Below, piece by piece: positions 1 to 64,000 of a stretch of DNA of 64,000 nucleotides (position 1 is the first letter of the stretch; each line of letters begins with the position of its first letter). Both the position numbers and the translations under genes were made by a program. Source of the stretch: Gemmatimonadaceae bacterium. GTDB taxonomy: Bacteria; Gemmatimonadota; Gemmatimonadetes; Gemmatimonadales; Gemmatimonadaceae. Location: assembly GCA_011525845.1 (NCBI GenBank), contig WYBP01000020.1, positions 62,001 to 126,000 on the forward strand, given 5' to 3'. The notes under the pieces are model-generated. The model was not told the origin of the DNA, made no database searches, and worked only from the letters and a program-made list of their open reading frames with translations.

Positions 1-1163
1 CGACTCGCGCGCCAGCCCTCCAACACCTCGTCGCGCAGCTGCGCGCGGAATCGCTCCGCGGTGAACCGGAGTGCCTGCGCGCGGCAGGCGGAGGCCGTCG
101 GCGCCGGGGTGAGCGCCTCGAACCGGTCGATCGCGTCGCGGATCACGCTGGCGCGGTCGTCGTCGAAGAAGAGCCCGGTGCGGTCCTCGCCCGGTGCGCC
201 CCGCACGGTCTCGAGGGCCCCGCCCCGCCCGAGCGCGACCACCGGCGTGCCGCAGGCCTGCGCCTCGAGGGGAACGATGCCGAAGTCCTCCTCCGCCGCG
301 AAGACGAAGGCGCGCGCCCGGCGGAACCAGGCGCGGAGTTCATCGCGGCCGACCTCGCCGCGCACGTCGATGTGCGCGGCGCCCGACGCGAGCTCGCGGA
401 TGCGGGCGTGCTGTGGACCGTCGCCGAGGACGACGAGGCGGCGCGCGGGCGTGTCGCGGAACGCCTCGACGATGCGGTCGATGCGCTTGTAGGGGACCTG
501 GCGGCTCGCGGTGACGTAGAGGTCCGGTTCCCGCGGCGCCTCCACGCCGGACGCCGCAGGCGTGAAGAACTCCGTGTCGACCGGGGGATGGATCACGCGG
601 CTCTCGCGCTGGTACTGGCGCGAGACGCGCTCGCGCACGTACTCCGAGTTCACGACGAACCGGGTGACGCCGGCCGCGGTGCGGAGGTCCCAGCGCTGGA
701 GCTGGTCGAGGACGCGGCGGGCGACGAACGCCTTGGTGCCGCGGATGCCGTGGTCCGCCAGGTACTCGTCGCGGCGGTCCCAGAGGTAGCGGGCGGGCGT
801 GTGGCAGTAGCAGAGGTGGAACTGGCCCGGCCGCACGCGCACGCCCTTCGCGACCGAGTGGTGGCTCGAGATGACGATGTCGGCGTGACGGACGTCGAGG
901 GTGCGGAGGGCGCTCGGCATGAGTGCCATGAGGCGGCGGTACCGTTCCCCGATGCGCGGCAGGCGCTGGAGGAAGGACGTATGGGCCGCGCGCGCGGTGA
1001 CCGCGGCGCGGTCCGCGGGCCGCATCACATCGAAGAGCGCGTGCAGCGACGCGGACGGGAAGGCGGCGAGGATCTCGCGGATGACGAGTTCGGCCCCGCC
1101 GAGCTGGGCGAGCCAGTCGACGACGACGGCGACGCGCGGTTCGCGCTCCGTGGCGGGGGGCAT
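1..1163 (-). CDS. GT4-family glycosyltransferase, 3' end cut by the window edge
   Basis: The minus-strand frame from ATG at 1163 stays open to base 1, giving at least 387 residues; the C-terminus lies outside the window. The N-terminus (PRVAVVVDWLAQLGGAELV) is a GT-B first strand. A CHTPARYLWD motif near residue 121 is typical of WbaZ-like mannosyl/rhamnosyl transferases, and the EEDFGIVPLE stretch near residue 290 is the E-x7-E donor-phosphate motif of GT4. It probably adds a hexose to the surface glycan on the cytoplasmic membrane face. A TATCTT box ends 7 bp before the ATG and no Shine-Dalgarno is seen, so the message may be leaderless. The exact sugar cannot be told. Confidence 0.88.
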   Translation of the reverse strand, partial: MPPATEREPRVAVVVDWLAQLGGAELVIREILAAFPSASLHALFDVMRPADRAAVTARAAHTSFLQRLPRIGERYRRLMALMPSALRTLDVRHADIVISSHHSVAKGVRVRPGQFHLCYCHTPARYLWDRRDEYLADHGIRGTKAFVARRVLDQLQRWDLRTAAGVTRFVVNSEYVRERVSRQYQRESRVIHPPVDTEFFTPAASGVEAPREPDLYVTASRQVPYKRIDRIVEAFRDTPARRLVVLGDGPQHARIRELASGAAHIDVRGEVGRDELRAWFRRARAFVFAAEEDFGIVPLEAQACGTPVVALGRGGALETVRGAPGEDRTGLFFDDDRASVIRDAIDRFEALTPAPTASACRAQALRFTAERFRAQLRDEVLEGWRAS

Positions 1164-1170
1164 GCGCGGG

Positions 1171-1176
1171 AAGATA
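1171..1176 (-). promoter_or_regulatory. Putative -10 box (TATCTT) of the glycosyltransferase gene
   Basis: On the minus strand TATCTT is followed by 7 bp and then the ATG at 1163. No convincing -35 hexamer is visible at 16-18 bp. The short spacing would place the transcript start at or within a base or two of the start codon. The same arrangement recurs at other genes in this window. Confidence 0.35.
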
Positions 1177-1262
1177 GTCGCGGCGGGCGGCCCGGGCGCT
1201 TGCCGGGCTCCTCCGGGGGCCGCAGACTTCGCGCGGACGGGCGCATGGCACCGGCAGGCGCA

Positions 1263-1335
1263 GGGCCCATAGCTCAGCGGTTAGAGCGGCGGACTCATAA
1301 TCCGAAGTGCGCAGGTTCGAATCCTGCTGGGCCCA
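1263..1335 (+). tRNA. tRNA with CAU anticodon (Ile2 or elongator Met)
   Basis: A full cloverleaf can be drawn in 73 nt: a 7-bp acceptor stem (GGGCCCA with TGGGCCC), D stem GCTC/GAGC, anticodon loop CTCATAA, and T stem GCAGG/CCTGC with a TTCGAAT loop. The anticodon stem has a G.A mismatch at its outer pair (27-43). The discriminator base is A and no CCA is encoded. The compact D loop resembles tRNA-Ile2, whose C34 becomes lysidine through TilS, but CAU is shared with methionine tRNAs and I cannot decide between them. It is not the initiator, because acceptor pair 1-72 is formed. Confidence 0.9.
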
Positions 1336-1343
1336 TGAAGGGC

Positions 1344-1369
1344 AGAGGGGAGATGGGAGAGGGGAGATG
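1344..1369 (+). repeat. Two 12-bp purine-rich direct repeats between the tRNA genes
   Basis: AGAGGGGAGATG occurs at 1344-1355 and again at 1358-1369 (period 14). The surrounding 1336-1400 stretch is almost all purine on this strand. No coding potential is seen. The cause may be simple replication slippage. Confidence 0.6.
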
Positions 1370-1408
1370 TGAGGGGGCCGGAGGGAGGATGCTCACCTCC
1401 GGACCACC

Positions 1409-1437
1409 TTGTAGGAGGGGTGGTGGCCGGATATCTT
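1409..1437 (+). promoter_or_regulatory. Sigma70-like promoter of tRNA-Val
   Basis: TTGTAG at 1409-1414 and TATCTT at 1432-1437 are separated by 17 bp, predicting a start near 1444, about 28 bp before the tRNA. The -10 box lies inside an inverted repeat: GGCCGGA at 1425-1431 and TCCGGCC at 1437-1443. Confidence 0.6.
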
Positions 1438-1471
1438 CCGGCCCTGTCCGACGGCTGCACCTGGGCCGTTC

Positions 1472-1545
1472 GGGCGCGTAGCTCAGCTGGTTAGAGCGCT
1501 GCTTTCACACAGCAGAGGTCGGGGGTTCGAGTCCCTCCGCGCCCA
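1472..1545 (+). tRNA. tRNA-Val (CAC)
   Basis: The 74-nt cloverleaf has acceptor stem GGGCGCG/CGCGCCC, D stem GCTC/GAGC, anticodon stem CTGCT/AGCAG with loop TTCACAC (anticodon CAC, reading GUG), and T stem GGGGG/CCCTC with a TTCGAGT loop. The discriminator is A; CCA is not encoded. GUG is a frequent valine codon in a genome this GC-rich. Confidence 0.95.
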
Positions 1546-1653
1546 TCTCGCAGAAGTCTCCCATCAGAACATGTTGTCCACGCACCGCTCGTCAGGGCGC
1601 CGTCCCATCGGGGCGGCGCCCTCGTGTCGTTCGAGGGGTGGCGGCACGTCGCG

Positions 1654-1682
1654 TTGTCGTGCTCCGACGCAGGGGCTACATT
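1654..1682 (+). promoter_or_regulatory. Sigma70-like promoter of the SLBB export gene
   Basis: TTGTCG at 1654-1659 and TACATT at 1677-1682 have a 17-bp spacer. The predicted start (about 1689) lies downstream of the GTG at 1638 and upstream of the GTG at 1710, which supports 1710 as the translation start. Confidence 0.6.
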
Positions 1683-1709
1683 CCGTCGACTCCCAACACT
1701 CCCTCTGCC

Positions 1710-4262
1710 GTGCGTCCCTTCCGCATCGTCCTCCTCGGCCTCGCGGCCCTCGCGCTCGTCCCGCTCCACGGACTCGGAGCCCAAGCGCGTCCCACAGCGG
1801 CGCAGGCAGAGGCACTCCTGCGAGCGCGCCCGGACCTTGCCTCGCAGCTCCAGTCCCGGATCGCGGGATCCGGGCTGACGCCCGAGCAGATCAGGCAACG
1901 CCTGCGGGCTGAGGGATACCCGGAGTCGCTGCTCGACAGCTACCTCTCGGGGACCGGGACCGTCGGATCGACCCCGAGTGGACAGGTGTTCGAGGCCGTC
2001 CGGGCACTCGGACTCGTGGATGAGGCGGACCTCGACGAGCTCGTGCGTCTCGCCGGGGCGCGCGAGGGTGCGGAGGCGCGTCCCGTCCTCGCCACGCCGG
2101 ACAGTGTCATCGCCGCCGATTCGGGATTCACGGTGTTCGGGTTGGCGATGTTCCGTGAGGTGACCTCGCGGTTCCTGCCGAACCTCGACGGCCCGGTGGA
2201 CGCCGGATACCGGCTCGGACCCGGCGACCAGCTGGTGCTCATCCTCACTGGGGACGTGGAGTTGGCGCACACCCTCGAGGTCACGCGCGAGGGGTTCGTC
2301 GTGATCCCGCAGGTGGGGCAGATCGGCGTCGCGAACCTGACGCTCGGCGAGCTCGAGTCCGTGCTGTACACTCGCCTCGGGAGGGCGTACAGCGGCGTGC
2401 GGCGCGGCGGTGGGGCCACCACGCGGTTCAGCGTGTCCGTCTCGCGCCTGCGGTCGAACCAGGTGTTCGTCACCGGCGACGTGATGTCTCCCGGCTCCTA
2501 CCGCGTGACGAGCGCCGGCACCGCGCTCACCGCGCTCTACGCCGCCGGAGGCCCGACGGAGAACGGTTCGATGCGTCGCGTGGAGGTCCGGCGCGCCGGC
2601 GCGCTGGTCTCGACCCTGGACGTGTACGACTACCTGCTGCGAGGGGACGGATCGGCGGACGTGCGGCTGCAGCATGGCGACGTCGTGTTCGTGCCGGTGC
2701 ACGGGCCGCGGGCCCGCGTGGTGGGCGCGGTGACACGACCCGCGACTTACGAGTTGCGGGGCACCGAGACGCTCGCCGATGTCGGACGGATGGCCGGTGG
2801 CCTGCGTGCGACGGCGACCGGGCGCCGCGTCTACGTCGAACGCGTGGTGCCGATCGCCGACCGCAGCGCCGGCGGCGCGCGCGCCGTGGTCGACGTGCCC
2901 CTCGCCGCGAATGGGGACCTGCCGGCGCTCCCGATCGTCGACGGGGACGTGGTGCGCGTGCCGAGCATCTCGGATCGCGTGCGCGACCGGATCGTCGTGC
3001 GCGGGCATGTCTGGTCGGCAGGTGCGCAGGGCTTCGTCCCGGGCCTCACTCTCGCGGACGCGCTCCGGCGCGCCGGCGGGCTCAAGTCGGACGCGATCCT
3101 GAGTACCGTGCATGTCTCGCGCCTCCGCCCGGACAGCACGCGCGTGCAGCTCCGGGCGACGCTCCTGGACACCCTGGGCACCACGGCGCAGCCCTTCGCG
3201 CTCGAGGACGACGACGAGATCACGGTGTACAGCCGCACGGAGTTCCGTCCTCCACAGTACGTCGTGATCTCCGGTGCCGTCCGCAGCGGCGGCCGGTTCC
3301 CCTGGCGCGCCGGCCTCACGCTCCGCGACCTGGTCCTGATGGCCGGAGGCCTGCAGGAGCGCGCGTACCTGCGCGAGGCCGAGGTGGCGCGGCTCCCGGA
3401 GGGCGACGAGTCCCGCGCGACCGCGATCGCGGTGCGCGTGGCACTCGACAGCTCGTACCGGTTCCACATGCCGTCCGTGCCGGCCGCGCGTGAGCCGGAG
3501 ATCGCGCTCCAACCGTACGACAACGTGCTGATCTTCCAGGATCCCAGCTGGCGGGAACCACGGACCGTGCGGCTCACGGGCGAGGTCCGATTCCCGGGTA
3601 CCTTCACGCTCGAGGGGCGCGCGGACCGGATCTCCGACCTCGTGCGTCGCGCCGGCGGATTGACGCCCGAGGCGGACCTCGACGGGGCGTACTTCGCCCG
3701 CACGGTGGACTCGGCGGCCGCTCGCCGGGTACGCTCCACGCAGCAGCGCCTGCAGCGCGCCGCCACGGGTGCCGACACCTCCGCGCTGGGGGCTCAGGCC
3801 GACTCGACGCTCGACGGGATGCTGAATCGCATCCGCGTCGGAGTCGACCTGCGGGATGCGTTGCGCACCCGCGACCGCGCGGACGACCTGATCCTCGAGC
3901 ACGGCGACTCGATCCACGTGCCGAAGCTGCGGCAGACGGTGGAGGTCCGTGGCGCCGTGAACGCGCCCACCGCGCTCTCGCACGCCAGGGGGAAGAAGCT
4001 GGGGCACTACCTCGATGCCGCCGGTGGCACGACCGAGCGCGCCCGGACGCGTCGCGCCTACGTCATCCAGCCGAACGGCAAGATCGAGAGCCGGCGGCGC
4101 GCGCTGGGATTCATCACGCTCGACCCCACGCCGCGCCCCGGCGCGGTCGTCGTCGTCCCCGAGCGCGGGCAGGAAGTGCCCGGCCCCAGCCTGCTGACGA
4201 GCCTCACCGTCGTGACCCAGCTGCTGGCCTCGCTCGCGACGATCGTCGTGCTGACACGGTAG
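1710..4262 (+). CDS. Wza/GumB-like polysaccharide export protein with about six SLBB repeats
   Basis: I chose GTG 1710 (850 aa) because it begins directly with a signal peptide (VRPFRIVLLGLAALALVPLH then a likely cleavage after GLGAQA) and follows the promoter at 1654-1682; the frame is open from 1638. After an N-terminal helical region comes a poly_export domain (YRLGPGDQLVLILTG), then about six SLBB/beta-grasp units recognisable by repeated V-x-G-x-V...G and AGG motifs, and a hydrophobic C-terminal segment. Wza-family proteins form the outer-membrane/periplasmic channel for capsule or exopolysaccharide. The repeat number is high compared with Wza (two SLBB). The next gene starts 1 bp after its stop, so they are probably co-transcribed. 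Confidence 0.88.
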   Translation: MRPFRIVLLGLAALALVPLHGLGAQARPTAAQAEALLRARPDLASQLQSRIAGSGLTPEQIRQRLRAEGYPESLLDSYLSGTGTVGSTPSGQVFEAVRALGLVDEADLDELVRLAGAREGAEARPVLATPDSVIAADSGFTVFGLAMFREVTSRFLPNLDGPVDAGYRLGPGDQLVLILTGDVELAHTLEVTREGFVVIPQVGQIGVANLTLGELESVLYTRLGRAYSGVRRGGGATTRFSVSVSRLRSNQVFVTGDVMSPGSYRVTSAGTALTALYAAGGPTENGSMRRVEVRRAGALVSTLDVYDYLLRGDGSADVRLQHGDVVFVPVHGPRARVVGAVTRPATYELRGTETLADVGRMAGGLRATATGRRVYVERVVPIADRSAGGARAVVDVPLAANGDLPALPIVDGDVVRVPSISDRVRDRIVVRGHVWSAGAQGFVPGLTLADALRRAGGLKSDAILSTVHVSRLRPDSTRVQLRATLLDTLGTTAQPFALEDDDEITVYSRTEFRPPQYVVISGAVRSGGRFPWRAGLTLRDLVLMAGGLQERAYLREAEVARLPEGDESRATAIAVRVALDSSYRFHMPSVPAAREPEIALQPYDNVLIFQDPSWREPRTVRLTGEVRFPGTFTLEGRADRISDLVRRAGGLTPEADLDGAYFARTVDSAAARRVRSTQQRLQRAATGADTSALGAQADSTLDGMLNRIRVGVDLRDALRTRDRADDLILEHGDSIHVPKLRQTVEVRGAVNAPTALSHARGKKLGHYLDAAGGTTERARTRRAYVIQPNGKIESRRRALGFITLDPTPRPGAVVVVPERGQEVPGPSLLTSLTVVTQLLASLATIVVLTR

Positions 4263-4263
4263 G

Positions 4264-5529
4264 GTGGTGCCGACCGCCACACCGCAGGGCCGCGCCCAGA
4301 CGATCTGGGTGATCTCGAAGTACCTCTCGCCGAAGGAGTACGGCTTCGAGACGCGGCTCTTCGCGATGGCGCGCCATTGGCGCGCCGAGGGGCGCGAGCC
4401 CGTGATGATCGGTTCGGACTCGAACCACCTGGCGCAGATGCCGACCCTCGACCGCCCGCAGGTCGAGGAACGGATCGACGGCCTGCGGTGTGTCTGGCTC
4501 CGCACCTTGCGCTACGGGCGGACCGCGTCGATGCGGCGCGTGCTGAGCTGGTTCCACTTCGAGTGGCGGCTCCTCCGCATGCGCCTGGACGGCTTGCCGG
4601 CGCCCGACGTGATCCTGGTCTCCTCGCTCTCCCTGCTGACGGTGCTGAACGGCCTGCGGCTCAAGCGGCGGTTCGGCTGTCCCATGGTGTTCGAGGTGCG
4701 CGACATCTGGCCGCTCACGATGGTCGAGGAGGGCGGGTTCAGCGCCTGGCACCCGCTCACCCTCCTCCTCGGCTGGATCGAGCGCCTCGGCTACCGGCGC
4801 GCCGAACTCGTCGTCGGCACGATGCCCAACCTTGGCCCGCACGCATCGCGCATGGCCGGCCGCGAGGTCCGCTGTGCCTGCATCCCGTTCGGCTTCGACC
4901 CCGCCGTCGTGGCGCGGCAGGAGGCGTCGCTGGGGGAGGCGCGCGTGATCGTCCGATCCCCGGACGAGCTGGTCGTGGGCTACGCGGGCAGCATGGGGAC
5001 CACCAACGCGCTGCACACCATCGTCGCGTGCGCCGTCCGCCTCAAGGACGACCCGCGCTTCCACTTCGTGCTGCTCGGGGACGGAGACCTGCGCGCCCGG
5101 TTCATGGCGGAGACGGCCGACTGCCCGCGCGTCGAGTGGGTCGGGCGCGTGCCGCGCGAGCAGGTCCTCGGCATCCTGCGCCAGTGCGACCTGCTCTACT
5201 TCGCGGTGCACGACTCGAAGGTCTGGGAGAGCGGGATGTCCCTGAACAAGCTCACGGACTACCTCCTCTCGCGGCGGCCCGTGCTCGCGTCCTACTCCGG
5301 CTTCCCCTCGATCCTCAACGAGGCGGGCTGCGGCGAGTACCTCCCGTCGAATGACGAGGAGGCGCTGCTGGCCGCGCTGCACCGCTACGCGGCGATGCCG
5401 CGGACGGAACGCGAGGCGATGGGAGAGCGAGGCCGACGCTGGCTGTTCGACCACCGCCCATGGCCCGTCCTCGCGCGCCAGTACCTCGCGCTGCTGGACG
5501 GCCTCAGTGGCTCCGGACGCGCCGGATGA
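4264..5529 (+). CDS. WbuB-like GT4 glycosyltransferase
   Basis: This 421-aa GT-B protein begins at GTG 4264, with a second GTG at 4267. The N-terminus (IWVISKYLSPKEYGFETR) and the glycine-rich linker (VVGYAGSMGTTNAL) resemble WbuB, the N-acetyl-fucosamine/amino-sugar transferase of O-antigen loci. The donor-binding end has LNKLTDYLLSRRPVLASYSG. It probably extends a lipid-linked oligosaccharide in the cytoplasm; the donor sugar is inferred only from family resemblance. Its last 26 bp overlap the end of the convergent phosphoglycosyltransferase gene (stop at 5504). Confidence 0.87.
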   Translation: MVPTATPQGRAQTIWVISKYLSPKEYGFETRLFAMARHWRAEGREPVMIGSDSNHLAQMPTLDRPQVEERIDGLRCVWLRTLRYGRTASMRRVLSWFHFEWRLLRMRLDGLPAPDVILVSSLSLLTVLNGLRLKRRFGCPMVFEVRDIWPLTMVEEGGFSAWHPLTLLLGWIERLGYRRAELVVGTMPNLGPHASRMAGREVRCACIPFGFDPAVVARQEASLGEARVIVRSPDELVVGYAGSMGTTNALHTIVACAVRLKDDPRFHFVLLGDGDLRARFMAETADCPRVEWVGRVPREQVLGILRQCDLLYFAVHDSKVWESGMSLNKLTDYLLSRRPVLASYSGFPSILNEAGCGEYLPSNDEEALLAALHRYAAMPRTEREAMGERGRRWLFDHRPWPVLARQYLALLDGLSGSGRAG

Positions 5530-7105
5530 CGATGTCGCGGAAGGTATACCAGAAGTAGGCGATGTCCGTCGCGATCGGTGACCGCAGGTACCGACGCAGG
5601 TAGGTCGCCTCCGTCTCCACGATCTCCGCGAAACCCGCCGTCTTCTCGTCGAAGATCGGGGGCACCAGCCCCGGCTTCACCACGACATAGCGGTCGTAGA
5701 CCTCCTTCGGGTAGAGCCCGAGGAAGTGGGGACTCGTGGCACGCATCCCCACGAGCTTGATGTCGCCGCGCAGCCAGTTGTAGATGCCGGGCAGCTCATC
5801 GAGCCAGCTGCGGCGGATGAGCGGTCCGTACTCGGTGAGGCGGAAGTCGTTCTTGAACTTCCCGGTGGTCGAGAGACCGTGGCTCTCGAAGATCCGCTTC
5901 TGCAGGAACTCGGAGAACGGGAACATGCTCCGCACCTTGAAGAGCCGGATCACCTCGCCGTCGAGCCCCACCTTCTCGAGCGCGACGATCATGTAGTACG
6001 AGGGCCGACGGTTCGCGACCGGCGGCGTCGTGCGCCGGGCGAGGATCAGGCACTCCGCGGGTTCCGGGTGCTCGCGCACCACCTCGAAGCCGAAGTACGC
6101 CAGCCGCCCCCACACCTCGGAGCGCGAGAGCGCGCGCTGCCGCCCGCGCTGCGGCCGATAGAACAGCCGGTCGAGCCAGCGGAAGGGGCGGGAGAAGTAG
6201 AGGACGTCGAGCCACGGGATCTTCGGGATCGCGCGGTACCGCACGAAGTGCAGCAGGTAGGCGGGCCGGAAGAGCCACCGCGGCACCCGTGCGCGGAGCG
6301 CCTCGGTCGCGATCTCGAGCGGCACGTAGCGCACCGCGAGGTACCCGCCCATGGCGACGCTCGACGCGACATCCTGGAGGTAGAGGTTGAGGCGCCGCAC
6401 GGCATTGAGCGAACGCTCCCCGACGAGGAGGCCGAGCGCTTCGCGCCCCGCGGCGGGGCCGAGGGACTCCCGGTCGTCGATCACGAGCGCGGCCCCGGTG
6501 CGCGCTTCCGCGCCCTCGGGTGCGGGGATCGCATCGCGCAGGAACTCGAGCACCACCGGGCCGACCGCGCCATCGATGCTCGCCAGGACGCCGTCCCGGT
6601 CGACCTCCCGCAATGCGGCCGCCTCCGGCACGGTCGCTCCGGTGGTCCCTCCCGCCGCGGCGCGACCCGCCGGCGGGGTCGCCGCCCGCTCGACCCAGGG
6701 GAGCTCGAGCAGGAGGTCGAGGAGCGCCGCAGCCGCCAGGCCCATGCCGATCGTGGCGTCGGCCGCGACGCCCGCCGGCAGCACGAGGGCCGAGGCCGCG
6801 AGGGCGAGAGCCATGATGACCGCCGCCTTCCCGTGCGAGGCGAGCAGGTAGGTCAGGTACCGGTAGGGATACTTGTGCCGGTACTTGTCGGTGAGCCAGA
6901 CCGCGGGGAGCCACGCACCCAGGAACGCGGTCGCGAGTGCGAGGAGGCCTGGGCGTTCCCCGCCCTGCCATGCGGCGATCGCGAACGGGCCCGCGAGCGC
7001 GGCGAGCGCGCCGAACGCGCCCCGCAGCGCCGGGGACCCCACCGCCGGCACGAGCCGGCGCGGGACCACGATCTCGTCGACCACGGCGGCGGTCGCGGTC
7101 GTCAT
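5504..7105 (-). CDS. Large phosphoglycosyltransferase (bacterial sugar transferase domain)
   Basis: This 533-aa protein has four hydrophobic segments within roughly the first 140 residues, a poorly conserved middle domain, and a C-terminal bacterial sugar transferase domain. The catalytic region reads FKVRSM...DFRLTEYGPLIRRSWLDELPGIYNWLRGD, matching the KFRSM / LDELPQ pattern of enzymes that move a sugar-1-phosphate onto undecaprenyl phosphate. The usual GPRP motif is replaced by GMRATSPHF, which is atypical. Its ATG overlaps the stop of the amidotransferase gene (ATGA at 7102-7105), so translation is probably coupled. A second initiating transferase of the short PglC type lies at 34161. Confidence 0.85.
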   Translation of the reverse strand: MTTATAAVVDEIVVPRRLVPAVGSPALRGAFGALAALAGPFAIAAWQGGERPGLLALATAFLGAWLPAVWLTDKYRHKYPYRYLTYLLASHGKAAVIMALALAASALVLPAGVAADATIGMGLAAAALLDLLLELPWVERAATPPAGRAAAGGTTGATVPEAAALREVDRDGVLASIDGAVGPVVLEFLRDAIPAPEGAEARTGAALVIDDRESLGPAAGREALGLLVGERSLNAVRRLNLYLQDVASSVAMGGYLAVRYVPLEIATEALRARVPRWLFRPAYLLHFVRYRAIPKIPWLDVLYFSRPFRWLDRLFYRPQRGRQRALSRSEVWGRLAYFGFEVVREHPEPAECLILARRTTPPVANRRPSYYMIVALEKVGLDGEVIRLFKVRSMFPFSEFLQKRIFESHGLSTTGKFKNDFRLTEYGPLIRRSWLDELPGIYNWLRGDIKLVGMRATSPHFLGLYPKEVYDRYVVVKPGLVPPIFDEKTAGFAEIVETEATYLRRYLRSPIATDIAYFWYTFRDIVIRRVRSH

Positions 7106-9174
7106 GCCGCGCGGCCCGACGACGGGATCCGCGGGATCGCGTTCACGCGACGGATGGTGTCGGCGTAGTCCAGGCCGACGATCTCCAGGTACCACTTGAT
7201 GTTCTCGTAGCGCGGCGCGTTCTCGCGCTCGATGCGCGCGAGCGCCTCGGCGCGGGTGAGCAGCCCCTCGCGGATCTGGTTGCTGCGGAAGGTGTCGTTC
7301 TCGCTGAAGCCGGCCACCGTGAGGTAGACGTAGTTGTAGAAGCTCGCCGTGCCATCCCCGATGCGCCACGTCGCGTCGGTATCGATGGCCTTCTCCCAGT
7401 CGTACTCCCGCAGGATCAACGACTCGATCTCCTGCTCGTTCCACGCGTAGTAGTCGAAGAACGAGTAGTAGTCCCGCTGCGGGAAGAGGTAGCGGGAGAT
7501 GATCGAGCCGATCGAGTCCAGGTTCGACGCGTTCAGGTACGCGGGGTTGGCCAGGACATTGGAGGCGACGAACCCCCAGAAGCGCAGGTGGCCGGCGAGG
7601 GACATCGAGTAGATGCGCCGCTTGTCGAACTTGGGCGCGACACCGGCGAAGCCCGTCTTGAAGTCCGTGTTCTCGAGCCGGTTGATCCCCCACACGTTGA
7701 GCTTGATCCCCGTCGACTGCTTCAGCCGGTTCGTGTGGTAGAAGAAGTACTTGTCGCCGGACATGAGGAGCGGCACCATCCCGAGGCGTGGCCGCTTGAG
7801 CCAGGCCGAGATGTTCTTGCGGATGTTGTCCCGCTTCCACTTGATGTCGGCGGCGACGATCACGTTCTCGACGCCGAGTTTCCCGCAGACCCGTGCGATG
7901 TTGCGTCGCGCGAGGTCGGTCACCATCCCCCAGTCGTAGGTGATGGTGATGGGGTTCATCCCCAACTCGTTCTTGATCATGTGCAGCGCGAAGGTGCTGT
8001 CGCGGCCCCCGCTGAACGGCACGATGCAATCCTGCGACCCGTCGGTGCTCCGGTACGGCGCGACCAGCCGCTTCAGCTCCTCGATGGGCCGGCGCTGGTT
8101 CTTGGGGACGTAGTTGCGGCAGTAGTTGCACCGACCGTCCCCGTCGAACGCGATGAACGGGAAGGTGTCGGGGAGCACGCAGACGCTGCAGCGACGGAGG
8201 CGGGCGAGCCGCTCCCGGTCGTACTGCAGCAGGGCGCGCTCCCCGGCCGCCCGCGGGTCGGCGACGATGCTCCGGAAGTCCACCAGCAGGGAGCGGTGCC
8301 CGGCGGGCGCCTCGATCGACGTCACATGGATGGGCCAGGGCGCGTGCGTGCCCGCTGCCTCCGCGCGCCCCTCGCGCGCCTCCCCGTCGGCCGCGGCGGG
8401 GATGCGACGCATCGAGAGGTCGGCGAGCTCCACCACGCGCCCCGTCCGGGGCTCGACGTGCTCGATCGTGAGCGCCGCCAGCCCGGGATCCCGCGCCGAC
8501 CGCTGCAGCTTGGCCAGCATGCGGCGCTCCGACGCGAAGACCAGTATCGTCGCGCCGTCCGTGATGAGGTAGAGCGAGCCGGTGTTGGTGCCCAGGACGA
8601 GCTCGTCCCGGTCCGCCGGCATGAGCGCGACGGAGAAGGAACCCTCCACCCGGTCGAAGAGGCACCGGAGCGCGCGACCCGAATCACCGCTCGTGCGCCG
8701 CGCGTGCGCGAAGCGCGCGAGCAGCGCCTCGGTGTCGATGTCGAATGCCGGGTCGTCCCCCGGGATCTCCGCCCAGAGCGCGTCCTCGTTGACGACGATG
8801 CCGTTGTGGACGCCGATGACCTCCGAGCGGACCACCGGCTGGTTGTTGTGGTCGGCCAGCTGCGTGCCGTTCGTGACCAGGCGGGAGTGACCGATGACCG
8901 CGATCGTCGAGCCGGCGCGAGCGTCGCCGACGGAGGCGTTGGTGATGGCGGGCCGGACGACCTCGCGGTACTGCGCCGTGCGCACGAGCGCCGTGACGGC
9001 GAGCGGTGCCCGCAGCACGCGGAACGCCCCGGCGGCGGCGTCGCGGACCGCGAAGCCGGAGGAATCCCGCCCGCGCGACTCCGAGATCCGCGCGATGCGC
9101 CGCACCAACCGCTCGATCCGGAGGTGGTCCGCGCGCGCACCGCCTCTCGCAATGATCCCGAAGATTCCGCACAT
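7102..9174 (-). CDS. N-acetyl sugar amidotransferase fused to a class II glutaminase domain
   Basis: The start at 9174 gives MCGIFG, so Cys2 becomes the N-terminal nucleophile of a class II (Ntn) glutamine amidotransferase; RLVTNG (about 98-103) and HNGIVVN (about 123-129) are its glutamine-binding motifs. After a linker comes a four-cysteine cluster (C329, C332, C349, C352) and a PP-loop ATPase signature SGGRDST (388-394), as in the WbpG/PseA family that turns sugar acetamido groups into amidino groups. WbpG usually takes ammonia from separate HisH/HisF-like partners; here the ammonia source is in the same 690-aa chain. The TATATT box 8 bp before ATG suggests a leaderless message. Substrate unknown; a nonulosonic or uronic N-acetyl sugar is the likeliest. 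Confidence 0.88.
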   Translation of the reverse strand: MCGIFGIIARGGARADHLRIERLVRRIARISESRGRDSSGFAVRDAAAGAFRVLRAPLAVTALVRTAQYREVVRPAITNASVGDARAGSTIAVIGHSRLVTNGTQLADHNNQPVVRSEVIGVHNGIVVNEDALWAEIPGDDPAFDIDTEALLARFAHARRTSGDSGRALRCLFDRVEGSFSVALMPADRDELVLGTNTGSLYLITDGATILVFASERRMLAKLQRSARDPGLAALTIEHVEPRTGRVVELADLSMRRIPAAADGEAREGRAEAAGTHAPWPIHVTSIEAPAGHRSLLVDFRSIVADPRAAGERALLQYDRERLARLRRCSVCVLPDTFPFIAFDGDGRCNYCRNYVPKNQRRPIEELKRLVAPYRSTDGSQDCIVPFSGGRDSTFALHMIKNELGMNPITITYDWGMVTDLARRNIARVCGKLGVENVIVAADIKWKRDNIRKNISAWLKRPRLGMVPLLMSGDKYFFYHTNRLKQSTGIKLNVWGINRLENTDFKTGFAGVAPKFDKRRIYSMSLAGHLRFWGFVASNVLANPAYLNASNLDSIGSIISRYLFPQRDYYSFFDYYAWNEQEIESLILREYDWEKAIDTDATWRIGDGTASFYNYVYLTVAGFSENDTFRSNQIREGLLTRAEALARIERENAPRYENIKWYLEIVGLDYADTIRRVNAIPRIPSSGRAA

Positions 9175-9182
9175 TTCGCCGG

Positions 9183-9188
9183 AATATA
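9183..9188 (-). promoter_or_regulatory. Putative -10 box (TATATT) of the amidotransferase gene
   Basis: TATATT on the minus strand matches the sigma70 -10 consensus at five of six positions and ends 8 bp before the ATG at 9174. The -35 region is poor. The divergent glycosyltransferase gene starts about 170 bp away. Confidence 0.45.
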
Positions 9189-9270
9189 GCCGCCGGGCCT
9201 CGGTCCCTGCAGGCGGGCTGCCGCGGGATTCCTCGCTGCCGCCCGGGCCGACCCGGCCGCCGGGATCCGC

Positions 9271-9336
9271 TTGACTTCCCCTCCGCACCCGTGGACATTC
9301 ACGCGTCGCGACCCACCGCCGTTCCCCTCGTACACT
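9271..9336 (+). promoter_or_regulatory. Promoter region of the divergent GT4 gene, two alternatives
   Basis: TTGACT (9271-9276) and GACATT (9294-9299) are 17 bp apart. Alternatively TACACT (9331-9336) lies 8 bp before the GTG at 9345 in the leaderless arrangement seen elsewhere. Either placement puts the transcript start downstream of the GTG at 9291 and so favours 9345 as the start codon. Confidence 0.4.
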
Positions 9337-9344
9337 CACCGCGC

Positions 9345-10496
9345 GTGCCGGATCGGCTTCTGGATGACAGGCGGTCCCCGGATCCAGGACCGCAGACTCG
9401 CCCCATCATCGTGCTGATGGCCGTGACGAGTCCCTGGTCCCGCCTCGTGGTGGAGTTCCTGAGCGACGCGGGGGTCCCGATTCACGTGATGGACGTGAAC
9501 AACACGCTGCGCGAGCCCGCGGTGCGCGCGAGCACCGCGGGCACGATCCGGCGCCTCGAGGAGCGCGTGGAAGGGGTCCACGCGGCGACGCTCCCCCGGC
9601 TCCTGCCGGTGCGGTTGCTCGTCGGTGCGTGGGCGCTGCGACGGCTGGTGCGGCGGACGGACGCGCAGCTGGTGCTGACGTTGTACGGCGGGATGCAGGC
9701 CGCGGTCGCCTGGCTCAGCGGCGCCGCGCCCTACGCCGTCTACGTCGTGGGGAGTGACGTCCTGCTCGCGAACCGCAGCCGAGACGTCCTGTCGCGACGC
9801 TCGCTGCGCGGCGCATCCCTCGTGCTGGCCAACGGCGGACACCTGGCCGAGCGCACGCGACGGCTCGCACCCGGGGTTCGCGTCGACCTCCTCTACTTCG
9901 GCATCGACCGCACGCGGTTCTTCCCACCGGCGCGGCGGCAGGATGCGCCGACGTTCGTCTGCTCGCGCGCCTTCGCGGAGGTCTACGACAACGCCACGAT
10001 CGTTCGCGCCGTGGCGGGCCTCCCGGCGGTCGCCGACGCCTTTCGCCTCTCCTTCCTCTCCACGGGACCGCAGCTGGCGGAGACCGTCCGCCTGGCCGAC
10101 GCCACGCTCGAGGCCGGGGTGCGGAGCCGCGTCCATTTCGCCGGGGGTGTCTCCGACGCCGCCTTGGTCGAGGCCCTGCAGGGCGCGAGGTTCTATCTTT
10201 CGGCGTCGCTCTCCGACGGCGCGTCCGTCTCGCTGCTGGAGGCCATGGCCTGCGGGGTGCTCCCGATCGTCAGCGACATCCCGGCGAACCGGGAGTGGAT
10301 CACGCATGGCGAGAACGGCCTGCTCTTTCCCCCTGGAGATCACGTGACCCTGACACACCACATGCAGGCCGCGATGGCCGGACTCCCCTGGCATGGTGCA
10401 GCGGTGGAGCAGAACCTCCGCCGGGTGGCGGAACATGGAGACATCACGGCGAACCTCAAGCGACTGCCGGCGCTGCTGCAGTCGGTGTCCCGCTGA
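9345..10496 (+). CDS. GT4-family glycosyltransferase
   Basis: A GT-B glycosyltransferase of 383 aa from GTG 9345; the frame is open from GTG 9291 (401 aa), but the promoter elements make the shorter form likelier. Recognisable parts are a nucleotide-sugar binding region (CSRAFAEVYDN...) and the C-terminal donor motif SDGASVSLLEAMACGVLPIVSD (E-x7-E region). It is the first gene of a plus-strand group with a nucleotidyltransferase, an epimerase and an FkbM methyltransferase; its TGA overlaps the next ATG by one base (TGATG). Donor and acceptor cannot be assigned. Confidence 0.86.
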   Translation: MPDRLLDDRRSPDPGPQTRPIIVLMAVTSPWSRLVVEFLSDAGVPIHVMDVNNTLREPAVRASTAGTIRRLEERVEGVHAATLPRLLPVRLLVGAWALRRLVRRTDAQLVLTLYGGMQAAVAWLSGAAPYAVYVVGSDVLLANRSRDVLSRRSLRGASLVLANGGHLAERTRRLAPGVRVDLLYFGIDRTRFFPPARRQDAPTFVCSRAFAEVYDNATIVRAVAGLPAVADAFRLSFLSTGPQLAETVRLADATLEAGVRSRVHFAGGVSDAALVEALQGARFYLSASLSDGASVSLLEAMACGVLPIVSDIPANREWITHGENGLLFPPGDHVTLTHHMQAAMAGLPWHGAAVEQNLRRVAEHGDITANLKRLPALLQSVSR

Positions 10497-11221
10497 TGCT
10501 CGCCGTCATCCTCGCCGGAGGCAAAGGCGCGCGCCTCAGGCCCTTCACCATGACGATCCCCAAGCCATTGCTGCCGCTGGGGGACGTGCCGATCCTCGAC
10601 GTGATCCTGCGCCAGCTGGCCGCGAGCGGATTCACCCGGGTGATCCTCACGCTGGGCCACATGGCACCGCTCTTCCTCTCCACCTACGGGGAGGGCAAGG
10701 CGTACGGTTTGCGCATCGAGTACCTGCGGGAGGACGAACCGCTGGGCACGGCGGGCCCGCTGCGGCAGATCGTGGATCCGCCCGCCGACTTCCTCGTCAT
10801 GAACGGGGACCTGCTGACCGACCTCTCCTACGTCGACCTCATCGCCGCACACCGCGCGCGGGGAGCCGCCGGCACCATCGGGGTGGCGGCACGGGAGGAG
10901 AAGGTCGACTACGGCGTGATCGAGATGGACGCCAACGGCTCCTTCACCGACTACCGGGAGAAGCCGGTCATCCCCTACTACGTGAGCATGGGCATCAATG
11001 TGCTGAACGCGAGCGCGCTGGCGCACATCCCTCCCACCGGGAAGTTCGACATGCCCGCGCTCATGCTCTCACTGCATCAGGCCGGCGAACTGGTCCACTG
11101 CTTCCGCTCCGACTGCTACTGGCAGGACATGGGGCGGTTCGACGACTACACGCGGGCGAGCGAGGATTTCGTGCGCGATCCCGATCGCTTCATCTCCCCG
11201 GACGCGCCGCCCCGCGGATGA
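10496..11221 (+). CDS. Sugar-1-phosphate nucleotidyltransferase
   Basis: The 241-aa protein starts MLAVILAGGKGARLRPFT...PKPLLPLG, the classic NTP_transferase signature for binding the nucleoside triphosphate and sugar phosphate. MNGDLL supplies the metal-binding aspartate and DYGVIEMD...EKP is the sugar-binding stretch. Members make GDP-mannose-type, dTDP-glucose-type or related activated sugars; this short form without a C-terminal hexapeptide domain is most like mannose-1-phosphate or heptose-1-phosphate guanylyltransferases. The start ATG overlaps the previous stop and its own TGA overlaps the next ATG (ATGA), so the three genes are translationally coupled. The nucleotide specificity is not readable from sequence. 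Confidence 0.85.
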   Translation: MLAVILAGGKGARLRPFTMTIPKPLLPLGDVPILDVILRQLAASGFTRVILTLGHMAPLFLSTYGEGKAYGLRIEYLREDEPLGTAGPLRQIVDPPADFLVMNGDLLTDLSYVDLIAAHRARGAAGTIGVAAREEKVDYGVIEMDANGSFTDYREKPVIPYYVSMGINVLNASALAHIPPTGKFDMPALMLSLHQAGELVHCFRSDCYWQDMGRFDDYTRASEDFVRDPDRFISPDAPPRG

Positions 11222-12135
11222 CCACCACCCTGATCACCGGCGCTGGTGGGTTCATCGCCCGGCACCTCGCGCACGCGATCAGGAACGAGCGGGAAGGGCG
11301 CGTCGTCGGCGTCGACGTCCGGGCAGCGACCGGGGGGCCCTTCGACGCCTGGATCGTCGCGGACCTCACCGACCCCGCCGCGGCACGGACGGCCGTCGAC
11401 GAAGTCCGCCCCGACCGCATCTTCCATCTGGCCGGACTGACGCATGGGAGTGAGGAGGTGCTGCAGCGCGCGAACGTCGACACGACCGCGAACATCCTGG
11501 AGGCCAGCCGCGCAGCCGGCGAGACCACCCGCGTCGTGGTCATGGGCTCCGCTGCGGAGTACGGTCACGTCGCGGTGGCGGACCAGCCGGTACGGGAGTC
11601 GCACCAGGGAGAGGCCGCCACACCCTACGGGCGAGCGAAGCAGACGGTGTCCCGACTCGCGGCGGCCGCGGCCGCCGCGCACGGCACACGCGTGTGCATC
11701 GCCCGCCCGTTCAACGTCATCGGTCCGGGAGTGCCCGACACATTGGTCGCGGGCGCGATCATCTCCCGACTGCGGGCCGCGATCGCACCCGGCGGGACCG
11801 GGGTCGTGACGATCGGTCGCACGACCGCCATCCGCGACTTCATCGCCGTCGAGGACGTGGTCGCCGGCCTCCTGCGGATCGCCGCGGCCGGCCGCCCCGG
11901 AGAGGCGTACAACCTCTGCTCGGGTGAGGGACACGCGATCTCGGCGCTGCTGAAGATGCTCCTCGACGCGGCGGGGACTCCCGTGCGGGTCGAGGGGAGC
12001 GAGGCGCTGCAGCGCGCGGGGGACGTCGACCAGATGATCGGGAGTCGCGCGAAGGCGCAGCGCGAACTCGACTGGACACCGGAGCGCAGCTTCGCCTCGA
12101 GCGTTCACGCGTCCTGGCAGGCCAGCGCCGGCTGA
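11218..12135 (+). CDS. NAD(P)-dependent sugar epimerase/reductase (extended SDR)
   Basis: A 305-aa extended short-chain dehydrogenase with N-terminal Rossmann motif TGAGGFIA, the active-site serine segment GSAAEYG, the catalytic YGRAK pair, and ARPFNVIGPG. This layout matches GDP-4-keto-6-deoxymannose reductase (Rmd) and related nucleotide-sugar 4-reductases or epimerases. Together with the upstream nucleotidyltransferase it could form a two-step path to an activated deoxy sugar, although no matching GDP-mannose 4,6-dehydratase is seen nearby. It starts in an ATGA overlap with the previous gene. Confidence 0.83.
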   Translation: MTTTLITGAGGFIARHLAHAIRNEREGRVVGVDVRAATGGPFDAWIVADLTDPAAARTAVDEVRPDRIFHLAGLTHGSEEVLQRANVDTTANILEASRAAGETTRVVVMGSAAEYGHVAVADQPVRESHQGEAATPYGRAKQTVSRLAAAAAAAHGTRVCIARPFNVIGPGVPDTLVAGAIISRLRAAIAPGGTGVVTIGRTTAIRDFIAVEDVVAGLLRIAAAGRPGEAYNLCSGEGHAISALLKMLLDAAGTPVRVEGSEALQRAGDVDQMIGSRAKAQRELDWTPERSFASSVHASWQASAG

Positions 12136-12255
12136 GGTTCGCCTCGCCGTGGCGACCACGTCGCGAACGCGGTCGGGTCGATACATTTCGCCCGTCGGCC
12201 AACGCCGTCAGCGCATCCGAGCGATCGCGCACCCTCTCACTCCACCCCAGAGCTG

Positions 12256-13119
12256 ATGCACCGGTTCCTCCGGCGGTTCCTCTCGGACGCGCAGTGGCGC
12301 GGTCTCGCCCGGCTCGCCGGCGGCCTCCGGGCGCTCACCGCGGCGACCCTCGTGCGCCTGCTCCGCCTGCTCCCCCTGGGCGTTCAGGCCGCGGTCAAGG
12401 AATCGCTCCGGCCCGTCGGGAAGCTGGACTACGCGCCCAGCGCCGTGCGGATGGCGGTGAACTCCCGGTGGCAGGTGTATCGACTTCGGTCCTGTCGGAA
12501 GGAGCCGGAGACGATCCGGTGGCTCGAGGAGCACCTGCGGCCAGGCGACGTCCTGTTCGACATCGGTGCGAATGTCGGTGCGTACTCCCTCGTGGCCCAT
12601 GCCATCACGGAAGGGCACGCGCGCATCTACGCCTTCGAGCCCGGATTCGCGACGTTCACGGAACTCTGCTCGAACGTGGCGCTGAACCAGGCACAGGCGT
12701 CCATCGTCCCGCTGCAGATCGGGCTCAGCGACCGGACCGCCCTCCTGGACTTCCGCTACTCCGACCTCGGTGCCGGAGCGGCCCAGCACAGCTGGGAGGG
12801 CACGGCGAGCCAGCTGGGCGCGGAGCACCGCGCCGTCCACACGCAGCCCACGCCCTGCTTCCGGATGGATGACCTCATCGATCGGCTCGCCCTGGAACCG
12901 CCGACGGTGATGAAGATCGACGTCGATGGACCCGAGCTCGACGTGATCGCGGGGGGCGAACGCACCCTGTCCGATCCCCGGCTCCGCACGATCCTGATCG
13001 AGAGCGACGCGGCCTCGGAGCCCCGACTGATCCCGTCCCTCGAATCGCGGGGCTTCCGGCTGCATCAGCAGTTCCGGCGCGGATCGGACCTCAGCAACTA
13101 CGTGTTCCTGCGGCGCTGA
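12256..13119 (+). CDS. FkbM-family methyltransferase
   Basis: The 287-aa protein has the SAM-binding motif I DVLFDIGANVGAYSL (about 98-112), followed by AFEPGFATFTEL and the FkbM hallmark MKIDVDGPELDVIAGGERTL. FkbM enzymes O-methylate hydroxyl groups, in polysaccharide loci usually a sugar of the repeat unit or the chain end. It is separated from the epimerase by 120 bp that contains a TACATT box (12182-12187) but no clear -35, so it may have its own promoter. It is convergent with wzz. Confidence 0.87.
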   Translation: MHRFLRRFLSDAQWRGLARLAGGLRALTAATLVRLLRLLPLGVQAAVKESLRPVGKLDYAPSAVRMAVNSRWQVYRLRSCRKEPETIRWLEEHLRPGDVLFDIGANVGAYSLVAHAITEGHARIYAFEPGFATFTELCSNVALNQAQASIVPLQIGLSDRTALLDFRYSDLGAGAAQHSWEGTASQLGAEHRAVHTQPTPCFRMDDLIDRLALEPPTVMKIDVDGPELDVIAGGERTLSDPRLRTILIESDAASEPRLIPSLESRGFRLHQQFRRGSDLSNYVFLRR

Positions 13120-13130
13120 GCGAACACCGG

Positions 13131-13156
13131 CCCGGCGTCCGCCGACCGCCGCCGGG
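13131..13156. terminator. Hairpin between convergent FkbM and wzz genes
   Basis: CCCGGCG (13131-13137) can pair with CGCCGGG (13150-13156) across a 12-nt loop. There is no T-run on either side. It sits in the 58-bp gap between two convergent genes, where a bidirectional terminator is expected. Confidence 0.35.
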
Positions 13157-13177
13157 GGCCGGGGGAGCGCATCCGCC

Positions 13178-14245
13178 TCAGTCGCCGCCGCGCCCACGGG
13201 TGAGACGCCGCATACCGGCCCGGATCGCCTGCACCTCGCTCGTGAGCACGGCGAACCCCGCCGGGTGCTCCCGCAGCGCCACCTCGACCGCGTGCCTGAC
13301 GACCGCCAGGACGGCGCCCAGGATCAGGCCCACGAGGAACGCCAGCACGGTCGTCGTCACGAGACCCCTCGGGTCGGGGAGCACCGGGACCGCGGCGCGC
13401 TCGATCACGGTGATCAGGGGGGTGTCGCGGATCTCGTCCAGCTTTGCCTGCTCGAGCGACTGGGCGAGTCCGCTCACGACGTCCGCGCGGAGCGCCAGCG
13501 TCCGGTTGAGCCGCTCCTGCTGGATGGAGAGTTCCGGCGACCCGCTCAGGCTGCCGCGGTTGCGCTCCGCGAACTCACGCACCGCATCCTCGGCGCTCGC
13601 CAACTCCCGCTCGGAGGTCCGGATGCGCTCCTCGAGGAACGCGCGCTGGGCCGCCGCCTGCGAGCGACGGGTCTCCACGTTGAACCCGTTCAGGAGGGAG
13701 AGCGCGGAGTCCGTGAGGGTCACGGACAGCTGCGGGTAGCGGGTCCTGGTCTCGACGCGCACGACCCCGGTCCGCGCCTCGACGGAGACCTGCATCGCCC
13801 GTCGCAGCGCCACCACGGCGGACATGCTGCGCACGGCCGTGTCCTCCACCGTCGGGAGGACCAAGGTCGCGAAGCTTCCCGCCATCGCCTCCCCCTTCCA
13901 CTCGAATGCGACCGGCAGGTGCACCAGGGGCTCGAGCACGGCCCGCGACCGGAGCAGTTCCGCGTAGAACGCGGGCGACTGATTCACATCCGCCGTCGGC
14001 ATCGCGACCCCGAACTGCGCCGCCAGTCCGCCGAGCGCGCTGAGCGGACTGCGCGTCGCCTGCGGCGTGAAGGTCGCGACCGACGTATAGGTGCGCGGCC
14101 GCAGGACGACCCAGACCGCCATCAGCGCGGTGATCACGAGGGCCACGGCGAGGATCATCCGCCGCCGCCGCAGCAGGGTGGCGAGCACGTCGACGATGGA
14201 GATCCCCGGGGCGGCGCCCGCGGGATCGGTTGGCTGGTGGCTCAC
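13178..14245 (-). CDS. wzz: Wzz-type polysaccharide chain-length regulator
   Basis: I chose the GTG at 14245 (355 aa, VSHQPTDPAG...), preceded by GAGAGGA at a suitable distance and 13 bp after the wzy stop; the open frame extends to 14341. The topology is that of Wzz: a cytoplasmic N-terminus, a transmembrane helix near residue 30-50, a long periplasmic region with coiled-coil potential (LEERIRTSERELASAEDAV), and a second helix near residues 305-330. No tyrosine-kinase domain is attached. It sets glycan chain length together with Wzy in the inner membrane and is the last gene of the minus-strand series. Confidence 0.87.
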   Translation of the reverse strand: MSHQPTDPAGAAPGISIVDVLATLLRRRRMILAVALVITALMAVWVVLRPRTYTSVATFTPQATRSPLSALGGLAAQFGVAMPTADVNQSPAFYAELLRSRAVLEPLVHLPVAFEWKGEAMAGSFATLVLPTVEDTAVRSMSAVVALRRAMQVSVEARTGVVRVETRTRYPQLSVTLTDSALSLLNGFNVETRRSQAAAQRAFLEERIRTSERELASAEDAVREFAERNRGSLSGSPELSIQQERLNRTLALRADVVSGLAQSLEQAKLDEIRDTPLITVIERAAVPVLPDPRGLVTTTVLAFLVGLILGAVLAVVRHAVEVALREHPAGFAVLTSEVQAIRAGMRRLTRGRGGD

Positions 14246-14258
14246 GAAGCGGATCCTC

Positions 14259-15548
14259 TCAGGCGATGGATCGTGCCGCGGCCGGCGGGAACGCCGGCGC
14301 CGGGCTCGACACGGCGTCCCGCAGCTCGGTGGTCTCGCCATCCCGGTCGATGTACGCCGCGAGCAACCAGAAGCTGTGGGACACGTAGAAGCTATCGAAT
14401 ACGTTGGTGCTCAGCATGATGCCGCAGTGTATCAGGAGGAACGTGGCCCATGCGACCCGGTTGGGGCTCCGCCACGCGCGCGCCGCCATCGCCGTGAGCA
14501 CCAGCAGGAAGAGGGCCAGTCCCAGGATCCCCAGGTCGGCGGCGATCCGCATGAAGTTCGCGTCCGCCACCTCGCCCTCGCCCACGTACCCCGCGTTCTC
14601 CGCCGCCGACGAGGTGGCGCCGACACCGAGGCCCAGGGGGAACCTCGACAGGTAGCGCCACCCCGGCCGGTAGCCGCGCTCGTCGACGAACGACGAGAGC
14701 CCCTCGACGAGTCCGGTGGTGGCCCTGTGCCGGACGCTCTGGAGGAGCGGCTCGACCGCGGCTCCCAGGCGGATCGTCCCGTAGGCCATCGCGGCGGCGA
14801 AGGTCGCCAGCGTGACGAGGCGGAGCATGCGGTGCTCCCGGAACGCGAACAGGAGATACGCCAGCGCGAGCATCAGCGCCACCAGGCTCGCGCGCTGCAG
14901 CGAGAGCGAGGCCCCGACCGCGAAGAGGAGTGCGAGCAGGGGAAGGATCCGCCGGATGCGCCCCGAGGCCAGGGACGCGAGGACGATGCTCGTCGCGCCG
15001 AGGTAGCCCATGGTCGTCGATCCCAGGTACGACTGGAGTCGTGCGAAGTACTGCCACTCCTCCGTCGCCCCGGCGGACGTCAGCGCATTGGTGACGAAGG
15101 TGACGTAGTACTCCGGCCGCACGAGGTGCAGGTAGAGGCCGTACGCCATCGCGAACGCGTTGAGCAGCACGAGGCCGCCGAGCACCGCACGGAGCTCCGG
15201 TCTCGACAGGGCCTTGCCCATGAAGTAGCAGGCGATGGGCAGCACGAAGTGGTACAGTCCGTACGCGTACGCCGGCACCCGACTCGGGTTGCCGGCCTGC
15301 GCGAACAGGACCACGCTGGCGATCGACCATCCGGCGTACGCGAGCACCCAGACATCGAGCCAGCTGAGCGGACGGGTGAGGTGCCGGAGCAGGTAGGGAC
15401 CAGCGAAGGAGAGCGGGATCACGCTGACGAGCACCACCCCGCGCGCGATGCCACCGCTGTCCCGCCGCCAGAGCGCCACGAGCACGAGCGCGTGCAGCGC
15501 CACGAAGAAGGCCACGACGAGGGGCGCTCGCGCACGCGCGGGGATCAT
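14259..15548 (-). CDS. wzy: Wzy-like O-antigen polymerase/ligase
   Basis: This 429-aa protein is almost entirely hydrophobic with roughly 11-12 transmembrane helices and one larger polar loop (about 275-335, RHRATTGLVEGLSSFVDE...). The loop carries GLGVGATSSAAEN, similar to the LG.G...H/N region of the Wzy_C family. Neighbouring wzx and wzz support a polymerase that joins repeat units on the periplasmic side. An O-antigen ligase (WaaL) cannot be excluded from sequence alone. The gene begins 15 bp after the stop of the GT-B-like gene. Confidence 0.8.
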   Translation of the reverse strand: MIPARARAPLVVAFFVALHALVLVALWRRDSGGIARGVVLVSVIPLSFAGPYLLRHLTRPLSWLDVWVLAYAGWSIASVVLFAQAGNPSRVPAYAYGLYHFVLPIACYFMGKALSRPELRAVLGGLVLLNAFAMAYGLYLHLVRPEYYVTFVTNALTSAGATEEWQYFARLQSYLGSTTMGYLGATSIVLASLASGRIRRILPLLALLFAVGASLSLQRASLVALMLALAYLLFAFREHRMLRLVTLATFAAAMAYGTIRLGAAVEPLLQSVRHRATTGLVEGLSSFVDERGYRPGWRYLSRFPLGLGVGATSSAAENAGYVGEGEVADANFMRIAADLGILGLALFLLVLTAMAARAWRSPNRVAWATFLLIHCGIMLSTNVFDSFYVSHSFWLLAAYIDRDGETTELRDAVSSPAPAFPPAAARSIA

Positions 15549-15563
15549 CGGGTCACGGTGCGG

Positions 15564-16961
15564 TCACCCGCGCTCGTGGTCGAAGGCGACGACAGCCGCC
15601 GCGAGCGTGGCGGCCGCCCTCCCGAGACCGTCACCGATGTAGGTCTCCACGACGCGGCGGCGGCCCTCGGCCTTGATCGTGGGATCCGCGGCGTACCCAC
15701 GCACGGCCGCCAGCATCTCGTCCCGGCTCCGCACGAGGATCGAGGCGTCCTTCTCCACGATGTGCTTGAAGTGCTCCCAGTTGTAGTACTCATGACAGGG
15801 GATCCGACCCGGGGGGATCGGGAGCGGGTCGTACGCGATATGGATGATCGGACGGTCGAAGTAGCTGGCCTCGATCGTGACGGTGGAGAAGATATTGATG
15901 TTCATCGTACAGAAGCGGAGGCAATCCCTCGACTCCTCCACCTCGCGGACGCCGGGGAGCCACTCGTCGAACGATTGCCCCGGCGCCAGCCCGGTGCGTC
16001 GCCAGGCCACCGGGTAGCGGTCGAGCAAGGCCCCGTACCCCTCGAAGTTGTCGAACGGGTGACACTTGATCAGCACCTGCAGGTCGCCCGGCACCTCGTC
16101 GCCGGCGACGATGGCCTGCAGGAGCTGCTCGAGGATCACGTGCTGCTGGTCGTGACGCACCTGCGGCATGGTGCTGAACAGGATCGTGCGGCGACCCGGA
16201 TCCAGCCCGTAGCTCTCGCACCATGTCGCGTACGTGTGCGACGAGGGCTCGAGGAACGCGTCGTACTGCGGGATCCCGACGACCTCGACCTGCTCCGGAC
16301 GGTAGGTCGGATACGTCGCGAGCAGCTCGTCGCGCGTATGCCGGTTCCACACCAGGATCCGGCCGAAGTTCTCGTGCAGCAGGACCTTGGACGAGAGATG
16401 GTCCCAGCTGAGGACCATGTACAGGCGCGGCAGGCCGGCACTCATCGCACTGCGGAGGAGGCTCTCCTCCCAGTACGAGGTCGCGTGCGTCGCGAAGAAG
16501 AGCCGGACGCCCCGCTCACGAAGGAGCGCGACGTGACGGGTGTCGGTGTTCCACCGGAGGTCCAGCGCGTCGAGCCAGCGATAGAGTCGCTCGGCGCTGA
16601 CCAGCCGGATGAGTCGCTTCACGACCCACCCTCCCACGCGCTGGTACAGGGGCCGGATCTGGTAGCGCGCCCAGATCGCCTCGGTCGCGCTCATGCGGCC
16701 CTCGAGGTGGACCTTCTTCTTGAGCTGGCGGATCAGGCTCCACCGCCGGGGCTCCGCCCCGACCTCGATCGCGGTCACCCGCACGGTGGAGTCGAAGCCC
16801 AGGCGCGCCATCGTCCGCGCGAGCGGGGGTGACGCGAACACCTCGACCGTGAAGTGCCGCTGCAGCTGAGCGATCACCCCCGTCTGGAAGAAGTTCCGCA
16901 GCGCCAGGCTCGAGGAGATGGTGAGCGCCAGCACGGGCTTGCCGCCGGAGGAGTCGCTCAC
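15564..16961 (-). CDS. GT-B-like surface-carbohydrate protein (capsule synthesis type)
   Basis: From GTG 16961 this is a 465-aa soluble protein. Its start overlaps the previous stop (GTGA). The N-terminus (VLALTISSSLALRNFFQTG) and the later segments LSWDHLSSKVLLHENFGRILVWN, VLIKCHPFDNFEGYG and NIFSTVTIEASYFDRPIIHIAYD resemble the donor half of CDP-glycerol glycerophosphotransferases and UDP-GlcNAc 2-epimerases (the HP..N and STVxxEA patterns). I read it as a glycosyl- or glycerophosphotransferase of the repeat unit. It does not match NeuC closely, so I do not assign it the missing hydrolysing-epimerase step. Confidence 0.65.
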   Translation of the reverse strand: MSDSSGGKPVLALTISSSLALRNFFQTGVIAQLQRHFTVEVFASPPLARTMARLGFDSTVRVTAIEVGAEPRRWSLIRQLKKKVHLEGRMSATEAIWARYQIRPLYQRVGGWVVKRLIRLVSAERLYRWLDALDLRWNTDTRHVALLRERGVRLFFATHATSYWEESLLRSAMSAGLPRLYMVLSWDHLSSKVLLHENFGRILVWNRHTRDELLATYPTYRPEQVEVVGIPQYDAFLEPSSHTYATWCESYGLDPGRRTILFSTMPQVRHDQQHVILEQLLQAIVAGDEVPGDLQVLIKCHPFDNFEGYGALLDRYPVAWRRTGLAPGQSFDEWLPGVREVEESRDCLRFCTMNINIFSTVTIEASYFDRPIIHIAYDPLPIPPGRIPCHEYYNWEHFKHIVEKDASILVRSRDEMLAAVRGYAADPTIKAEGRRRVVETYIGDGLGRAAATLAAAVVAFDHERG

Positions 16962-18193
16962 ATGCGGTGATCGAGCTGCCGGTGGGTCTCGATATGCCGG
17001 AACTCCGAGACCACGCCGTTGACCGCCGCGACGATCTCCGCCTTGCTCGGCGGCGGCGCGCTCCCGTCGACGCGTGCGCCGACCCATGCGAGGAAGGCGC
17101 GGAGCGCCGGATCATCGGCCGAGCCATAGGCGACGGCCAGCAGGTTCGGGAGCCCGAGCTCGACCGCCCGCTCGCCCATCCCGATGAACTCCTCGTACGG
17201 CTTCTCCCCGCTCGTATCGAGGGCCGAGAGGAGGAGGGGATACCGGTTCGCCGCCAGACTCTGCAGCATGGATTCCCGGGCCCGCCGCTCATCGTCGAAG
17301 GGCTCGGGGACATAGCCGAGGCTGCCGAGCAGTGCGCGCGCCACGCCCTCGAGGTCGACGAGGTGCGACGCGGCCTCCAGGCGAGGGATCACGATGTGGC
17401 GATCCGGCGCGCACACGGCGGCGAGCACGCAGAGCTGCCCCGCCTCGCGCAGCGAGACGAAGTACCGTCGCGTGTCGCGCGGGACGGCCAGCGGCTGGCG
17501 CTTCTCGAGCCGATGCAGCCACCCCTCGAGCAGACTCCCGGCGGAGAACGCGACGTTCGCGAAACGCGCCGACGACACCGTGATCGCCGGCCCCGGTCCG
17601 GCGGCGCGGGCGGCGAAGATCACGTGCTCCATGAGGCGCTTGCTCGCCCCCATGAGGTTCACGGGATTCGCCGCCTTGTCCGTGGACACGGAGAAGTACC
17701 GCTGGGTGCCCCCTCGAGCGACCAGCCAGTCCAGCAACCGGACCGCCTTGATCACGTTGGTATCGAGCATGTGCAGCAGGGAGTAGGCGTCCTTCTCCGA
17801 GCGCACGTGCTTGACGGCCGCGAAGTTCAGCACGTAGCCATAGGGCGCCTCCGCCTCGAGCATCGCCCGCATCACCGGCGAACCGAAGTCGAGGGGCGTC
17901 GTGCGGAAGTCCGGCACGTTGAGGCCGTCGGGCTGGCCGCGCAGGTCACGCACGAGCTCCGCCAGCCCGTTCTCGTTGAGGTCCACGACGTGCAGGGCGG
18001 CCACCGGGAATCGGGCGAGCTCGAGGATCGTCGCGGCACCGATGCTCCCGGCGCCGCCGATGACGAGGACACGCTGACCGCGCAGGCGCTCCGTGAGTTC
18101 GTCGCGCCGAGCGGCGATGTCGGCCTCGATCAGCGATTCGCGTCGCCCGGTCGCCAGCGCGGACACCTCGGCGCGCGAGAGGACGCCGGTCAT
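16958..18193 (-). CDS. CapD/FlaA1-like nucleotide-sugar 4,6-dehydratase (SDR)
   Basis: A 411-aa SDR with Rossmann motif VIGGAGSIGAA near residue 45, NFAAVKHVRSEKD, and STDKAANPVNLMGASK, in which Met takes the place of the usual catalytic Tyr, as in FlaA1/PseB-type UDP-GlcNAc 4,6-dehydratases. The C-terminal part (REAGQLCVLAA..., EEFIGMGERAVELG) diverges from FlaA1, so the exact substrate is open. It starts in an ATGA overlap with wzx and ends in a GTGA overlap with the next gene. It could feed the bacillosamine or nonulosonic-acid branch, in addition to the membrane-bound dehydratase at 31134. Confidence 0.8.
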   Translation of the reverse strand: MTGVLSRAEVSALATGRRESLIEADIAARRDELTERLRGQRVLVIGGAGSIGAATILELARFPVAALHVVDLNENGLAELVRDLRGQPDGLNVPDFRTTPLDFGSPVMRAMLEAEAPYGYVLNFAAVKHVRSEKDAYSLLHMLDTNVIKAVRLLDWLVARGGTQRYFSVSTDKAANPVNLMGASKRLMEHVIFAARAAGPGPAITVSSARFANVAFSAGSLLEGWLHRLEKRQPLAVPRDTRRYFVSLREAGQLCVLAAVCAPDRHIVIPRLEAASHLVDLEGVARALLGSLGYVPEPFDDERRARESMLQSLAANRYPLLLSALDTSGEKPYEEFIGMGERAVELGLPNLLAVAYGSADDPALRAFLAWVGARVDGSAPPPSKAEIVAAVNGVVSEFRHIETHRQLDHRM

Positions 18194-19776
18194 GGTGAAC
18201 CCTCCCTTCCCTGCCCCGGCGCCGGTGCGGTCGCCGCGACGGACGCGGCGGCGCCGGGCCGCAGGAGCGCGCGCACGGCGACCCACCGGGCGCGCACGCC
18301 GCCCCGGGGACGAAGACCCCATTCGACGACCAGGGCGAGATAGAGGAGCATCGCGGCGGCGGCGAGACCCGCGCGCACCGTCATCGCGGCACCCCCGGCG
18401 ACCCAGCGGGCCGCGCCGAAGCAGGCCAGGGCCGAGACCACGAAGGGGAACGTGTCACGCGTGAGCCAGGTCCGGTACTCGCCCTGCAGGACATGACGGA
18501 ACATCACGAAGGGGACGATCAGGAAGTAGAGCACGTTGAAGAGTAGCCAACCGGCCGCGGCGCCGGTAATCCCGTGCCGGAGGACCAGCACGTACGTCAG
18601 GGGGGTGAGCAGGAGCGCGCCGGCGGCGTTCATCGCGAGGGGGACCCGGGTGAGCCCGGCGGCCAGCAGCAGGGAGAAGGGGACGCCCATGAGGCTGTTG
18701 AACATCATGGCCGCCGCGAGGATCGCCAACGCCGTGCGCGCCGATGCGGCCAGCTCGGCGTTCTGCGTCCAGACCAGGAGCACATCGTGCGCGTTGAACA
18801 TCAGCAGCGCGGCGAGCGGCGCCGAGAGGAAGGCGACCGCCCGGACCGTGCGATGGAAGGTCTGGGCCAGTCTCCGGTCGTCGCGCTGCTGATGGAGATG
18901 CGTGAGCCGGGGGAAGACCGCGGCCTGCACCGGCTGCGCCACCTTGGAGAGACCGTTGGACGCGAGGCTCGCCGCGTTGTAGAAGCCCAGGGCGCTCAGC
19001 GGCAGCAGCGCGGAGACGATGAGCTTGTCCGCCTGCTTGAGGAACAGCGCGAAGAGGGACATCCCGCCGACGCTCGCCGAGAAGCGCCAGAGGTCCCGCA
19101 GCAGCGGCGCGCGGAACCGCCCGCCGCCGCCCGTGAAACCCTGCCCGTACCGGCCGACGGCCGTCAGGCAGATCACGAGTTCGAGCGCGGAGAAGGCGAG
19201 CTGCCACCAGTAGAACACCAGGACGCTGCGCGCGATGAACAGCAGCACGAGGATCGACCCGACCCCGCGGATCAGGTTGGACGCCGACGTCACGACGTTC
19301 AGCACCACATGCTCCTCCGTGCCGCGGAGGATCCCCTGGTACAGCGCCACCGGCCACCGCATGGCGATCGCCGCGCCGGCCACGAAGACGGCCGTGCGGA
19401 CCGTCGACGCATCGAAATGCGGCGAGGTGAGCCATCGCGTCGCCAGCCAGGAGGAGCCGGCCGCGAACGCGATCAGCAGGAGCACGCCGACGGCATAGAA
19501 GAACACCTCGAGCGTGCGGACCAGGTCATGCCGGTCCTCGGGCGGTCGCGCCTGCGCGACATACCGGGTCACCTCCCGGTTCGCCGTGGTGCTGAGCCCG
19601 AAGTCGAGCACGGCGGTCAGCGCCTGGAGCACGAGCAGGATGCTGACGAGGCCGTACCCTTCCGGGCCGAGGAAGCGGAGGAACAGCGGCACCGTCACGA
19701 ACGCGATGACGGTCGTCGCTGCCTGTCCCCCGAAGTTCGCGAAGATGTTTCGGGTGAGCGGAGACACCGCCGTCAC
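18190..19776 (-). CDS. wzx: Wzx-type polysaccharide flippase
   Basis: From GTG 19776 (528 aa) the protein has about 14 hydrophobic helices and the N-terminal signature of the MATE/polysaccharide flippase family: NIFANFGGQAATTVIAFVTV followed by PLFLRFLGPEGYGLVSI. It would move the undecaprenyl-linked repeat unit across the inner membrane. The chosen start lies 13 bp after the transketolase stop; a longer frame to 19824 would overlap that gene. Its TGA overlaps the ATG of the dehydratase gene. Confidence 0.88.
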   Translation of the reverse strand: MTAVSPLTRNIFANFGGQAATTVIAFVTVPLFLRFLGPEGYGLVSILLVLQALTAVLDFGLSTTANREVTRYVAQARPPEDRHDLVRTLEVFFYAVGVLLLIAFAAGSSWLATRWLTSPHFDASTVRTAVFVAGAAIAMRWPVALYQGILRGTEEHVVLNVVTSASNLIRGVGSILVLLFIARSVLVFYWWQLAFSALELVICLTAVGRYGQGFTGGGGRFRAPLLRDLWRFSASVGGMSLFALFLKQADKLIVSALLPLSALGFYNAASLASNGLSKVAQPVQAAVFPRLTHLHQQRDDRRLAQTFHRTVRAVAFLSAPLAALLMFNAHDVLLVWTQNAELAASARTALAILAAAMMFNSLMGVPFSLLLAAGLTRVPLAMNAAGALLLTPLTYVLVLRHGITGAAAGWLLFNVLYFLIVPFVMFRHVLQGEYRTWLTRDTFPFVVSALACFGAARWVAGGAAMTVRAGLAAAAMLLYLALVVEWGLRPRGGVRARWVAVRALLRPGAAASVAATAPAPGQGREGSP

Positions 19777-19789
19777 CCGATCGCGCGGG

Positions 19790-21778
19790 TCACTGCGGGG
19801 CGTCCAGCGTGTACGACCGCTCATCCACCGTCATGTCCGCGACGGGGCGCGCGCCGAGGATCGACTCCGCGAGCGACGCCCCGTCGAGTCCATGGCGCTG
19901 CAGGACCTCGGGTGGGCTGCCGCACGCCGGGAAGCCACGCACCGAGAACTTCTCGAGGCGCCGGCCATCGAGACTCCCCGTCGACGCGAGCGCCTCGAGC
20001 AGGCGATCGCCGAGCGCACCGTTCGGGCCATGATCCTCCAGGACGTAGATGGCCGTGTAAGGCGCGACGACCTCGCGGAGCCATTCGGCGTCGACGCGAT
20101 TGAGCCAGGGGTGCCCGACCACGCAGAGCCCGAACCCCTGGCGGGCCAGCGCCTCGGAGGCCACGAGCGCCTCGTGCAGCATCACCGGACCGTACCCGAA
20201 GAGGATCGCGTCCTTCCCCGGGGCGAGGACCGTGCCTCGTCCCTCGGTCAGCCGGTAGTCGGGCGGGAACTCGATGCGTCGGGGGGAGGGGCCGATCGAG
20301 AGCCGCAGGACGCCCACCTCGCCCGGCGTGTCCACGAGGTACGTGATGGCCTGCTTCGTCTCCTCCGCGTTCGCCGGGGCGAGGATCGTGCAGTGCGGCA
20401 GGGCGGCGAACAGGGCGACATCGCGCAGGCTCTGGTGCGACTTCCCCGGCCCGGCCGGGATGAGTCCACCGAAGTGGCAGACGTAGATGATCTTCGAGCG
20501 CTCGGTCGCGTTGTTGTAGATCTGCTCGTTCGCCCGGCTCGCGAGGAAGCTGGCGAAGCTGTTCACCACCGGGAGGAACCCCGAGCGCGCGAGACCGCCG
20601 GCCATCGACACCATGTCCTGCTCGGCGATCCCGTTCTCGATGAACCGCTCCGGATATCGCTCGCCGAACGCGCGCACCCGGCAATCCGCCGCCAGGTCAC
20701 CATCGAGGACCACCAGGTCCGGTCGACGGGCCCCCAGTTCGACCAACGCCTCGCCGAACGCGTCCGCGATGAACTCCTTCGGGGCACCGGCCACAGCCGG
20801 CTCACTCTCGCCGATGACCTCGAGGACCGGTTCCCCGAGTCCGAGCGCGGCGAACCGCGTCCGGATCCGCTGGAGCAACTCCTCACTGCCCCGCGTGAAG
20901 CTCTCGTGGTCGGGTGCTCCCGAGTGCCAGCGATAGACGTACGTGCCCGGCTGCGGCTCGCGCGAGGGCTCCATGAACGAGACCCCGCGACCCTTGATGG
21001 TGTCCGCGATCAGGACCCGCGGCCGTCCCGTCGATCGCTCCAACGTCGCGAAGGCATCCTCGATCGCGGCGAACGAGTGGCCATCGCAGCGCGCGACCGC
21101 CCAACCGAAGGCCCGGAACTTCGCCTCGAGGTCCCCGAGCGCACTGATCTCGTCCACCGTCATGTCCGTCTGGTACTTGTTGTGGTCCACGATGACGGTG
21201 AGGCCATCCAGGCCCGCATTGGCCGCGGTCATCAGGCCCTCGTAGTTCTGCCCTTCCTGCAGTTCTCCGTCGCCGATGAGGACGAAGACGTGTCCGCCGT
21301 CCCCGCGCGTCCGCTTCGCCCACGCCATGCCCTTCGCCTTGGAGATCCCCATCCCGAGGGAGCCGGAGTTGGCCTCGATCCCCGGGATGTTGACGTCGGG
21401 ATGCCCGTCCAGCCCACCGAGCCGCCGGAGCTTCGTCAGGCGCTCCGTGGACAGCAGGCCGGCGGCGTGCAGCACGGCGTACTGGCCCGGGACGTCGTGC
21501 CCCTTGGACGAGAAGTACACGTCGCGCGCCGCATCCTGCATCCCGACGCGCACGGTGTTCATCCGGTGGAAGTAGAGCCAGACGACGAGGTCCATCGCGC
21601 TGAAGCTGGACCCGAGATGCCCCGACCCCGCCTTCTTCACGGCCGAGAGGCAATTGAACCGGCACATGTCGGCCACGAGCGCGAGGCGGTCGTGCGCGGA
21701 GGGGGCGGCGGCACGCGCTCTCGCGAACTCGGACTGCGCCAGGAGCCGGATCGGCGTCAAAAGAGGCTTGGTCATCAT
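19790..21778 (-). CDS. Transketolase-like enzyme, both halves in one chain
   Basis: The 662-aa protein carries a TPP-binding domain (SGHLGSSFSAMDL near 52-64, GDG 169-171, HNKYQTD) and a pyrimidine/C-terminal half with the cofactor-activating glutamate in GIAEQDM (E386) and GPGKSHQSLRD. The N-terminal half resembles the split transketolase subunits (COG3959 type) often found in sugar loci rather than TktA, but here both halves are fused. It moves two-carbon ketol units between sugars. Its place between neuA and wzx points to making an unusual sugar precursor rather than central metabolism. It starts MMTK at 21778 or 21775. Confidence 0.87.
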   Translation of the reverse strand: MMTKPLLTPIRLLAQSEFARARAAAPSAHDRLALVADMCRFNCLSAVKKAGSGHLGSSFSAMDLVVWLYFHRMNTVRVGMQDAARDVYFSSKGHDVPGQYAVLHAAGLLSTERLTKLRRLGGLDGHPDVNIPGIEANSGSLGMGISKAKGMAWAKRTRGDGGHVFVLIGDGELQEGQNYEGLMTAANAGLDGLTVIVDHNKYQTDMTVDEISALGDLEAKFRAFGWAVARCDGHSFAAIEDAFATLERSTGRPRVLIADTIKGRGVSFMEPSREPQPGTYVYRWHSGAPDHESFTRGSEELLQRIRTRFAALGLGEPVLEVIGESEPAVAGAPKEFIADAFGEALVELGARRPDLVVLDGDLAADCRVRAFGERYPERFIENGIAEQDMVSMAGGLARSGFLPVVNSFASFLASRANEQIYNNATERSKIIYVCHFGGLIPAGPGKSHQSLRDVALFAALPHCTILAPANAEETKQAITYLVDTPGEVGVLRLSIGPSPRRIEFPPDYRLTEGRGTVLAPGKDAILFGYGPVMLHEALVASEALARQGFGLCVVGHPWLNRVDAEWLREVVAPYTAIYVLEDHGPNGALGDRLLEALASTGSLDGRRLEKFSVRGFPACGSPPEVLQRHGLDGASLAESILGARPVADMTVDERSYTLDAPQ

Positions 21779-21791
21779 CGGTAGGGGAAGG

Positions 21792-22556
21792 TCAGGACGG
21801 GAACGCGGCCACGTCGATCTCCGGCAGCGCGTCGGGATGCTCGCGGACGAGTTGCTCGACCCACGCCCAGTCGCGAGGGTCGTTCACATCCACCCCCTCG
21901 AGATCCTGGGTGAGGAAGGGTACGATCACCGATCCGGCGATGGTACCTCCTTCGAGGGCGACGCGCGACCAGGCGATCTCGAGACTCGCGTTCTGGACGT
22001 AGACCTCCGGCAGCGCGGCATACTGCTGGCTGTGCCAGGGCGCGTCGACGGGGGAGAGCGGCAACAGCGGCGTCATGCGCTCGCCACGCACGACCCACAT
22101 CTTCCCCGGGTGCTGCTTGCACTTCTCGACGGCACGCAGGGAGTCCACGCCTTCCATCCGGCGGAAGAGCGCCCACGCGCGCGCGATCGTCTCGGCCCGG
22201 CGGAACGGACTGGTGGGACGCAGGATGCTGAACGCATCGAAGCGGCGGTCAGCCGACTCCAGCCCCCGGAGGGCCTGGACCACCCAGTCGATGTCCGGAG
22301 ATCGCTCTCCGGCGATCGCCGCCGGGCGCAGGAAGGGTACCTCCGCGCCGTAGTGGCGTGCGATGTCCGCATAGCCCGCGTCGTCGGTCGACACCACGAC
22401 CGCGGAGAACACCCCGCTCGCGCGGGCCGCCGCGATGCTGTAGGCCAGCATCGGATGCCCCGCCAGTCGCCGAACGTTCTTGTGGGGCACCCGGCGCGAG
22501 CCGGCGCGGGCCGGGATGAGCGCGACCGCGGTCGGATCGGAAGTGCGCGGCGTCAC
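21792..22556 (-). CDS. neuA: CMP-nonulosonate synthetase (acylneuraminate cytidylyltransferase)
   Basis: The 254-aa protein begins at GTG 22556, directly abutting the stop of the aldehyde dehydrogenase. It contains the family motif VALIPARAGSRRVPHKNVRRLAG, the STDD...A segment, and FSILRPTSPFRRAETI, typical of NeuA/PtmB enzymes that couple CTP to the anomeric hydroxyl of sialic, legionaminic or related acids. The C-terminus (GVDVNDPRDWAWVEQLV) is also typical. With NeuB and the KdsC-like phosphatase it forms the activation end of a nonulosonic acid pathway. Confidence 0.88.
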   Translation of the reverse strand: MTPRTSDPTAVALIPARAGSRRVPHKNVRRLAGHPMLAYSIAAARASGVFSAVVVSTDDAGYADIARHYGAEVPFLRPAAIAGERSPDIDWVVQALRGLESADRRFDAFSILRPTSPFRRAETIARAWALFRRMEGVDSLRAVEKCKQHPGKMWVVRGERMTPLLPLSPVDAPWHSQQYAALPEVYVQNASLEIAWSRVALEGGTIAGSVIVPFLTQDLEGVDVNDPRDWAWVEQLVREHPDALPEIDVAAFPS

Positions 22557-24047
22557 CTACAGGCTCTCTGGGTCGCTGAGGAACACCACGTTCTTGAGAT
22601 GGGAATAGACATCCAGCGCCTCCGTCCCCGGCTCCCGTGTCCCATTCCCCGAATCCTTCATGCCACCGAACGGCATGTGCGGTTCGCTGCCGTAGGTGCC
22701 TGCGTTCACGACGGCGACGCCCGCCGCGACCCGCTGCGTGAACTCCATCGCGCGGTGGACGTTGCGCGTATGGATGCAGGCGGTGAGGCCGTACCGTGAA
22801 TGGTTCGCCAGCGCGATCGCCGCATCGAAATCCGCCACGCGGTACAGCACGGCGACCGGTCCGAACAGCTCCTCACACGAGATCTCGGCATCCGCCGAGA
22901 CGCCTTCCACGACCGTGGCCGGGAAGTAGCAGCCGTCCCGATGGGACGGCCCGGTGAGCCTGGAGCCGCCGCAGAGCACCCGCGCACCGTCACCCACCGC
23001 ACGGGCGAGCGCCGTCGAGACCTTCTCGAGCTGGCGCTCGTTGATCAGCGGGCCGAAGTCGTCGGTGTCCCGGTCGCCGACCCGGGACGCGTTCGCGCGC
23101 TCCACCAGCATGTCGCGGAATCGGTCATAGACCGCGTCGAACACGATCACCCGACTCCCGGCGGCGCACCGCTGTCCCGCATTGCTGAACGCCGAGAGCG
23201 CGGCCCAGTGCACGGCGCGCTCCAGGTCCGCGTCATCGCAGACGACGAACGGGTTCTTGCCACCGAGCTCGAGGGAGACCCTCGCCAGCCGCGTGCCCGC
23301 GTCACGTGCGATCTGCCGTCCGACGGCGGTGCTGCCCGTGAAGCTCACCACCCCGACCTCCGGATGCGCGACGAGCGCGCTCCCGGCCTCGGCCCCGATG
23401 CCGTGCACGACGTTGAGCACGCCAGGCGGAAGGCCCGCGGCCTCCGCGATCTCCGCCACCAGCGCCGCCGTTCCCGGAGCGTCCTCGGCGCTCTTGAGGA
23501 CCGCCGTGTTCCCGCAGATCAGCGCGGGGAACATCTTCCAAGCCACGTTGGCGATCGGCGTGTTCGCGGGGACGATCAGGCCGGCGATCCCGATCGGCTG
23601 ACGGACCGTGTAGTTGAGGCGATGCGGCACGGCACTCGTCATGGTCCGACCGAACAGCCGCTGCCCCTCGCCGGCGAAGAACTCGCCGAGCAGGATCGAA
23701 CCGTCCGTCTCCCCGAGCGCGGCGCTGGGCGACTTCCCCGTCTCCTGCGCCACCATCGCCGCCAACGCGAGCCGGCGCTCCCGCAGCCCGGCGCAAACGG
23801 AGCGAAGGATCTCCCCTCGCTTCACGGGTGGCGTCGCCGCCCACTCGCCGAGCGCGGCGGCGGCCGCCGAGACGCCGGCGTCCACGTCGGCGGCCCCGGA
23901 ACGGGCGCACGACGCGAGCAGGCGCCCGTCGTGGGGACTGCGCTTCTCGAACCAGGCGCCGCCCACCGCTGGCACCGATCGGCCGGCGATCCGGTTCTGG
24001 ATCCGCGCGGCGTGCGTCGCTTCCGCCGGCGTCACCACGCGGTCCAT
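22557..24047 (-). CDS. Aldehyde dehydrogenase (NAD(P)+-dependent)
   Basis: A full-length 496-aa ALDH with the catalytic cysteine in NAGQRCAAGSR (C294), the general base in SLELGGKNP (E260), the cofactor region SFTGSTAVG, and VPANTPIANVAWK. Such enzymes oxidise aldehydes to acids. Inside a sugar cluster it may oxidise a sugar aldehyde or a short aldehyde used for N-acylation; the substrate is not predictable. Its first 16 bases overlap the end of the upstream SDR gene and its TAG directly precedes the neuA GTG, so it is part of the same transcript. Confidence 0.87.
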   Translation of the reverse strand: MDRVVTPAEATHAARIQNRIAGRSVPAVGGAWFEKRSPHDGRLLASCARSGAADVDAGVSAAAAALGEWAATPPVKRGEILRSVCAGLRERRLALAAMVAQETGKSPSAALGETDGSILLGEFFAGEGQRLFGRTMTSAVPHRLNYTVRQPIGIAGLIVPANTPIANVAWKMFPALICGNTAVLKSAEDAPGTAALVAEIAEAAGLPPGVLNVVHGIGAEAGSALVAHPEVGVVSFTGSTAVGRQIARDAGTRLARVSLELGGKNPFVVCDDADLERAVHWAALSAFSNAGQRCAAGSRVIVFDAVYDRFRDMLVERANASRVGDRDTDDFGPLINERQLEKVSTALARAVGDGARVLCGGSRLTGPSHRDGCYFPATVVEGVSADAEISCEELFGPVAVLYRVADFDAAIALANHSRYGLTACIHTRNVHRAMEFTQRVAAGVAVVNAGTYGSEPHMPFGGMKDSGNGTREPGTEALDVYSHLKNVVFLSDPESL

Positions 24048-24844
24048 CCACCGTCGATGACGAGATTCGACCCCGTCATGTACTTCGACGCGTCGGAACA
24101 GAGGAAGACCACCGCACCGTTGTACTCGGACGGATCGGCCATCCGGCCCATCGGCATGCGGGCGATGTACGCCTCGAGGAACGCGGGGTCCTGCCCGCGG
24201 AAGACGCCCGCGAGCGTGAGCGTGTTGACGCGGACCCCCCGCCCGGCCCAGTACGTGGCGAGGTACCTCGTGAGGTTCATCAACCCCGACTTCGACGCCG
24301 AGTACGCGACCGGCTTGACGAAGGGCACGTTCCCGACTCTCCGGTACTCGTAGAGCCGCTGATCCGGCGAGACCACGCCGTAGATCGAGGAGATGTTCAC
24401 GATCGTCCCGCGTCCCAGGGCCGCCATCCGACCGCCGAACACCTGGGCGCAGAGGAACGGCCCGCCGAGGTTGACCTCGAGGATCCGATCCCAGGACGCC
24501 TTCGGATAGTCCTCGAACGGGCCGTTCTCCGACGCGGGAGCGTCGGGCGGCGCGTCCAGCGCGGCGTTGTTGATCAGCGCATAGGGCGCCTCCCAGGTCC
24601 GCTCGATCGTCGCCAGCGCACCCTCGAGCGAGGCGCGGTCACAGACGTCCGCCGCGAGATACAGGAATCGCCCGGCGAGCTCCGGCGGCATCGCCGGGCG
24701 TCGAGACGGGTCGACGTCGAGGTCCAGCACGACGACCCGCGCGCCATGCGCCGCGGCACTGCGCGCGAACTCCGTCCCGAGCTGGCCGAGCCCCCCCGTG
24801 ACGACGACCACACGGTCGCGAAGACCGAAGAGCTCAGGAGGCAC
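24032..24844 (-). CDS. Short-chain dehydrogenase (PtmA-like)
   Basis: GTG 24844 has a good upstream GGGGAGGA and gives 270 aa (VPPELFGLRDRVVVVTGGLGQLG). The classical SDR features are TGGLGQLG, INNAALD, SSIYG and YSASKSG, with the usual C-terminal SNLVIDGGWTAW. SDRs of this subgroup occur next to neuB/neuA in flagellin-glycosylation loci (ptmA). The exact oxidation or reduction is not established even there. Its start overlaps the end of the KdsC-like gene by 11 bp. Confidence 0.83.
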   Translation of the reverse strand: MPPELFGLRDRVVVVTGGLGQLGTEFARSAAAHGARVVVLDLDVDPSRRPAMPPELAGRFLYLAADVCDRASLEGALATIERTWEAPYALINNAALDAPPDAPASENGPFEDYPKASWDRILEVNLGGPFLCAQVFGGRMAALGRGTIVNISSIYGVVSPDQRLYEYRRVGNVPFVKPVAYSASKSGLMNLTRYLATYWAGRGVRVNTLTLAGVFRGQDPAFLEAYIARMPMGRMADPSEYNGAVVFLCSDASKYMTGSNLVIDGGWTAW

Positions 24845-25370
24845 GCTTCCTCCCCGGCCGGCCCGCCGCCCGTGCCTCGGCGATGGCATCGCAGACCTCG
24901 CGCACGGCACCATGCCCTCCCGGCAGCGTCGTCCGCCATCTGGCCGCCGCCGCCACCGAGTGGTGCGCGTCCTGGACCACGATCGGCAACCCGACGAGTT
25001 CGAGACACCCGAGGTCGTTCACGTCGTTGCCCACGTACGCCACCTCCTCCAGCGCGATCCCCCGCGCACGGACCAGTTCCTTCAGCGCACTCGGCTTGTC
25101 CTCGCACCCCTGCGCACACTCCACGCCGAGCTTCCGGCATCGCGCCTGCACCACGGGATGGACCTCCGTCGAGAGGACGAACGCGTCCACCCCGCTCTCG
25201 CGCAGCGCCCGCAACCCGAGTCCGTCCCCGCGCCAGCAGCGCACGGCCTCGGTCCCGTCGGCGAAGACGAGGACGGCATTGTCCGTCATCACGCCGTCGA
25301 AGTCGAAGACGACGAGGCGCACGCGACGCATCAGCGCACGCAGCCCTCGCGGGGTGGGCCGCGGTGTCAT
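24834..25370 (-). CDS. KdsC-like HAD phosphatase
   Basis: This 178-aa HAD-superfamily protein has the nucleophile motif LVVFDFDGVMTDN, the threonine-type motif II region (VLSTEVHP), and the acidic motif VGNDVNDLGCLELVG. These are the C0/C1-type features of 3-deoxy-manno-octulosonate 8-phosphate phosphatase and of the small phosphatase domain of animal CMP-sialate synthetases. Its place directly after neuB (ATGA overlap) suggests that the NeuB product carries a phosphate that must be removed before CMP activation. Confidence 0.86.
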   Translation of the reverse strand: MTPRPTPRGLRALMRRVRLVVFDFDGVMTDNAVLVFADGTEAVRCWRGDGLGLRALRESGVDAFVLSTEVHPVVQARCRKLGVECAQGCEDKPSALKELVRARGIALEEVAYVGNDVNDLGCLELVGLPIVVQDAHHSVAAAARWRTTLPGGHGAVREVCDAIAEARAAGRPGRKRAS

Positions 25371-26446
25371 CCGACCGCCGCGCCCTTGCGCACGGCATCC
25401 GCGACACCATCGAGTGCGATGAACTCATCCTCGCGCACCGCCCGCGTGAGCGCACGGCCGAGGAGTCGGTCGATCTCGTACGGCGGCAGCCCGCCGGCCG
25501 GTGACTTGGTGGCGATGTCCGCGTCGGTCAGGACGTGCCCGACGGGCAGGTCACGCGCCGCGACGAGGGACTTGCCCATCTTGATCAGCGGGGCGGTCTC
25601 GTTCGGCAGCACCCGCTTCGCCCCGTCGCCCAGCGCAGCGCGCGCGCGCCGCAGGTCGCGCACCATCTTGGCGAATCCCGCCGGCTCGAGGGAGAAGGCG
25701 TGGTCCGTCCCCTTCCACGTGTGGTTCAGCGTGAAGTGCTTCTCGATGACGCGCGCCCCGAGCACGTACGCCACCACCGCCATGCTGATGCCATTGTAGT
25801 GGTCCGAGAGGCCGATGGTCGCGTCCGGGAACTCCTCCCGGAACGTGCTGAGGACGCGCAGGTGCAGGTCCTCCGCCTCCGCGGGATAGGCCGCGGTGCA
25901 CTGCAGCACGCAGAGGCGCGGATTGATCGGCATCACCGCATCGTGGGCGCGCCGGATGTCGTCCATGGTCGCACCACCCGTGCTGATGATCATCGGCCGC
26001 TGGTACGCGGCCACGTGGCGCATGAGCGGGATGTTCTTCAGGTCGCCCGACGCGAGCTTGTACGCCGGCATGTCGAGCGCATGGAGGAACTCCGCCGAGG
26101 GCACGTCGAACGCGGTGGCGAAGAGGTCGACACCGAGCGCCTGGGCGTGCGCCTGCATCGCCGCGTACTCCGCCTGCCCGAACTCGAGCGCCTCCCGGTG
26201 CGCACCATAGGTCGCGCCGTAGCTGTTCTCGTTCTCATACGGCCGGTCATAGGTGGAGCGCGTATAGAGCGTCCGATTGTCCCGCTTCTGGAACTTCACG
26301 GCGTTCGCGCCCGACTCGGCCGCCGCCGTGATGAGCATCAGCGCCTTCTCGAGGCTGCCCTGGTGGTTGTGCCCGATCTCGGCGATCACGTAGCAGTCGC
26401 TCTCGTCCGAGATCGAGGTGTTGCCAATCTTCAACGACCGGGCCAT
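25367..26446 (-). CDS. neuB: NeuB-family nonulosonate synthase
   Basis: The 359-aa protein condenses phosphoenolpyruvate with an amino- or hydroxy-sugar. The NeuB TIM barrel shows YVIAEIGHNHQGSLEKAL, AVKFQKRD, STGGATMDDI, GLSDH and IEKHFTLNHTWKGTDHAFSL; the C-terminal SAF (antifreeze-like) domain follows (about 295-355, KSLVAARDLPVGHVLT). The usual HCTSEYP is QCTAAYP here. GGAGGA lies 5 bp before the ATG, one of the clearest Shine-Dalgarno sites in the window. The product could be sialic, legionaminic or KDN-like; no NeuC homologue is seen to tell which. Confidence 0.9.
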   Translation of the reverse strand: MARSLKIGNTSISDESDCYVIAEIGHNHQGSLEKALMLITAAAESGANAVKFQKRDNRTLYTRSTYDRPYENENSYGATYGAHREALEFGQAEYAAMQAHAQALGVDLFATAFDVPSAEFLHALDMPAYKLASGDLKNIPLMRHVAAYQRPMIISTGGATMDDIRRAHDAVMPINPRLCVLQCTAAYPAEAEDLHLRVLSTFREEFPDATIGLSDHYNGISMAVVAYVLGARVIEKHFTLNHTWKGTDHAFSLEPAGFAKMVRDLRRARAALGDGAKRVLPNETAPLIKMGKSLVAARDLPVGHVLTDADIATKSPAGGLPPYEIDRLLGRALTRAVREDEFIALDGVADAVRKGAAVG

Positions 26447-26544
26447 GCAGTTCCTCCGGGAAGGTTCACCAATGTCGCTGCCCCTTGTGGCGACGCGACG
26501 GGGTACAATCTAGTCGGGGCGCGGGCACCCATGCGCCGGGTGGT
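26447..26544. other. 98-bp gap, the main break in the alaS-to-wzz series
   Basis: This is the only sizeable non-coding gap between alaS (30927) and wzz (13178). It contains TAGATT on the minus strand (26507-26512), which could act as a -10 for neuB, but no -35 match lies 16-18 bp upstream. No terminator-like hairpin was found. Confidence 0.35.
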
Positions 26545-27309
26545 TCAGCCGGACAGCACGCTCCCGCCGTTCACGTTCAGGATCTCCCCCGTCACGTGCC
26601 GCGCCCCTGGCACGCAGAGCGCGACGACCGCCACGGCGATGTCCTCGGGGGTCGCCACGCGGCCGACCGGGATCCCGGCCTCGATCCGCGCCCGACCGCC
26701 GTCGGCGAACGGCAGCGCGCACATCTCGGTGTCCACCCACCCGGGGGCGACGGCGTTCACGGTGACCCCTTGCCGCGCCAGCTCGATCGCATGGCTCTTC
26801 ACGAAGGAGATCATGGCGCCCTTGCTCGCCGCGTAGTCCGCGTGGAGGGCCTCCCCCCGCTGGCCGGCGGTGGACGCGATGTGCACGATGCGGCCGCCCG
26901 GACCCAGGACGCGCGAGGCGGCACGCGAGACGAAGAACATCGCGTCGACGTTCTCCCGCATCGTCCGCCGCCAGCGCTCGTCCTCCATCGCCGCCACCGG
27001 GACCTCCTCGGGCGGCCAGATCCCCGCATTGTGCACCACGATGTCCACGCCCCCGAACGCGTCGGCCGCCGCGCGCACGAGTGCCTCGGCGTCGGCCGGG
27101 ACGCTGAGGTCTCCCGCGTGGGCGATCGCCGTCGCGCCCTCCGCGCGGAGGCGCGCGACGAGCGCATCGGCGTCGGCGCGTCGCGAGCGATAGCCGACGC
27201 ACACCGCGGCACCCTGCGCGGCGAGCAGCGCGGAGACCGCCGCACCGATGCCGCGGGAGCCTCCGGTCACGACCGCGCGCTTGCCGCGCAGCGAGAAGGG
27301 ATCGCTCAT
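26545..27309 (-). CDS. Short-chain dehydrogenase (FabG-like)
   Basis: A 254-aa classical SDR with TGGSRGIGAA, VHNAGIWPP, IASTAGQ, the catalytic DYAASKGAM and the C-terminal GEILNVNGGSVLSG. It resembles 3-oxoacyl-ACP reductase and sugar/polyol dehydrogenases; the substrate is unknown. It is joined to the SIS gene by an ATGA overlap and is followed by the 98-bp gap before neuB, so it may belong functionally to either side. Confidence 0.84.
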   Translation of the reverse strand: MSDPFSLRGKRAVVTGGSRGIGAAVSALLAAQGAAVCVGYRSRRADADALVARLRAEGATAIAHAGDLSVPADAEALVRAAADAFGGVDIVVHNAGIWPPEEVPVAAMEDERWRRTMRENVDAMFFVSRAASRVLGPGGRIVHIASTAGQRGEALHADYAASKGAMISFVKSHAIELARQGVTVNAVAPGWVDTEMCALPFADGGRARIEAGIPVGRVATPEDIAVAVVALCVPGARHVTGEILNVNGGSVLSG

Positions 27310-27890
27310 CCGGCCGCCACGTCGTGCGCCGCGTCGTCCACCGCGTCGCAGATCGCGTGCTGGATCGCGAGGTGCAGCTCCTGCGCCCGGTCCGTGCGGT
27401 CCGTCGGCACCACGAGGCAGCAGTCCACCATCCCCCGGATCGCCCCCCCGTCCCGCGCCGTGAGCGCCAGCGTGCGCATCCCCAGCGCCCGCGCGGCTTC
27501 CACGGCGCGCAGGCAGTTCGGGGAGTTCCCGCTCGTCGTGTGCACCACCAGGAGATCCCCGGCGCGGCCGAGCGCCTCCACCTGCCGGCTGAAGACCTGC
27601 TCGAACGAGAAGTCGTTGGCCGCCGCGGTCAGCAGCGAGGTGTCCGTGGTCAAGGCGATGGCACGGAGCGCGCGGCGGGTGCGCTGGTAGCGCACGACGT
27701 ACTCGGTCGCGATGTGCTGGGCGTCGGCCGCGCTCCCCCCGTTCCCGCAGAAGAAGAGCGTGCCACCGGACTCGAGCGTGGACCGCACGAGCCGAAGCGC
27801 CTCGGGGATCTCCTGCGCGAGCGTCTCGGCGCTCCGCGTCGCGACCGCGGCGAGCTCGCGCAGGTGTGCGAGCGGATCCACGCCGCTCAT
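27306..27890 (-). CDS. SIS-domain phosphosugar isomerase (GmhA-like)
   Basis: The 194-aa single SIS-domain protein shows FFCGNGGSAADAQHIATEYVVRY, TTSGNSPNCLRAVEAARALG and the C-terminal QELHLAIQHAICDAVD, the signature of sedoheptulose-7-phosphate isomerase GmhA and related ketose/aldose isomerases. In this context it may make heptose for the glycan or the aldose phosphate used by NeuB. It starts in an ATGA overlap with the 108-aa gene and ends in an ATGA overlap with the SDR. Confidence 0.86.
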   Translation of the reverse strand: MSGVDPLAHLRELAAVATRSAETLAQEIPEALRLVRSTLESGGTLFFCGNGGSAADAQHIATEYVVRYQRTRRALRAIALTTDTSLLTAAANDFSFEQVFSRQVEALGRAGDLLVVHTTSGNSPNCLRAVEAARALGMRTLALTARDGGAIRGMVDCCLVVPTDRTDRAQELHLAIQHAICDAVDDAAHDVAAG

Positions 27891-28209
27891 GCGACGACCC
27901 TGGCGAGCGCGCGCATCGCCTGCCGGGCCTGCGCGCCGAGGAGCGCCGGCGTGTCGGCGGCGGCCTCGAACGCCCAGGTCACGCACGCGTCGGCGGCGAG
28001 CAGGTCGAGCGCCTGGGCGCGTCCCGCATCCGCCGCACCCCCTGCTCCGGCACCCACGACGCCCGCGAGCAGCGCCGTTCCCGCCGCCAGCATCGCGTCC
28101 GTCGTCGGTGCGCCTGCGAGCTCCGGGCGCGCCGCGAGCATGTGCTCGATGCGCAGCGCGAGCCGCGGATGGGGCGCAGGCTCCCGCGACGCGATCCACG
28201 CACGGTGGG

Positions 28210-28213
<4 letters not shown>
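27887..28213 (-). CDS. Small Ala-rich protein of unknown function
   Basis: I do not recognise this 108-aa protein (MTHRAWIASREPAPHPRLAL...). It begins at an ATG that overlaps the alaS stop (ATGA) and ends in an ATGA overlap with the SIS gene, so translational coupling on both sides argues that it is real. It is rich in alanine, predicted helical and soluble, without a signal peptide or cysteine cluster. A longer frame to 28333 would run into alaS and is unlikely. Confidence 0.7.
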
Positions 28214-30927
<2,714 letters not shown>

Positions 30928-30935
30928 ATCGTTGT

Positions 30936-30965
30936 ATAATAAGGCCTTGCGATTTCGCGACACAA
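30936..30965 (-). promoter_or_regulatory. Sigma70-like promoter of alaS
   Basis: On the minus strand TTGTGT (30965-30960) and TATTAT (30941-30936) are 18 bp apart, in a locally AT-rich patch. TATTAT matches the -10 consensus at five of six positions. The predicted transcript start falls at about 30929, next to the ATG at 30927. Confidence 0.6.
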
Positions 30966-31052
30966 CGCCGCCCGCCCCCGGATCCCGCCTTTACGTCACG
31001 CCCCCCGAGTCGTCCAAGGAAGGGACGGCACCGGCCAGCGGTGTGACACCGA

Positions 31053-31081
31053 TTGGCGGTGGGCGTGTACTGAAGTAATAC
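31053..31081 (+). promoter_or_regulatory. Possible promoter of the CapD-like dehydratase gene
   Basis: TTGGCG (31053-31058) and TAATAC (31076-31081) are 17 bp apart in the divergent gap with alaS. The -10 match is moderate. It would leave a 5' leader of about 45 nt before ATG 31134. Confidence 0.4.
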
Positions 31082-31133
31082 TTTGTGCCGGTGCCCTCCC
31101 CAGGGGGGAACGGGCTCAGGGACCACACACTTG

Positions 31134-33026
31134 ATGCTGCGCAACAGACACTTCTTCCTGCTCGACGTCGTGGGACTGCTGCTCGTCCCCTTCATCGCCC
31201 TCGCCCTCCGGTTCGAGGGCCTCTCGTGGCCCGCCGGCTACCTCGTCTCCGCCGCCGTCTTCGCGGCCGTGACCCTCCCCATCCGCCTCGGGTTCGCGTG
31301 GCGCGCCGGTCTCTACAGCTGCATGTGGCAGCACGCGAGCATCGTGGAGCTGGAGCGGATCCTGACGGCCGCGATGCTCGCGGCGGCGGCGAACCTCGTG
31401 GTCGGGCTCGCGCTGGGCGACTGGCTCGCACTGACGCCGCAACGGATGCCCTACTCCGTGCTCGCGCTCGACGCCCTCTTCGCCGTGACGGTGCTCGCCA
31501 CGCCGCGGCTCGCCGTCCGCCTCCTCCACCGGCGCCGCAAGCGGATCGGTGAGCGGGTGCGCACGATCGTCGTCGGCGCGGGCTCGGCGGGGCAGATGAT
31601 CGCCAACGAGTCCGTCGCGAGCGACCGCGCGCACTTCGAGGTGGTGGCGTTCGTCGACGACGACGCGGGCAAGCTGGGGAAGCTCCTGAACGGCATCCGC
31701 GTCGAGGGCCGGATCGACGACCTCCCGCGGCTCATCCGCAGTCTCGGCGCCACCGAGGTCATCATCGCGATGCCGTCCGCCCGGGGCACGGCCGTCCGGC
31801 GGGTGGTGGAACTCGCGGTCGAGGCAGGCGCCCGCACTCGCACCGTCCCGAGTCTCGGCGACCTGGTCTCCGGGCGCGTGGAGGTGACCGCGCTCCGTCC
31901 CGTCGAGATCCAGGACCTGCTGCGGCGGGCGCCGATCACCACGGATATCGCGGCCGTTCGCACCCTGGCCGAGGGCAAGACGGTGCTCGTCACCGGGGCC
32001 GGCGGATCGATCGGCTCGGAGCTCTGCCGGCAGATCGCCGCGCTCAGGCCGGAGTTGCTCGTCCTGCTCGACCACTCGGAGAACCAGGTCTTCGAGATCG
32101 AGGGTGAGCTGCGGCGACGCTTCCCCACGGTGGGGCTCGCGCCCGTGGTGGCCGACATCCGCGACGAGCGCCGGATGCGACGGACGTTCGAGCGCTTCCG
32201 CCCCTTCGCCGTCTTCCATGCGGCCGCGCACAAGCACGTGCCGCTCATGGAGGAGAACGTGAGCGAGGCCGTGACCAACAACGTGCTCGGCACGCGGAAC
32301 GTGGTGGAAGCCGCCGTCGAGTTCGACGTCACGCACCTGGTGCTCATCTCGACCGACAAGGCCGTGCGCCCGACCTCCATCATGGGGGCGACGAAGCGGC
32401 TGGCGGAGCTGATCGTGCGTCTGGCGGCGGCACGGGAGAAGCGCCACTTCGTGGCGGTCCGCTTCGGGAACGTGCTGGGCTCGCGCGGGTCGGTCGTGCC
32501 CACGTTCATGGCGCAGATCGAGCGCGGCGGCCCGGTGACGGTCACCCACCCGGACATGCGCCGGTTCTTCATGACCATCCCCGAAGCGGTGCAGCTCGTG
32601 CTGCAGGCCGGCGCGCTCGGCAATGGCGGGGAGCTCTTCGTGCTCGACATGGGGGACGCGGTCAAGATCGCGGACCTCGCCCGCGACCTCATCCGGCTCT
32701 CGGGACTCGAGGAGGGCGTGGACATCGAGCTTCGCTACACCGGGATCCGTCCCGGGGAGAAGCTCTACGAGGAAGTGCTCTTCGGGGACGAGGACGTCCG
32801 GGACACCGCACACGCGAAGGTCTTGCGGGTGCTCGCCGACGAGCCCGACGAGGCACTCCGCCTGCGCATCGACGAGCTCGTGGGCCTCGCGACGCACGCC
32901 CGGGTCGACGAACGGGTGCTCCGCGAGGCGCTCCAGGCCCTCGTGCCAGACTTCCACGTGCCGGAACGCCGACCCGACGTGCTTCCGCTCCGCCCCCGCA
33001 CGACCGGCGAGCACCGCACCGCCTGA
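31134..33026 (+). CDS. Membrane-bound UDP-GlcNAc 4,6-dehydratase (PglF/WbpM type)
   Basis: The 630-aa protein has four N-terminal hydrophobic helices, a first Rossmann domain (IVVGAGSAGQMIANE, near 145), and a second, catalytic SDR domain (VLVTGAGGSIGSELCRQ, near 285). HAAAHKHVPLME and STDKAVRPTSIMGATKR (Met in place of Tyr) are typical of PglF/WbpM C4 dehydratases, and FGNVLGSRGSVVPTF completes the family pattern. It would oxidise UDP-GlcNAc to the 4-keto-6-deoxy intermediate for bacillosamine. I chose ATG 31134 because it begins just before the first helix. It is convergent with the aminotransferase gene, with 1 bp between stop codons. Confidence 0.9.
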   Translation: MLRNRHFFLLDVVGLLLVPFIALALRFEGLSWPAGYLVSAAVFAAVTLPIRLGFAWRAGLYSCMWQHASIVELERILTAAMLAAAANLVVGLALGDWLALTPQRMPYSVLALDALFAVTVLATPRLAVRLLHRRRKRIGERVRTIVVGAGSAGQMIANESVASDRAHFEVVAFVDDDAGKLGKLLNGIRVEGRIDDLPRLIRSLGATEVIIAMPSARGTAVRRVVELAVEAGARTRTVPSLGDLVSGRVEVTALRPVEIQDLLRRAPITTDIAAVRTLAEGKTVLVTGAGGSIGSELCRQIAALRPELLVLLDHSENQVFEIEGELRRRFPTVGLAPVVADIRDERRMRRTFERFRPFAVFHAAAHKHVPLMEENVSEAVTNNVLGTRNVVEAAVEFDVTHLVLISTDKAVRPTSIMGATKRLAELIVRLAAAREKRHFVAVRFGNVLGSRGSVVPTFMAQIERGGPVTVTHPDMRRFFMTIPEAVQLVLQAGALGNGGELFVLDMGDAVKIADLARDLIRLSGLEEGVDIELRYTGIRPGEKLYEEVLFGDEDVRDTAHAKVLRVLADEPDEALRLRIDELVGLATHARVDERVLREALQALVPDFHVPERRPDVLPLRPRTTGEHRTA

Positions 33027-33027
33027 C

Positions 33028-34164
33028 TCAGCCGCGCGCCATCCCGGCGATGACGTCGATCACGCGCTGCTGGTCCGCTTCCGACATCGCGGAACCGCTG
33101 GGCAGGCAGATGCCCCGGGCATAGAGCGCCTCGCTCACGCCGGAGAGCACCGCCGTCGCACCGGCATAGACCGGCTGCATGTGCATCGGCTTCCAGAGGG
33201 GGCGCGCCTCGATGTTCAGCGCCTCGAGCGCGAGGCGCACCTCCGTCGCGGTCGCGCCGAACCGGTCGGGATCCACCGTCGCCGTCGTGAGCCAGCGCGA
33301 GTGGCTCCCGGGGCCCGTGTCAGGCTGGAAGGTCACGCCCGGGAGCCCTGCGAGTGCCGTCGCGTAGCGCTCGTAGACTCGCGCGCGGGCCCGCAAACGG
33401 TCGTCCAGCACGCCCAGCTGCCCCCGGCCGACCGCCGCGAGCAGGTTGCTCAGCCGGTAGTTGAAGCCGATCTCCTGGTGCTCGTAGTGCGCCGCCGGCT
33501 CGCGCGCCTGGGTCGCCAGCTTCAGCACGCGGTCGAGGAGGGCACCGTCCTCGGCCACCACCATGCCGCCCCCGGAGGTGGTGATCACCTTGTTGCCGTT
33601 GAACGAGTAGATCCCCATCGCGCCGAGGGTCCCGGCGGCGCGGCCACCATACGTCGCGCCCAGCGCCTCGGCGGCGTCCTCGATCACCGGGATCCCGTAC
33701 CGCTCGCCGAGTCCGAGGATGGGCGCCATCTCCGCCACCTGGCCGTAGAGATGCACGGGCACGATCGCGCGCGGCATCCGCCCCCGCTTCGCCGCCTTGG
33801 CGAGATAGTCCTCGAGCAGCTGAGGATCGAGGTTCCAGGTGCGCGATTCGCTGTCCACGAAGACCGGGTTCGCCCCGACGTAGCGGATGGGGTTGACGCT
33901 CCCGGCGAAGGTCAGGGTGCTCACGAGCACATCGTCGCCCGCCGCCACCCCGGAGACCAGCAGCGCGAGGTGAAGCGCGGCGGTCCCGGACGAGAGCGCC
34001 ACGGCCCGTGGCACGCCGACGTACGACGCGAACTCCTCCTGGAACGCATCGACGTGTGGTCCGAGCGGCGCGATCCAGTTCGAGTCGAACGCCTCGAGCA
34101 GGAGTCGACGCTCGTCGGCGCCCATGTGCGGCGGGGAGAGGTAGAGACGGCGGGAGGCGGTCAT
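33028..34164 (-). CDS. DegT/DnrJ/EryC1 sugar aminotransferase (PglE-like)
   Basis: A 378-aa PLP-dependent enzyme. The N-terminus YLSPPHMGADERRLLLEAFD and SNWIAPLG are very similar to PglE/LegC-type UDP-4-amino-sugar aminotransferases; ALSSGTAALHLAL binds the PLP phosphate, EDAAEALGATYGG holds the PLP-ring aspartate, and SFNGNKVITTSGGGM contains the Schiff-base lysine (about residue 190). It would aminate the 4-keto sugar made by the convergent dehydratase. The ATG overlaps the PglC-like stop (ATGA). Confidence 0.91.
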   Translation of the reverse strand: MTASRRLYLSPPHMGADERRLLLEAFDSNWIAPLGPHVDAFQEEFASYVGVPRAVALSSGTAALHLALLVSGVAAGDDVLVSTLTFAGSVNPIRYVGANPVFVDSESRTWNLDPQLLEDYLAKAAKRGRMPRAIVPVHLYGQVAEMAPILGLGERYGIPVIEDAAEALGATYGGRAAGTLGAMGIYSFNGNKVITTSGGGMVVAEDGALLDRVLKLATQAREPAAHYEHQEIGFNYRLSNLLAAVGRGQLGVLDDRLRARARVYERYATALAGLPGVTFQPDTGPGSHSRWLTTATVDPDRFGATATEVRLALEALNIEARPLWKPMHMQPVYAGATAVLSGVSEALYARGICLPSGSAMSEADQQRVIDVIAGMARG

Positions 34165-34799
34165 CTCGATCCGGTGAAGCGGTGCATGGTGTCGGTCCCG
34201 GCCTGCGCGATCCCGTCCCGTCGCAGCACGCGGACGACGGTGAGCGCGAGGATCCGCAGGTCGAGGAGGAAGGAACGATGATCGACGTACCAGACGTCGA
34301 GGGCGAGCCTCGCGGGCCAATCGAGCGCGTTCCGCCCGTTGACCTGCGCCCAGCCGGTGATGCCAGGGAGCACCTCGTGCCGCCGGGCCTGGGTCGCGTC
34401 GTAGAGCGGAAGGTACTCGGGCAGCAAGGGGCGCGGTCCGACCAGGCTCATCTCGCCGCGCAGGACGTTCACGAGGGCCGGGAGCTCGTCGAGGCTCGTG
34501 CTCCGCAGGAATCGGCCGAACCGCGTGAGGCGTGCCCGGTCGGACGCCGCATCCTCCACCTCCCCGGGCGCGAGCGACCGCATCGAACGGAACTTGTGCA
34601 TCCGGAAGAGGACGCCACCCCGACCCGGGCGCCGCTGCGAGAAGAGCACGGGCGCGCCGAGCAGCGCGCGGATGGCCACACCGATGACCAGCAGGACCGG
34701 GAAGAGGGCGACGAGGAGGACGGCCGCGGCCGTCGCGTCGAACGCCCGCTTCGCCACGTCGTATCCCTTCGTCCCGGTGTGCCGTGCCAGCCCGTTCAG
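34161..34799 (-). CDS. PglC-like phosphoglycosyltransferase
   Basis: A short bacterial sugar transferase of about 212 aa: one N-terminal re-entrant hydrophobic segment (AFDATAAAVLLVALFPVLLV), then HKFRSMRSLAPGE, STSLDELPALVNVLRGEMSLVGPRP and GITGWAQVNGRN. This is the monotopic PglC type that transfers phospho-bacillosamine to undecaprenyl phosphate. No ATG, GTG or TTG fits between the upstream stop and the first helix except an internal GTG (VAKRAFD); a CTG in a CTGA overlap at 34799 is the best-placed start. The frame is open to 34904, but that would overlap the acetyltransferase by 109 bp. Confidence 0.82.
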   Translation of the reverse strand: MNGLARHTGTKGYDVAKRAFDATAAAVLLVALFPVLLVIGVAIRALLGAPVLFSQRRPGRGGVLFRMHKFRSMRSLAPGEVEDAASDRARLTRFGRFLRSTSLDELPALVNVLRGEMSLVGPRPLLPEYLPLYDATQARRHEVLPGITGWAQVNGRNALDWPARLALDVWYVDHRSFLLDLRILALTVVRVLRRDGIAQAGTDTMHRFTGSR

Positions 34800-35461
34800 G
34801 AGTCGCGCTCCCTGGCCGCGAGGAGCCGCGCCGGGACGCCCGCGACCACGGACGCGTCCGCGACCGGTCGGAGCACGCAAGCGCCGGCGCCCACCACGGC
34901 CCACGGGCCGATCCGCAATGGGGCCCCCACCTGGCCCTGGGCGACGGACGCCCCGATCCCCAGCAGCGCGCCCGCACCGACGTGCACGTTGCCCCCGACC
35001 ATCACGCCGGGCGAGAGCGTGGCGTACGCCTCCAGCACGCAGTCGTGCGACACGCTGCTGCCGGTGTTCACGTGCACGTGCGCGCCGATCCGGACGCCAC
35101 AGGAGACCACTGTCCCCGGGAAGAGCACCGAGCCCTCGCCCACCGAGGCGTCGGGGGCGACGAGTGCGCCGGGATGGATCAGCGTGTCGGGCGCCATCCC
35201 GAGCGCGAGCGCCTGCTCCGCGAGGGATCGGCGCAGGTTCGGGCTTCCGAGCCCGCTTATGAATCGCGCACCCGAAAAGCGGCGGGCGGCATCCCCAAGC
35301 GCGAGGACGGGGAGGCCGTCGACCGTGCGGCCCTCGGTGCCGTCATCGACGGCGAAGGCGACCACCTCGCGAGGCCCCCCGTCCGCACACTGGCGCGCGA
35401 TCCAACCGCATTCGCGCGCGTGCCCGCCCCACCCAAGGATCACGAGAGGGGGCGCGCTCAC
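34796..35461 (-). CDS. PglD/NeuD-type sugar acetyltransferase
   Basis: From GTG 35461 (GTGA overlap with the upstream gene) the 221-aa protein starts PPLVILGWGGHARECGWIA, the N-terminal nucleotide-sugar-binding domain of the NeuD/PglD family. A left-handed beta-helix of hexapeptide repeats follows (IHPGALVAPDASVGEGSVL, SVSHDCVLEAYATLSPG, with the catalytic His in SHDC). It would acetylate the 4-amino group of the UDP-sugar from the PglE-like enzyme to give UDP-di-N-acetylbacillosamine. Confidence 0.9.
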   Translation of the reverse strand: MSAPPLVILGWGGHARECGWIARQCADGGPREVVAFAVDDGTEGRTVDGLPVLALGDAARRFSGARFISGLGSPNLRRSLAEQALALGMAPDTLIHPGALVAPDASVGEGSVLFPGTVVSCGVRIGAHVHVNTGSSVSHDCVLEAYATLSPGVMVGGNVHVGAGALLGIGASVAQGQVGAPLRIGPWAVVGAGACVLRPVADASVVAGVPARLLAARERDS

Positions 35462-36015
35462 CGGATCCTCCGCGCGAACATCACACCGCCCCGGTACGGC
35501 AGCCATTCGCCGCTCTTGTTCCACCCCGGTCCGATGTCGTAGCGGAGTCCCGTCTCGGCGTGATAGCCCTTGTAGAGTGACTGCGCCGTCCCACCGCCGG
35601 CAAAGACGTCGATCGACCAACGCTCCCCGAGCTCCCGCTTGTATCCCACGGTCCCGCCGAGGAGGACGCCGAACCCCTCTTGATAGAGGTCGGTGCCACG
35701 GTACTCCCACTTCTGCAGCCGAAAGCCCGTCGCGCCGACGTGAGCACCGAGATACAGCCCGGTCTGACCGGGCCGCAGGTGGTACCGCCACTCGCTCGTG
35801 ACGATCAGGAACTGCATCGGGACGCGGTCGACGGAGCGCCAGAACGACGCCGTGGCATCGACCTGGTAGGTGAGGCGCTCCCCGAGAGTGAACTCCAGAC
35901 CGGCGCCCGGCACGCCGATGAGCGACGTCAGCCCGTTCAGCTTCACGAAGGTCTGCGCGCCGGGCGCGGCGGCGGGCAACAGCAGCAGTGCAAGAAGGAC
36001 GAGCGCGCGGTTCAT
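35458..36015 (-). CDS. DUF3575-like outer-membrane beta-barrel protein
   Basis: The 185-aa protein has a signal peptide (MNRALVLLALLLLPAAAPGA) followed by alternating beta-strands with aromatic ends (LGERLTYQVDATASFWRSVD, EWRYHLRPGQTGLYLGAHVG), resembling the DUF3575 family of small outer-membrane barrels. It ends in a GTGA overlap with the acetyltransferase gene and is therefore probably the first gene of the bacillosamine operon. A structural or anchoring role at the outer membrane is only inferred. Confidence 0.72.
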   Translation of the reverse strand: MNRALVLLALLLLPAAAPGAQTFVKLNGLTSLIGVPGAGLEFTLGERLTYQVDATASFWRSVDRVPMQFLIVTSEWRYHLRPGQTGLYLGAHVGATGFRLQKWEYRGTDLYQEGFGVLLGGTVGYKRELGERWSIDVFAGGGTAQSLYKGYHAETGLRYDIGPGWNKSGEWLPYRGGVMFARRIR

Positions 36016-36049
36016 GCGCTGTAACTTCGCTGGATGCGCGGACGGGACG

Positions 36050-36742
36050 CTAGCGTGGTGGGAACTCGGATCGCACGACGCGCTGCACCTCCCCCGCGCC
36101 GAACCCGCGTCGGAGCAGCCACCCGGTGAGCCGGCGGCGGGCGACCTCCGGCTGCAGCGCCCGCAGCGACCGCGCCCGCCGTGCCGCCGCGGCCTCGACG
36201 GCCGCCGACTCGTCGCTCCCCGTGGACTCCCGCAGCTCGGCCATCACGCGCGAAATGACGCCGGACGCCACGCCGCGACGGGCGAGCTCGGCCGCGATCC
36301 GGCGCGCGCCGAACATGCGGCCCGTGGCGCGACCATGTGCGAACCCCCGCGCGAACGCCTCGTCGTCCAGCAAGCCGAGCGCCGTGAGCCGGTCGAGGGT
36401 CCGCTCGATCGGCGCCGGCTCGAACCCGCGCGTGCGCAGCCACCGCCGGAGCTCTTCCGTCGACCTTGCCCGCCGGGCGAGGGCGCCGAGTGCTCGGTCA
36501 TCGCAGGCGACCTCGGCGGCTCCCGCGAGCAGCCGCTGGACCTCGCCGGGGCCCAGGTGCGACCCGACTCGAATGCCGAGCTCCCCGAGGACCTCAGCGG
36601 AGACCGGACCGTACGCGCGGCCGTCGATCTCGACGAGATACCGGCCGGGTGTCCGTGGCCGCTCGCGGATGGCCGTGACCTCGCCTTCGACCGGCAGGTC
36701 GGTGAGCGAGAGTTCTCGGGATCGTTCGCGTCGTCGTTGCAT
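36050..36742 (-). CDS. recX: Regulatory protein RecX
   Basis: The 230-aa protein shows the three-helix repeats of RecX: ALGALARRARSTEELRRWLRTRGF, LTALGLLDDEAFARGFAHGRA and ARRIAAELARRGV. RecX binds inside the RecA filament groove and limits recombinase and coprotease activity. An N-terminal extension of about 80 residues (VEGEVTAIRERPRTPGRYLVEID) is longer than in E. coli. The gene is usually directly downstream of recA; here an oppositely oriented gene separates them by about 1.1 kb. It ends 34 bp before the start of the outer-membrane protein gene and may be co-transcribed with it. Confidence 0.92.
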   Translation of the reverse strand: MQRRRERSRELSLTDLPVEGEVTAIRERPRTPGRYLVEIDGRAYGPVSAEVLGELGIRVGSHLGPGEVQRLLAGAAEVACDDRALGALARRARSTEELRRWLRTRGFEPAPIERTLDRLTALGLLDDEAFARGFAHGRATGRMFGARRIAAELARRGVASGVISRVMAELRESTGSDESAAVEAAAARRARSLRALQPEVARRRLTGWLLRRGFGAGEVQRVVRSEFPPR

Positions 36743-36784
36743 GGGAGTGGCCTGGGCCCGTACTATGGTACACCGTGAGGTACC
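36737..36784 (+). promoter_or_regulatory. Promoter and possible operator of the HTH-nucleotidyltransferase gene
   Basis: TTGCAT (36737-36742, overlapping the recX start codon) and TACTAT (36761-36766) are 18 bp apart, predicting a start near 36773. An inverted repeat GGTAC-8-GTACC (36767-36784) covers that start site, a good place for a repressor. The protein encoded downstream has its own HTH domain, so autoregulation is plausible. Confidence 0.5.
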
Positions 36785-36820
36785 ACCCCGTCACACTCCG
36801 GCCCTGAGGGACCCCGCGCG

Positions 36821-37696
36821 ATGCCCCGCCTCAAGTCACCCCTCACCTCGGCACCACCTGTCGCGGGCGCACGCGAGGTGCGCGCCCTCCGCACGCGACT
36901 CGGCGTCTCACAGTCGACCCTCGCGACCATCCTCAACGTGAGCGTGGAACTGGTCCAGGCGTGGGAGGGCGGACGACGAGTGCCGCGCGGCGCGGCGCTG
37001 CGGTTGCTTGAGATCGTGCGAGCGCGCCCGGAACTCGCGGAAGGCGCCGCTGCCGCACAGGGCCGCACGATCCGGGCGGAGCCACTCCCTGCGGCGCCCG
37101 TGGAGCGCACGCGCTCCCCGCGCGCCGGACGTCGCGCGACGGACGCGATCCTCCCCATCGCGACCCTGCCTCCGTCCTCCCCCAGGTCGAGGGCGGCCGC
37201 ACCGCTCGCCCAACCGGCGGGCGGTGACGCGCTGGAACTGCTGCGGCGCCTCGCGTCCCACGGCGTGGCGTTCGTCACCGTCGGTGGCGTCGCCGCCCTC
37301 CTCCACGGCGCCCCCGGCCGCACCGACGACCTCGACATCGTGTACGACCGCTCCCCCGCGAACCTCGACCGACTCGCGACCTTTCTAAGGGGTATCCAGA
37401 CCACGCTCCGGGGCGCGCCCGGCACGATCCCATTCGCTGCCGACCCCCGGACCCTGGCGCACACGGCCGTCCTCGCCCTCGACACGAATCTGGGCCCACT
37501 CGACCTCCGCCAACGCATCGCCGGCATCGGCGACTTCCACGCGAGCCTGGCCAACTCGACCATCGTATCTCTCGACGGCCGGCAGATCCCGGCGCTCACG
37601 CTCGATGCCCTGATCGTCTCCAAGCGCGCCACGGGGCGAAGCAAGGACCGGGAGGAGGTGCGGGCGCTCGAGGGGCTGCGGTCAGGGCTTCGGTAG
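36821..37696 (+). CDS. HTH domain fused to a minimal nucleotidyltransferase
   Basis: The 291-aa protein has an XRE/HigA-like helix-turn-helix at about 17-71 (EVRALRTRLGVSQSTLATIL, then VQAWEGGRRVPRG), a Pro/Arg-rich linker, and a C-terminal nucleotidyltransferase fold (residues about 135-230). FVTVGGVAALLHG is followed by RTDDLDIVYDRS; D170 and D172 could bind metal, as in AbiEii/MNT-type toxins. This joins an antitoxin-like DNA binder to a toxin-like enzyme in one chain. It lies alone on the plus strand between recX and recA. The function is not known; a self-contained toxin-antitoxin or a transcriptional regulator are possibilities. Confidence 0.75.
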   Translation: MPRLKSPLTSAPPVAGAREVRALRTRLGVSQSTLATILNVSVELVQAWEGGRRVPRGAALRLLEIVRARPELAEGAAAAQGRTIRAEPLPAAPVERTRSPRAGRRATDAILPIATLPPSSPRSRAAAPLAQPAGGDALELLRRLASHGVAFVTVGGVAALLHGAPGRTDDLDIVYDRSPANLDRLATFLRGIQTTLRGAPGTIPFAADPRTLAHTAVLALDTNLGPLDLRQRIAGIGDFHASLANSTIVSLDGRQIPALTLDALIVSKRATGRSKDREEVRALEGLRSGLR

Positions 37697-37877
37697 CCGT
37701 CGCGGGGGTGGCAGGCGCGGCAGGATGGCGAGCACGCGTCCTCGGCCATCACACGACCGGGCGGAAATACACCGAGGGTGGACCCGAGTGGAACGGCGGG
37801 GATTCCGGGCCCCGACGACTCACCACAGATCGCACCCTCGATGCACACCTTGAGGACGACGTCCCTTCCGTTGTCGC

Positions 37878-38924
37878 CTACTCCTCCGTCTCTCCCTCGG
37901 CGATCGCCGCGGCCTTCGTGATGCCGAGCACCGCCTTCACCTTCTCCTCGACTTCCGCCATCACGGTCGGGTTGTCCTTCAGGAACATCTTGGCGTTCTC
38001 GCGCCCCTGCCCGATCCGCTGGCTCCCGTAGCTGTACCAGGCGCCCGACTTCTCGATGATCCCCGCGTCCGCACCGATGTCCACCAGCAGCGAGACGTGG
38101 GAGATCCCTTCCGCGTACATGATGTCGAACTCCGCCTGCTTGAACGGCGGCGCCACCTTGTTCTTCACCACCTTCACCCGGACGTGGGAACCCGTCACGT
38201 CCTCCTTATCCTTCACCGGGCCGATGCGGCGGATGTCGAGCCGCAGCGACGCGTAGAACTTCAGTGCCTTGCCACCGGTCGTCGTCTCGGGGCTCCCGAA
38301 CATCACCCCGATCTTCTCCCGCAGCTGGTTGATGAAGATCACCGAGCAGTTCGACCGGGCGATCGCGCCGGTGAGCTTGCGGAGCGCCTGGCTCATGAGC
38401 CGGGCCTGCAGCCCCACGTGCGAATCCCCCATCTCCCCCTCGATCTCGGCCTTCGGCACCAGCGCCGCCACCGAGTCGATCACGATCACGTCCACCGCCC
38501 CGCTCCGCACCAGGATCTCGCAGATCTCGAGCGCCTGTTCCCCCGTGTCCGGCTGCGACACGAGGAGCTTGTCCACGTCCACGCCCAGCCGGGCGGCATA
38601 GTCCGTGTCCAGCGCGTGCTCGGCGTCGATGAACGCCGCCGTCCCTCCCAGCTTCTGCGCGTTCGCGACGACATGCAGACAGAGCGTCGTCTTGCCGCTG
38701 CTCTCCGGACCATAGATCTCGGTCACACGGCCCCGAGGGATCCCACCCACACCGATCGCCGCATCGAGGTTGATCGCCCCCGTCGGGATCGCATCCACCT
38801 TCACCTTCGCACCTTCCGCGCCCATCTTCATGATGGCGCCCTTCCCGAACGACTTCTCGATCTGCGAGACGGCGAGTCCCAACGCCTTCGTGCGATCGTC
38901 CCTCTGTGCGGCCGTGGTAGCCAT
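37878..38924 (-). CDS. recA: Recombinase RecA
   Basis: The 348-aa protein has the Walker A motif GPESSGKTT (about 68-76), the L1/L2 DNA-binding loops around [20 protein letters not shown] and [21 protein letters not shown], and an acidic C-terminus (AEGETEE). I used ATG 38924 ([15 protein letters not shown]), which fits known RecA N-termini; the frame is open upstream to 39113 without similarity. RecA performs strand exchange and triggers LexA self-cleavage. No intein is present. Confidence 0.97.
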
Positions 38925-39251
38925 CGAAACCCCAATGGTCCTGCGTGTAGCGCCAGCCTCGCGGCCGACTCGTGGAGGGAATCTACCCCGCTCAACAGAC
39001 GGGGCTACCCCGAAGGGAATGCGAAGAAAACGCCTGCACCTCGAACACCGAACAAATGGCGAATCGCACCCCATCGCGCAAGGGTGGGCTTGGGCCCTGG
39101 GCGAGTTTAGCACATTCGCGGAGGAATCGCTCCATCGCGGCCATACGGTCAGTATAAGCCGTTGATGTGTATACAGTTACCTTGAATACCGGCCGTGGAA
39201 AGCGTGTGAATTCGACGTGGAAACAGCCCGGTTCTCCACGGTTGTCCACAT
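38925..39251 (-). promoter_or_regulatory. Non-coding region upstream of recA, partly AT-rich
   Basis: This 327-bp stretch holds no convincing gene. A TATACT box on the minus strand (39156-39151) could be the recA -10 but lacks a good -35. CGAACA occurs twice in a 7-bp phase (39042-39047, 39049-39054), CTACCCCG occurs twice (38983-38990, 39005-39012), and CGGGG/CCCCG forms a small hairpin at 39000-39012. One of these could be an SOS operator, but none matches the B. subtilis or E. coli LexA palindromes. Confidence 0.45.
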
Positions 39252-39620
39252 TCACCGGGAGACTCCGAAGGCGTTCTCGACGTGCTTCACCAGCACGCGC
39301 TGATCGTCCACCAGGACGCCGACCACGTCGAAGCGATAGGTCTCCTCGGATCGACCGTGCCGATCGATCCAGACATGCGCGCTCCTGGTGAGCTCGCGCT
39401 GCTTCCGCTGGTTCACGGCCTCCACCGGGTCGCCGAAGGTGCTTCCCTTCCGAGCCTTCACCTCGACGAACGCGATCATGGCATCACGCTGCGCGACGAG
39501 GTCGATGTCGCGCCGCCCGTTCCGGAACCGGCGATACACGATGCGCCACCCGCGACGGGTGAGCCATCGTGCCGCGATCTCCTCCCCGAGGAGCCCGAGT
39601 CGCTGGTTGTGCGTGCCCAT
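39252..39620 (-). CDS. YraN-family (UPF0102) nuclease-like protein
   Basis: From ATG 39620 the 122-aa protein starts GTHNQRLGLLGEEIAARWLT and contains NGRRDIDLVAQRDAMIAFVEVKAR, the D..LV...FVEVK core of the endonuclease-like YraN family. The biological role of YraN is poorly defined (possible Holliday-junction or DNA-uptake link). A TAGGTT box 8 bp before the ATG fits the leaderless pattern. The frame is open to 39680, but the family N-terminus begins at 39620. Confidence 0.88.
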   Translation of the reverse strand: MGTHNQRLGLLGEEIAARWLTRRGWRIVYRRFRNGRRDIDLVAQRDAMIAFVEVKARKGSTFGDPVEAVNQRKQRELTRSAHVWIDRHGRSEETYRFDVVGVLVDDQRVLVKHVENAFGVSR

Positions 39621-39816
39621 GGAGCGCGAACCTAGGGAGCCGGCTCGGCCAGGCGTCACCGGATCGTCGCGGCTGAGCACATTCTCGCGCGTGGGCGTAT
39701 CCCTGTCGGCGAACGCCCCGCACGATCGGCGGCACGCTCCCGACTCCCTTCGACGACGCCCGTGCCGGATATTGCGTTACCGTCGCACGCAGTGCTGTCC
39801 CCGACCAGAGGAACGA

Positions 39817-41085
39817 ATGTCCCGACGCCCCTGTTGGTCCGCGCCTCTCCTCTCGCTCGTCGCCGCCGTCCTGCTCGCCGCTGCGGTGCCGCAGGCCGCG
39901 GAGGCGATCCCGCCCTTCGCGCGGAAGTACGGCGTCAGCTGCGCGCTCTGCCACGCGCCCGTGCCGCGCCTGACCGCCTTCGGCGAGGCCTTCGCGGGGA
40001 ACGGGTTCGAGTTCGCCGTCGGCGAGCTCGCGCGCGACACGATCTTCACGGGCGACCCCCTGCTCCGGCTGCAGAAGGAGTTCCCCCTCGGCGTCCGGCT
40101 CGACCTCTACCAGCAGGCGCTCTCGAAGTCCGCGGCGGGCGAGTCGAACTCCGACCAGCAGCTCCCCTGGACCGTCAAGCTCCTGAGCGGGGGCCAGGTC
40201 GCGGACAAGATCAGCTACTACTTCTACTTCATGGCCTCCGACCACGGAGAGGTGGCGGGCCTCGAAGACGCCTACATCCAGTTCACCGACATCGGCGGGA
40301 GCGGGGTGAGCGTGATCGCCGGCCAGTTCCAGGTGTCCGACCCCCTCTTCAAGCGCGAACTCCGGCTCGAGTACGAGGACTACCAGCCCTATCGGGTGCG
40401 GGTGGGCCAGGCGCGCGCCGACCTCACCTACGATCGCGGACTGATGGCGCTCTGGTCCCCGCGCGAGGGACTCGACCTCACGCTGCAACTCGTGAACGGC
40501 CAGGGACTCGACGCGGCGACCGACGCCAACCAGTACGACCGGGATTCCGACAAGACGGTCGTCCTGCGCCTCTCACAGGACCTCGGACCCCTGCGGCTCG
40601 GTGCCTTCGGCTATGCCGGCGGCGAGACGGCCAACGGCGTGCACAACCGCACGCGGATCTTCGGCCCGGACGCCACCCTCGCGCTGGGGAGCCGAGCGGA
40701 GCTGAACGTCTCCGCGCTGCGCCGGTGGGACAGCGACCCGTTCTACGGGAGCTGCACGCCCTTCTCCCCGTGCCCGGGGGGCGCCACCTCACCGTTCGCC
40801 ACGAGCGTGGACGCGGCACTCGCGGAGCTCGTCTTCTGGCCGGGCGGCCCGGTGGCCCGGTGGTACTTCACCGCGCTCGCCAACTACATCGAGTCCGACG
40901 ATCCCGTCGTCTCCCTGCGCCTTGGTGAGCAGAACGTCGGCGAGGGCTACCTGACGCGGTATCGCACCGGGTCGCTCGGCGCCCACTACATCCTGCGCCG
41001 CAACGTGCGCCTGATGGGGGAGAGCTCGTGGGACTTCGAGCGCGAACGGATGCGCTTCGTGACCGGCATGATGGTGGGGTTCTAG
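39817..41085 (+). CDS. Porin-like protein with one CxxCH haem-binding motif
   Basis: From ATG 39817 (AGAGGAA just upstream) the 422-aa protein has a signal peptide (MSRRPCWSAP...VPQAAEA). Directly after it comes KYGVSCALCHAPVPRLTAFG, a single c-type haem site (C42, C45, H46). The rest is a series of amphipathic beta-strands (YYFYFMASDHGEVAGLEDAY, YLTRYRTGSLGAHY) ending in FVTGMMVGF with a C-terminal Phe, as in outer-membrane barrels. It may be an outer-membrane electron-transfer porin. I do not know a characterised homologue. Confidence 0.75.
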   Translation: MSRRPCWSAPLLSLVAAVLLAAAVPQAAEAIPPFARKYGVSCALCHAPVPRLTAFGEAFAGNGFEFAVGELARDTIFTGDPLLRLQKEFPLGVRLDLYQQALSKSAAGESNSDQQLPWTVKLLSGGQVADKISYYFYFMASDHGEVAGLEDAYIQFTDIGGSGVSVIAGQFQVSDPLFKRELRLEYEDYQPYRVRVGQARADLTYDRGLMALWSPREGLDLTLQLVNGQGLDAATDANQYDRDSDKTVVLRLSQDLGPLRLGAFGYAGGETANGVHNRTRIFGPDATLALGSRAELNVSALRRWDSDPFYGSCTPFSPCPGGATSPFATSVDAALAELVFWPGGPVARWYFTALANYIESDDPVVSLRLGEQNVGEGYLTRYRTGSLGAHYILRRNVRLMGESSWDFERERMRFVTGMMVGF

Positions 41086-41105
41086 CCGGGCGCGAGCGCG
41101 CCCGG
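41086..41105. terminator. Hairpin between convergent porin and ftsK genes
   Basis: CCGGGCGC (41086-41093) pairs perfectly with GCGCCCGG (41098-41105) across a GAGC loop, immediately after the TAG of the porin gene. No T-run follows. It is likely to serve both convergent genes. Confidence 0.55.
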
Positions 41106-41119
41106 GCCGGGGGCGCCCG

Positions 41120-43630
41120 CTACGCGGCGGTGCGCTCCCCGGCGATCCGGTCGAGGTCGTCGAGCCCGATCAGCACGTCGCGCGGCTTGGAGCCGTCCGG
41201 CGGCCCCAGCACCCCGGCCAGGTGGAGCTGGTCGATGATGCGTGCGGCGCGCCCGTAGCCGACCTTGAGCCGGCGCTGCAGGAGCGAGGTCGACCCGCCC
41301 TGGTGCTGCACGCACACCTCCGCGGCCTCGCGGAAGAGCTTGTCGCGGTCCCCTTGCTCCTCCGCGCTGTCCTCGCCCCCGCCCGCCTCGAGCGCCTCGC
41401 GGGCGCGCACGGCCTCGAGCACGTCCACCTCGTCGGCGTGCTCCTCGGTGGCGATCAGCCCGTCCGCCGCCATCGCCGCCTTCCGGGCCTCCTTCCGCTC
41501 GGTGTACCACTGCATCAGGCGCTCCGTGTCCTCGTTCGACAGGTACGCCCCCTGCAGCCGCGCCGGCTCGCTCTTCCCCGGCGGGATGAAGAGCATGTCG
41601 CCATTCCCCAGCAGCGACTCGGCGCCCATCCCGTCGATGATCGTGCGGCTGTCGATCTGCGACGCCACGCGGAACGCGATCCGGCTCGGGAAGTTCGCCT
41701 TGATGAGCCCCGTGATGACGTTCACGCTCGGCCGCTGCGTGGCGAGGATCAGGTGGATCCCGATCGCGCGGGCCTTCTGGGCGAGCATCGCCAGCGGGGT
41801 CTCCACCTCGGCCGCGACGGTCATCATCAGGTCGGCGAGCTCGTCGATCACCACGACGATGTACGGCAGCACCCCGGCCTTGTACTCGCGGTCCTCGAAC
41901 CCGACGTTCGGGTCCTTCGGCTTCCGCAGCGCCGTCCCGTTCCGGACCTTCGCGTTGAAGTCCTGGATGTTGCGCGCCCCGTTCTCCGCCAGCAGGGCGT
42001 AGCGCTCCTGCATCTCCAGCACCGCCCACTTGAGCACGGACGCCGCGTCGCGGTTGTCGGTGACCACCTTGTGGCGCAGGTGCGGGAGCACGTTGTAGAC
42101 CGAGAGCTCGACCATCTTCGGGTCGACCATCAGGAAGCGCAGCGTCTTGGGCGTGTGCCGGTAGACCAGCGACGTGATGATCGTGTTCACGCAGACGGAC
42201 TTCCCCGAGCCGGTGGCCCCCGCGATGAGCAGGTGTGGCATCTTGGCGAGGTCGTTCACCACCGCGCGCCCCTCGAGGTCCTTCCCGAGGGCGATCGGGA
42301 GGGCCATCGGCTTGTTCTGGTACTCCGGGCTCTCGAGCATCTCGCGGAACGCCACGAGGTCGGGCGTCGGGTTCGGCACCTCGATGCCGACCGCCCCCTT
42401 CCCGGGGATCGGCGCCACCACGCGGATGCTCGGCGCCCGCATCGCGAGCGCGAGGTCGTTCGAGAGGTTCGCGAACTGGCGCACCTTCACGCCCGGCGCG
42501 GGCTCGATCTCGTACTGCGTGACCGTCGGGCCACTCGTGCGGCCGGTGAGGGTGCCGTCCACCTTGAACGTCCGCAGCGACTCGATGAGCTTGGCACCCA
42601 TCAGGTCGAGCTGCGCCCGCCCCGCCTCGAGGTCGTGCGCCGGCGCCTTGGTCAGGAGCTCGGCGCTCGGCAGCTCGTCGGACTCCGGGAGCGGGACGCT
42701 CGCCGCCTTGAAGCGCGCCTTGGCGCGTGCGGTGCGGGGTGCCGGGGCGGGCGCGTCGCTGGAGGACTCATCCTCCTCGTCGTCTTCGTCCGCACCCGCG
42801 TCCTCCGCCTGCGTCTTCGGCGGCACGGTGTCCGGGCGGACCGACGCGTCCAGCCCCATCAGCGCGAGGTCCACCTGCGGCATCTCCTCCGCGCTCGGCT
42901 CGAGCGCCTCGGCCTTCGTGAGCGCCGCGGCGGCGGCGGCCGCACCCGGCACCTTCACCGAGATCACGGCGCGCACCGGATTCCACGCGAGCGTCACCAC
43001 GGTGAGCGCGCTCACCGCGATCACGATCACGAACCAGGCGCCCCCGGTGCCGAGCGCCTCGGCCAGGTAGTAGCTGGCGAAGGAGCCCCAGAGGCCCGCG
43101 AGGGGATCCGGCGCTCCCGGCGGGAGCGCCCCGAGCCGTGCGAGGCCGCTGGCGACCGGCACGATCAGCGCGAGCCCGAGGGGCAGGAGGGTCAGGTGCT
43201 TCCGTGAGGCGCCCTGCAGGCGCCCCAGGAGCCGCAGTCCATGCACGGCGGGCACGAGCGGGACCAGCACCGCGGCGATCCCCCCGACCAGGCCGAGGAT
43301 CGACCAGCGGAGGCACCCGCCCACGGGGCCGAACCGGCCACCGGCATCGAGGCAGGATTCCGTCGCGGCCGGCGCCCGCCCGAAGAGCAGTGCTCCCGCG
43401 AGGAAGAGCGCGCCCACGAGCAGGACGATGCCGGCGATCTCGTTGCGCAGGTGCGCGCGGTGCGGCGTCCCCGCCGCGTCGTCGGCAGCGTCACTCGCGC
43501 GCGGACCCGACGCCTCCCCGGCCGAGGTCTGGGCTGCGTCGGTCCGCTTCCGGACGCGCGTGCGACGCGGCGCCGCTGCGAGCGGGGAATCGAGCAGGAG
43601 CGGGTCTTCGGCGGGAAGCTTCCGGGGCAT
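41120..43630 (-). CDS. ftsK: DNA translocase FtsK/SpoIIIE
   Basis: The 836-aa protein has a short N-terminal tail, about four to five transmembrane helices (between residues 65 and 225), an acidic linker (ADEDDEEDESSS), an alpha/beta motor with Walker A AGATGSGKSV (about 470) and Walker B YIVVVIDELADLM, and a C-terminal winged-helix gamma domain (SLLQRRLKVGYGRAARIIDQL) that reads KOPS-like polar sequences. It pumps chromosome ends across the division septum. The linker is short compared with E. coli FtsK (1329 aa) and close to SpoIIIE size. Confidence 0.96.
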   Translation of the reverse strand: MPRKLPAEDPLLLDSPLAAAPRRTRVRKRTDAAQTSAGEASGPRASDAADDAAGTPHRAHLRNEIAGIVLLVGALFLAGALLFGRAPAATESCLDAGGRFGPVGGCLRWSILGLVGGIAAVLVPLVPAVHGLRLLGRLQGASRKHLTLLPLGLALIVPVASGLARLGALPPGAPDPLAGLWGSFASYYLAEALGTGGAWFVIVIAVSALTVVTLAWNPVRAVISVKVPGAAAAAAALTKAEALEPSAEEMPQVDLALMGLDASVRPDTVPPKTQAEDAGADEDDEEDESSSDAPAPAPRTARAKARFKAASVPLPESDELPSAELLTKAPAHDLEAGRAQLDLMGAKLIESLRTFKVDGTLTGRTSGPTVTQYEIEPAPGVKVRQFANLSNDLALAMRAPSIRVVAPIPGKGAVGIEVPNPTPDLVAFREMLESPEYQNKPMALPIALGKDLEGRAVVNDLAKMPHLLIAGATGSGKSVCVNTIITSLVYRHTPKTLRFLMVDPKMVELSVYNVLPHLRHKVVTDNRDAASVLKWAVLEMQERYALLAENGARNIQDFNAKVRNGTALRKPKDPNVGFEDREYKAGVLPYIVVVIDELADLMMTVAAEVETPLAMLAQKARAIGIHLILATQRPSVNVITGLIKANFPSRIAFRVASQIDSRTIIDGMGAESLLGNGDMLFIPPGKSEPARLQGAYLSNEDTERLMQWYTERKEARKAAMAADGLIATEEHADEVDVLEAVRAREALEAGGGEDSAEEQGDRDKLFREAAEVCVQHQGGSTSLLQRRLKVGYGRAARIIDQLHLAGVLGPPDGSKPRDVLIGLDDLDRIAGERTAA

Positions 43631-43723
43631 CGTTCGCGGGCGGAGAAGGGTCGTACGGGGGACATACCCGAGACGATCCGCACCGGTGTTCGGAAACGCT
43701 TCGGGTGCCCCCGGGCGCCCGAC

Positions 43724-45553
43724 CTAGCAGGCCGGGGCGCGCTCGCCGATGACGTGGACCTGCGAGCTGCGCACCGTGAGCACCGTGTCCCAGCTGATGC
43801 AGTTCATCGCCCGCAGCGAGAGGGTGACCGAGCCGGCGGGCACGGGGACGTCGTGCAGTCCGCGGCCATTCACCACCTGGCGCGCGCGGCCGTTGACGAA
43901 GACCGTGTAGCGCGGGCCCGTGGTGCCGATCCGGATGAGCCCGGCGGCGATCGGGGCCTGTCCGGCGGCCTCGCGCCGGTCGTTCAGCGCCTCCAGGCGC
44001 TCGCGCAAGGCCCTGCCCTGCCCCTGGTTCCTGCGGGCGCCCTCGTCCTCGGACGCCCGCGCGCCACCGGCGCGTTCGTTCGGGAGCGTGGCCTCGGTGG
44101 GCACGGCGGGCGGCGTCGACGGTGGGGTGCCGGCCGCTTCCACCGGCGACTGGCCCGCAGACGCAACGCTCCCCGGTTCGCCACCCCCCGGCACCTGCGG
44201 AGGACCCTGCGGAGGACCCTGTGGGGACGTCTCCGCGGCGACGTTCGCCGCGGCCGCCGGCACGGTGGTCGAGGCCGTGGTCGAGGCCGTGCGCGTCCGC
44301 GCAAGCTCCCTGTCGGCGAACCGCTTGATCCCGTACCCAAGTCCTGCCACGACCACGAGGAGCACGAAGAGGCGGAAGAGCGTGCTCCCACCCCGGCTCG
44401 GTTCCGGTTCCGGCTCCGCGATCTCCGGCAGCGTGATCTTGCGGAAGGCGGGGCGCTCGGCGGACGCGGGCGTGCGCACGGTGAGGTCGGGCGCGCGCTG
44501 CGCGATGCCCGGGGTCGGGCTCTGCGGCACGCTGATGCGCGGCCGCGTGGCATCCGACGCACGCGCGAGCTTGATGATCGAGGTCCGGGCCTCGGACTCC
44601 GCCGTGGCCGTGAAGGTGCCGATGGCGGCGACGGCGTCCGTGAGCGAGGGGAAGCGATCCCCCGGTTCCTTGGCGAGCATGCGCGTGACGCACGCCTCGA
44701 GTTCCTCGGGCACGTCGGGGCGCGCCAGCCGCACCGGCGGCACCGGTTCGAGGAGGTGGCCGCGCATCACCTCGCCGAGGGAGGGTCCGTCGTACGGCGT
44801 GCGGCCGGCGAGCATCTCGTAGGCGACCACCCCGAGGGCGTACTGGTCGGCCGCGCCGGTCACGGGTGCGCCGTTGAACTGCTCCGGGCACATGTAGGCT
44901 GGGGTCCCGATGATCATCCCCGACTGGGTGAGCCCGTGCCCGTCCTCCCGCTTGGCGATGCCGAAGTCGGTCACGTAGGTCCAGCCATCGCGGTCGAGCA
45001 TGATGTTCGCGGGCTTCACGTCGCGGTGGACGACCCCGTTGTCATGCGCGTACTGGAGGGCGGTGCCGACCTTGGACAGGATGGCCTGCACGAACGCGGG
45101 GGACTGCGCCCCGTCCTCGCGGAGCACGGAGTCGAGCCCGCGCCCCTCGATGTACTTCATGACGTAGTACGCGATCCCCGGTTCCTCGCCGATGGCGAAG
45201 ATCGGGACGATGTGCGGATGGCTGAGCGCCGCGGCGGTGCGGGCCTCGCGGCGGAAGCGCTCGATGGCCCCGGGCGTGGCGGTCAGCGCCGGGGACATCA
45301 CCTTGATCGCCACCTTGCGGTCGAGCGCGAGGTCGAGCGCGAGGAAGACGGTCGCCATGCCGCCCGACCCGAGCTCGGCATAGATGTCATACCGCCCGAT
45401 CGTCGCGCGACGGAGCTTGTCGAGGAGTGAGGTGGTGCCGGTCTCTGGAGCGTTCAGGAGCGGTCCCTGCTGGCGGGGGTTCTTGTACACTGACGAGTAT
45501 CGGCGTGCGCTCGCAATGCCCCTCGCGTCACCTCGCGAGGGGACCTGGGTCAC
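43724..45553 (-). CDS. PknB-like Ser/Thr protein kinase with periplasmic tail
   Basis: The 609-aa frame from GTG 45553 holds a kinase domain with ELGSGGMATVFLA, the ATP lysine in VAIKVM, HRDVKPANIM and DFGIAKRE. A basic linker, one transmembrane helix (LFRLFVLLVVVAGLGYGI, about 395) and a Pro/Ala-rich extracytoplasmic region follow. The C-terminus (TGPRYTVFVNGRARQVVNG, VPVPAGSVTLSLRA) looks like a PEGA-type beta domain. GTG 45490 is an alternative start, 5 bp after a GATACT box. The PASTA repeats of PknB are absent, so the sensed ligand is unknown. Confidence 0.9.
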   Translation of the reverse strand: MTQVPSRGDARGIASARRYSSVYKNPRQQGPLLNAPETGTTSLLDKLRRATIGRYDIYAELGSGGMATVFLALDLALDRKVAIKVMSPALTATPGAIERFRREARTAAALSHPHIVPIFAIGEEPGIAYYVMKYIEGRGLDSVLREDGAQSPAFVQAILSKVGTALQYAHDNGVVHRDVKPANIMLDRDGWTYVTDFGIAKREDGHGLTQSGMIIGTPAYMCPEQFNGAPVTGAADQYALGVVAYEMLAGRTPYDGPSLGEVMRGHLLEPVPPVRLARPDVPEELEACVTRMLAKEPGDRFPSLTDAVAAIGTFTATAESEARTSIIKLARASDATRPRISVPQSPTPGIAQRAPDLTVRTPASAERPAFRKITLPEIAEPEPEPSRGGSTLFRLFVLLVVVAGLGYGIKRFADRELARTRTASTTASTTVPAAAANVAAETSPQGPPQGPPQVPGGGEPGSVASAGQSPVEAAGTPPSTPPAVPTEATLPNERAGGARASEDEGARRNQGQGRALRERLEALNDRREAAGQAPIAAGLIRIGTTGPRYTVFVNGRARQVVNGRGLHDVPVPAGSVTLSLRAMNCISWDTVLTVRSSQVHVIGERAPAC

Positions 45554-45559
45554 AACGGG

Positions 45560-46342
45560 TCAGGCCGGCACCAGGGTGATCCCGGCGCCCCTTGCCTGTG
45601 GGACGACCGAGACGGTGGAGTGTGAACAGGCGGCGTCCACATCGGCCCCGAACCCGTCACTTCGTAGCACCGCCGCGTGCGGTGCGAGGGAGACGGCGCG
45701 CGCGGCGTCCGCCCCCGCCTCGCGCCAGAGGTCCATGGCGCGACGGGTCGCGGCGTCGAATCGTGCGCCCCCACCTCGCGTCGCGGGATCGGCGGCGGAG
45801 AGCGCCCGCACGATGCCGTCGGCGATGGCGCCGGCGCACGCGGTGTCCTCGAGCGCCTCCTCTCCGGAGCGTCCCGCGCAGAGGAGGGTGACCCCGCGCG
45901 GCCCGGCGGCCCCGCCCGCCGTCGCGCCGAGGAGTGCGGCGACGACGGCCGCGCAGTTCGTGAACGCGCCGACGATGGTGTGCGAGCCCGGTGCGGCGCG
46001 CAGCAGCGCCTGCGTGCCGTTGGTGGTGGTGGTCACGACCACGCGTCCCGCGACGCGGACCGGGACGTACTCGAGCGGGGAGTTCCCGACGTCGAACCCT
46101 GGGAGCGCCCGGTTCTCCCGCTCCCCGCCGAGCACCACGCGGTCGCGCCCGAGCGTGCGGGCCCGCGCCTCGGCGTCCGCGGGGGTGGCGCAGGCCTCCA
46201 CGCGCGCCGCGCCGTTCGCGAGGGCGGCCACCACCACGGTGGTCCAGCGGAGCACGTCGATCACGACCACCGTGCGCCCGGCGACCGTGTCGGGGTCCGC
46301 GTCCTGCCAGCGCAGCACCGTGCGCAGGTCCGTGATCGACAC
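45560..46342 (-). CDS. comB: 2-phosphosulfolactate phosphatase family protein (ComB)
   Basis: The 260-aa protein carries the ComB signature VVVIDVLRWTTVVVAALANGA, LGGERENRALPGFDVGNSP and TTTTNGTQALLRA. ComB was described in coenzyme M synthesis of methanogens, but homologues are common in bacteria without that cofactor, where the substrate is not known. It begins 10 bp after the accC stop and ends 6 bp before the longest kinase start, suggesting one transcript. Confidence 0.88.
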   Translation of the reverse strand: MSITDLRTVLRWQDADPDTVAGRTVVVIDVLRWTTVVVAALANGAARVEACATPADAEARARTLGRDRVVLGGERENRALPGFDVGNSPLEYVPVRVAGRVVVTTTTNGTQALLRAAPGSHTIVGAFTNCAAVVAALLGATAGGAAGPRGVTLLCAGRSGEEALEDTACAGAIADGIVRALSAADPATRGGGARFDAATRRAMDLWREAGADAARAVSLAPHAAVLRSDGFGADVDAACSHSTVSVVPQARGAGITLVPA

Positions 46343-46352
46343 GGGCGTGCGG

Positions 46353-47720
46353 CTACGCCCCGGTCTCGGCCACCTTGAACAGGTCCGCGCCTTCCTGCTC
46401 GAGGAACTTCGTGTGCACGTCCCCGGCGACGAACATCGGGTGGTTCATCAGGGTCCCGAGGAACGGGATCGTGGTGGTCACGCCCTGGATGATGAACGTG
46501 TCGAGCGCGAGCCGCATCTTGGCGAGGGCCTCGGCGCGGTCGCGGCCGTGCACGATGAGCTTGGCGATCATCGAGTCGTAGAAGGGGGGCACGGTGTACC
46601 CCGCGTAGACGTGCGTGTCGATCCGCACGCCGTTGCCGCCGGGCATGTGGAACACCTCCACCTTGCCCGGGCTTGGCTGGAAGTTGCGCGCGGGGTCCTC
46701 GGCGTTCACGCGACACTCGATCACGTGGCCGCGCAGCTCGGGGGTCTCGCTGATCGAGAGCTTCTCGCCCGCCGCCACGCGGATCTGCTCCTTCACGAGG
46801 TCCACGCCGGTGAGCATCTCGGTGACGCAGTGCTCCACCTGGATGCGCGTGTTCATCTCCATGAAGTAGAACGAGCCGTCGGTGTCGAGGAGCATCTCGA
46901 TGGTGCCGGCGCCGACGTAGTCGATCGCCTTGGCCCCCTTCACCGCGGCCTCGCCCATCGCCTTGCGGAGGGCCGGGGTCATCACCGGGCAGGGTGCCTC
47001 CTCGACGAGCTTCTGGTGCCGCCGCTGCACGGAGCAGTCGCGTTCGCCGAGGTGGATCACGGTGCCGTGGGTGTCGCCGAGGATCTGGAACTCCACGTGG
47101 CGCGGGCGGGCGAGGTACTTCTCGACGTACACGGAGCCGTTGCCGAACGCCGAGAGTGCCTCGGAGCGCGCGAGCTGGAAGGCGCGGGCGAAGTCGTCCG
47201 CATCGCGGGCGACGCGCATCCCCTTCCCGCCCCCGCCGGCGGCGGCCTTGATGATCACGGGGAAGCCCATCTTCTCGGCGTAGCCGAGCGCCTCGTCGAC
47301 GTCCTCGACGGGGCCGGGGGTGCCGGGCACGACGGGCACCTTGTTGGCGATCATGGCGGCGCGCGCGGCGGCCTTGTCCCCCATCGTCCGGATCTGGTGC
47401 GGCGTCGGCCCGATGAAGGTGATGCCGCTGGCGGCGCAGGTCTCGGCGAACTCCGCGTTCTCGGCGAGGAAGCCGTACCCCGGGTGGATGGCGTCGGCGC
47501 CGGTGATCTCCGCGGCCGCGATCAGCCGTGGGATGCGCAGGTAGGAGTCGCGGGCGGGCGCGGGGCCGATGCAGACGTCGTCGTCGGCGAAGCGCACGTG
47601 GAGCGACTCGCGGTCCGCCTCGGAGTAGACGGCGACCGTCTCGATGCCGAGTTCACGGCAGGCGCGGATCACGCGGAGCGCGATCTCGCCGCGGTTGGCG
47701 ATCAGGACTTTCTTGAACAC
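46353..47720 (-). CDS. accC: Biotin carboxylase subunit of acetyl-CoA carboxylase
   Basis: The 455-aa protein shows the full biotin carboxylase layout: [22 protein letters not shown], the ATP-grasp glycine loop [45 protein letters not shown] and [11 protein letters not shown]. It carboxylates biotin on AccB, the first step of malonyl-CoA synthesis. Length matches E. coli AccC (449). Its ATG directly follows the pilT stop codon. Confidence 0.97.
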
Positions 47721-48896
47721 CTAGCGCGCGCCCTGGTTGACCGCGCTCCAGTCCCCGTCGGAGGAGCCCGCGATCCCCTGCACCTTCAGGGCGAACTCGC
47801 TCGGCGTGGTGGAGGCGAAGAGCGCGGCCTCGTAGGAGATCACGCCCTGCTTGTACCAGTTCATGAGGGACTGGTCGAAGGATTGCATGCCGTACTGCAC
47901 CGTGCCCTCGGCGATGAGCGCCGGGATCTCGAGCGCCTTGCTCATGTCGCGGATGTTGTCCGCGACGGCCGCGCTGTTCACGAGGATCTCCGTGGCCGGG
48001 ATGCGCCCCGGCTTGTCCTTGCGGGGCACCAGGCGGAGACAGACCACGGCCTGCAGCGCGGTGGAGAGCTGGAACCGGATGTCGGTCTGCTCGTGGGGCG
48101 GATAGAACGAGAGGATGCGGTTGATGGTCTGCGTCGCGTCCATCGTGTGCAGCGTGGAGAAGACCGTGTGCCCCGTGTCGGCGGCCTTGAGCGCGATCTC
48201 GAGGGTCTCCTTGTCCCGGATCTCACCGATCATGATGATGTCGGGGTCCTGCCGGAGCACGCGGCGCAGCGCCTGGGCGAAGGTGTTGGTGTCGGTCCCC
48301 ACCTCGCGCTGGTTGATGTGGCACTTGATGTCGCGATGCAGGAACTCGATCGGGTCCTCGATCGTGATGATGTTCGCGTGCCGGTGCTCGTTCACGAACT
48401 GGAGCATGGACGCGAGCGCCGTCGACTTGCCCGAGCCGGTGATGCCGGTGATGAGGATCAGGCCGCGGGGCTTGAGCGCGATCTCCTTGAGCTTCTCGGG
48501 GAGGTTGAGCTCCTCCATCGAGAGCGCCTGGAAGGCGATGGCGCGGAAGGCGTACGCGAGGGAGCCGCGCTGCTGGTAGACGTTCACGCGGAAGCGGCCG
48601 ACGCCCGGCACGCCGATCGCGAAGTCGGCGTCCTTGGCGTCGTCGAACTCGCGCCGCTGCTTGGGCGGGATGATCTGCTCGCCGATCGAGCGCAGGTCCT
48701 CCGGGCGGAGCGGCGGCAGGTCCATCGGGACGAGCTCGCCGTTCAGGCGCATGGTGGGCGGGCGGCCGATCTTCAGGTGCAGGTCGGAGCCGCCCTGCTG
48801 CGCCATCGTCTGCAGGACGACCTTGAAGTTGTATGCCGGCGCAGCGGCGGGGGCCGCCGCGGCTGCCGCGGCCGCGGGCTTGCGCGGCTCAGCCAT
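47721..48896 (-). CDS. pilT: Type IV pilus retraction ATPase PilT
   Basis: The 391-aa ATPase has GGSDLHLKIGRPPTMRLNGEL at the N-terminus, Walker A GITGSGKSTALASM (about 150), the Asp box ITIEDPIEFLH, Walker B DPDIIMIGEIRD and the His box TVFSTLHTMDA, all PilT features. It powers pilus retraction and twitching. The gene overlaps the end of accB by 8 bp and abuts accC, so it lies inside the acetyl-CoA carboxylase operon. No other pilus gene is in the window. Confidence 0.95.
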   Translation of the reverse strand: MAEPRKPAAAAAAAAPAAAPAYNFKVVLQTMAQQGGSDLHLKIGRPPTMRLNGELVPMDLPPLRPEDLRSIGEQIIPPKQRREFDDAKDADFAIGVPGVGRFRVNVYQQRGSLAYAFRAIAFQALSMEELNLPEKLKEIALKPRGLILITGITGSGKSTALASMLQFVNEHRHANIITIEDPIEFLHRDIKCHINQREVGTDTNTFAQALRRVLRQDPDIIMIGEIRDKETLEIALKAADTGHTVFSTLHTMDATQTINRILSFYPPHEQTDIRFQLSTALQAVVCLRLVPRKDKPGRIPATEILVNSAAVADNIRDMSKALEIPALIAEGTVQYGMQSFDQSLMNWYKQGVISYEAALFASTTPSEFALKVQGIAGSSDGDWSAVNQGAR

Positions 48897-49374
48897 TCGG
48901 GTTCACGCGGAAGAGGACCTGCCCGTACTCCACCGGGTGCGCATCGGTGGCGTTCACCTCGACGACCGTGCCCGCGACCTCGGACTCGATCTCGTTCATG
49001 ATCTTCATCGCCTCGATGATGCAGAGCACCTGTCCCTTCTTGATCTGCTGGCCGACCGAGACGTAGGGCTTGGCCCCCGGCTCCGGCGCGCCGTAGAAGG
49101 TACCGACCATCGGCGACTTCACGTCCGTGAGGTTGCTCGGGGCGGCAGCCGGGGCGGGCGCAGCGGCGGCCGGGGCGGCCGGCGCCGGCGCGGCCGGAGC
49201 GGCGGCCGCCGTCGGGGCGGGCGCGGGAGCCGCGGCGTACTGCACCGCGCCGCGCGCCACCGGCGTCTTCGCCAGGCGGATCCGCATCCCCTTGTCGGAC
49301 GAGATCTCCATCGAGTCCACCGAGGACTCGTCGAGCATCTCGAGCAGCTTCTTCACGTACCGGAGGTCGATCAT
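48889..49374 (-). CDS. accB: Biotin carboxyl carrier protein of acetyl-CoA carboxylase
   Basis: From ATG 49374 (MIDLRYVKKLLEMLDESSVD) the protein has 161 aa: an N-terminal helix pair, a long Ala/Pro linker (about 55-85), and the biotinyl domain with EAMKIMNEIES, whose lysine is biotinylated, plus the thumb segment GAPEPGAKPYV. The open frame continues upstream to 49437 without similarity. Confidence 0.96.
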   Translation of the reverse strand: MIDLRYVKKLLEMLDESSVDSMEISSDKGMRIRLAKTPVARGAVQYAAAPAPAPTAAAAPAAPAPAAPAAAAPAPAAAPSNLTDVKSPMVGTFYGAPEPGAKPYVSVGQQIKKGQVLCIIEAMKIMNEIESEVAGTVVEVNATDAHPVEYGQVLFRVNPNG

Positions 49375-49414
49375 CGATCGGTGGTTGTGGGAATGGCGAC
49401 GGGAAATCGGGCGC

Positions 49415-49433
49415 GGCGTCCCTACAGGACGCC
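49415..49433. other. Hairpin in the pepP-accB gap
   Basis: GGCGTCC (49415-49421) and GGACGCC (49427-49433) form a perfect 7-bp stem with a 5-nt loop, 5 bp past the peptidase stop. No T-run follows on the minus strand. It could be a weak terminator or an attenuator, allowing accB to be regulated apart from the upstream genes. Confidence 0.4.
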
Positions 49434-49438
49434 CCACC

Positions 49439-50536
49439 CTATCCCAATTGCAACAAGTCGCGGTCGAAGCAGCTCAGGACCTCAGCCCCATCCGACGCGA
49501 GCCAGACATCATCCTCGATCCGCACGCCGCCCCATCCCTCGAGGTAGATGCCGGGCTCGATCGTCACGACCGCCCCAGCCGGCAACGGAGACTCCGCGGT
49601 CTTGGCCAGGCGAGGCGCCTCGTGGATCTCGAGTCCGATCCCGTGCCCGAGGGAGTGCCCGAACGCCTCGCCCATTCCGCGGCGCTGAATGTAGTCCCGC
49701 GCGAGCGCATCGGCATCCCTTCCGCGCATCCCGGCCCGAACAAGGGCCGAAGCGCTCCCGTTGGCCTCCCGAACCACCGCGTGGATCTCCACCTGCCGCG
49801 CGTCGGGCGCGCGGCCCACGACGAAGGTCCGCGTGAGGTCGGAGCAGTAGCCGGCGTGGAGCGCGCCGAAGTCGATCAGCAGGAGGTCGCCCGCGGCGAT
49901 CGCATTGGTCGAGGCGCGCGCGTGCGGGAGCGCGGAGCGCGCGCCGGCGGCCACGATCGTCTCGAACGGAAACCCCTCGCTCCCCGCCGTGCGGAGCTCG
50001 CGCTCGAGGATCCCGGCCACGGCGAGTTCGGTCATCCCGGCCCGCACCTCGGGGAGCGTGCGCGCGAGCGCCTCCTCGGCGATCCGCACCGCCGTGCGGA
50101 TGCGCGCCACCTCGTCCGCGTCCTTCGCCTCGCGCAGGATCTCGACGAGGTTGAGCGCCGGCCGCCAGCGCCACCGCGACCCCTCACCCGCCGCGTCGAG
50201 GAACCGGGCGGCGTCCTGGTGGCTGATGTGCGCGCTCTCGAACGCCAGGACGGAGACGGCGGGCATCGACTTGAGCAGGGCCCAGAGCCCCGTCCAGATC
50301 GAGGCACCCTCGATCACCGGCCGCACGCCGGAGGTGAGCTCGTGCTTGACCTGCGTCGCGTAGCGGAAGTCCGTGAGCAGCGCGCAGTCGTCCTGCGTGA
50401 GCACGACCATCGCGTTCGACCCGGAGAACCCGGTGAGCCAGCGGATGTTCGGCAGGGAGGACACGAGCAGGGCGTCGAGCCCGCTCGACGCGAGCGAGGC
50501 GCGCAGGCGCTCGATCCGCGTGGACGCGGCGCTCAT
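49439..50536 (-). CDS. Xaa-Pro aminopeptidase (M24 family)
   Basis: From ATG 50536 (ATGA overlap with hflX) the 365-aa protein has a creatinase-like N-terminal domain and the pita-bread metallopeptidase domain. The five dimetal ligands are visible: D in LLIDFGALHAGY, D in CSDLTRTF, H in FGHSLGHGIGLEIHEAP, E in VTIEPGIYLEG and E in RIEDD. It removes N-terminal residues before proline. The order peptidase then accB then accC is common in bacteria, here extended by pilT. Confidence 0.93.
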   Translation of the reverse strand: MSAASTRIERLRASLASSGLDALLVSSLPNIRWLTGFSGSNAMVVLTQDDCALLTDFRYATQVKHELTSGVRPVIEGASIWTGLWALLKSMPAVSVLAFESAHISHQDAARFLDAAGEGSRWRWRPALNLVEILREAKDADEVARIRTAVRIAEEALARTLPEVRAGMTELAVAGILERELRTAGSEGFPFETIVAAGARSALPHARASTNAIAAGDLLLIDFGALHAGYCSDLTRTFVVGRAPDARQVEIHAVVREANGSASALVRAGMRGRDADALARDYIQRRGMGEAFGHSLGHGIGLEIHEAPRLAKTAESPLPAGAVVTIEPGIYLEGWGGVRIEDDVWLASDGAEVLSCFDRDLLQLG

Positions 50537-51780
50537 GCCCGGACGGCGCCGTCGCGTTCCAGTCGCGCGAGCTCCGCCGGCTCGAACCGGCCCCGCACCC
50601 GCATGACACCCTCGTCCGCGTCCGGCACCGCGGCGAGGATCTCCCCCAGCCGGTGCACCTCGGCGAGGAGCTTCCCATCCGTCATCGGCACGAGCAGCTC
50701 GACCTCCGGGCGCCGGGCGCGGAGCGCCTCCCGCAGCAGCGCGCGCAGCGGCTCCAGTCCCTCCGGCGAGGACGCCGAGGTGAAGATGCTCCCCGGCGCG
50801 AGGTTGTCGATGCGCTCGCGGAGCCCCGCCGCCAGCTCGGGCGTCAGCCGGTCCATCTTGTTGAAGACGTAGACCATCGGGAGGTGCTGCACGCCGAGCT
50901 CGGCGAGCACGTCGTCCACCACGAGGCGCTGCTCCTCCCACGAGGGATGGCTCGCATCGATCACGTGCAGGAGGAGGTCGGCCTCCGCCACCTCCTCGAG
51001 CGTCGCGCGGAAGCTCGCCACCAGGTGGTGGGGGAGCTTGCGGATGAACCCGACGGTGTCCGTGAGGAGCACCGACTGGTGGTCGCCGAGGTCCACCTCG
51101 CGCGTGAGGGGGTCGAGCGTGGCGAAGAGCCGGTCCTCGACGAAGACCTCGGCCGCGCCCGCGATCCCGCGGAGGATCGAGCTCTTCCCCGCGTTGGTGT
51201 AGCCGACCAGCGAGGCACGGAAGCTCCCGACGCGCCCCGCCCGCTGCACCTGCCGCGCGTGCGTCACCTCCACCAGCCGCTCCTTCAGCAGCTTGATGCG
51301 GTGCCCGACGAGGCGCCGGTCCGTCTCGAGCTGCGTCTCGCCGGGGCCGCGCACGCCGATGCCGCCGCGGAACTTCTCGAGGTGCGTCCACATCCGCGTG
51401 AGGCGCGGCAGCGAGTACTCGAGCTGCGCGAGCTCCACCTGCATGCGCGCCTCGGCCGACCGCGCGCGGGTGGCGAAGATGTCGAGGATCAGTTCCGCGC
51501 GGTCGATCACGCGCTTCCCCAGCTCCCCCTCGAGGTTCTTCCCCTGCGCCGGCGAGAGCTCGTCGTCGAAGATGACGAGCGTGGCCTCGCGCTCGGCCAC
51601 CATCGCCTTCAGCTCCTCCACCTTGCCGCGCCCCACGTAGGTGGCCGGGTCCGGGCGGTCGAGCTGCTGGGTGAGGGTGCCGACGACGATCGCCCCGGCG
51701 GTGTCGGCGAGGCGCTCGAGTTCCTCGAGGTGCTCCGTGACCAGGTGGCGCGCGTTCGACCGCTTGAGCGGCGCCCCCAC
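50533..51780 (-). CDS. hflX: Ribosome-associated GTPase HflX
   Basis: The 415-aa protein from GTG 51780 has an N-terminal domain (PATYVGRGKVEELK, LSPAQGKNLE), the HflX signature GPGETQLETDRR, and a GTPase domain with VGYTNAGKSS (G1, about 192), DTVGF (G3) and NKMD (G4). HflX splits stalled ribosomes. Upstream of the GTG the same frame continues with family-like residues (RTIIELQPPQERAIL) back to the shared TGA at 51898-51900, but has no ATG, GTG, TTG or CTG; the annotated N-terminus may thus be short. Confidence 0.94.
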   Translation of the reverse strand: MGAPLKRSNARHLVTEHLEELERLADTAGAIVVGTLTQQLDRPDPATYVGRGKVEELKAMVAEREATLVIFDDELSPAQGKNLEGELGKRVIDRAELILDIFATRARSAEARMQVELAQLEYSLPRLTRMWTHLEKFRGGIGVRGPGETQLETDRRLVGHRIKLLKERLVEVTHARQVQRAGRVGSFRASLVGYTNAGKSSILRGIAGAAEVFVEDRLFATLDPLTREVDLGDHQSVLLTDTVGFIRKLPHHLVASFRATLEEVAEADLLLHVIDASHPSWEEQRLVVDDVLAELGVQHLPMVYVFNKMDRLTPELAAGLRERIDNLAPGSIFTSASSPEGLEPLRALLREALRARRPEVELLVPMTDGKLLAEVHRLGEILAAVPDADEGVMRVRGRFEPAELARLERDGAVRA

Positions 51781-51897
51781 GAGGATGGCGCGCTCCTGCG
51801 GTGGCTGGAGCTCGATGATGGTGCGGATGGCCGTCGGGGTGCAGGGTGTGTCCGGGCGGCGTTCGTGCCGGCCGGACCCCCAATCTAGCGCACCCGC

Positions 51898-52362
51898 TCA
51901 GCGCAGCGCGTCGAGCCGGCCGGTGCCCGAGTAGGGGCGCGTGATGTTCCCGAAGGGCGTCACCACGGTGAACTGTCCCGTGACGCGATAGTCCAGCGTG
52001 CCCCGCAGCGACATCTGCAGGAGCGCGTGCCGCACGGCCGCGAAGGTGAACTCCACGGGGACGACGATGTCGGAGCGCCCACGCTCCGAGAGCGTGACGA
52101 GGCGGTCGATCGCACCCGTCGCGACCTGGCTCGTGTCCACCCACACCTGGTAGGTGATGCGCGTCGCGTCGAGGCGGTACTCGTTCGGATTGTAGACGTC
52201 GAGGATCACGTCGAGCGACCCGCCCTGCGGGCCGACCCCCGTGACCTTCACGTCCTTCACCTCGACGACGGGGTTCGAGAACGCCTGGCGCGCCAGCGTC
52301 TTGCACCCCGCGGTCACCGTCACCACGGCGAGTGCGACCGTCAGCCACCGTCTTCCGCTCAT
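51898..52362 (-). CDS. LEA type 2 family lipoprotein
   Basis: The 154-aa protein has a lipoprotein signal ([17 protein letters not shown], with Cys as the lipidated residue) and a WHy/LEA14-like beta domain ([40 protein letters not shown]). Such proteins are thought to stabilise membranes or envelope proteins under stress; the role here is inferred. It starts in an ATGA overlap with the RarA gene, and its TGA lies in the same frame as hflX. Confidence 0.85.
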
Positions 52363-53792
52363 GCCTCTTCCTCGTCAGGGGGAGTCCCGGCGGGCTCCGC
52401 GCGCGCCTCGATCCGGTCGCGCAGGGTGCGCCACCACGCCAGGCGCTTCGTGATCTCCTTCTCGAACCCGAACGGTCCGGGCGCGTAGAACTCCGCGCCT
52501 CCCAGCTCGTCGGGCAGGTACTCCTGCGGCGTGTACGCCTCCGGCACCGCGTGCGCGTACTGGTACCCGGCGCCGTACCCCAGTTCCTTCATGAGGTCGG
52601 TGGGGGCGTTCCGGAGCGCCAGCGGGACCGGCGCGGCCGGCGTGGCGCGCGCGGCCTCGAGCGCCGCCTTCCACGCGCCGTACACCCGGTTGGACTTGGG
52701 CGCCGTCGCCAGGTACACCGCCGCCTCCGCCAGCGCGAGGTCCCCCTCGGGCGACCCGAGGAAGTGGTACGCATCGCGCGCCGCGAGGGCGATCTCGAGC
52801 GCGCGCGGGTCGGCGAGCCCGACGTCCTCCGCCGCGAAGCGCACGGTGCGGCGCGCGATGTACATCGGATCCTCGCCCCCCTCGATCATGCGCGCGAGCC
52901 AGTAGAGCGCCCCCTGCGGGTCCGACCCGCGGAGGCTCTTGTGGTACGCCGAGATGAGGTTGAAGTGCTGCTCCCCGGACTTGTCGTACGCCGCGACGCG
53001 CGTCTGGAGCGCCGCCGTCACGTGCGCGCGCGTGAGCGTCCTCCCGCCGTCCGAGGCGGCGCCCGCCGCCGTCGCGGCGTCGTGGTCATCGAGCAGCACC
53101 ACCGCCGCCTCGAGCACGGTGAGCGCCCGGCGCGCATCGCCGTCGGCGTGGGCGGCGAGGAGTGCGCGCGCGTCGGCGTCGATCGCGAGGCCGAGTCCCC
53201 CGAGGCCCCGCTCGGCGTCCTCGAGGGCGCGGTCGACGAGCCGCTCGAGTGCGGCGGGCGCGAGCGGCGCGAGGACGAACACCCGCATGCGCGAGAGGAG
53301 CGCGCCGGTGAGCTCGAAGCTCGGGTTCTCGGTGGTCGCGCCGATCAGCGTGAGGAGGCCACTCTCGACGTGCGGCAGGAGCGCGTCCTGCTGCGCCCGG
53401 TTGAACCGGTGGATCTCGTCCACGAAGAGGACGGTCCGGGTGCCGAGCACGCGGCGCTTCTCCGCGTCGGCGACGATCTCGCGCAGGCGCGGCACGCCGT
53501 CCGTCACGGCACTGAAGGGCACGAACTCCCCCTGCACGTGTCGCGCGATGAGGCGCGCCAGCGTGGTCTTCCCGGTGCCCGGCGGGCCCCAGAACAGGAT
53601 GGACCCCGTCTCGCCGCGCTCGATCGCCACGCGCAGCGGCTTCCCCGGCCCGAGCAGTTCCTCCTGCCCCACCACCTCGGCGAGGGTCCGCGGCCGGAGC
53701 CGCGCCGCGAGGGGCGCGACCATCGCCCGCTCGAAGAGCGCGGGCTCGGGAGCCGCGCCGCCGGCACCGCGTGCGCGCTGCCTGCCCGTCAC
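52359..53792 (-). CDS. rarA: Replication-associated recombination protein RarA/MgsA
   Basis: From GTG 53792 the protein has 477 aa. AAA+ motifs are clear: [20 protein letters not shown], Walker [11 protein letters not shown], Walker [12 protein letters not shown], sensor 1 [12 protein letters not shown]; the C-terminal tetramerisation part shows [21 protein letters not shown] and [10 protein letters not shown]. RarA acts at stalled forks. It begins 2 bp after the ZIP transporter stop; the long frame upstream (to 54512) is an artefact within that gene. Confidence 0.93.
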
Positions 53793-53794
53793 CG

Positions 53795-54505
53795 TCAATG
53801 CCCGAGCATGGCGCGCAGCGCGAGCGCCACGCCACAGGCGACGAAGAACACGAGGTTGTGCGTCCACCCGGCCTTCCCCTGGAACTCGGGGATCAGGTTG
53901 GACGCTCCCACATACAGCGTCACCCCCGCCGAGAGCGCGAGGCCCAGCTCCGCGAGCGGGTCCACCACGGTGGTCAGCACGAACCCGAGCACCGTGGCCA
54001 CGCCGAGCGCGCCCGCCGCGCCCAGGGCGCTTGCACGGCTCCGGCCCGAGGCGATCCAGAGCGAGGCGATCGCGAGCCCCTCCGGCACCTTGTGCAGGAA
54101 GACAGCGCCGAAGACGAGCATGCCGAGCTCCGCCTCCACCTGGAACGCGCTGGCGATCGCCACGCCGTCGACGATGGTGTGCAGCAGCAGCCCCGCGAGC
54201 GCCGAGGCGCTCACCTGGCGGGAGACCTGGTGGGTCTCCTCGCCGAAGTGGAAGTGGCCGACCAGGGCGTGCTGCGTGAGGTGCACGAGCAGGAAGCCCA
54301 CCAGCACGATGAGCGCCGCGTCGCGCCCGCCGCGCTCCACGGCCTCCGGGAGCAGCCCGGTGAGCGAGACCACCAGGAGGAAGCCCGCCGCGAAGGCGAG
54401 CAGGAGCTCGAGGCTGCGCGGCGACCAGCGCGGGCGCGCGGTCACGGCGGCGGCACCCGCGATGTTTCCGGCCGCGGCGAGCACCGCGAAGAGGAAGGCA
54501 GTCAC
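53795..54505 (-). CDS. ZIP-family metal transporter
   Basis: The 236-aa membrane protein has about seven to eight hydrophobic helices and the ZIP metal-binding motifs [13 protein letters not shown] (helix IV) and [13 protein letters not shown] (helix V), with an HFHFGEETH cytoplasmic loop. It should import Zn2+ or another divalent cation. It starts at GTG 54505, 35 bp after aroQ. Confidence 0.9.
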
Positions 54506-54539
54506 CCCGCAAAGATAGCGGGCGCGGTGCGCCTCCGGC

Positions 54540-54992
54540 TCAGGGCGTGCTGGGCTCCGCGCGGCTCAGCGCCCGCACCAGCCCGCGGAGCGCCAGTTCG
54601 TACCCATCCGCACCGAACCCCGCGACGATCGCGATCGCGCCCGGCGCGAGCCAGGAATGCCGGCGTTCCGGCTCGCGGGCATAGATGTTCGAGAGGTGCA
54701 CCTCGACGTACGGGAGCGACACCGCGGCGAACGCATCGCGGAGCGCCAGGCTGGTGTGCGTCCACGCGCCCGCGTTCACGAGCGCACCCGTCACGACGCC
54801 GCGGCAGTTGTGCACGGCGTCGAGCATCCGGCCTTCATCGTTGAACTGCGAGAAGAGGAGGGTGACACCGAGCTCCGCGCCGACCTCCTCGAGCCGCGCC
54901 TCGATCTCCGCGAGCGTCGTGCGGCCGTAGATCTCCGGCTCGCGGACACCCAGCAGGTTGAGGTTCGGGCCGTTGAAGACCGCGATCCTCAC
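54540..54992 (-). CDS. aroQ: Type II 3-dehydroquinate dehydratase
   Basis: From GTG 54992 (GTGA overlap with the TPR gene) the 150-aa protein shows AVFNGPNLNLLGVREPEIYG with the catalytic tyrosine, NAGAWTHTSLALRDA for substrate binding, and VEVHLSNIYARE with the catalytic histidine. The usual QSNHEG is QFNDEG here. It makes 3-dehydroshikimate in aromatic amino-acid synthesis; length is normal for the dodecameric type. Confidence 0.94.
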   Translation of the reverse strand: MRIAVFNGPNLNLLGVREPEIYGRTTLAEIEARLEEVGAELGVTLLFSQFNDEGRMLDAVHNCRGVVTGALVNAGAWTHTSLALRDAFAAVSLPYVEVHLSNIYAREPERRHSWLAPGAIAIVAGFGADGYELALRGLVRALSRAEPSTP

Positions 54993-57238
54993 GGGGTGAG
55001 GCCCCGCAACCACCCCTGGAACTGATCGAGGTCGTCGTCCGGCCCCCCGTCCTCATCGGCGGAAGCCGGATCGGCCGAGGGCGCCGAAGGCGCCTCCTCC
55101 GCGGCCGGTGCGGCCGGTGCCGACTCGGCCGGCGTGAAGAAGCGATCGAAGCGGATCCGGTCGGACGCCCGCGGCGTGGCGCGCGGCGCGGGTGCCGACG
55201 GGCCCTCCCCGAAGAGCGAATCCATGGCGGAACCGCCGGACGGACCGGACGTGGCGCCGACACCGGCCAGGCGGTGCGCCGCCCGCTCGTCCTCCGCCGG
55301 CACGTTCCCGCCGAAGAGCGCGTCGAGTGCGCTCCCCATCGAACGCTGCGGGGCGCCGGAGCCCTGGTCGGCCGGCCCCTCGACCGCGAGCGCCGAGGTG
55401 ACGACCGGCGTGAGCGCGCGCCGAGCGAAGGCGCGCAGGAACTCGCGGGCGGTCGGTCCGGAGGAGGCCGGCGCGCCCGCGGCAGGCGTCGCGGAAGCCG
55501 CGGCCGGCGTGGGCGAGCGGGGGGTACTCGTGCGCGGCGCGGGCTCGCGCGGCGGCTCCGGCGGCGTCTGGAGCGCGACGTCCGCGAAGGAGACGTCCGC
55601 GAGCATCGCGTTCGGCGGCGGCACCTCCTCGTCCGCCGTCTCCTCCTCCGGCAGCTCGAACCCGAGGGAGGGCGGGTCGGTCGCCTCGAGCGCCGCCAGC
55701 CGCTCGCGGAGCCCCGCATCACCCGGGTCCTGCTCGATCAGCTGGCGGTAGACGCTGATGGCGCGCTCGCGGAACCCCTGCTCGAGGTAGAGCTGCGCCA
55801 TCGTCTCCGTGACGAACGTTCGCGGGGTGTCCGTCAGCGAGACATGGACGGTCTCCCCGTCGTCGTCCGCCGGGAGTTCGACGTCCATGTCCTGCACCGG
55901 CGGCAGGCCGTGATCGTCGTCCATGGGCAGTTCGCCGAGTGCGACGCTCTCGAACGCGTCGTCGCCGGTCGGGCGCGACTCGTCATCCGGAAGCGGGGGC
56001 AATCCCCCCACGTCCTCGGCCGTCTCGAGCAGTCCGCCCTCGAAGGACGAGGGCTCGGACGCACCCATCAGGGACTCGGAGTCGACGGAGAACTCCATCG
56101 ACTCCAGCCCCTCGATGCCCTGCACGAGGCCGCTCTGGAACTCGGTCGCCTCGAGGTCCGGGAGCGGATTCACCTCGCGGCTGAAGTCGGTGGCGAGCAG
56201 CCCCGGCACCGTGGGGAGGTCGTCGAGCGAGATCGGCTCGTCCGGCGTCTCGATCAGCGAGCCGACCGGTACGTCGGGGGGCGCCGGGGGCGGCACCGTC
56301 TCCAGGAGTTCGCCGGTGGAGATGCGCTCCGACTTCTCCTCGATGTAGTCGGCCAGCACCCCGACGACGCGGCCGGGCTTCGGTGTGGCGATCGATGTGC
56401 GGGGACGCTCGGGCTCCGGGGCGCGGGTCGGCGCTGCCGGGGTCGCCGGGGTCGCCTTCGCGGACCCCGCGCCGGCGTCGACAAGCGCTCCCTCTCCGAA
56501 ATCGAAGGCGATGTCGAGCAGGGAGGCGCGCCGCTTCGGCCGGTCGGCACGCGACGGGTCAGGGATCTCGAGCGTCTTCGCCGTGGAATCCGGGGGCAAG
56601 GCGCGCGCGGACGGACGTACCGCGGTCGGCGCGGAGGACGCGGCAGGGGCCTCGGCCCGGGGCGCCGGAATCGCGGGGGCGGGTACTTCCGCGTCGCGGG
56701 CCGGCGGCGATGCGGGCGTCTCGCCCAGCTCGATGTTCCCCATGTGGAACGCGTCGTCCGCCCCCGCGACGCGCACGGAGGGGGCGACCGAGATGATGTT
56801 GCGCGCCGCGGAAGGCCCCGAGCCCGGTTCCCTGATCTCCCGCCCGCCGACCTGCTCGATGAGCTCGAGGACCTCCTCGTTGCGCCGGTCGAGCTCGAGC
56901 ACCCGCTCGTACCACCCCCGCGCGGCGGGGGCGTCGCCGCCGAGCCGGGCGATGTCGCCGAGGTGGCGCAGGGCGATGAGATTCTCGGGGTCCAATCCGA
57001 GCGCCTCCTCGAACGGGGCGGCGGCGTCCGCCACCCGTCCCGACTCGAAGAGGCACTGCCCGTAGACCACCAGACCGTTCATGTTGCCCGGCTGCTCGGC
57101 CAGGTGCTTCTCGCAGAGCAGGATGGCGCGGTCCACGAAGCCCGTCTTGCGGTACTCGTTCGCCAGCGGCGCGAAGTACCGCTTGGGGTTCTCGTGGTAC
57201 CGCTTGCGCAGTTCTTCGACGCGGTTGGGGGCGTTCAT
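54989..57238 (-). CDS. Large acidic TPR protein
   Basis: This 749-aa protein has TPR units at the N-terminus (YFAPLANEYRKTGFVDRAILLCEKHLAEQP and the next two repeats, residues 20-130). A long low-complexity Pro/Ala/Glu region follows, then another TPR unit (TETMAQLYLEQGFRERAISVYRQL, about 480-520) and an acidic C-terminus (DDDLDQFQGWLRGL). There is no signal peptide. It is probably a cytoplasmic scaffold; the second TPR protein at 60959 has the same architecture. It is transcribed from a clear promoter in the divergent gap with ppiD. Confidence 0.82.
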   Translation of the reverse strand: MNAPNRVEELRKRYHENPKRYFAPLANEYRKTGFVDRAILLCEKHLAEQPGNMNGLVVYGQCLFESGRVADAAAPFEEALGLDPENLIALRHLGDIARLGGDAPAARGWYERVLELDRRNEEVLELIEQVGGREIREPGSGPSAARNIISVAPSVRVAGADDAFHMGNIELGETPASPPARDAEVPAPAIPAPRAEAPAASSAPTAVRPSARALPPDSTAKTLEIPDPSRADRPKRRASLLDIAFDFGEGALVDAGAGSAKATPATPAAPTRAPEPERPRTSIATPKPGRVVGVLADYIEEKSERISTGELLETVPPPAPPDVPVGSLIETPDEPISLDDLPTVPGLLATDFSREVNPLPDLEATEFQSGLVQGIEGLESMEFSVDSESLMGASEPSSFEGGLLETAEDVGGLPPLPDDESRPTGDDAFESVALGELPMDDDHGLPPVQDMDVELPADDDGETVHVSLTDTPRTFVTETMAQLYLEQGFRERAISVYRQLIEQDPGDAGLRERLAALEATDPPSLGFELPEEETADEEVPPPNAMLADVSFADVALQTPPEPPREPAPRTSTPRSPTPAAASATPAAGAPASSGPTAREFLRAFARRALTPVVTSALAVEGPADQGSGAPQRSMGSALDALFGGNVPAEDERAAHRLAGVGATSGPSGGSAMDSLFGEGPSAPAPRATPRASDRIRFDRFFTPAESAPAAPAAEEAPSAPSADPASADEDGGPDDDLDQFQGWLRGLTP

Positions 57239-57284
57239 CCGGTTGGTCTTGAGGGAGAGCGGTGCCGCATCCGCTCGATGAGCG

Positions 57285-57314
57285 AAGATACCACGGCAGG
57301 CGAGGGAGCGTCAA
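57285..57314 (-). promoter_or_regulatory. Sigma70-like promoter of the TPR/aroQ genes
   Basis: TTGACG (57314-57309) and TATCTT (57290-57285) on the minus strand are 18 bp apart, giving a 5' leader of about 40 nt to ATG 57238. It lies back to back with the ppiD promoter; only 19 bp separate the two -35 boxes. Confidence 0.65.
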
Positions 57315-57333
57315 TCAGAAGTGCGCGTCTGGC

Positions 57334-57363
57334 TTGATTTTAGGTCGCGCGCACGGGTATTCT
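57334..57363 (+). promoter_or_regulatory. Sigma70-like promoter of ppiD
   Basis: TTGATT (57334-57339) and TATTCT (57358-57363) are 18 bp apart. The predicted start near 57370 leaves a leader of roughly 105 nt before the GTG at 57476. Confidence 0.6.
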
Positions 57364-57475
57364 TCGAGGTTCTGGTATCCCAGTCGCGGGTGCATTCCCA
57401 GGCGGGCCGATCGGCCCGCCTCGCGCGTCTCCCCCGCTCTCTTCATCTACCGTCAGCTTTAAGGGGTCGTCACCC

Positions 57476-59308
57476 GTGCTCCAAGAAATGCGGGGCGTCG
57501 CCAAGTGGATCTGGATCTTCGTCTTCTTCGCGTTCGTCGGCGGGTTCCTGCTCGTCGACATGTCCGGTCTCGTCGGTCAGGCGCCGGTCACCGCGTCCAC
57601 CGTCGTGGCCAAGGTGAACGGTGACGAGATCCCCTACCTGCGCTGGGAGAACCTGACCCGCACGATGTCGCAGCAGCAGGAACAGCAGACCGGGCGCTCG
57701 CTGAACCTCGACGAGCGCCGGGCGATCGAGGACCAGGCCTTCGACCAATTGGTCGCCGAGCTGCTCCTCCAGCAGGAATACGAGAAGCGGGGGATCGGGG
57801 TCACGGACCAGGAGATCATCAACGCGGCGCGATATGCCCCGCCCCCCCAGTTCTACCAGACCGAGGCGTTCCAGACCGACGGCCGCTTCGACCCCGAGAA
57901 GTACCAGCGCTTCCTCGGCTCCTCCTCCGCCCGGCAGCAGGGCCTGCTCGCGCAGCTCGAGGACTACTACCGGAACGAGTTGCCGCGCGCGAAGCTCTTC
58001 TCCCAGCTGGCGAGCGACGCCTGGGTGAGCGACGAGCGGCTCTTCCAGATGTACCGGGACGAGCGCGACTCCGCCCGCGTGAGCTTCGTGGCGATCCGCC
58101 CGACGCCCGCGGAGATCGAGGCGGCCCAGGTGACGGACGCCGAGGCCAAGGCGCACTACGACAAGTACAAGGACCGCTTCGAGCGGCCGGGGCGTGCGGT
58201 CGTATCGTTCATGTCGATCAGCCGCGTGCCTTCCGCCGCGGACACGGCCGCGACCGTGGCGCGCCTGCGCGCGCTCCGCGAGGAGATCGTCAGCGGCCGT
58301 TCGACCTTCGCCGAGGTCGCCATCCGCGAGTCGATGGACACGGTGTCGGGTCCGACCGGCGGCGAGCTCGGCCGCGGGCCGCGGGGACGGTTCGTCCCCG
58401 AGTTCGAGACGGCCGCGTTCGTGCTCCGCACGGGCGAGGTCTCCCCGCCGGTGAAGACGCAGTTCGGCTGGCACCTGATCAAGGCCACGGAGCGCAAGGG
58501 CGACACGCTCGCGCTGAGCCACATCCTGCTGCGCGTCACGCAGAGTGACTCCGCCGCGACGCTCTCCGACCGTGCCGCGGACCGGCTGGCGTCGGCGACC
58601 GCGGGGGCCAGCGAACCCGAGCGGTTCGACGAGGCCGCGCGGTCCTCGGGCCTCCTCGTCACGCAGCTGGCGGTGCAGGAAGGGCAGCCGGCGCGCTTCC
58701 TCGCCCGCGAGGTCGGGGGCGTGAGCGGCTGGGCCTTCTCCGGGCCGCAGGTCGGCGAGACGAGCGACCTGTTCGACGACGAGTTCGCGTACTACGTCGC
58801 GCGCCTCGACTCCCTGACGCCCGGCGGCGTGCAGCCCTTCGCCACGGTGAAGGAGGAGATCGTGGGGCTGCTGAAGGAACGGAAGGCGGTGGAGACCCTC
58901 GTCGCGCGCGGCGAGGCCCTGCTGGCCGATGCGCGGTCGACGTCGCTCGAGGCGGCCGCGACCCGCGCCGGACAGCGCGTCGAGTCGAGCGGGAGCTTCA
59001 CGCGGCTCGGGTTCGTGAACGGCCTGGGGTACTACAACGAAGCCGTGGGCACCGCGTTCGCCGCGCCGGTGGGATCGCTCGCGATGGCCACGACCGCCGA
59101 GGCCGTCATCGTGATGCGCGTGGACGCCCGCACGGAGGCGACGCGGGCCGAGTTCGAGGCGCAAAAGGCCATGCAGCGGGACCGCACGGTGCAGGCGCTG
59201 CGCGAGCAGAAGGTGCGGATCTTCCTCGAGAACCTGCGCCGCGAGGCGAAGATCGTGGACCGCCGCACGGAGATCAACGCCGCGCTCCGCCGGCAGTCGG
59301 TGCAGTAG
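57476..59308 (+). CDS. PpiD/SurA-like periplasmic peptidyl-prolyl isomerase
   Basis: The 610-aa protein has one N-terminal membrane anchor (VAKWIWIFVFFAFVGGFLLV), a SurA_N-like chaperone region, and two parvulin-type segments: AVVSFMSISRVPSAADT...FAEVAIRESMD...FGWHLIKA is the clear one, with a second, weaker copy starting ALSHILLRV. It should assist folding of outer-membrane proteins at the inner-membrane surface. GTG 57476 or ATG 57488 may be the start; both precede the anchor. Confidence 0.9.
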   Translation: MLQEMRGVAKWIWIFVFFAFVGGFLLVDMSGLVGQAPVTASTVVAKVNGDEIPYLRWENLTRTMSQQQEQQTGRSLNLDERRAIEDQAFDQLVAELLLQQEYEKRGIGVTDQEIINAARYAPPPQFYQTEAFQTDGRFDPEKYQRFLGSSSARQQGLLAQLEDYYRNELPRAKLFSQLASDAWVSDERLFQMYRDERDSARVSFVAIRPTPAEIEAAQVTDAEAKAHYDKYKDRFERPGRAVVSFMSISRVPSAADTAATVARLRALREEIVSGRSTFAEVAIRESMDTVSGPTGGELGRGPRGRFVPEFETAAFVLRTGEVSPPVKTQFGWHLIKATERKGDTLALSHILLRVTQSDSAATLSDRAADRLASATAGASEPERFDEAARSSGLLVTQLAVQEGQPARFLAREVGGVSGWAFSGPQVGETSDLFDDEFAYYVARLDSLTPGGVQPFATVKEEIVGLLKERKAVETLVARGEALLADARSTSLEAAATRAGQRVESSGSFTRLGFVNGLGYYNEAVGTAFAAPVGSLAMATTAEAVIVMRVDARTEATRAEFEAQKAMQRDRTVQALREQKVRIFLENLRREAKIVDRRTEINAALRRQSVQ

Positions 59309-59356
59309 GCACCGGCGGCGACCGGACGACGGACGCGGCGGACGCAGCCAGCGAGC

Positions 59357-59393
59357 GAACGGGGGGCCCGGTCAGTGACCGGGCCCCCCGTTC
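59357..59393. terminator. Strong 18-bp hairpin between convergent ppiD and tatA
   Basis: GAACGGGGGGCCCGGTCA (59357-59374) is followed by G and its exact reverse complement (59376-59393). In RNA the innermost pairs would open to form the loop. No T-run follows on either strand. It sits between the ends of two convergent genes, as expected for a bidirectional terminator. Confidence 0.75.
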
Positions 59394-59421
59394 CACATCG
59401 TCCGGCGCGAGCCGGTCGCGC

Positions 59422-59667
59422 CTACATCAGGCGACGCGGCTCCTTGGCCGGCGAGTCATCGTGCTGCACCTCGCGGCGCGCCGCGGGCGGCAGCGCATCC
59501 TGCTCCGCCGGAGACGCGATCTCGCGCTGCACCTCATTCATGTTCTTCTTGAACTCCTTGATGCCCTTGCCGAACGAACCCGCGATCTCGGGGATCCGCT
59601 TGGCGCCGAAGAGCAGCAGGACGACGATGAGCCCGAGAAAGAGCTCGGTGGGTCCCAGTCCGAACAT
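59422..59667 (-). CDS. tatA: Twin-arginine translocase subunit TatA
   Basis: The 81-aa protein has the typical MFGLGPTELFLGLIVVLLLFG membrane helix, the FGAKRIPEIAGSFGKGIKEFK hinge and amphipathic helix, and a charged tail. TatA oligomers form the pore for folded Tat substrates. No tatB or tatC is adjacent. It begins 9 bp after the DUF4321 stop. Confidence 0.94.
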   Translation of the reverse strand: MFGLGPTELFLGLIVVLLLFGAKRIPEIAGSFGKGIKEFKKNMNEVQREIASPAEQDALPPAARREVQHDDSPAKEPRRLM

Positions 59668-59676
59668 CTGAACCTC

Positions 59677-59958
59677 CTAGAACAGCGAACGCGCGATGAG
59701 ATAGGCGGCCAGGACCCCGACGATGCTCAGCAGCGACACGTCGAGCGCGATGGGTCCCAGTCCAATGTTCACGATAACGAGGTTGATCGACAAGGGGCCC
59801 ATCGACGGCGTGACCCCCGTCGTCAGGAACTCCTTGACGGCACCGGACGGCAGGAACATCCGGCAGAACTGCGTGAGGAACCCGCCCAGCACGAACCCGA
59901 CCGAGAGGACGATCGCGTGGAATCCGGGCCGGTGCTTCGCGGAACCCTGGGGGCGCAT
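59677..59958 (-). CDS. DUF4321-like small membrane protein
   Basis: The 93-aa protein has two hydrophobic helices (AIVLSVGFVLGGFLTQFC and LDVSLLSIVGVLAAYLIA) around a short polar region, similar to the DUF4321 family, whose function is unknown. Its ATG shares one base with the stop of the polyprenyl synthase gene (TGATG), so the two are translated together. Confidence 0.75.
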   Translation of the reverse strand: MRPQGSAKHRPGFHAIVLSVGFVLGGFLTQFCRMFLPSGAVKEFLTTGVTPSMGPLSINLVIVNIGLGPIALDVSLLSIVGVLAAYLIARSLF

Positions 59959-60962
59959 CAGGACCGCCGGTCCATGACATACCCCAGCGCATCAGAAAGT
60001 GCCTGCCGCACCTCGGATCCCGGGATCCCCGCCAGCGCTTCGGCGGCGTCGGCGGCGTATGCCTCACCCTTCTGGCGCGCCATCTCGAGGCCTCCGCACT
60101 CCGTCACGATGCCGACGACCTCGGCGATCGTCTCGTCACTCGGCGTCGGGTCGTCGAAGAGCGCCTCGACCCGCTCACGCTGCGCGCGCGACATCGATGG
60201 CATCGCGGCGATCAGGGGGAGGGTCACCTTGTGCTCGCGCAGGTCGTTGCCGCTCGGCTTCCCCGTGACCGTCTCCAACTCGGTATAGTCGAGCAGGTCG
60301 TCCGCGATCTGGAAGGCCATCCCGAGCCGCTCGCCGAAGCGGCGCATCGGCGCCCGGTAGCGCGGCGCGCCGGCCAGCGCGCCCATCTCGCAGGCGGCGC
60401 CGAGCAGGGACGCCGTCTTGGCACGGATCAGCGCGTAATAGTCCTTCTCGCTGAAGGTCAGCGCGTCGAACGACGCCAGCTGGCGCAGCTCGCCCAGCGT
60501 CATCTCGTTCGAGGCCTGCGTGAAGACGCGGAGCGGCTCGAGGTCACCCAGCCGGACGAGCTCGGCGATCGCCTTGGAGAAGAGGAAGTCCCCCATCAGC
60601 ACGGCGACCTGGTGGCTGAAGAGCGCGTTGATCGTCGGCTGCCCGCGCCGGAGGACGGAGTGGTCCACGGAGTCGTCGTGCACGACGCTCGTGAGGTGGA
60701 CGAGCTCGGTCACCGCCGCGAGCGGGATGGCGCGCTCCTCCGGCTTCCCTTCCACCGCGGCGGCCAGGAGGAGCAGGGTCGGACGGAAGAGCTTGCCCCG
60801 CATCCCGCGGAGGTGGGCGTTCGCCGCCTCGACGATCGCCACGTCCGCCTGCACGATGCGCCAGATCTCGTCCGGCACGCGGTCGAGCGACTCGCGCACC
60901 GGGGCCTGGATCTCGAGCAGGGCGGACGCGACGGGCGTCAGCATCCGGGACTCGAGCCTCAC
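59958..60962 (-). CDS. Polyprenyl diphosphate synthase (trans-type)
   Basis: The 334-aa protein from GTG 60962 has both aspartate-rich motifs: VVHDDSVDHSVLRRG (FARM) and AFQIADDLLDYTE (SARM), plus GKLFRPTLLLLAA at the N-terminus and TGKPSGNDLREHKVTLPLI. It elongates farnesyl diphosphate, most likely to the octa- or heptaprenyl side chain of menaquinone or ubiquinone. The chain length cannot be deduced. The start overlaps the TPR-gene stop (GTGA). Confidence 0.92.
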   Translation of the reverse strand: MRLESRMLTPVASALLEIQAPVRESLDRVPDEIWRIVQADVAIVEAANAHLRGMRGKLFRPTLLLLAAAVEGKPEERAIPLAAVTELVHLTSVVHDDSVDHSVLRRGQPTINALFSHQVAVLMGDFLFSKAIAELVRLGDLEPLRVFTQASNEMTLGELRQLASFDALTFSEKDYYALIRAKTASLLGAACEMGALAGAPRYRAPMRRFGERLGMAFQIADDLLDYTELETVTGKPSGNDLREHKVTLPLIAAMPSMSRAQRERVEALFDDPTPSDETIAEVVGIVTECGGLEMARQKGEAYAADAAEALAGIPGSEVRQALSDALGYVMDRRS

Positions 60963-63676
60963 GTGAGCTGGCGCTCCACGGCCGAGAGGCGGGCGCCCAC
61001 GTCCCGGAACTGGATGTCCACGGCGAAGACCCGCTGGTAGTAGCGCTTCGCGTCCGGGAAGAGGTGCAGTTCCTCCGAGATGGTCCCGAGCAGGTAGAGG
61101 ACGCCGACGAGCTGGTCGTCGGCGACCCCCGGCTCGAGGAGCGCCCGCTGCAGGATCGTCGCCGCGACGGGGAGCTGGGTCTTCTCGACGAAGCAGAGCC
61201 CGAGGGCCTCGAGCGCGCGCACCCGGTTGGTCGTGCCGCGCAGCGACTTCTGGAACTCGCCGATCGCCTCGTCCAGGAGTCCCATCTCCTTGTACGCGAC
61301 GCCGAGGTCGTAGTGCGCCTCGTGGTCCTCGTCATCGACGTTGTCCGAGACCCCCTGCTTGAACTTGCGCAGCATGTCGGCGAAGTCCGCCTGCTCGTCG
61401 CCGGTCGGCTCCTTCTCCTCGACGACCATGCGCGTGCTCTTGGGCTCCTCGTCCTCGCGCAGCCAGTCGCCGAGGGAGACGAACTCGTCGTCGGACTTGG
61501 CGGCGGGGGCCTTGGGCTTCGCCGTCCCCGACCCGCGCACCGCGTGCTGCGAACGGCGCGGCGGGGGCGTCGGCTCCGGCACGGGTGCATCGGCGATCGT
61601 CTCCAGCGCCGCCTGCGCCCGCAGGTCGTCCGGCGCGATCTCGAGCACGCGCTGGTAGACGACGCGCGCCTTCGCGGCCTGTCCGTCCCCGAGCAGCGCG
61701 TCGGCGAGCTCGACGTACGCCTCCGAGAGCCGCCGCTGGTCGGCCGCGCGGAACGCGAACTCCACCCGCTTCTGGTGGTACTTGATCACCTTGGGCGCGA
61801 GGCGGACGATCTCCTCGGCGATCTCCGCCGCCGTGTCGAGGTCCCCGTCGCGCTCGTACCCCGCGAGCGAGACCTCCAGCTCGGCGATCCCCTCCTCGCG
61901 CTGCCCGTCATCCAGCAGCGCCTCGGCCAGCTGCCGGCGGAGCCCCCAGTCCTCCGGGGTGTCCGTGGCGCGCTCGCGCAGCGAGTCGACGGAGTTCGCG
62001 AGGACGGCGGAGGTGGTGCGCGAGAGGGGCGGCTCCCCGCTCGTGTCCTTGAACCCGAAGATCGGTCCCGACACCTCCTCGACGAGCGACGGATTCGGTG
62101 CCGAGTCGCTGAAGGGGAGCACGCCCGACTCCTCGCTGGAGATGATCTCCAGGGCATCCGGGTCCACCGACGGCGTGTCGACCGGCGTTGCGGAGGGGGG
62201 CGCACCGAAGCTCCCGAAGTCGGAGAGGCGCACCGTCGGGACGGCGGTCCCCTTGCCGTCCGGCTCCACGACCGGGACGCGACGTTCCGCGGTCTCGGGC
62301 AGCGGCGTGTCGTCGGCCGAGCGCCGCGCCGAGGGGACCTTGTGCTCCGCCGTCGCCGGGATCGCCGGCTCGTCGAGGAGCGGGAGGTCGGGCGCCGGCG
62401 TCGGGCGCTTGGCCGGCGGCTCGGGCGCGCTCGGAAGCTCGATGAGCGGGATGTCGCGCACCGGGTCGGCCGGCGCGGGGGGAGTCGGCGTGCGTGTCGA
62501 CGGCGGCGTGACGGGGCGCGCCGGGGGTGGCGTGACGGGGCGCGCCGGGGGCGGCGTGACGGGGCGCGCGGCGGGCGGCGTGACCGCGCGCTCGACCGGC
62601 GGCGTCACCGGACGCGACGGAGGAGGCGTCGTGCTGCGGGCCGGCGGGTCCTCGATGAGCGGCAGGTCGGCGACCGGCGTCGACTCGGGCTCGGAGAGGA
62701 TCGTGCTCTCGAGTCCGACGAGTCCGCCGTGCGATGGGGGCGGGACCTCCTCGTGCTGCGTGCGCTCGATGACGAGGTCCGAAGGCGGCGCCTCCGGCGT
62801 CGGCTCCGCGGGAACCGCCGGAGCCGTAGCGGCAGGCTGGGCGGACTCCTTCTCCTCGGCCGGTGGCTTCGCCGACGGGTCCTCGACGCCGAACTCGATG
62901 ATGTCGAGGCCTTCGGTGGCCTTCGTCGCTCGCTTCACCTGCGCGGTCGGCGTGAGGCCGGCCTTCGTGTGCCGCGAGCGGCGGCCCGCCGGCGCGTCGA
63001 GGTCGAGGAAGACGAGCCCGCCACCCTTGGAGTCGTCGCTCCCCTCTTCCGCCTTGGGCTCCACCGTGGGGTCGATCGCCTTCATCTTCGCCGCGACCGC
63101 CTCGGCATCGTCCGCGCGTCCCTCGCGCGTGAGCAGCGCGTACGCGATCTGCAGCTGCTCCACCGCCTCCTTCTTGCGGTCCGCCTTGAGGAGCTGGTCC
63201 GCGAGCATCAGCCGGACGTCGTCCTGGTCGGGGACGATGTCCGCGTACTCCTTCAGGGCCCGGAACGCCTCGTCGAGGTTGCCCGCCTTCTGCATCCGGC
63301 CCGCGTACTCGAGGAAGTTCTCCCGCGCGTCGCCCTTGAACCCCTTCTCGGCGCTGATCTTCCCAAGCTTGTAGTAGACGACCGCGCGCCCCGGCGACTG
63401 CCGAAGGATCTTGTTGCAGAGGGCGATGGCCAGGTTGTAGAACCCGCCCTCGGCGTAGTGGTCGACCGCGCGCTCCCAGATCGCGACGGCCTCCGGGAGG
63501 TTCCCGGATGCCTGGAGGAGGTCGCCGACGCGGTTGTAGAGCGGGATGTCGATCGGCTCTTCTTCGCCGCGCTCATAGAGCTCAAGCACCTCGCGGTACG
63601 CGGCGATGGCCTTGTCCAATTGCTTCTTGGCCTCGAAATCGGTCGCCTTCTTCTTGAGCTTGAGGATATCGGCCAT
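60959..63676 (-). CDS. Large TPR protein with a proline-rich repeat linker
   Basis: The 905-aa protein starts with TPR helices (QLDKAIAAYREVLELYERGE, LPEAVAIWERAVDHYAEGGF, about 15-200). A Pro-rich middle with tandem PPARPVTP units follows (about 350-390), and a C-terminal TPR array ends with AHYDLGVAYKEMGLLDEAIG and YYQRVFAVDIQFRDVGARLS. No signal peptide or enzyme domain is seen. It resembles the TPR protein at 54989 in plan. The promoter box lies 6 bp before the ATG, so the message may be leaderless. Confidence 0.85.
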   Translation of the reverse strand: MADILKLKKKATDFEAKKQLDKAIAAYREVLELYERGEEEPIDIPLYNRVGDLLQASGNLPEAVAIWERAVDHYAEGGFYNLAIALCNKILRQSPGRAVVYYKLGKISAEKGFKGDARENFLEYAGRMQKAGNLDEAFRALKEYADIVPDQDDVRLMLADQLLKADRKKEAVEQLQIAYALLTREGRADDAEAVAAKMKAIDPTVEPKAEEGSDDSKGGGLVFLDLDAPAGRRSRHTKAGLTPTAQVKRATKATEGLDIIEFGVEDPSAKPPAEEKESAQPAATAPAVPAEPTPEAPPSDLVIERTQHEEVPPPSHGGLVGLESTILSEPESTPVADLPLIEDPPARSTTPPPSRPVTPPVERAVTPPAARPVTPPPARPVTPPPARPVTPPSTRTPTPPAPADPVRDIPLIELPSAPEPPAKRPTPAPDLPLLDEPAIPATAEHKVPSARRSADDTPLPETAERRVPVVEPDGKGTAVPTVRLSDFGSFGAPPSATPVDTPSVDPDALEIISSEESGVLPFSDSAPNPSLVEEVSGPIFGFKDTSGEPPLSRTTSAVLANSVDSLRERATDTPEDWGLRRQLAEALLDDGQREEGIAELEVSLAGYERDGDLDTAAEIAEEIVRLAPKVIKYHQKRVEFAFRAADQRRLSEAYVELADALLGDGQAAKARVVYQRVLEIAPDDLRAQAALETIADAPVPEPTPPPRRSQHAVRGSGTAKPKAPAAKSDDEFVSLGDWLREDEEPKSTRMVVEEKEPTGDEQADFADMLRKFKQGVSDNVDDEDHEAHYDLGVAYKEMGLLDEAIGEFQKSLRGTTNRVRALEALGLCFVEKTQLPVAATILQRALLEPGVADDQLVGVLYLLGTISEELHLFPDAKRYYQRVFAVDIQFRDVGARLSAVERQLT
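62505..62624. repeat. Five tandem 24-bp units inside the TPR gene
   Basis: Units beginning GGCGT at 62505, 62529, 62553, 62577 and 62601 repeat every 24 bp; the first three are nearly identical and the last two have drifted. On the coding strand they give an 8-residue PPARPVTP-like repeat. The copy number probably varies between strains. Confidence 0.8.
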
Positions 63677-63682
63677 CGGGGA

Positions 63683-63712
63683 AACTTACCCGTCGAACAC
63701 GCGACGTGACAA
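63683..63712 (-). promoter_or_regulatory. Sigma70-like promoter of the TPR-prenyl synthase-tatA series
   Basis: TTGTCA (63712-63707, five of six consensus positions) and TAAGTT (63688-63683) on the minus strand are 18 bp apart. The predicted transcript start coincides with the ATG at 63676. Confidence 0.6.
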
Positions 63713-63752
63713 GCGTTTGGACCGGGCGGCGGGCCGCCGGGCCGAGCGCCGG

Positions 63753-64000
63753 TCAGGCGAGCTGGACGCGCCGCCCCCCGGACCAGGTCCGCGCGCAACG
63801 GTTGTCGCCGTACCAGTACGGGATCTCGCGGTGGTCCTGCACGTCGAAGAGGGCGAGGTCGGCCCGGAATCCCGTGGCGAGCTGGCCCACCGAGTCGGCG
63901 AGGGCGAGTGCCGCCGCTCCGTTCACGGTCGCGGCCACGAGCGCCTCGGCGGCACTGAGCCGCAGCTGGCTCACGCCCAGCGTGAGGATCAGGGGGAAGT
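63753..64000 (-). CDS. hutI: C-terminal end of imidazolonepropionase (5' part beyond the window)
   Basis: The minus frame is open from the right edge to TGA at 63753. The visible 81 residues (FPLILTLGVSQLRLSAAEAL, ALADSVGQLATGFRADLALFD, IPYWYGDNRCARTWSGG) match the C-terminus of the HutI amidohydrolase, which opens the imidazolone ring in histidine breakdown. The start and metal-binding motifs lie outside the window. It ends 76 bp upstream of the large TPR gene's start codon. Confidence 0.82.
   Translation of the reverse strand, partial: FPLILTLGVSQLRLSAAEALVAATVNGAAALALADSVGQLATGFRADLALFDVQDHREIPYWYGDNRCARTWSGGRRVQLA

Follow-up and report, generated by a model that had tools for sequence, protein, structure and literature searches.

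A gene on the minus strand, read from 9174 down to 7102, fuses a glutaminase domain to a domain resembling the N-acetyl sugar amidotransferases (NASATs), and it lies in a polysaccharide gene cluster of a Gemmatimonadaceae bacterium (Table 1). All positions refer to the window, that is, to the whole stretch of 64,000 nucleotides that was analysed. A preliminary description of this DNA had placed the gene correctly but gave no strand; on the plus strand the same interval encodes no sensible protein. The translation opens with MCGIFG, which puts a cysteine at position 2, and all the motifs listed in that description are found in it. The glutaminase half contains HSRLVTNG (R98, T101), HNGIVVN (N124, G125) and D147, while the synthetase half carries four cysteines (C329, C332, C349 and C352) and the PP-loop SGGRDS at residues 388–393.

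Table 1. Features of the window around and within the fusion gene.
Feature	Position	Strand	Remarks
GT4 glycosyltransferase	4264..5529	+	
Bac_transf-type polyprenyl-phosphate sugar transferase	5504..7105	-	start overlaps fusion stop (ATGA)
Fused glutaminase/NASAT-like amidotransferase gene	7102..9174	-	690 residues, stop codon included
NASAT/WbuX-like domain, residues 325-684	7123..8202	-	tetracysteine 329, 332, 349, 352; PP-loop SGGRDS; TIGR03573; 8WEX
Interdomain linker, residues 261-324	8203..8394	-	AlphaFold secondary structure and pLDDT; poorly conserved in alignment
Class-II (Ntn) glutaminase domain, residues 1-260	8395..9174	-	C2, R98, N124, G125, D147; Pfam, GlmS/PurF fold, conservation
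Sugar-1-phosphate nucleotidyltransferase	10466..11221	+	same polysaccharide cluster
NAD-dependent sugar epimerase/dehydratase	11218..12135	+	GalE/LegB-like, below cut-offs
Membrane UDP-GlcNAc 4,6-dehydratase-like protein	31083..33026	+	CapD/PseB type
DegT/LegC-like sugar aminotransferase	33028..34281	-	
NeuD/PglB-type sugar N-acetyltransferase	34799..35791	-	above family cut-off

Domain make-up and predicted structure

Class-II glutaminases hydrolyse glutamine with an N-terminal cysteine, and PP-loop enzymes adenylate a carbonyl. The residues typical of the former (Cys2 after Met, an Arg, an Asn-Gly pair and an Asp) are all present in the fusion, as are the PP-loop SGGxDS and the CxxC..CxxC tetracysteine that mark NASAT/WbuX proteins. 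In Pfam, GATase_7 (residues 96-221) and GATase_6 (92-216) both score above cut-off. The GlmS models of NCBIfam cover only the glutaminase region, residues 1-226, and neither collection finds a SIS isomerase domain in the fusion. The NCBIfam WbuX model TIGR03573 matches residues 328-663 (E 3e-38) with 132 bits, which falls short of its curated cut-off of 203.2 bits. Asn_synthase (Pfam) and the full-length AsnB and eps_aminotransferase models (NCBIfam) do not match the fusion, one hit below cut-off in the glutaminase region apart. A search of PDB sequences pairs the N-terminal half with GlmS and the C-terminal half with 8WEX, an N-acetyl sugar amidotransferase from Legionella pneumophila. Fusion and stand-alone NASATs have in common the four cysteines, SGGxDS, N425, S631, G637 and R641. 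Judged by its sequence, the synthetase half is related to NASAT as a divergent sister and lies under the family cut-off, and for this reason the group that it activates could differ, being for example the carboxylate of a uronic acid.

AlphaFold, supplied with 61 sequences, models the whole chain with a pLDDT of 90 and a pTM of 0.91. Aligned with VIA-align, the N-terminal domain of the model superposes on GlmS and PurF (Z about 26, ~230 residues) and residues 325-684 on 8WEX (Z 23.3, rmsd 4.3, 316 residues aligned); the predicted folds are those of an Ntn glutaminase and of a NASAT, respectively. Pfam, NCBIfam, the PDB and the structure all uphold the original view that an Ntn glutaminase is joined here to a NASAT-type PP-loop domain. 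Comparison of the whole chain with AsnB yields Foldseek TM-scores of only 0.26-0.36 with an rmsd above 20, and no shared domain arrangement can be demonstrated. The architecture had been likened to that of AsnB, with a sugar as the substrate; this holds for the domain order only, and sugar amidotransferases of the AsnB type, WbpS and WbqG, are already known (PMC7468200). Overall, the protein is very probably a sugar amidotransferase that uses glutamine and ATP within a single chain.

Distribution and ammonia partners

A scan of one genome per species, covering 84,980 species, returned 346 stretches encoding relatives. The best 80 of these 346 all match the query from its first residue, and almost all extend to about residue 683, with 40-57% identity; they come from Bacteroidota, Pseudomonadota, Planctomycetota, Bacillota, archaea and further groups, so that the question of how widespread the fusion is, left open at first, can be answered: it is widespread. 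As some of the scan patterns fall within the glutaminase domain and might favour fusions, the NASAT half alone was used as the query in 694 Bacteroidota and Pseudomonadota genomes. This search gave nine close hits (at least 48% identity; two are centre genomes), eight of them in frames of 609-690 residues and one, partial, in a frame of 308 residues. Together with the 80 independent full-length loci, it rules out a chance fusion or an assembly artefact. A local invention specific to the phylum is ruled out as well, since just two of the 298 Gemmatimonadota genomes carry the fusion (G000, which is the window's genome, and G153) and most relatives are found elsewhere, above all in Bacteroidota. 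The tree intermixes Gemmatimonadota, Planctomycetota, Bacteroidota, Pseudomonadota, Bacillota, Chloroflexota and two archaea, and this patchy and mixed pattern suggests that the fusion was spread by horizontal transfer. The phage collection contains no match to the fusion. Plasmid records label the relatives variously as glucosamine 6-phosphate synthetase, hypothetical protein or 7-cyano-7-deazaguanine synthase.

An alignment of 82 relatives retains C2, R98, T101, N124, G125, D147, all four cysteines and SGGRDS in 98-99% of its rows; those that deviate are, as far as checked, fragments or misaligned (60 relatives were re-aligned). This degree of conservation bears on the notion that the N-terminal domain has lost its activity or is a regulatory remnant, the PP-loop domain being supplied with free ammonia or by a separate glutaminase. 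Two loci could be taken in that sense: L029, where the halves share one frame with a stop codon between them, and L086, where hisH and hisF adjoin the fusion. However, Cys2, Arg98, Asn124, Gly125 and Asp147 persist in essentially every relative, bacterial or archaeal, and the catalytic residues are retained even in L086, L100 and L101, beside hisH/hisF. We consider this notion very improbable.

Stand-alone WbpG/WbuX enzymes with HisH/HisF are already known. In agreement with the partners ascribed to WbpG-type enzymes at the outset, hisH and hisF both adjoin the NASAT gene in 16 of 20 stand-alone loci, a control set scoring above the curated cut-off, drawn from the window's class only and including several loci from one genome. 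Both genes are present in only six of the 80 fusion loci. In five of the six (L031, L049, L088, L100 and L101) the pair has a separate stand-alone NASAT beside it; in the sixth, L086, hisH and hisF come directly after the fusion and the contig ends there. In L056, hisH stands at the end of the stretch with a stand-alone NASAT just past it. The Fisher p value is about 2e-10 if all six fusion loci are counted as contrary and 5e-13 if two are.

Counts for whole genomes can be set beside these loci. HisH above cut-off occurs once in G000, G323, G324 and G326 and not at all in G325 and G330; two copies are found only in G327, G328 and G329, the extra one lying ~0.7-3.2 kb from a stand-alone NASAT. 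In the window's genome, a single HisH, a single HisF and a HisA-like hit sit together on another contig, no more than 3 kb apart, and a genome-wide search for a second HisH/HisF pair found nothing beyond this his-operon set. The contrast in partner genes, both between stand-alone and fusion loci and in the genome-wide HisH counts, supports by comparison the view that the fused glutaminase replaces the HisH/HisF pair of stand-alone NASATs; at this comparative level, the independence from HisH/HisF first suggested for the fusion appears well founded.

Neighbouring genes and the candidate sugar

The Bac_transf-type transferase next to the fusion carries the LDELP motif of its family, and homologues occur in 37 of 80 fusion loci but in one of 20 stand-alone NASAT loci. 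The set of GT4, sugar transferase and fusion is kept in L022, L028, L055 and L056, and is found near the fusion in L100 and L101. The other deep clade shows different companions of the fusion: genes for a GT2, a flippase and a large membrane protein. Such company, the overlap of the fusion's stop with the start of the transferase, and the unusually wide pocket in the NASAT crystal structure (PMC10607449) would all suit amidation of a polyprenyl-linked sugar beside the membrane sugar transferase rather than of a free nucleotide sugar. Yet the neighbouring genes do not reveal the substrate, no membrane anchor is seen in the fusion protein and roughly half of the loci read lack the transferase, and we regard a polyprenyl-linked substrate as rather improbable.

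Several sugar-modifying genes recur among the 80 fusion loci, namely those for aminotransferases (27 loci), UDP-GlcNAc 2-epimerase-like proteins (17), NeuD/PglD-type proteins (15) and hexapeptide acetyltransferases (14). In the window, the CapD/PseB-type protein may produce a 2,4-diamino sugar. NeuB- and PseF-like genes also lie ~13-17 kb from the fusion there, but a CMP-sugar (nonulosonate) substrate is not favoured as a general rule, given that NeuB-like genes are near 2 of 80 fusion loci as against 5 of 20 stand-alone NASAT loci. L056, L100 and L101 hold both the fusion and a stand-alone NASAT; PglD/DegT-type genes adjoin the fusion in these, and in L056 and L100 genes of the 2,3-diamino-uronate type adjoin the stand-alone NASAT. 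In L078, L082, L083 and L095, however, uronate-type genes go with the fusion and a stand-alone NASAT is lacking, and the attempt to deduce the sugar's identity from gene context failed. The neighbouring genes are most compatible with a 2,4-diacetamido-trideoxyhexose or a 2,3-diacetamido uronic acid.

The uronate-type genes are also relevant to the main rival interpretation, uronamide synthesis, in which the PP-loop domain would activate the carboxylate of a hexuronic acid bearing an N-acetyl group, with ammonia coming from the fused glutaminase, much as WbpS/WbqG work with their AsnB-type domain. These enzymes combine a glutaminase with an ATP-pyrophosphatase in the same layout, and uronamides have been shown or proposed for them (PMC7468200). 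Moreover, 10 of the 80 fusion loci encode a UDP-sugar 6-dehydrogenase, against none of the 20 stand-alone NASAT loci, and L078 and L083 contain WbpA/B/D/E-like sets with no stand-alone NASAT. However, the second domain of the fusion resembles NASAT and not AsnB, as the unmatched Asn_synthase and eps_aminotransferase models attest; AsnB-like genes stand as separate genes in nine of the 80 fusion loci; and 70 of the 80 have no 6-dehydrogenase within the stretch read, nor was one found within the window's first 37 kb. On balance, we consider uronamide formation unlikely.

Proposed chemistry and known systems

The reading that we prefer, with a probability of roughly 0.6, is a single-chain surface-polysaccharide sugar amidotransferase that makes an acetamidino sugar, its fused glutaminase taking the place of HisH/HisF. 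Loss of Met1 would free the nucleophile Cys2, whereupon the Ntn domain would hydrolyse glutamine and the ammonia released would travel within the chain to the PP-loop domain at its C-terminal end. There, a carbonyl oxygen of the sugar, most likely that of an N-acetyl group, would be adenylated with release of pyrophosphate; a role of this kind has been proposed for the PP-loop in NASAT (PMC10607449). Displacement of AMP by ammonia would then yield the acetamidino sugar, and in this scheme the fused glutaminase would stand in for the HisH/HisF of stand-alone NASATs. An acetamidino group is the most likely product.

A bolder proposal would make the fusion an unnamed family, horizontally spread across bacteria and archaea, that produces acetamidino sugars alone, doing the work of three proteins in one chain, with one clade coupled to a lipid-linked sugar transferase so that the amidino sugar becomes the first sugar of the polysaccharide. 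In its entirety, this proposal is doubtful.

The enzymes behind acetamidino sugars, which are surface sugars, have seen little biochemical characterisation, and the paper on the NASAT structure 8WEX reports no activity assay (PMC10607449). If one chain requires nothing but glutamine, ATP and the sugar, it would make the proposed chemistry far easier to test than a system of three proteins, WbpG, HisH and HisF, and would also be of use in producing acetamidino sugars. A family name would also correct records labelled glucosamine-6-phosphate synthetase or 7-cyano-7-deazaguanine synthase. A search of an open-access library of papers found no description of the fusion.

Among known systems, the NASATs WbpG/WbuX/PseA (TIGR03573; 8WEX) share with the fusion the SGGxDS PP-loop, a zinc-type tetracysteine, the fold (Z 23.3) and an association with surface-polysaccharide clusters. 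Unlike them, the fusion has its own glutaminase domain, lacks hisH/hisF partner genes and scores below the curated cut-off; it is ~23% identical to 8WEX, and the surroundings of its PP-loop differ (TYDWGMVTD and an extra W458-L464 segment). GlmS and PurF have the class-II Ntn glutaminase fold and catalytic residues in common with the fusion and are its best structural match (Z about 26), but the fusion has no SIS or phosphoribosyltransferase domain and its acceptor half is a PP-loop domain. Like the fusion, WbpS and WbqG place the glutaminase first and the ATP-pyrophosphatase second, would share with it action on a surface sugar, and are not known to use HisH/HisF (general knowledge and PMC7468200); their second domain, however, belongs to the asparagine-synthetase family and their product is a carboxamide, whereas that of the fusion is NASAT-like and the proposed product an amidine. 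Set against these systems, the fusion is a real, conserved and unnamed variant within a known type of enzyme.

Variant fusion loci and stand-alone enzymes without nearby hisH or hisF

Among relatives of the fusion, locus L036 carries two fusion genes, one encoding 603 and the other 679 residues, and between them lies a stand-alone NASAT-like frame with a weak match. In L029, a single in-frame stop codon parts the glutaminase half of the gene from the NASAT half; the stop may be an error of sequencing, or the two halves may be separate genes in nature. The fusion of L086, whose catalytic residues are intact, is directly followed by hisH and hisF, where the contig stops, and a third gene may lie beyond its end. 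Neither hisH nor hisF was found within the stretch read around four stand-alone NASATs that score over the family cut-off.

A possible sugar-gene run in the window

The window also holds a run comprising genes for a transketolase, a PseF-like cytidylyltransferase, an aldehyde dehydrogenase, a PtmA-like SDR, a NeuB-like synthase, an SDR and a GmhA-like isomerase, which score under equivalog cut-offs in every case tested. The run may produce an unusual nonulosonate-like sugar.

Positions of the genes discussed
Feature	Locus	Position	Strand
Fusion	L036	3144-4988	
Fusion	L036	10001-12037	
Split fusion	L029	9995-12034	
Fusion beside hisH/hisF	L086	10001-13102	
Stand-alone NASAT	L142	7003-8166	
Stand-alone NASAT	L146	6094-7260	
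Stand-alone NASAT	L149	5811-8075	
Stand-alone NASAT	L154	6819-8135	
Possible sugar-gene run	window	19790-28391	
NRPS with insertion	L136	7581-10637	minus
NRPS with insertion	L137	7379-11593	minus
NRPS with insertion	L138	5712-9875	plus

NASAT-like domains within NRPS genes

In seven relatives from the window's class or phylum (L134-L140), three of them (L135, L139, L140) counted by frame length and match alone, a WbuX/NASAT-like PP-loop domain interrupts an NRPS adenylation domain between its AMP-binding core and its C-terminal part. The L136 protein, for example, reads AMP-binding (69-424), WbuX (518-838), AMP-binding_C (851-902) and carrier (932-995). The inserted domains contain SGGKDS and CxxC pairs, and none is joined to a glutaminase domain. 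An adenylation domain broken by an amidotransferase-like domain looks like an unusual arrangement, and the insertion merits separate study.
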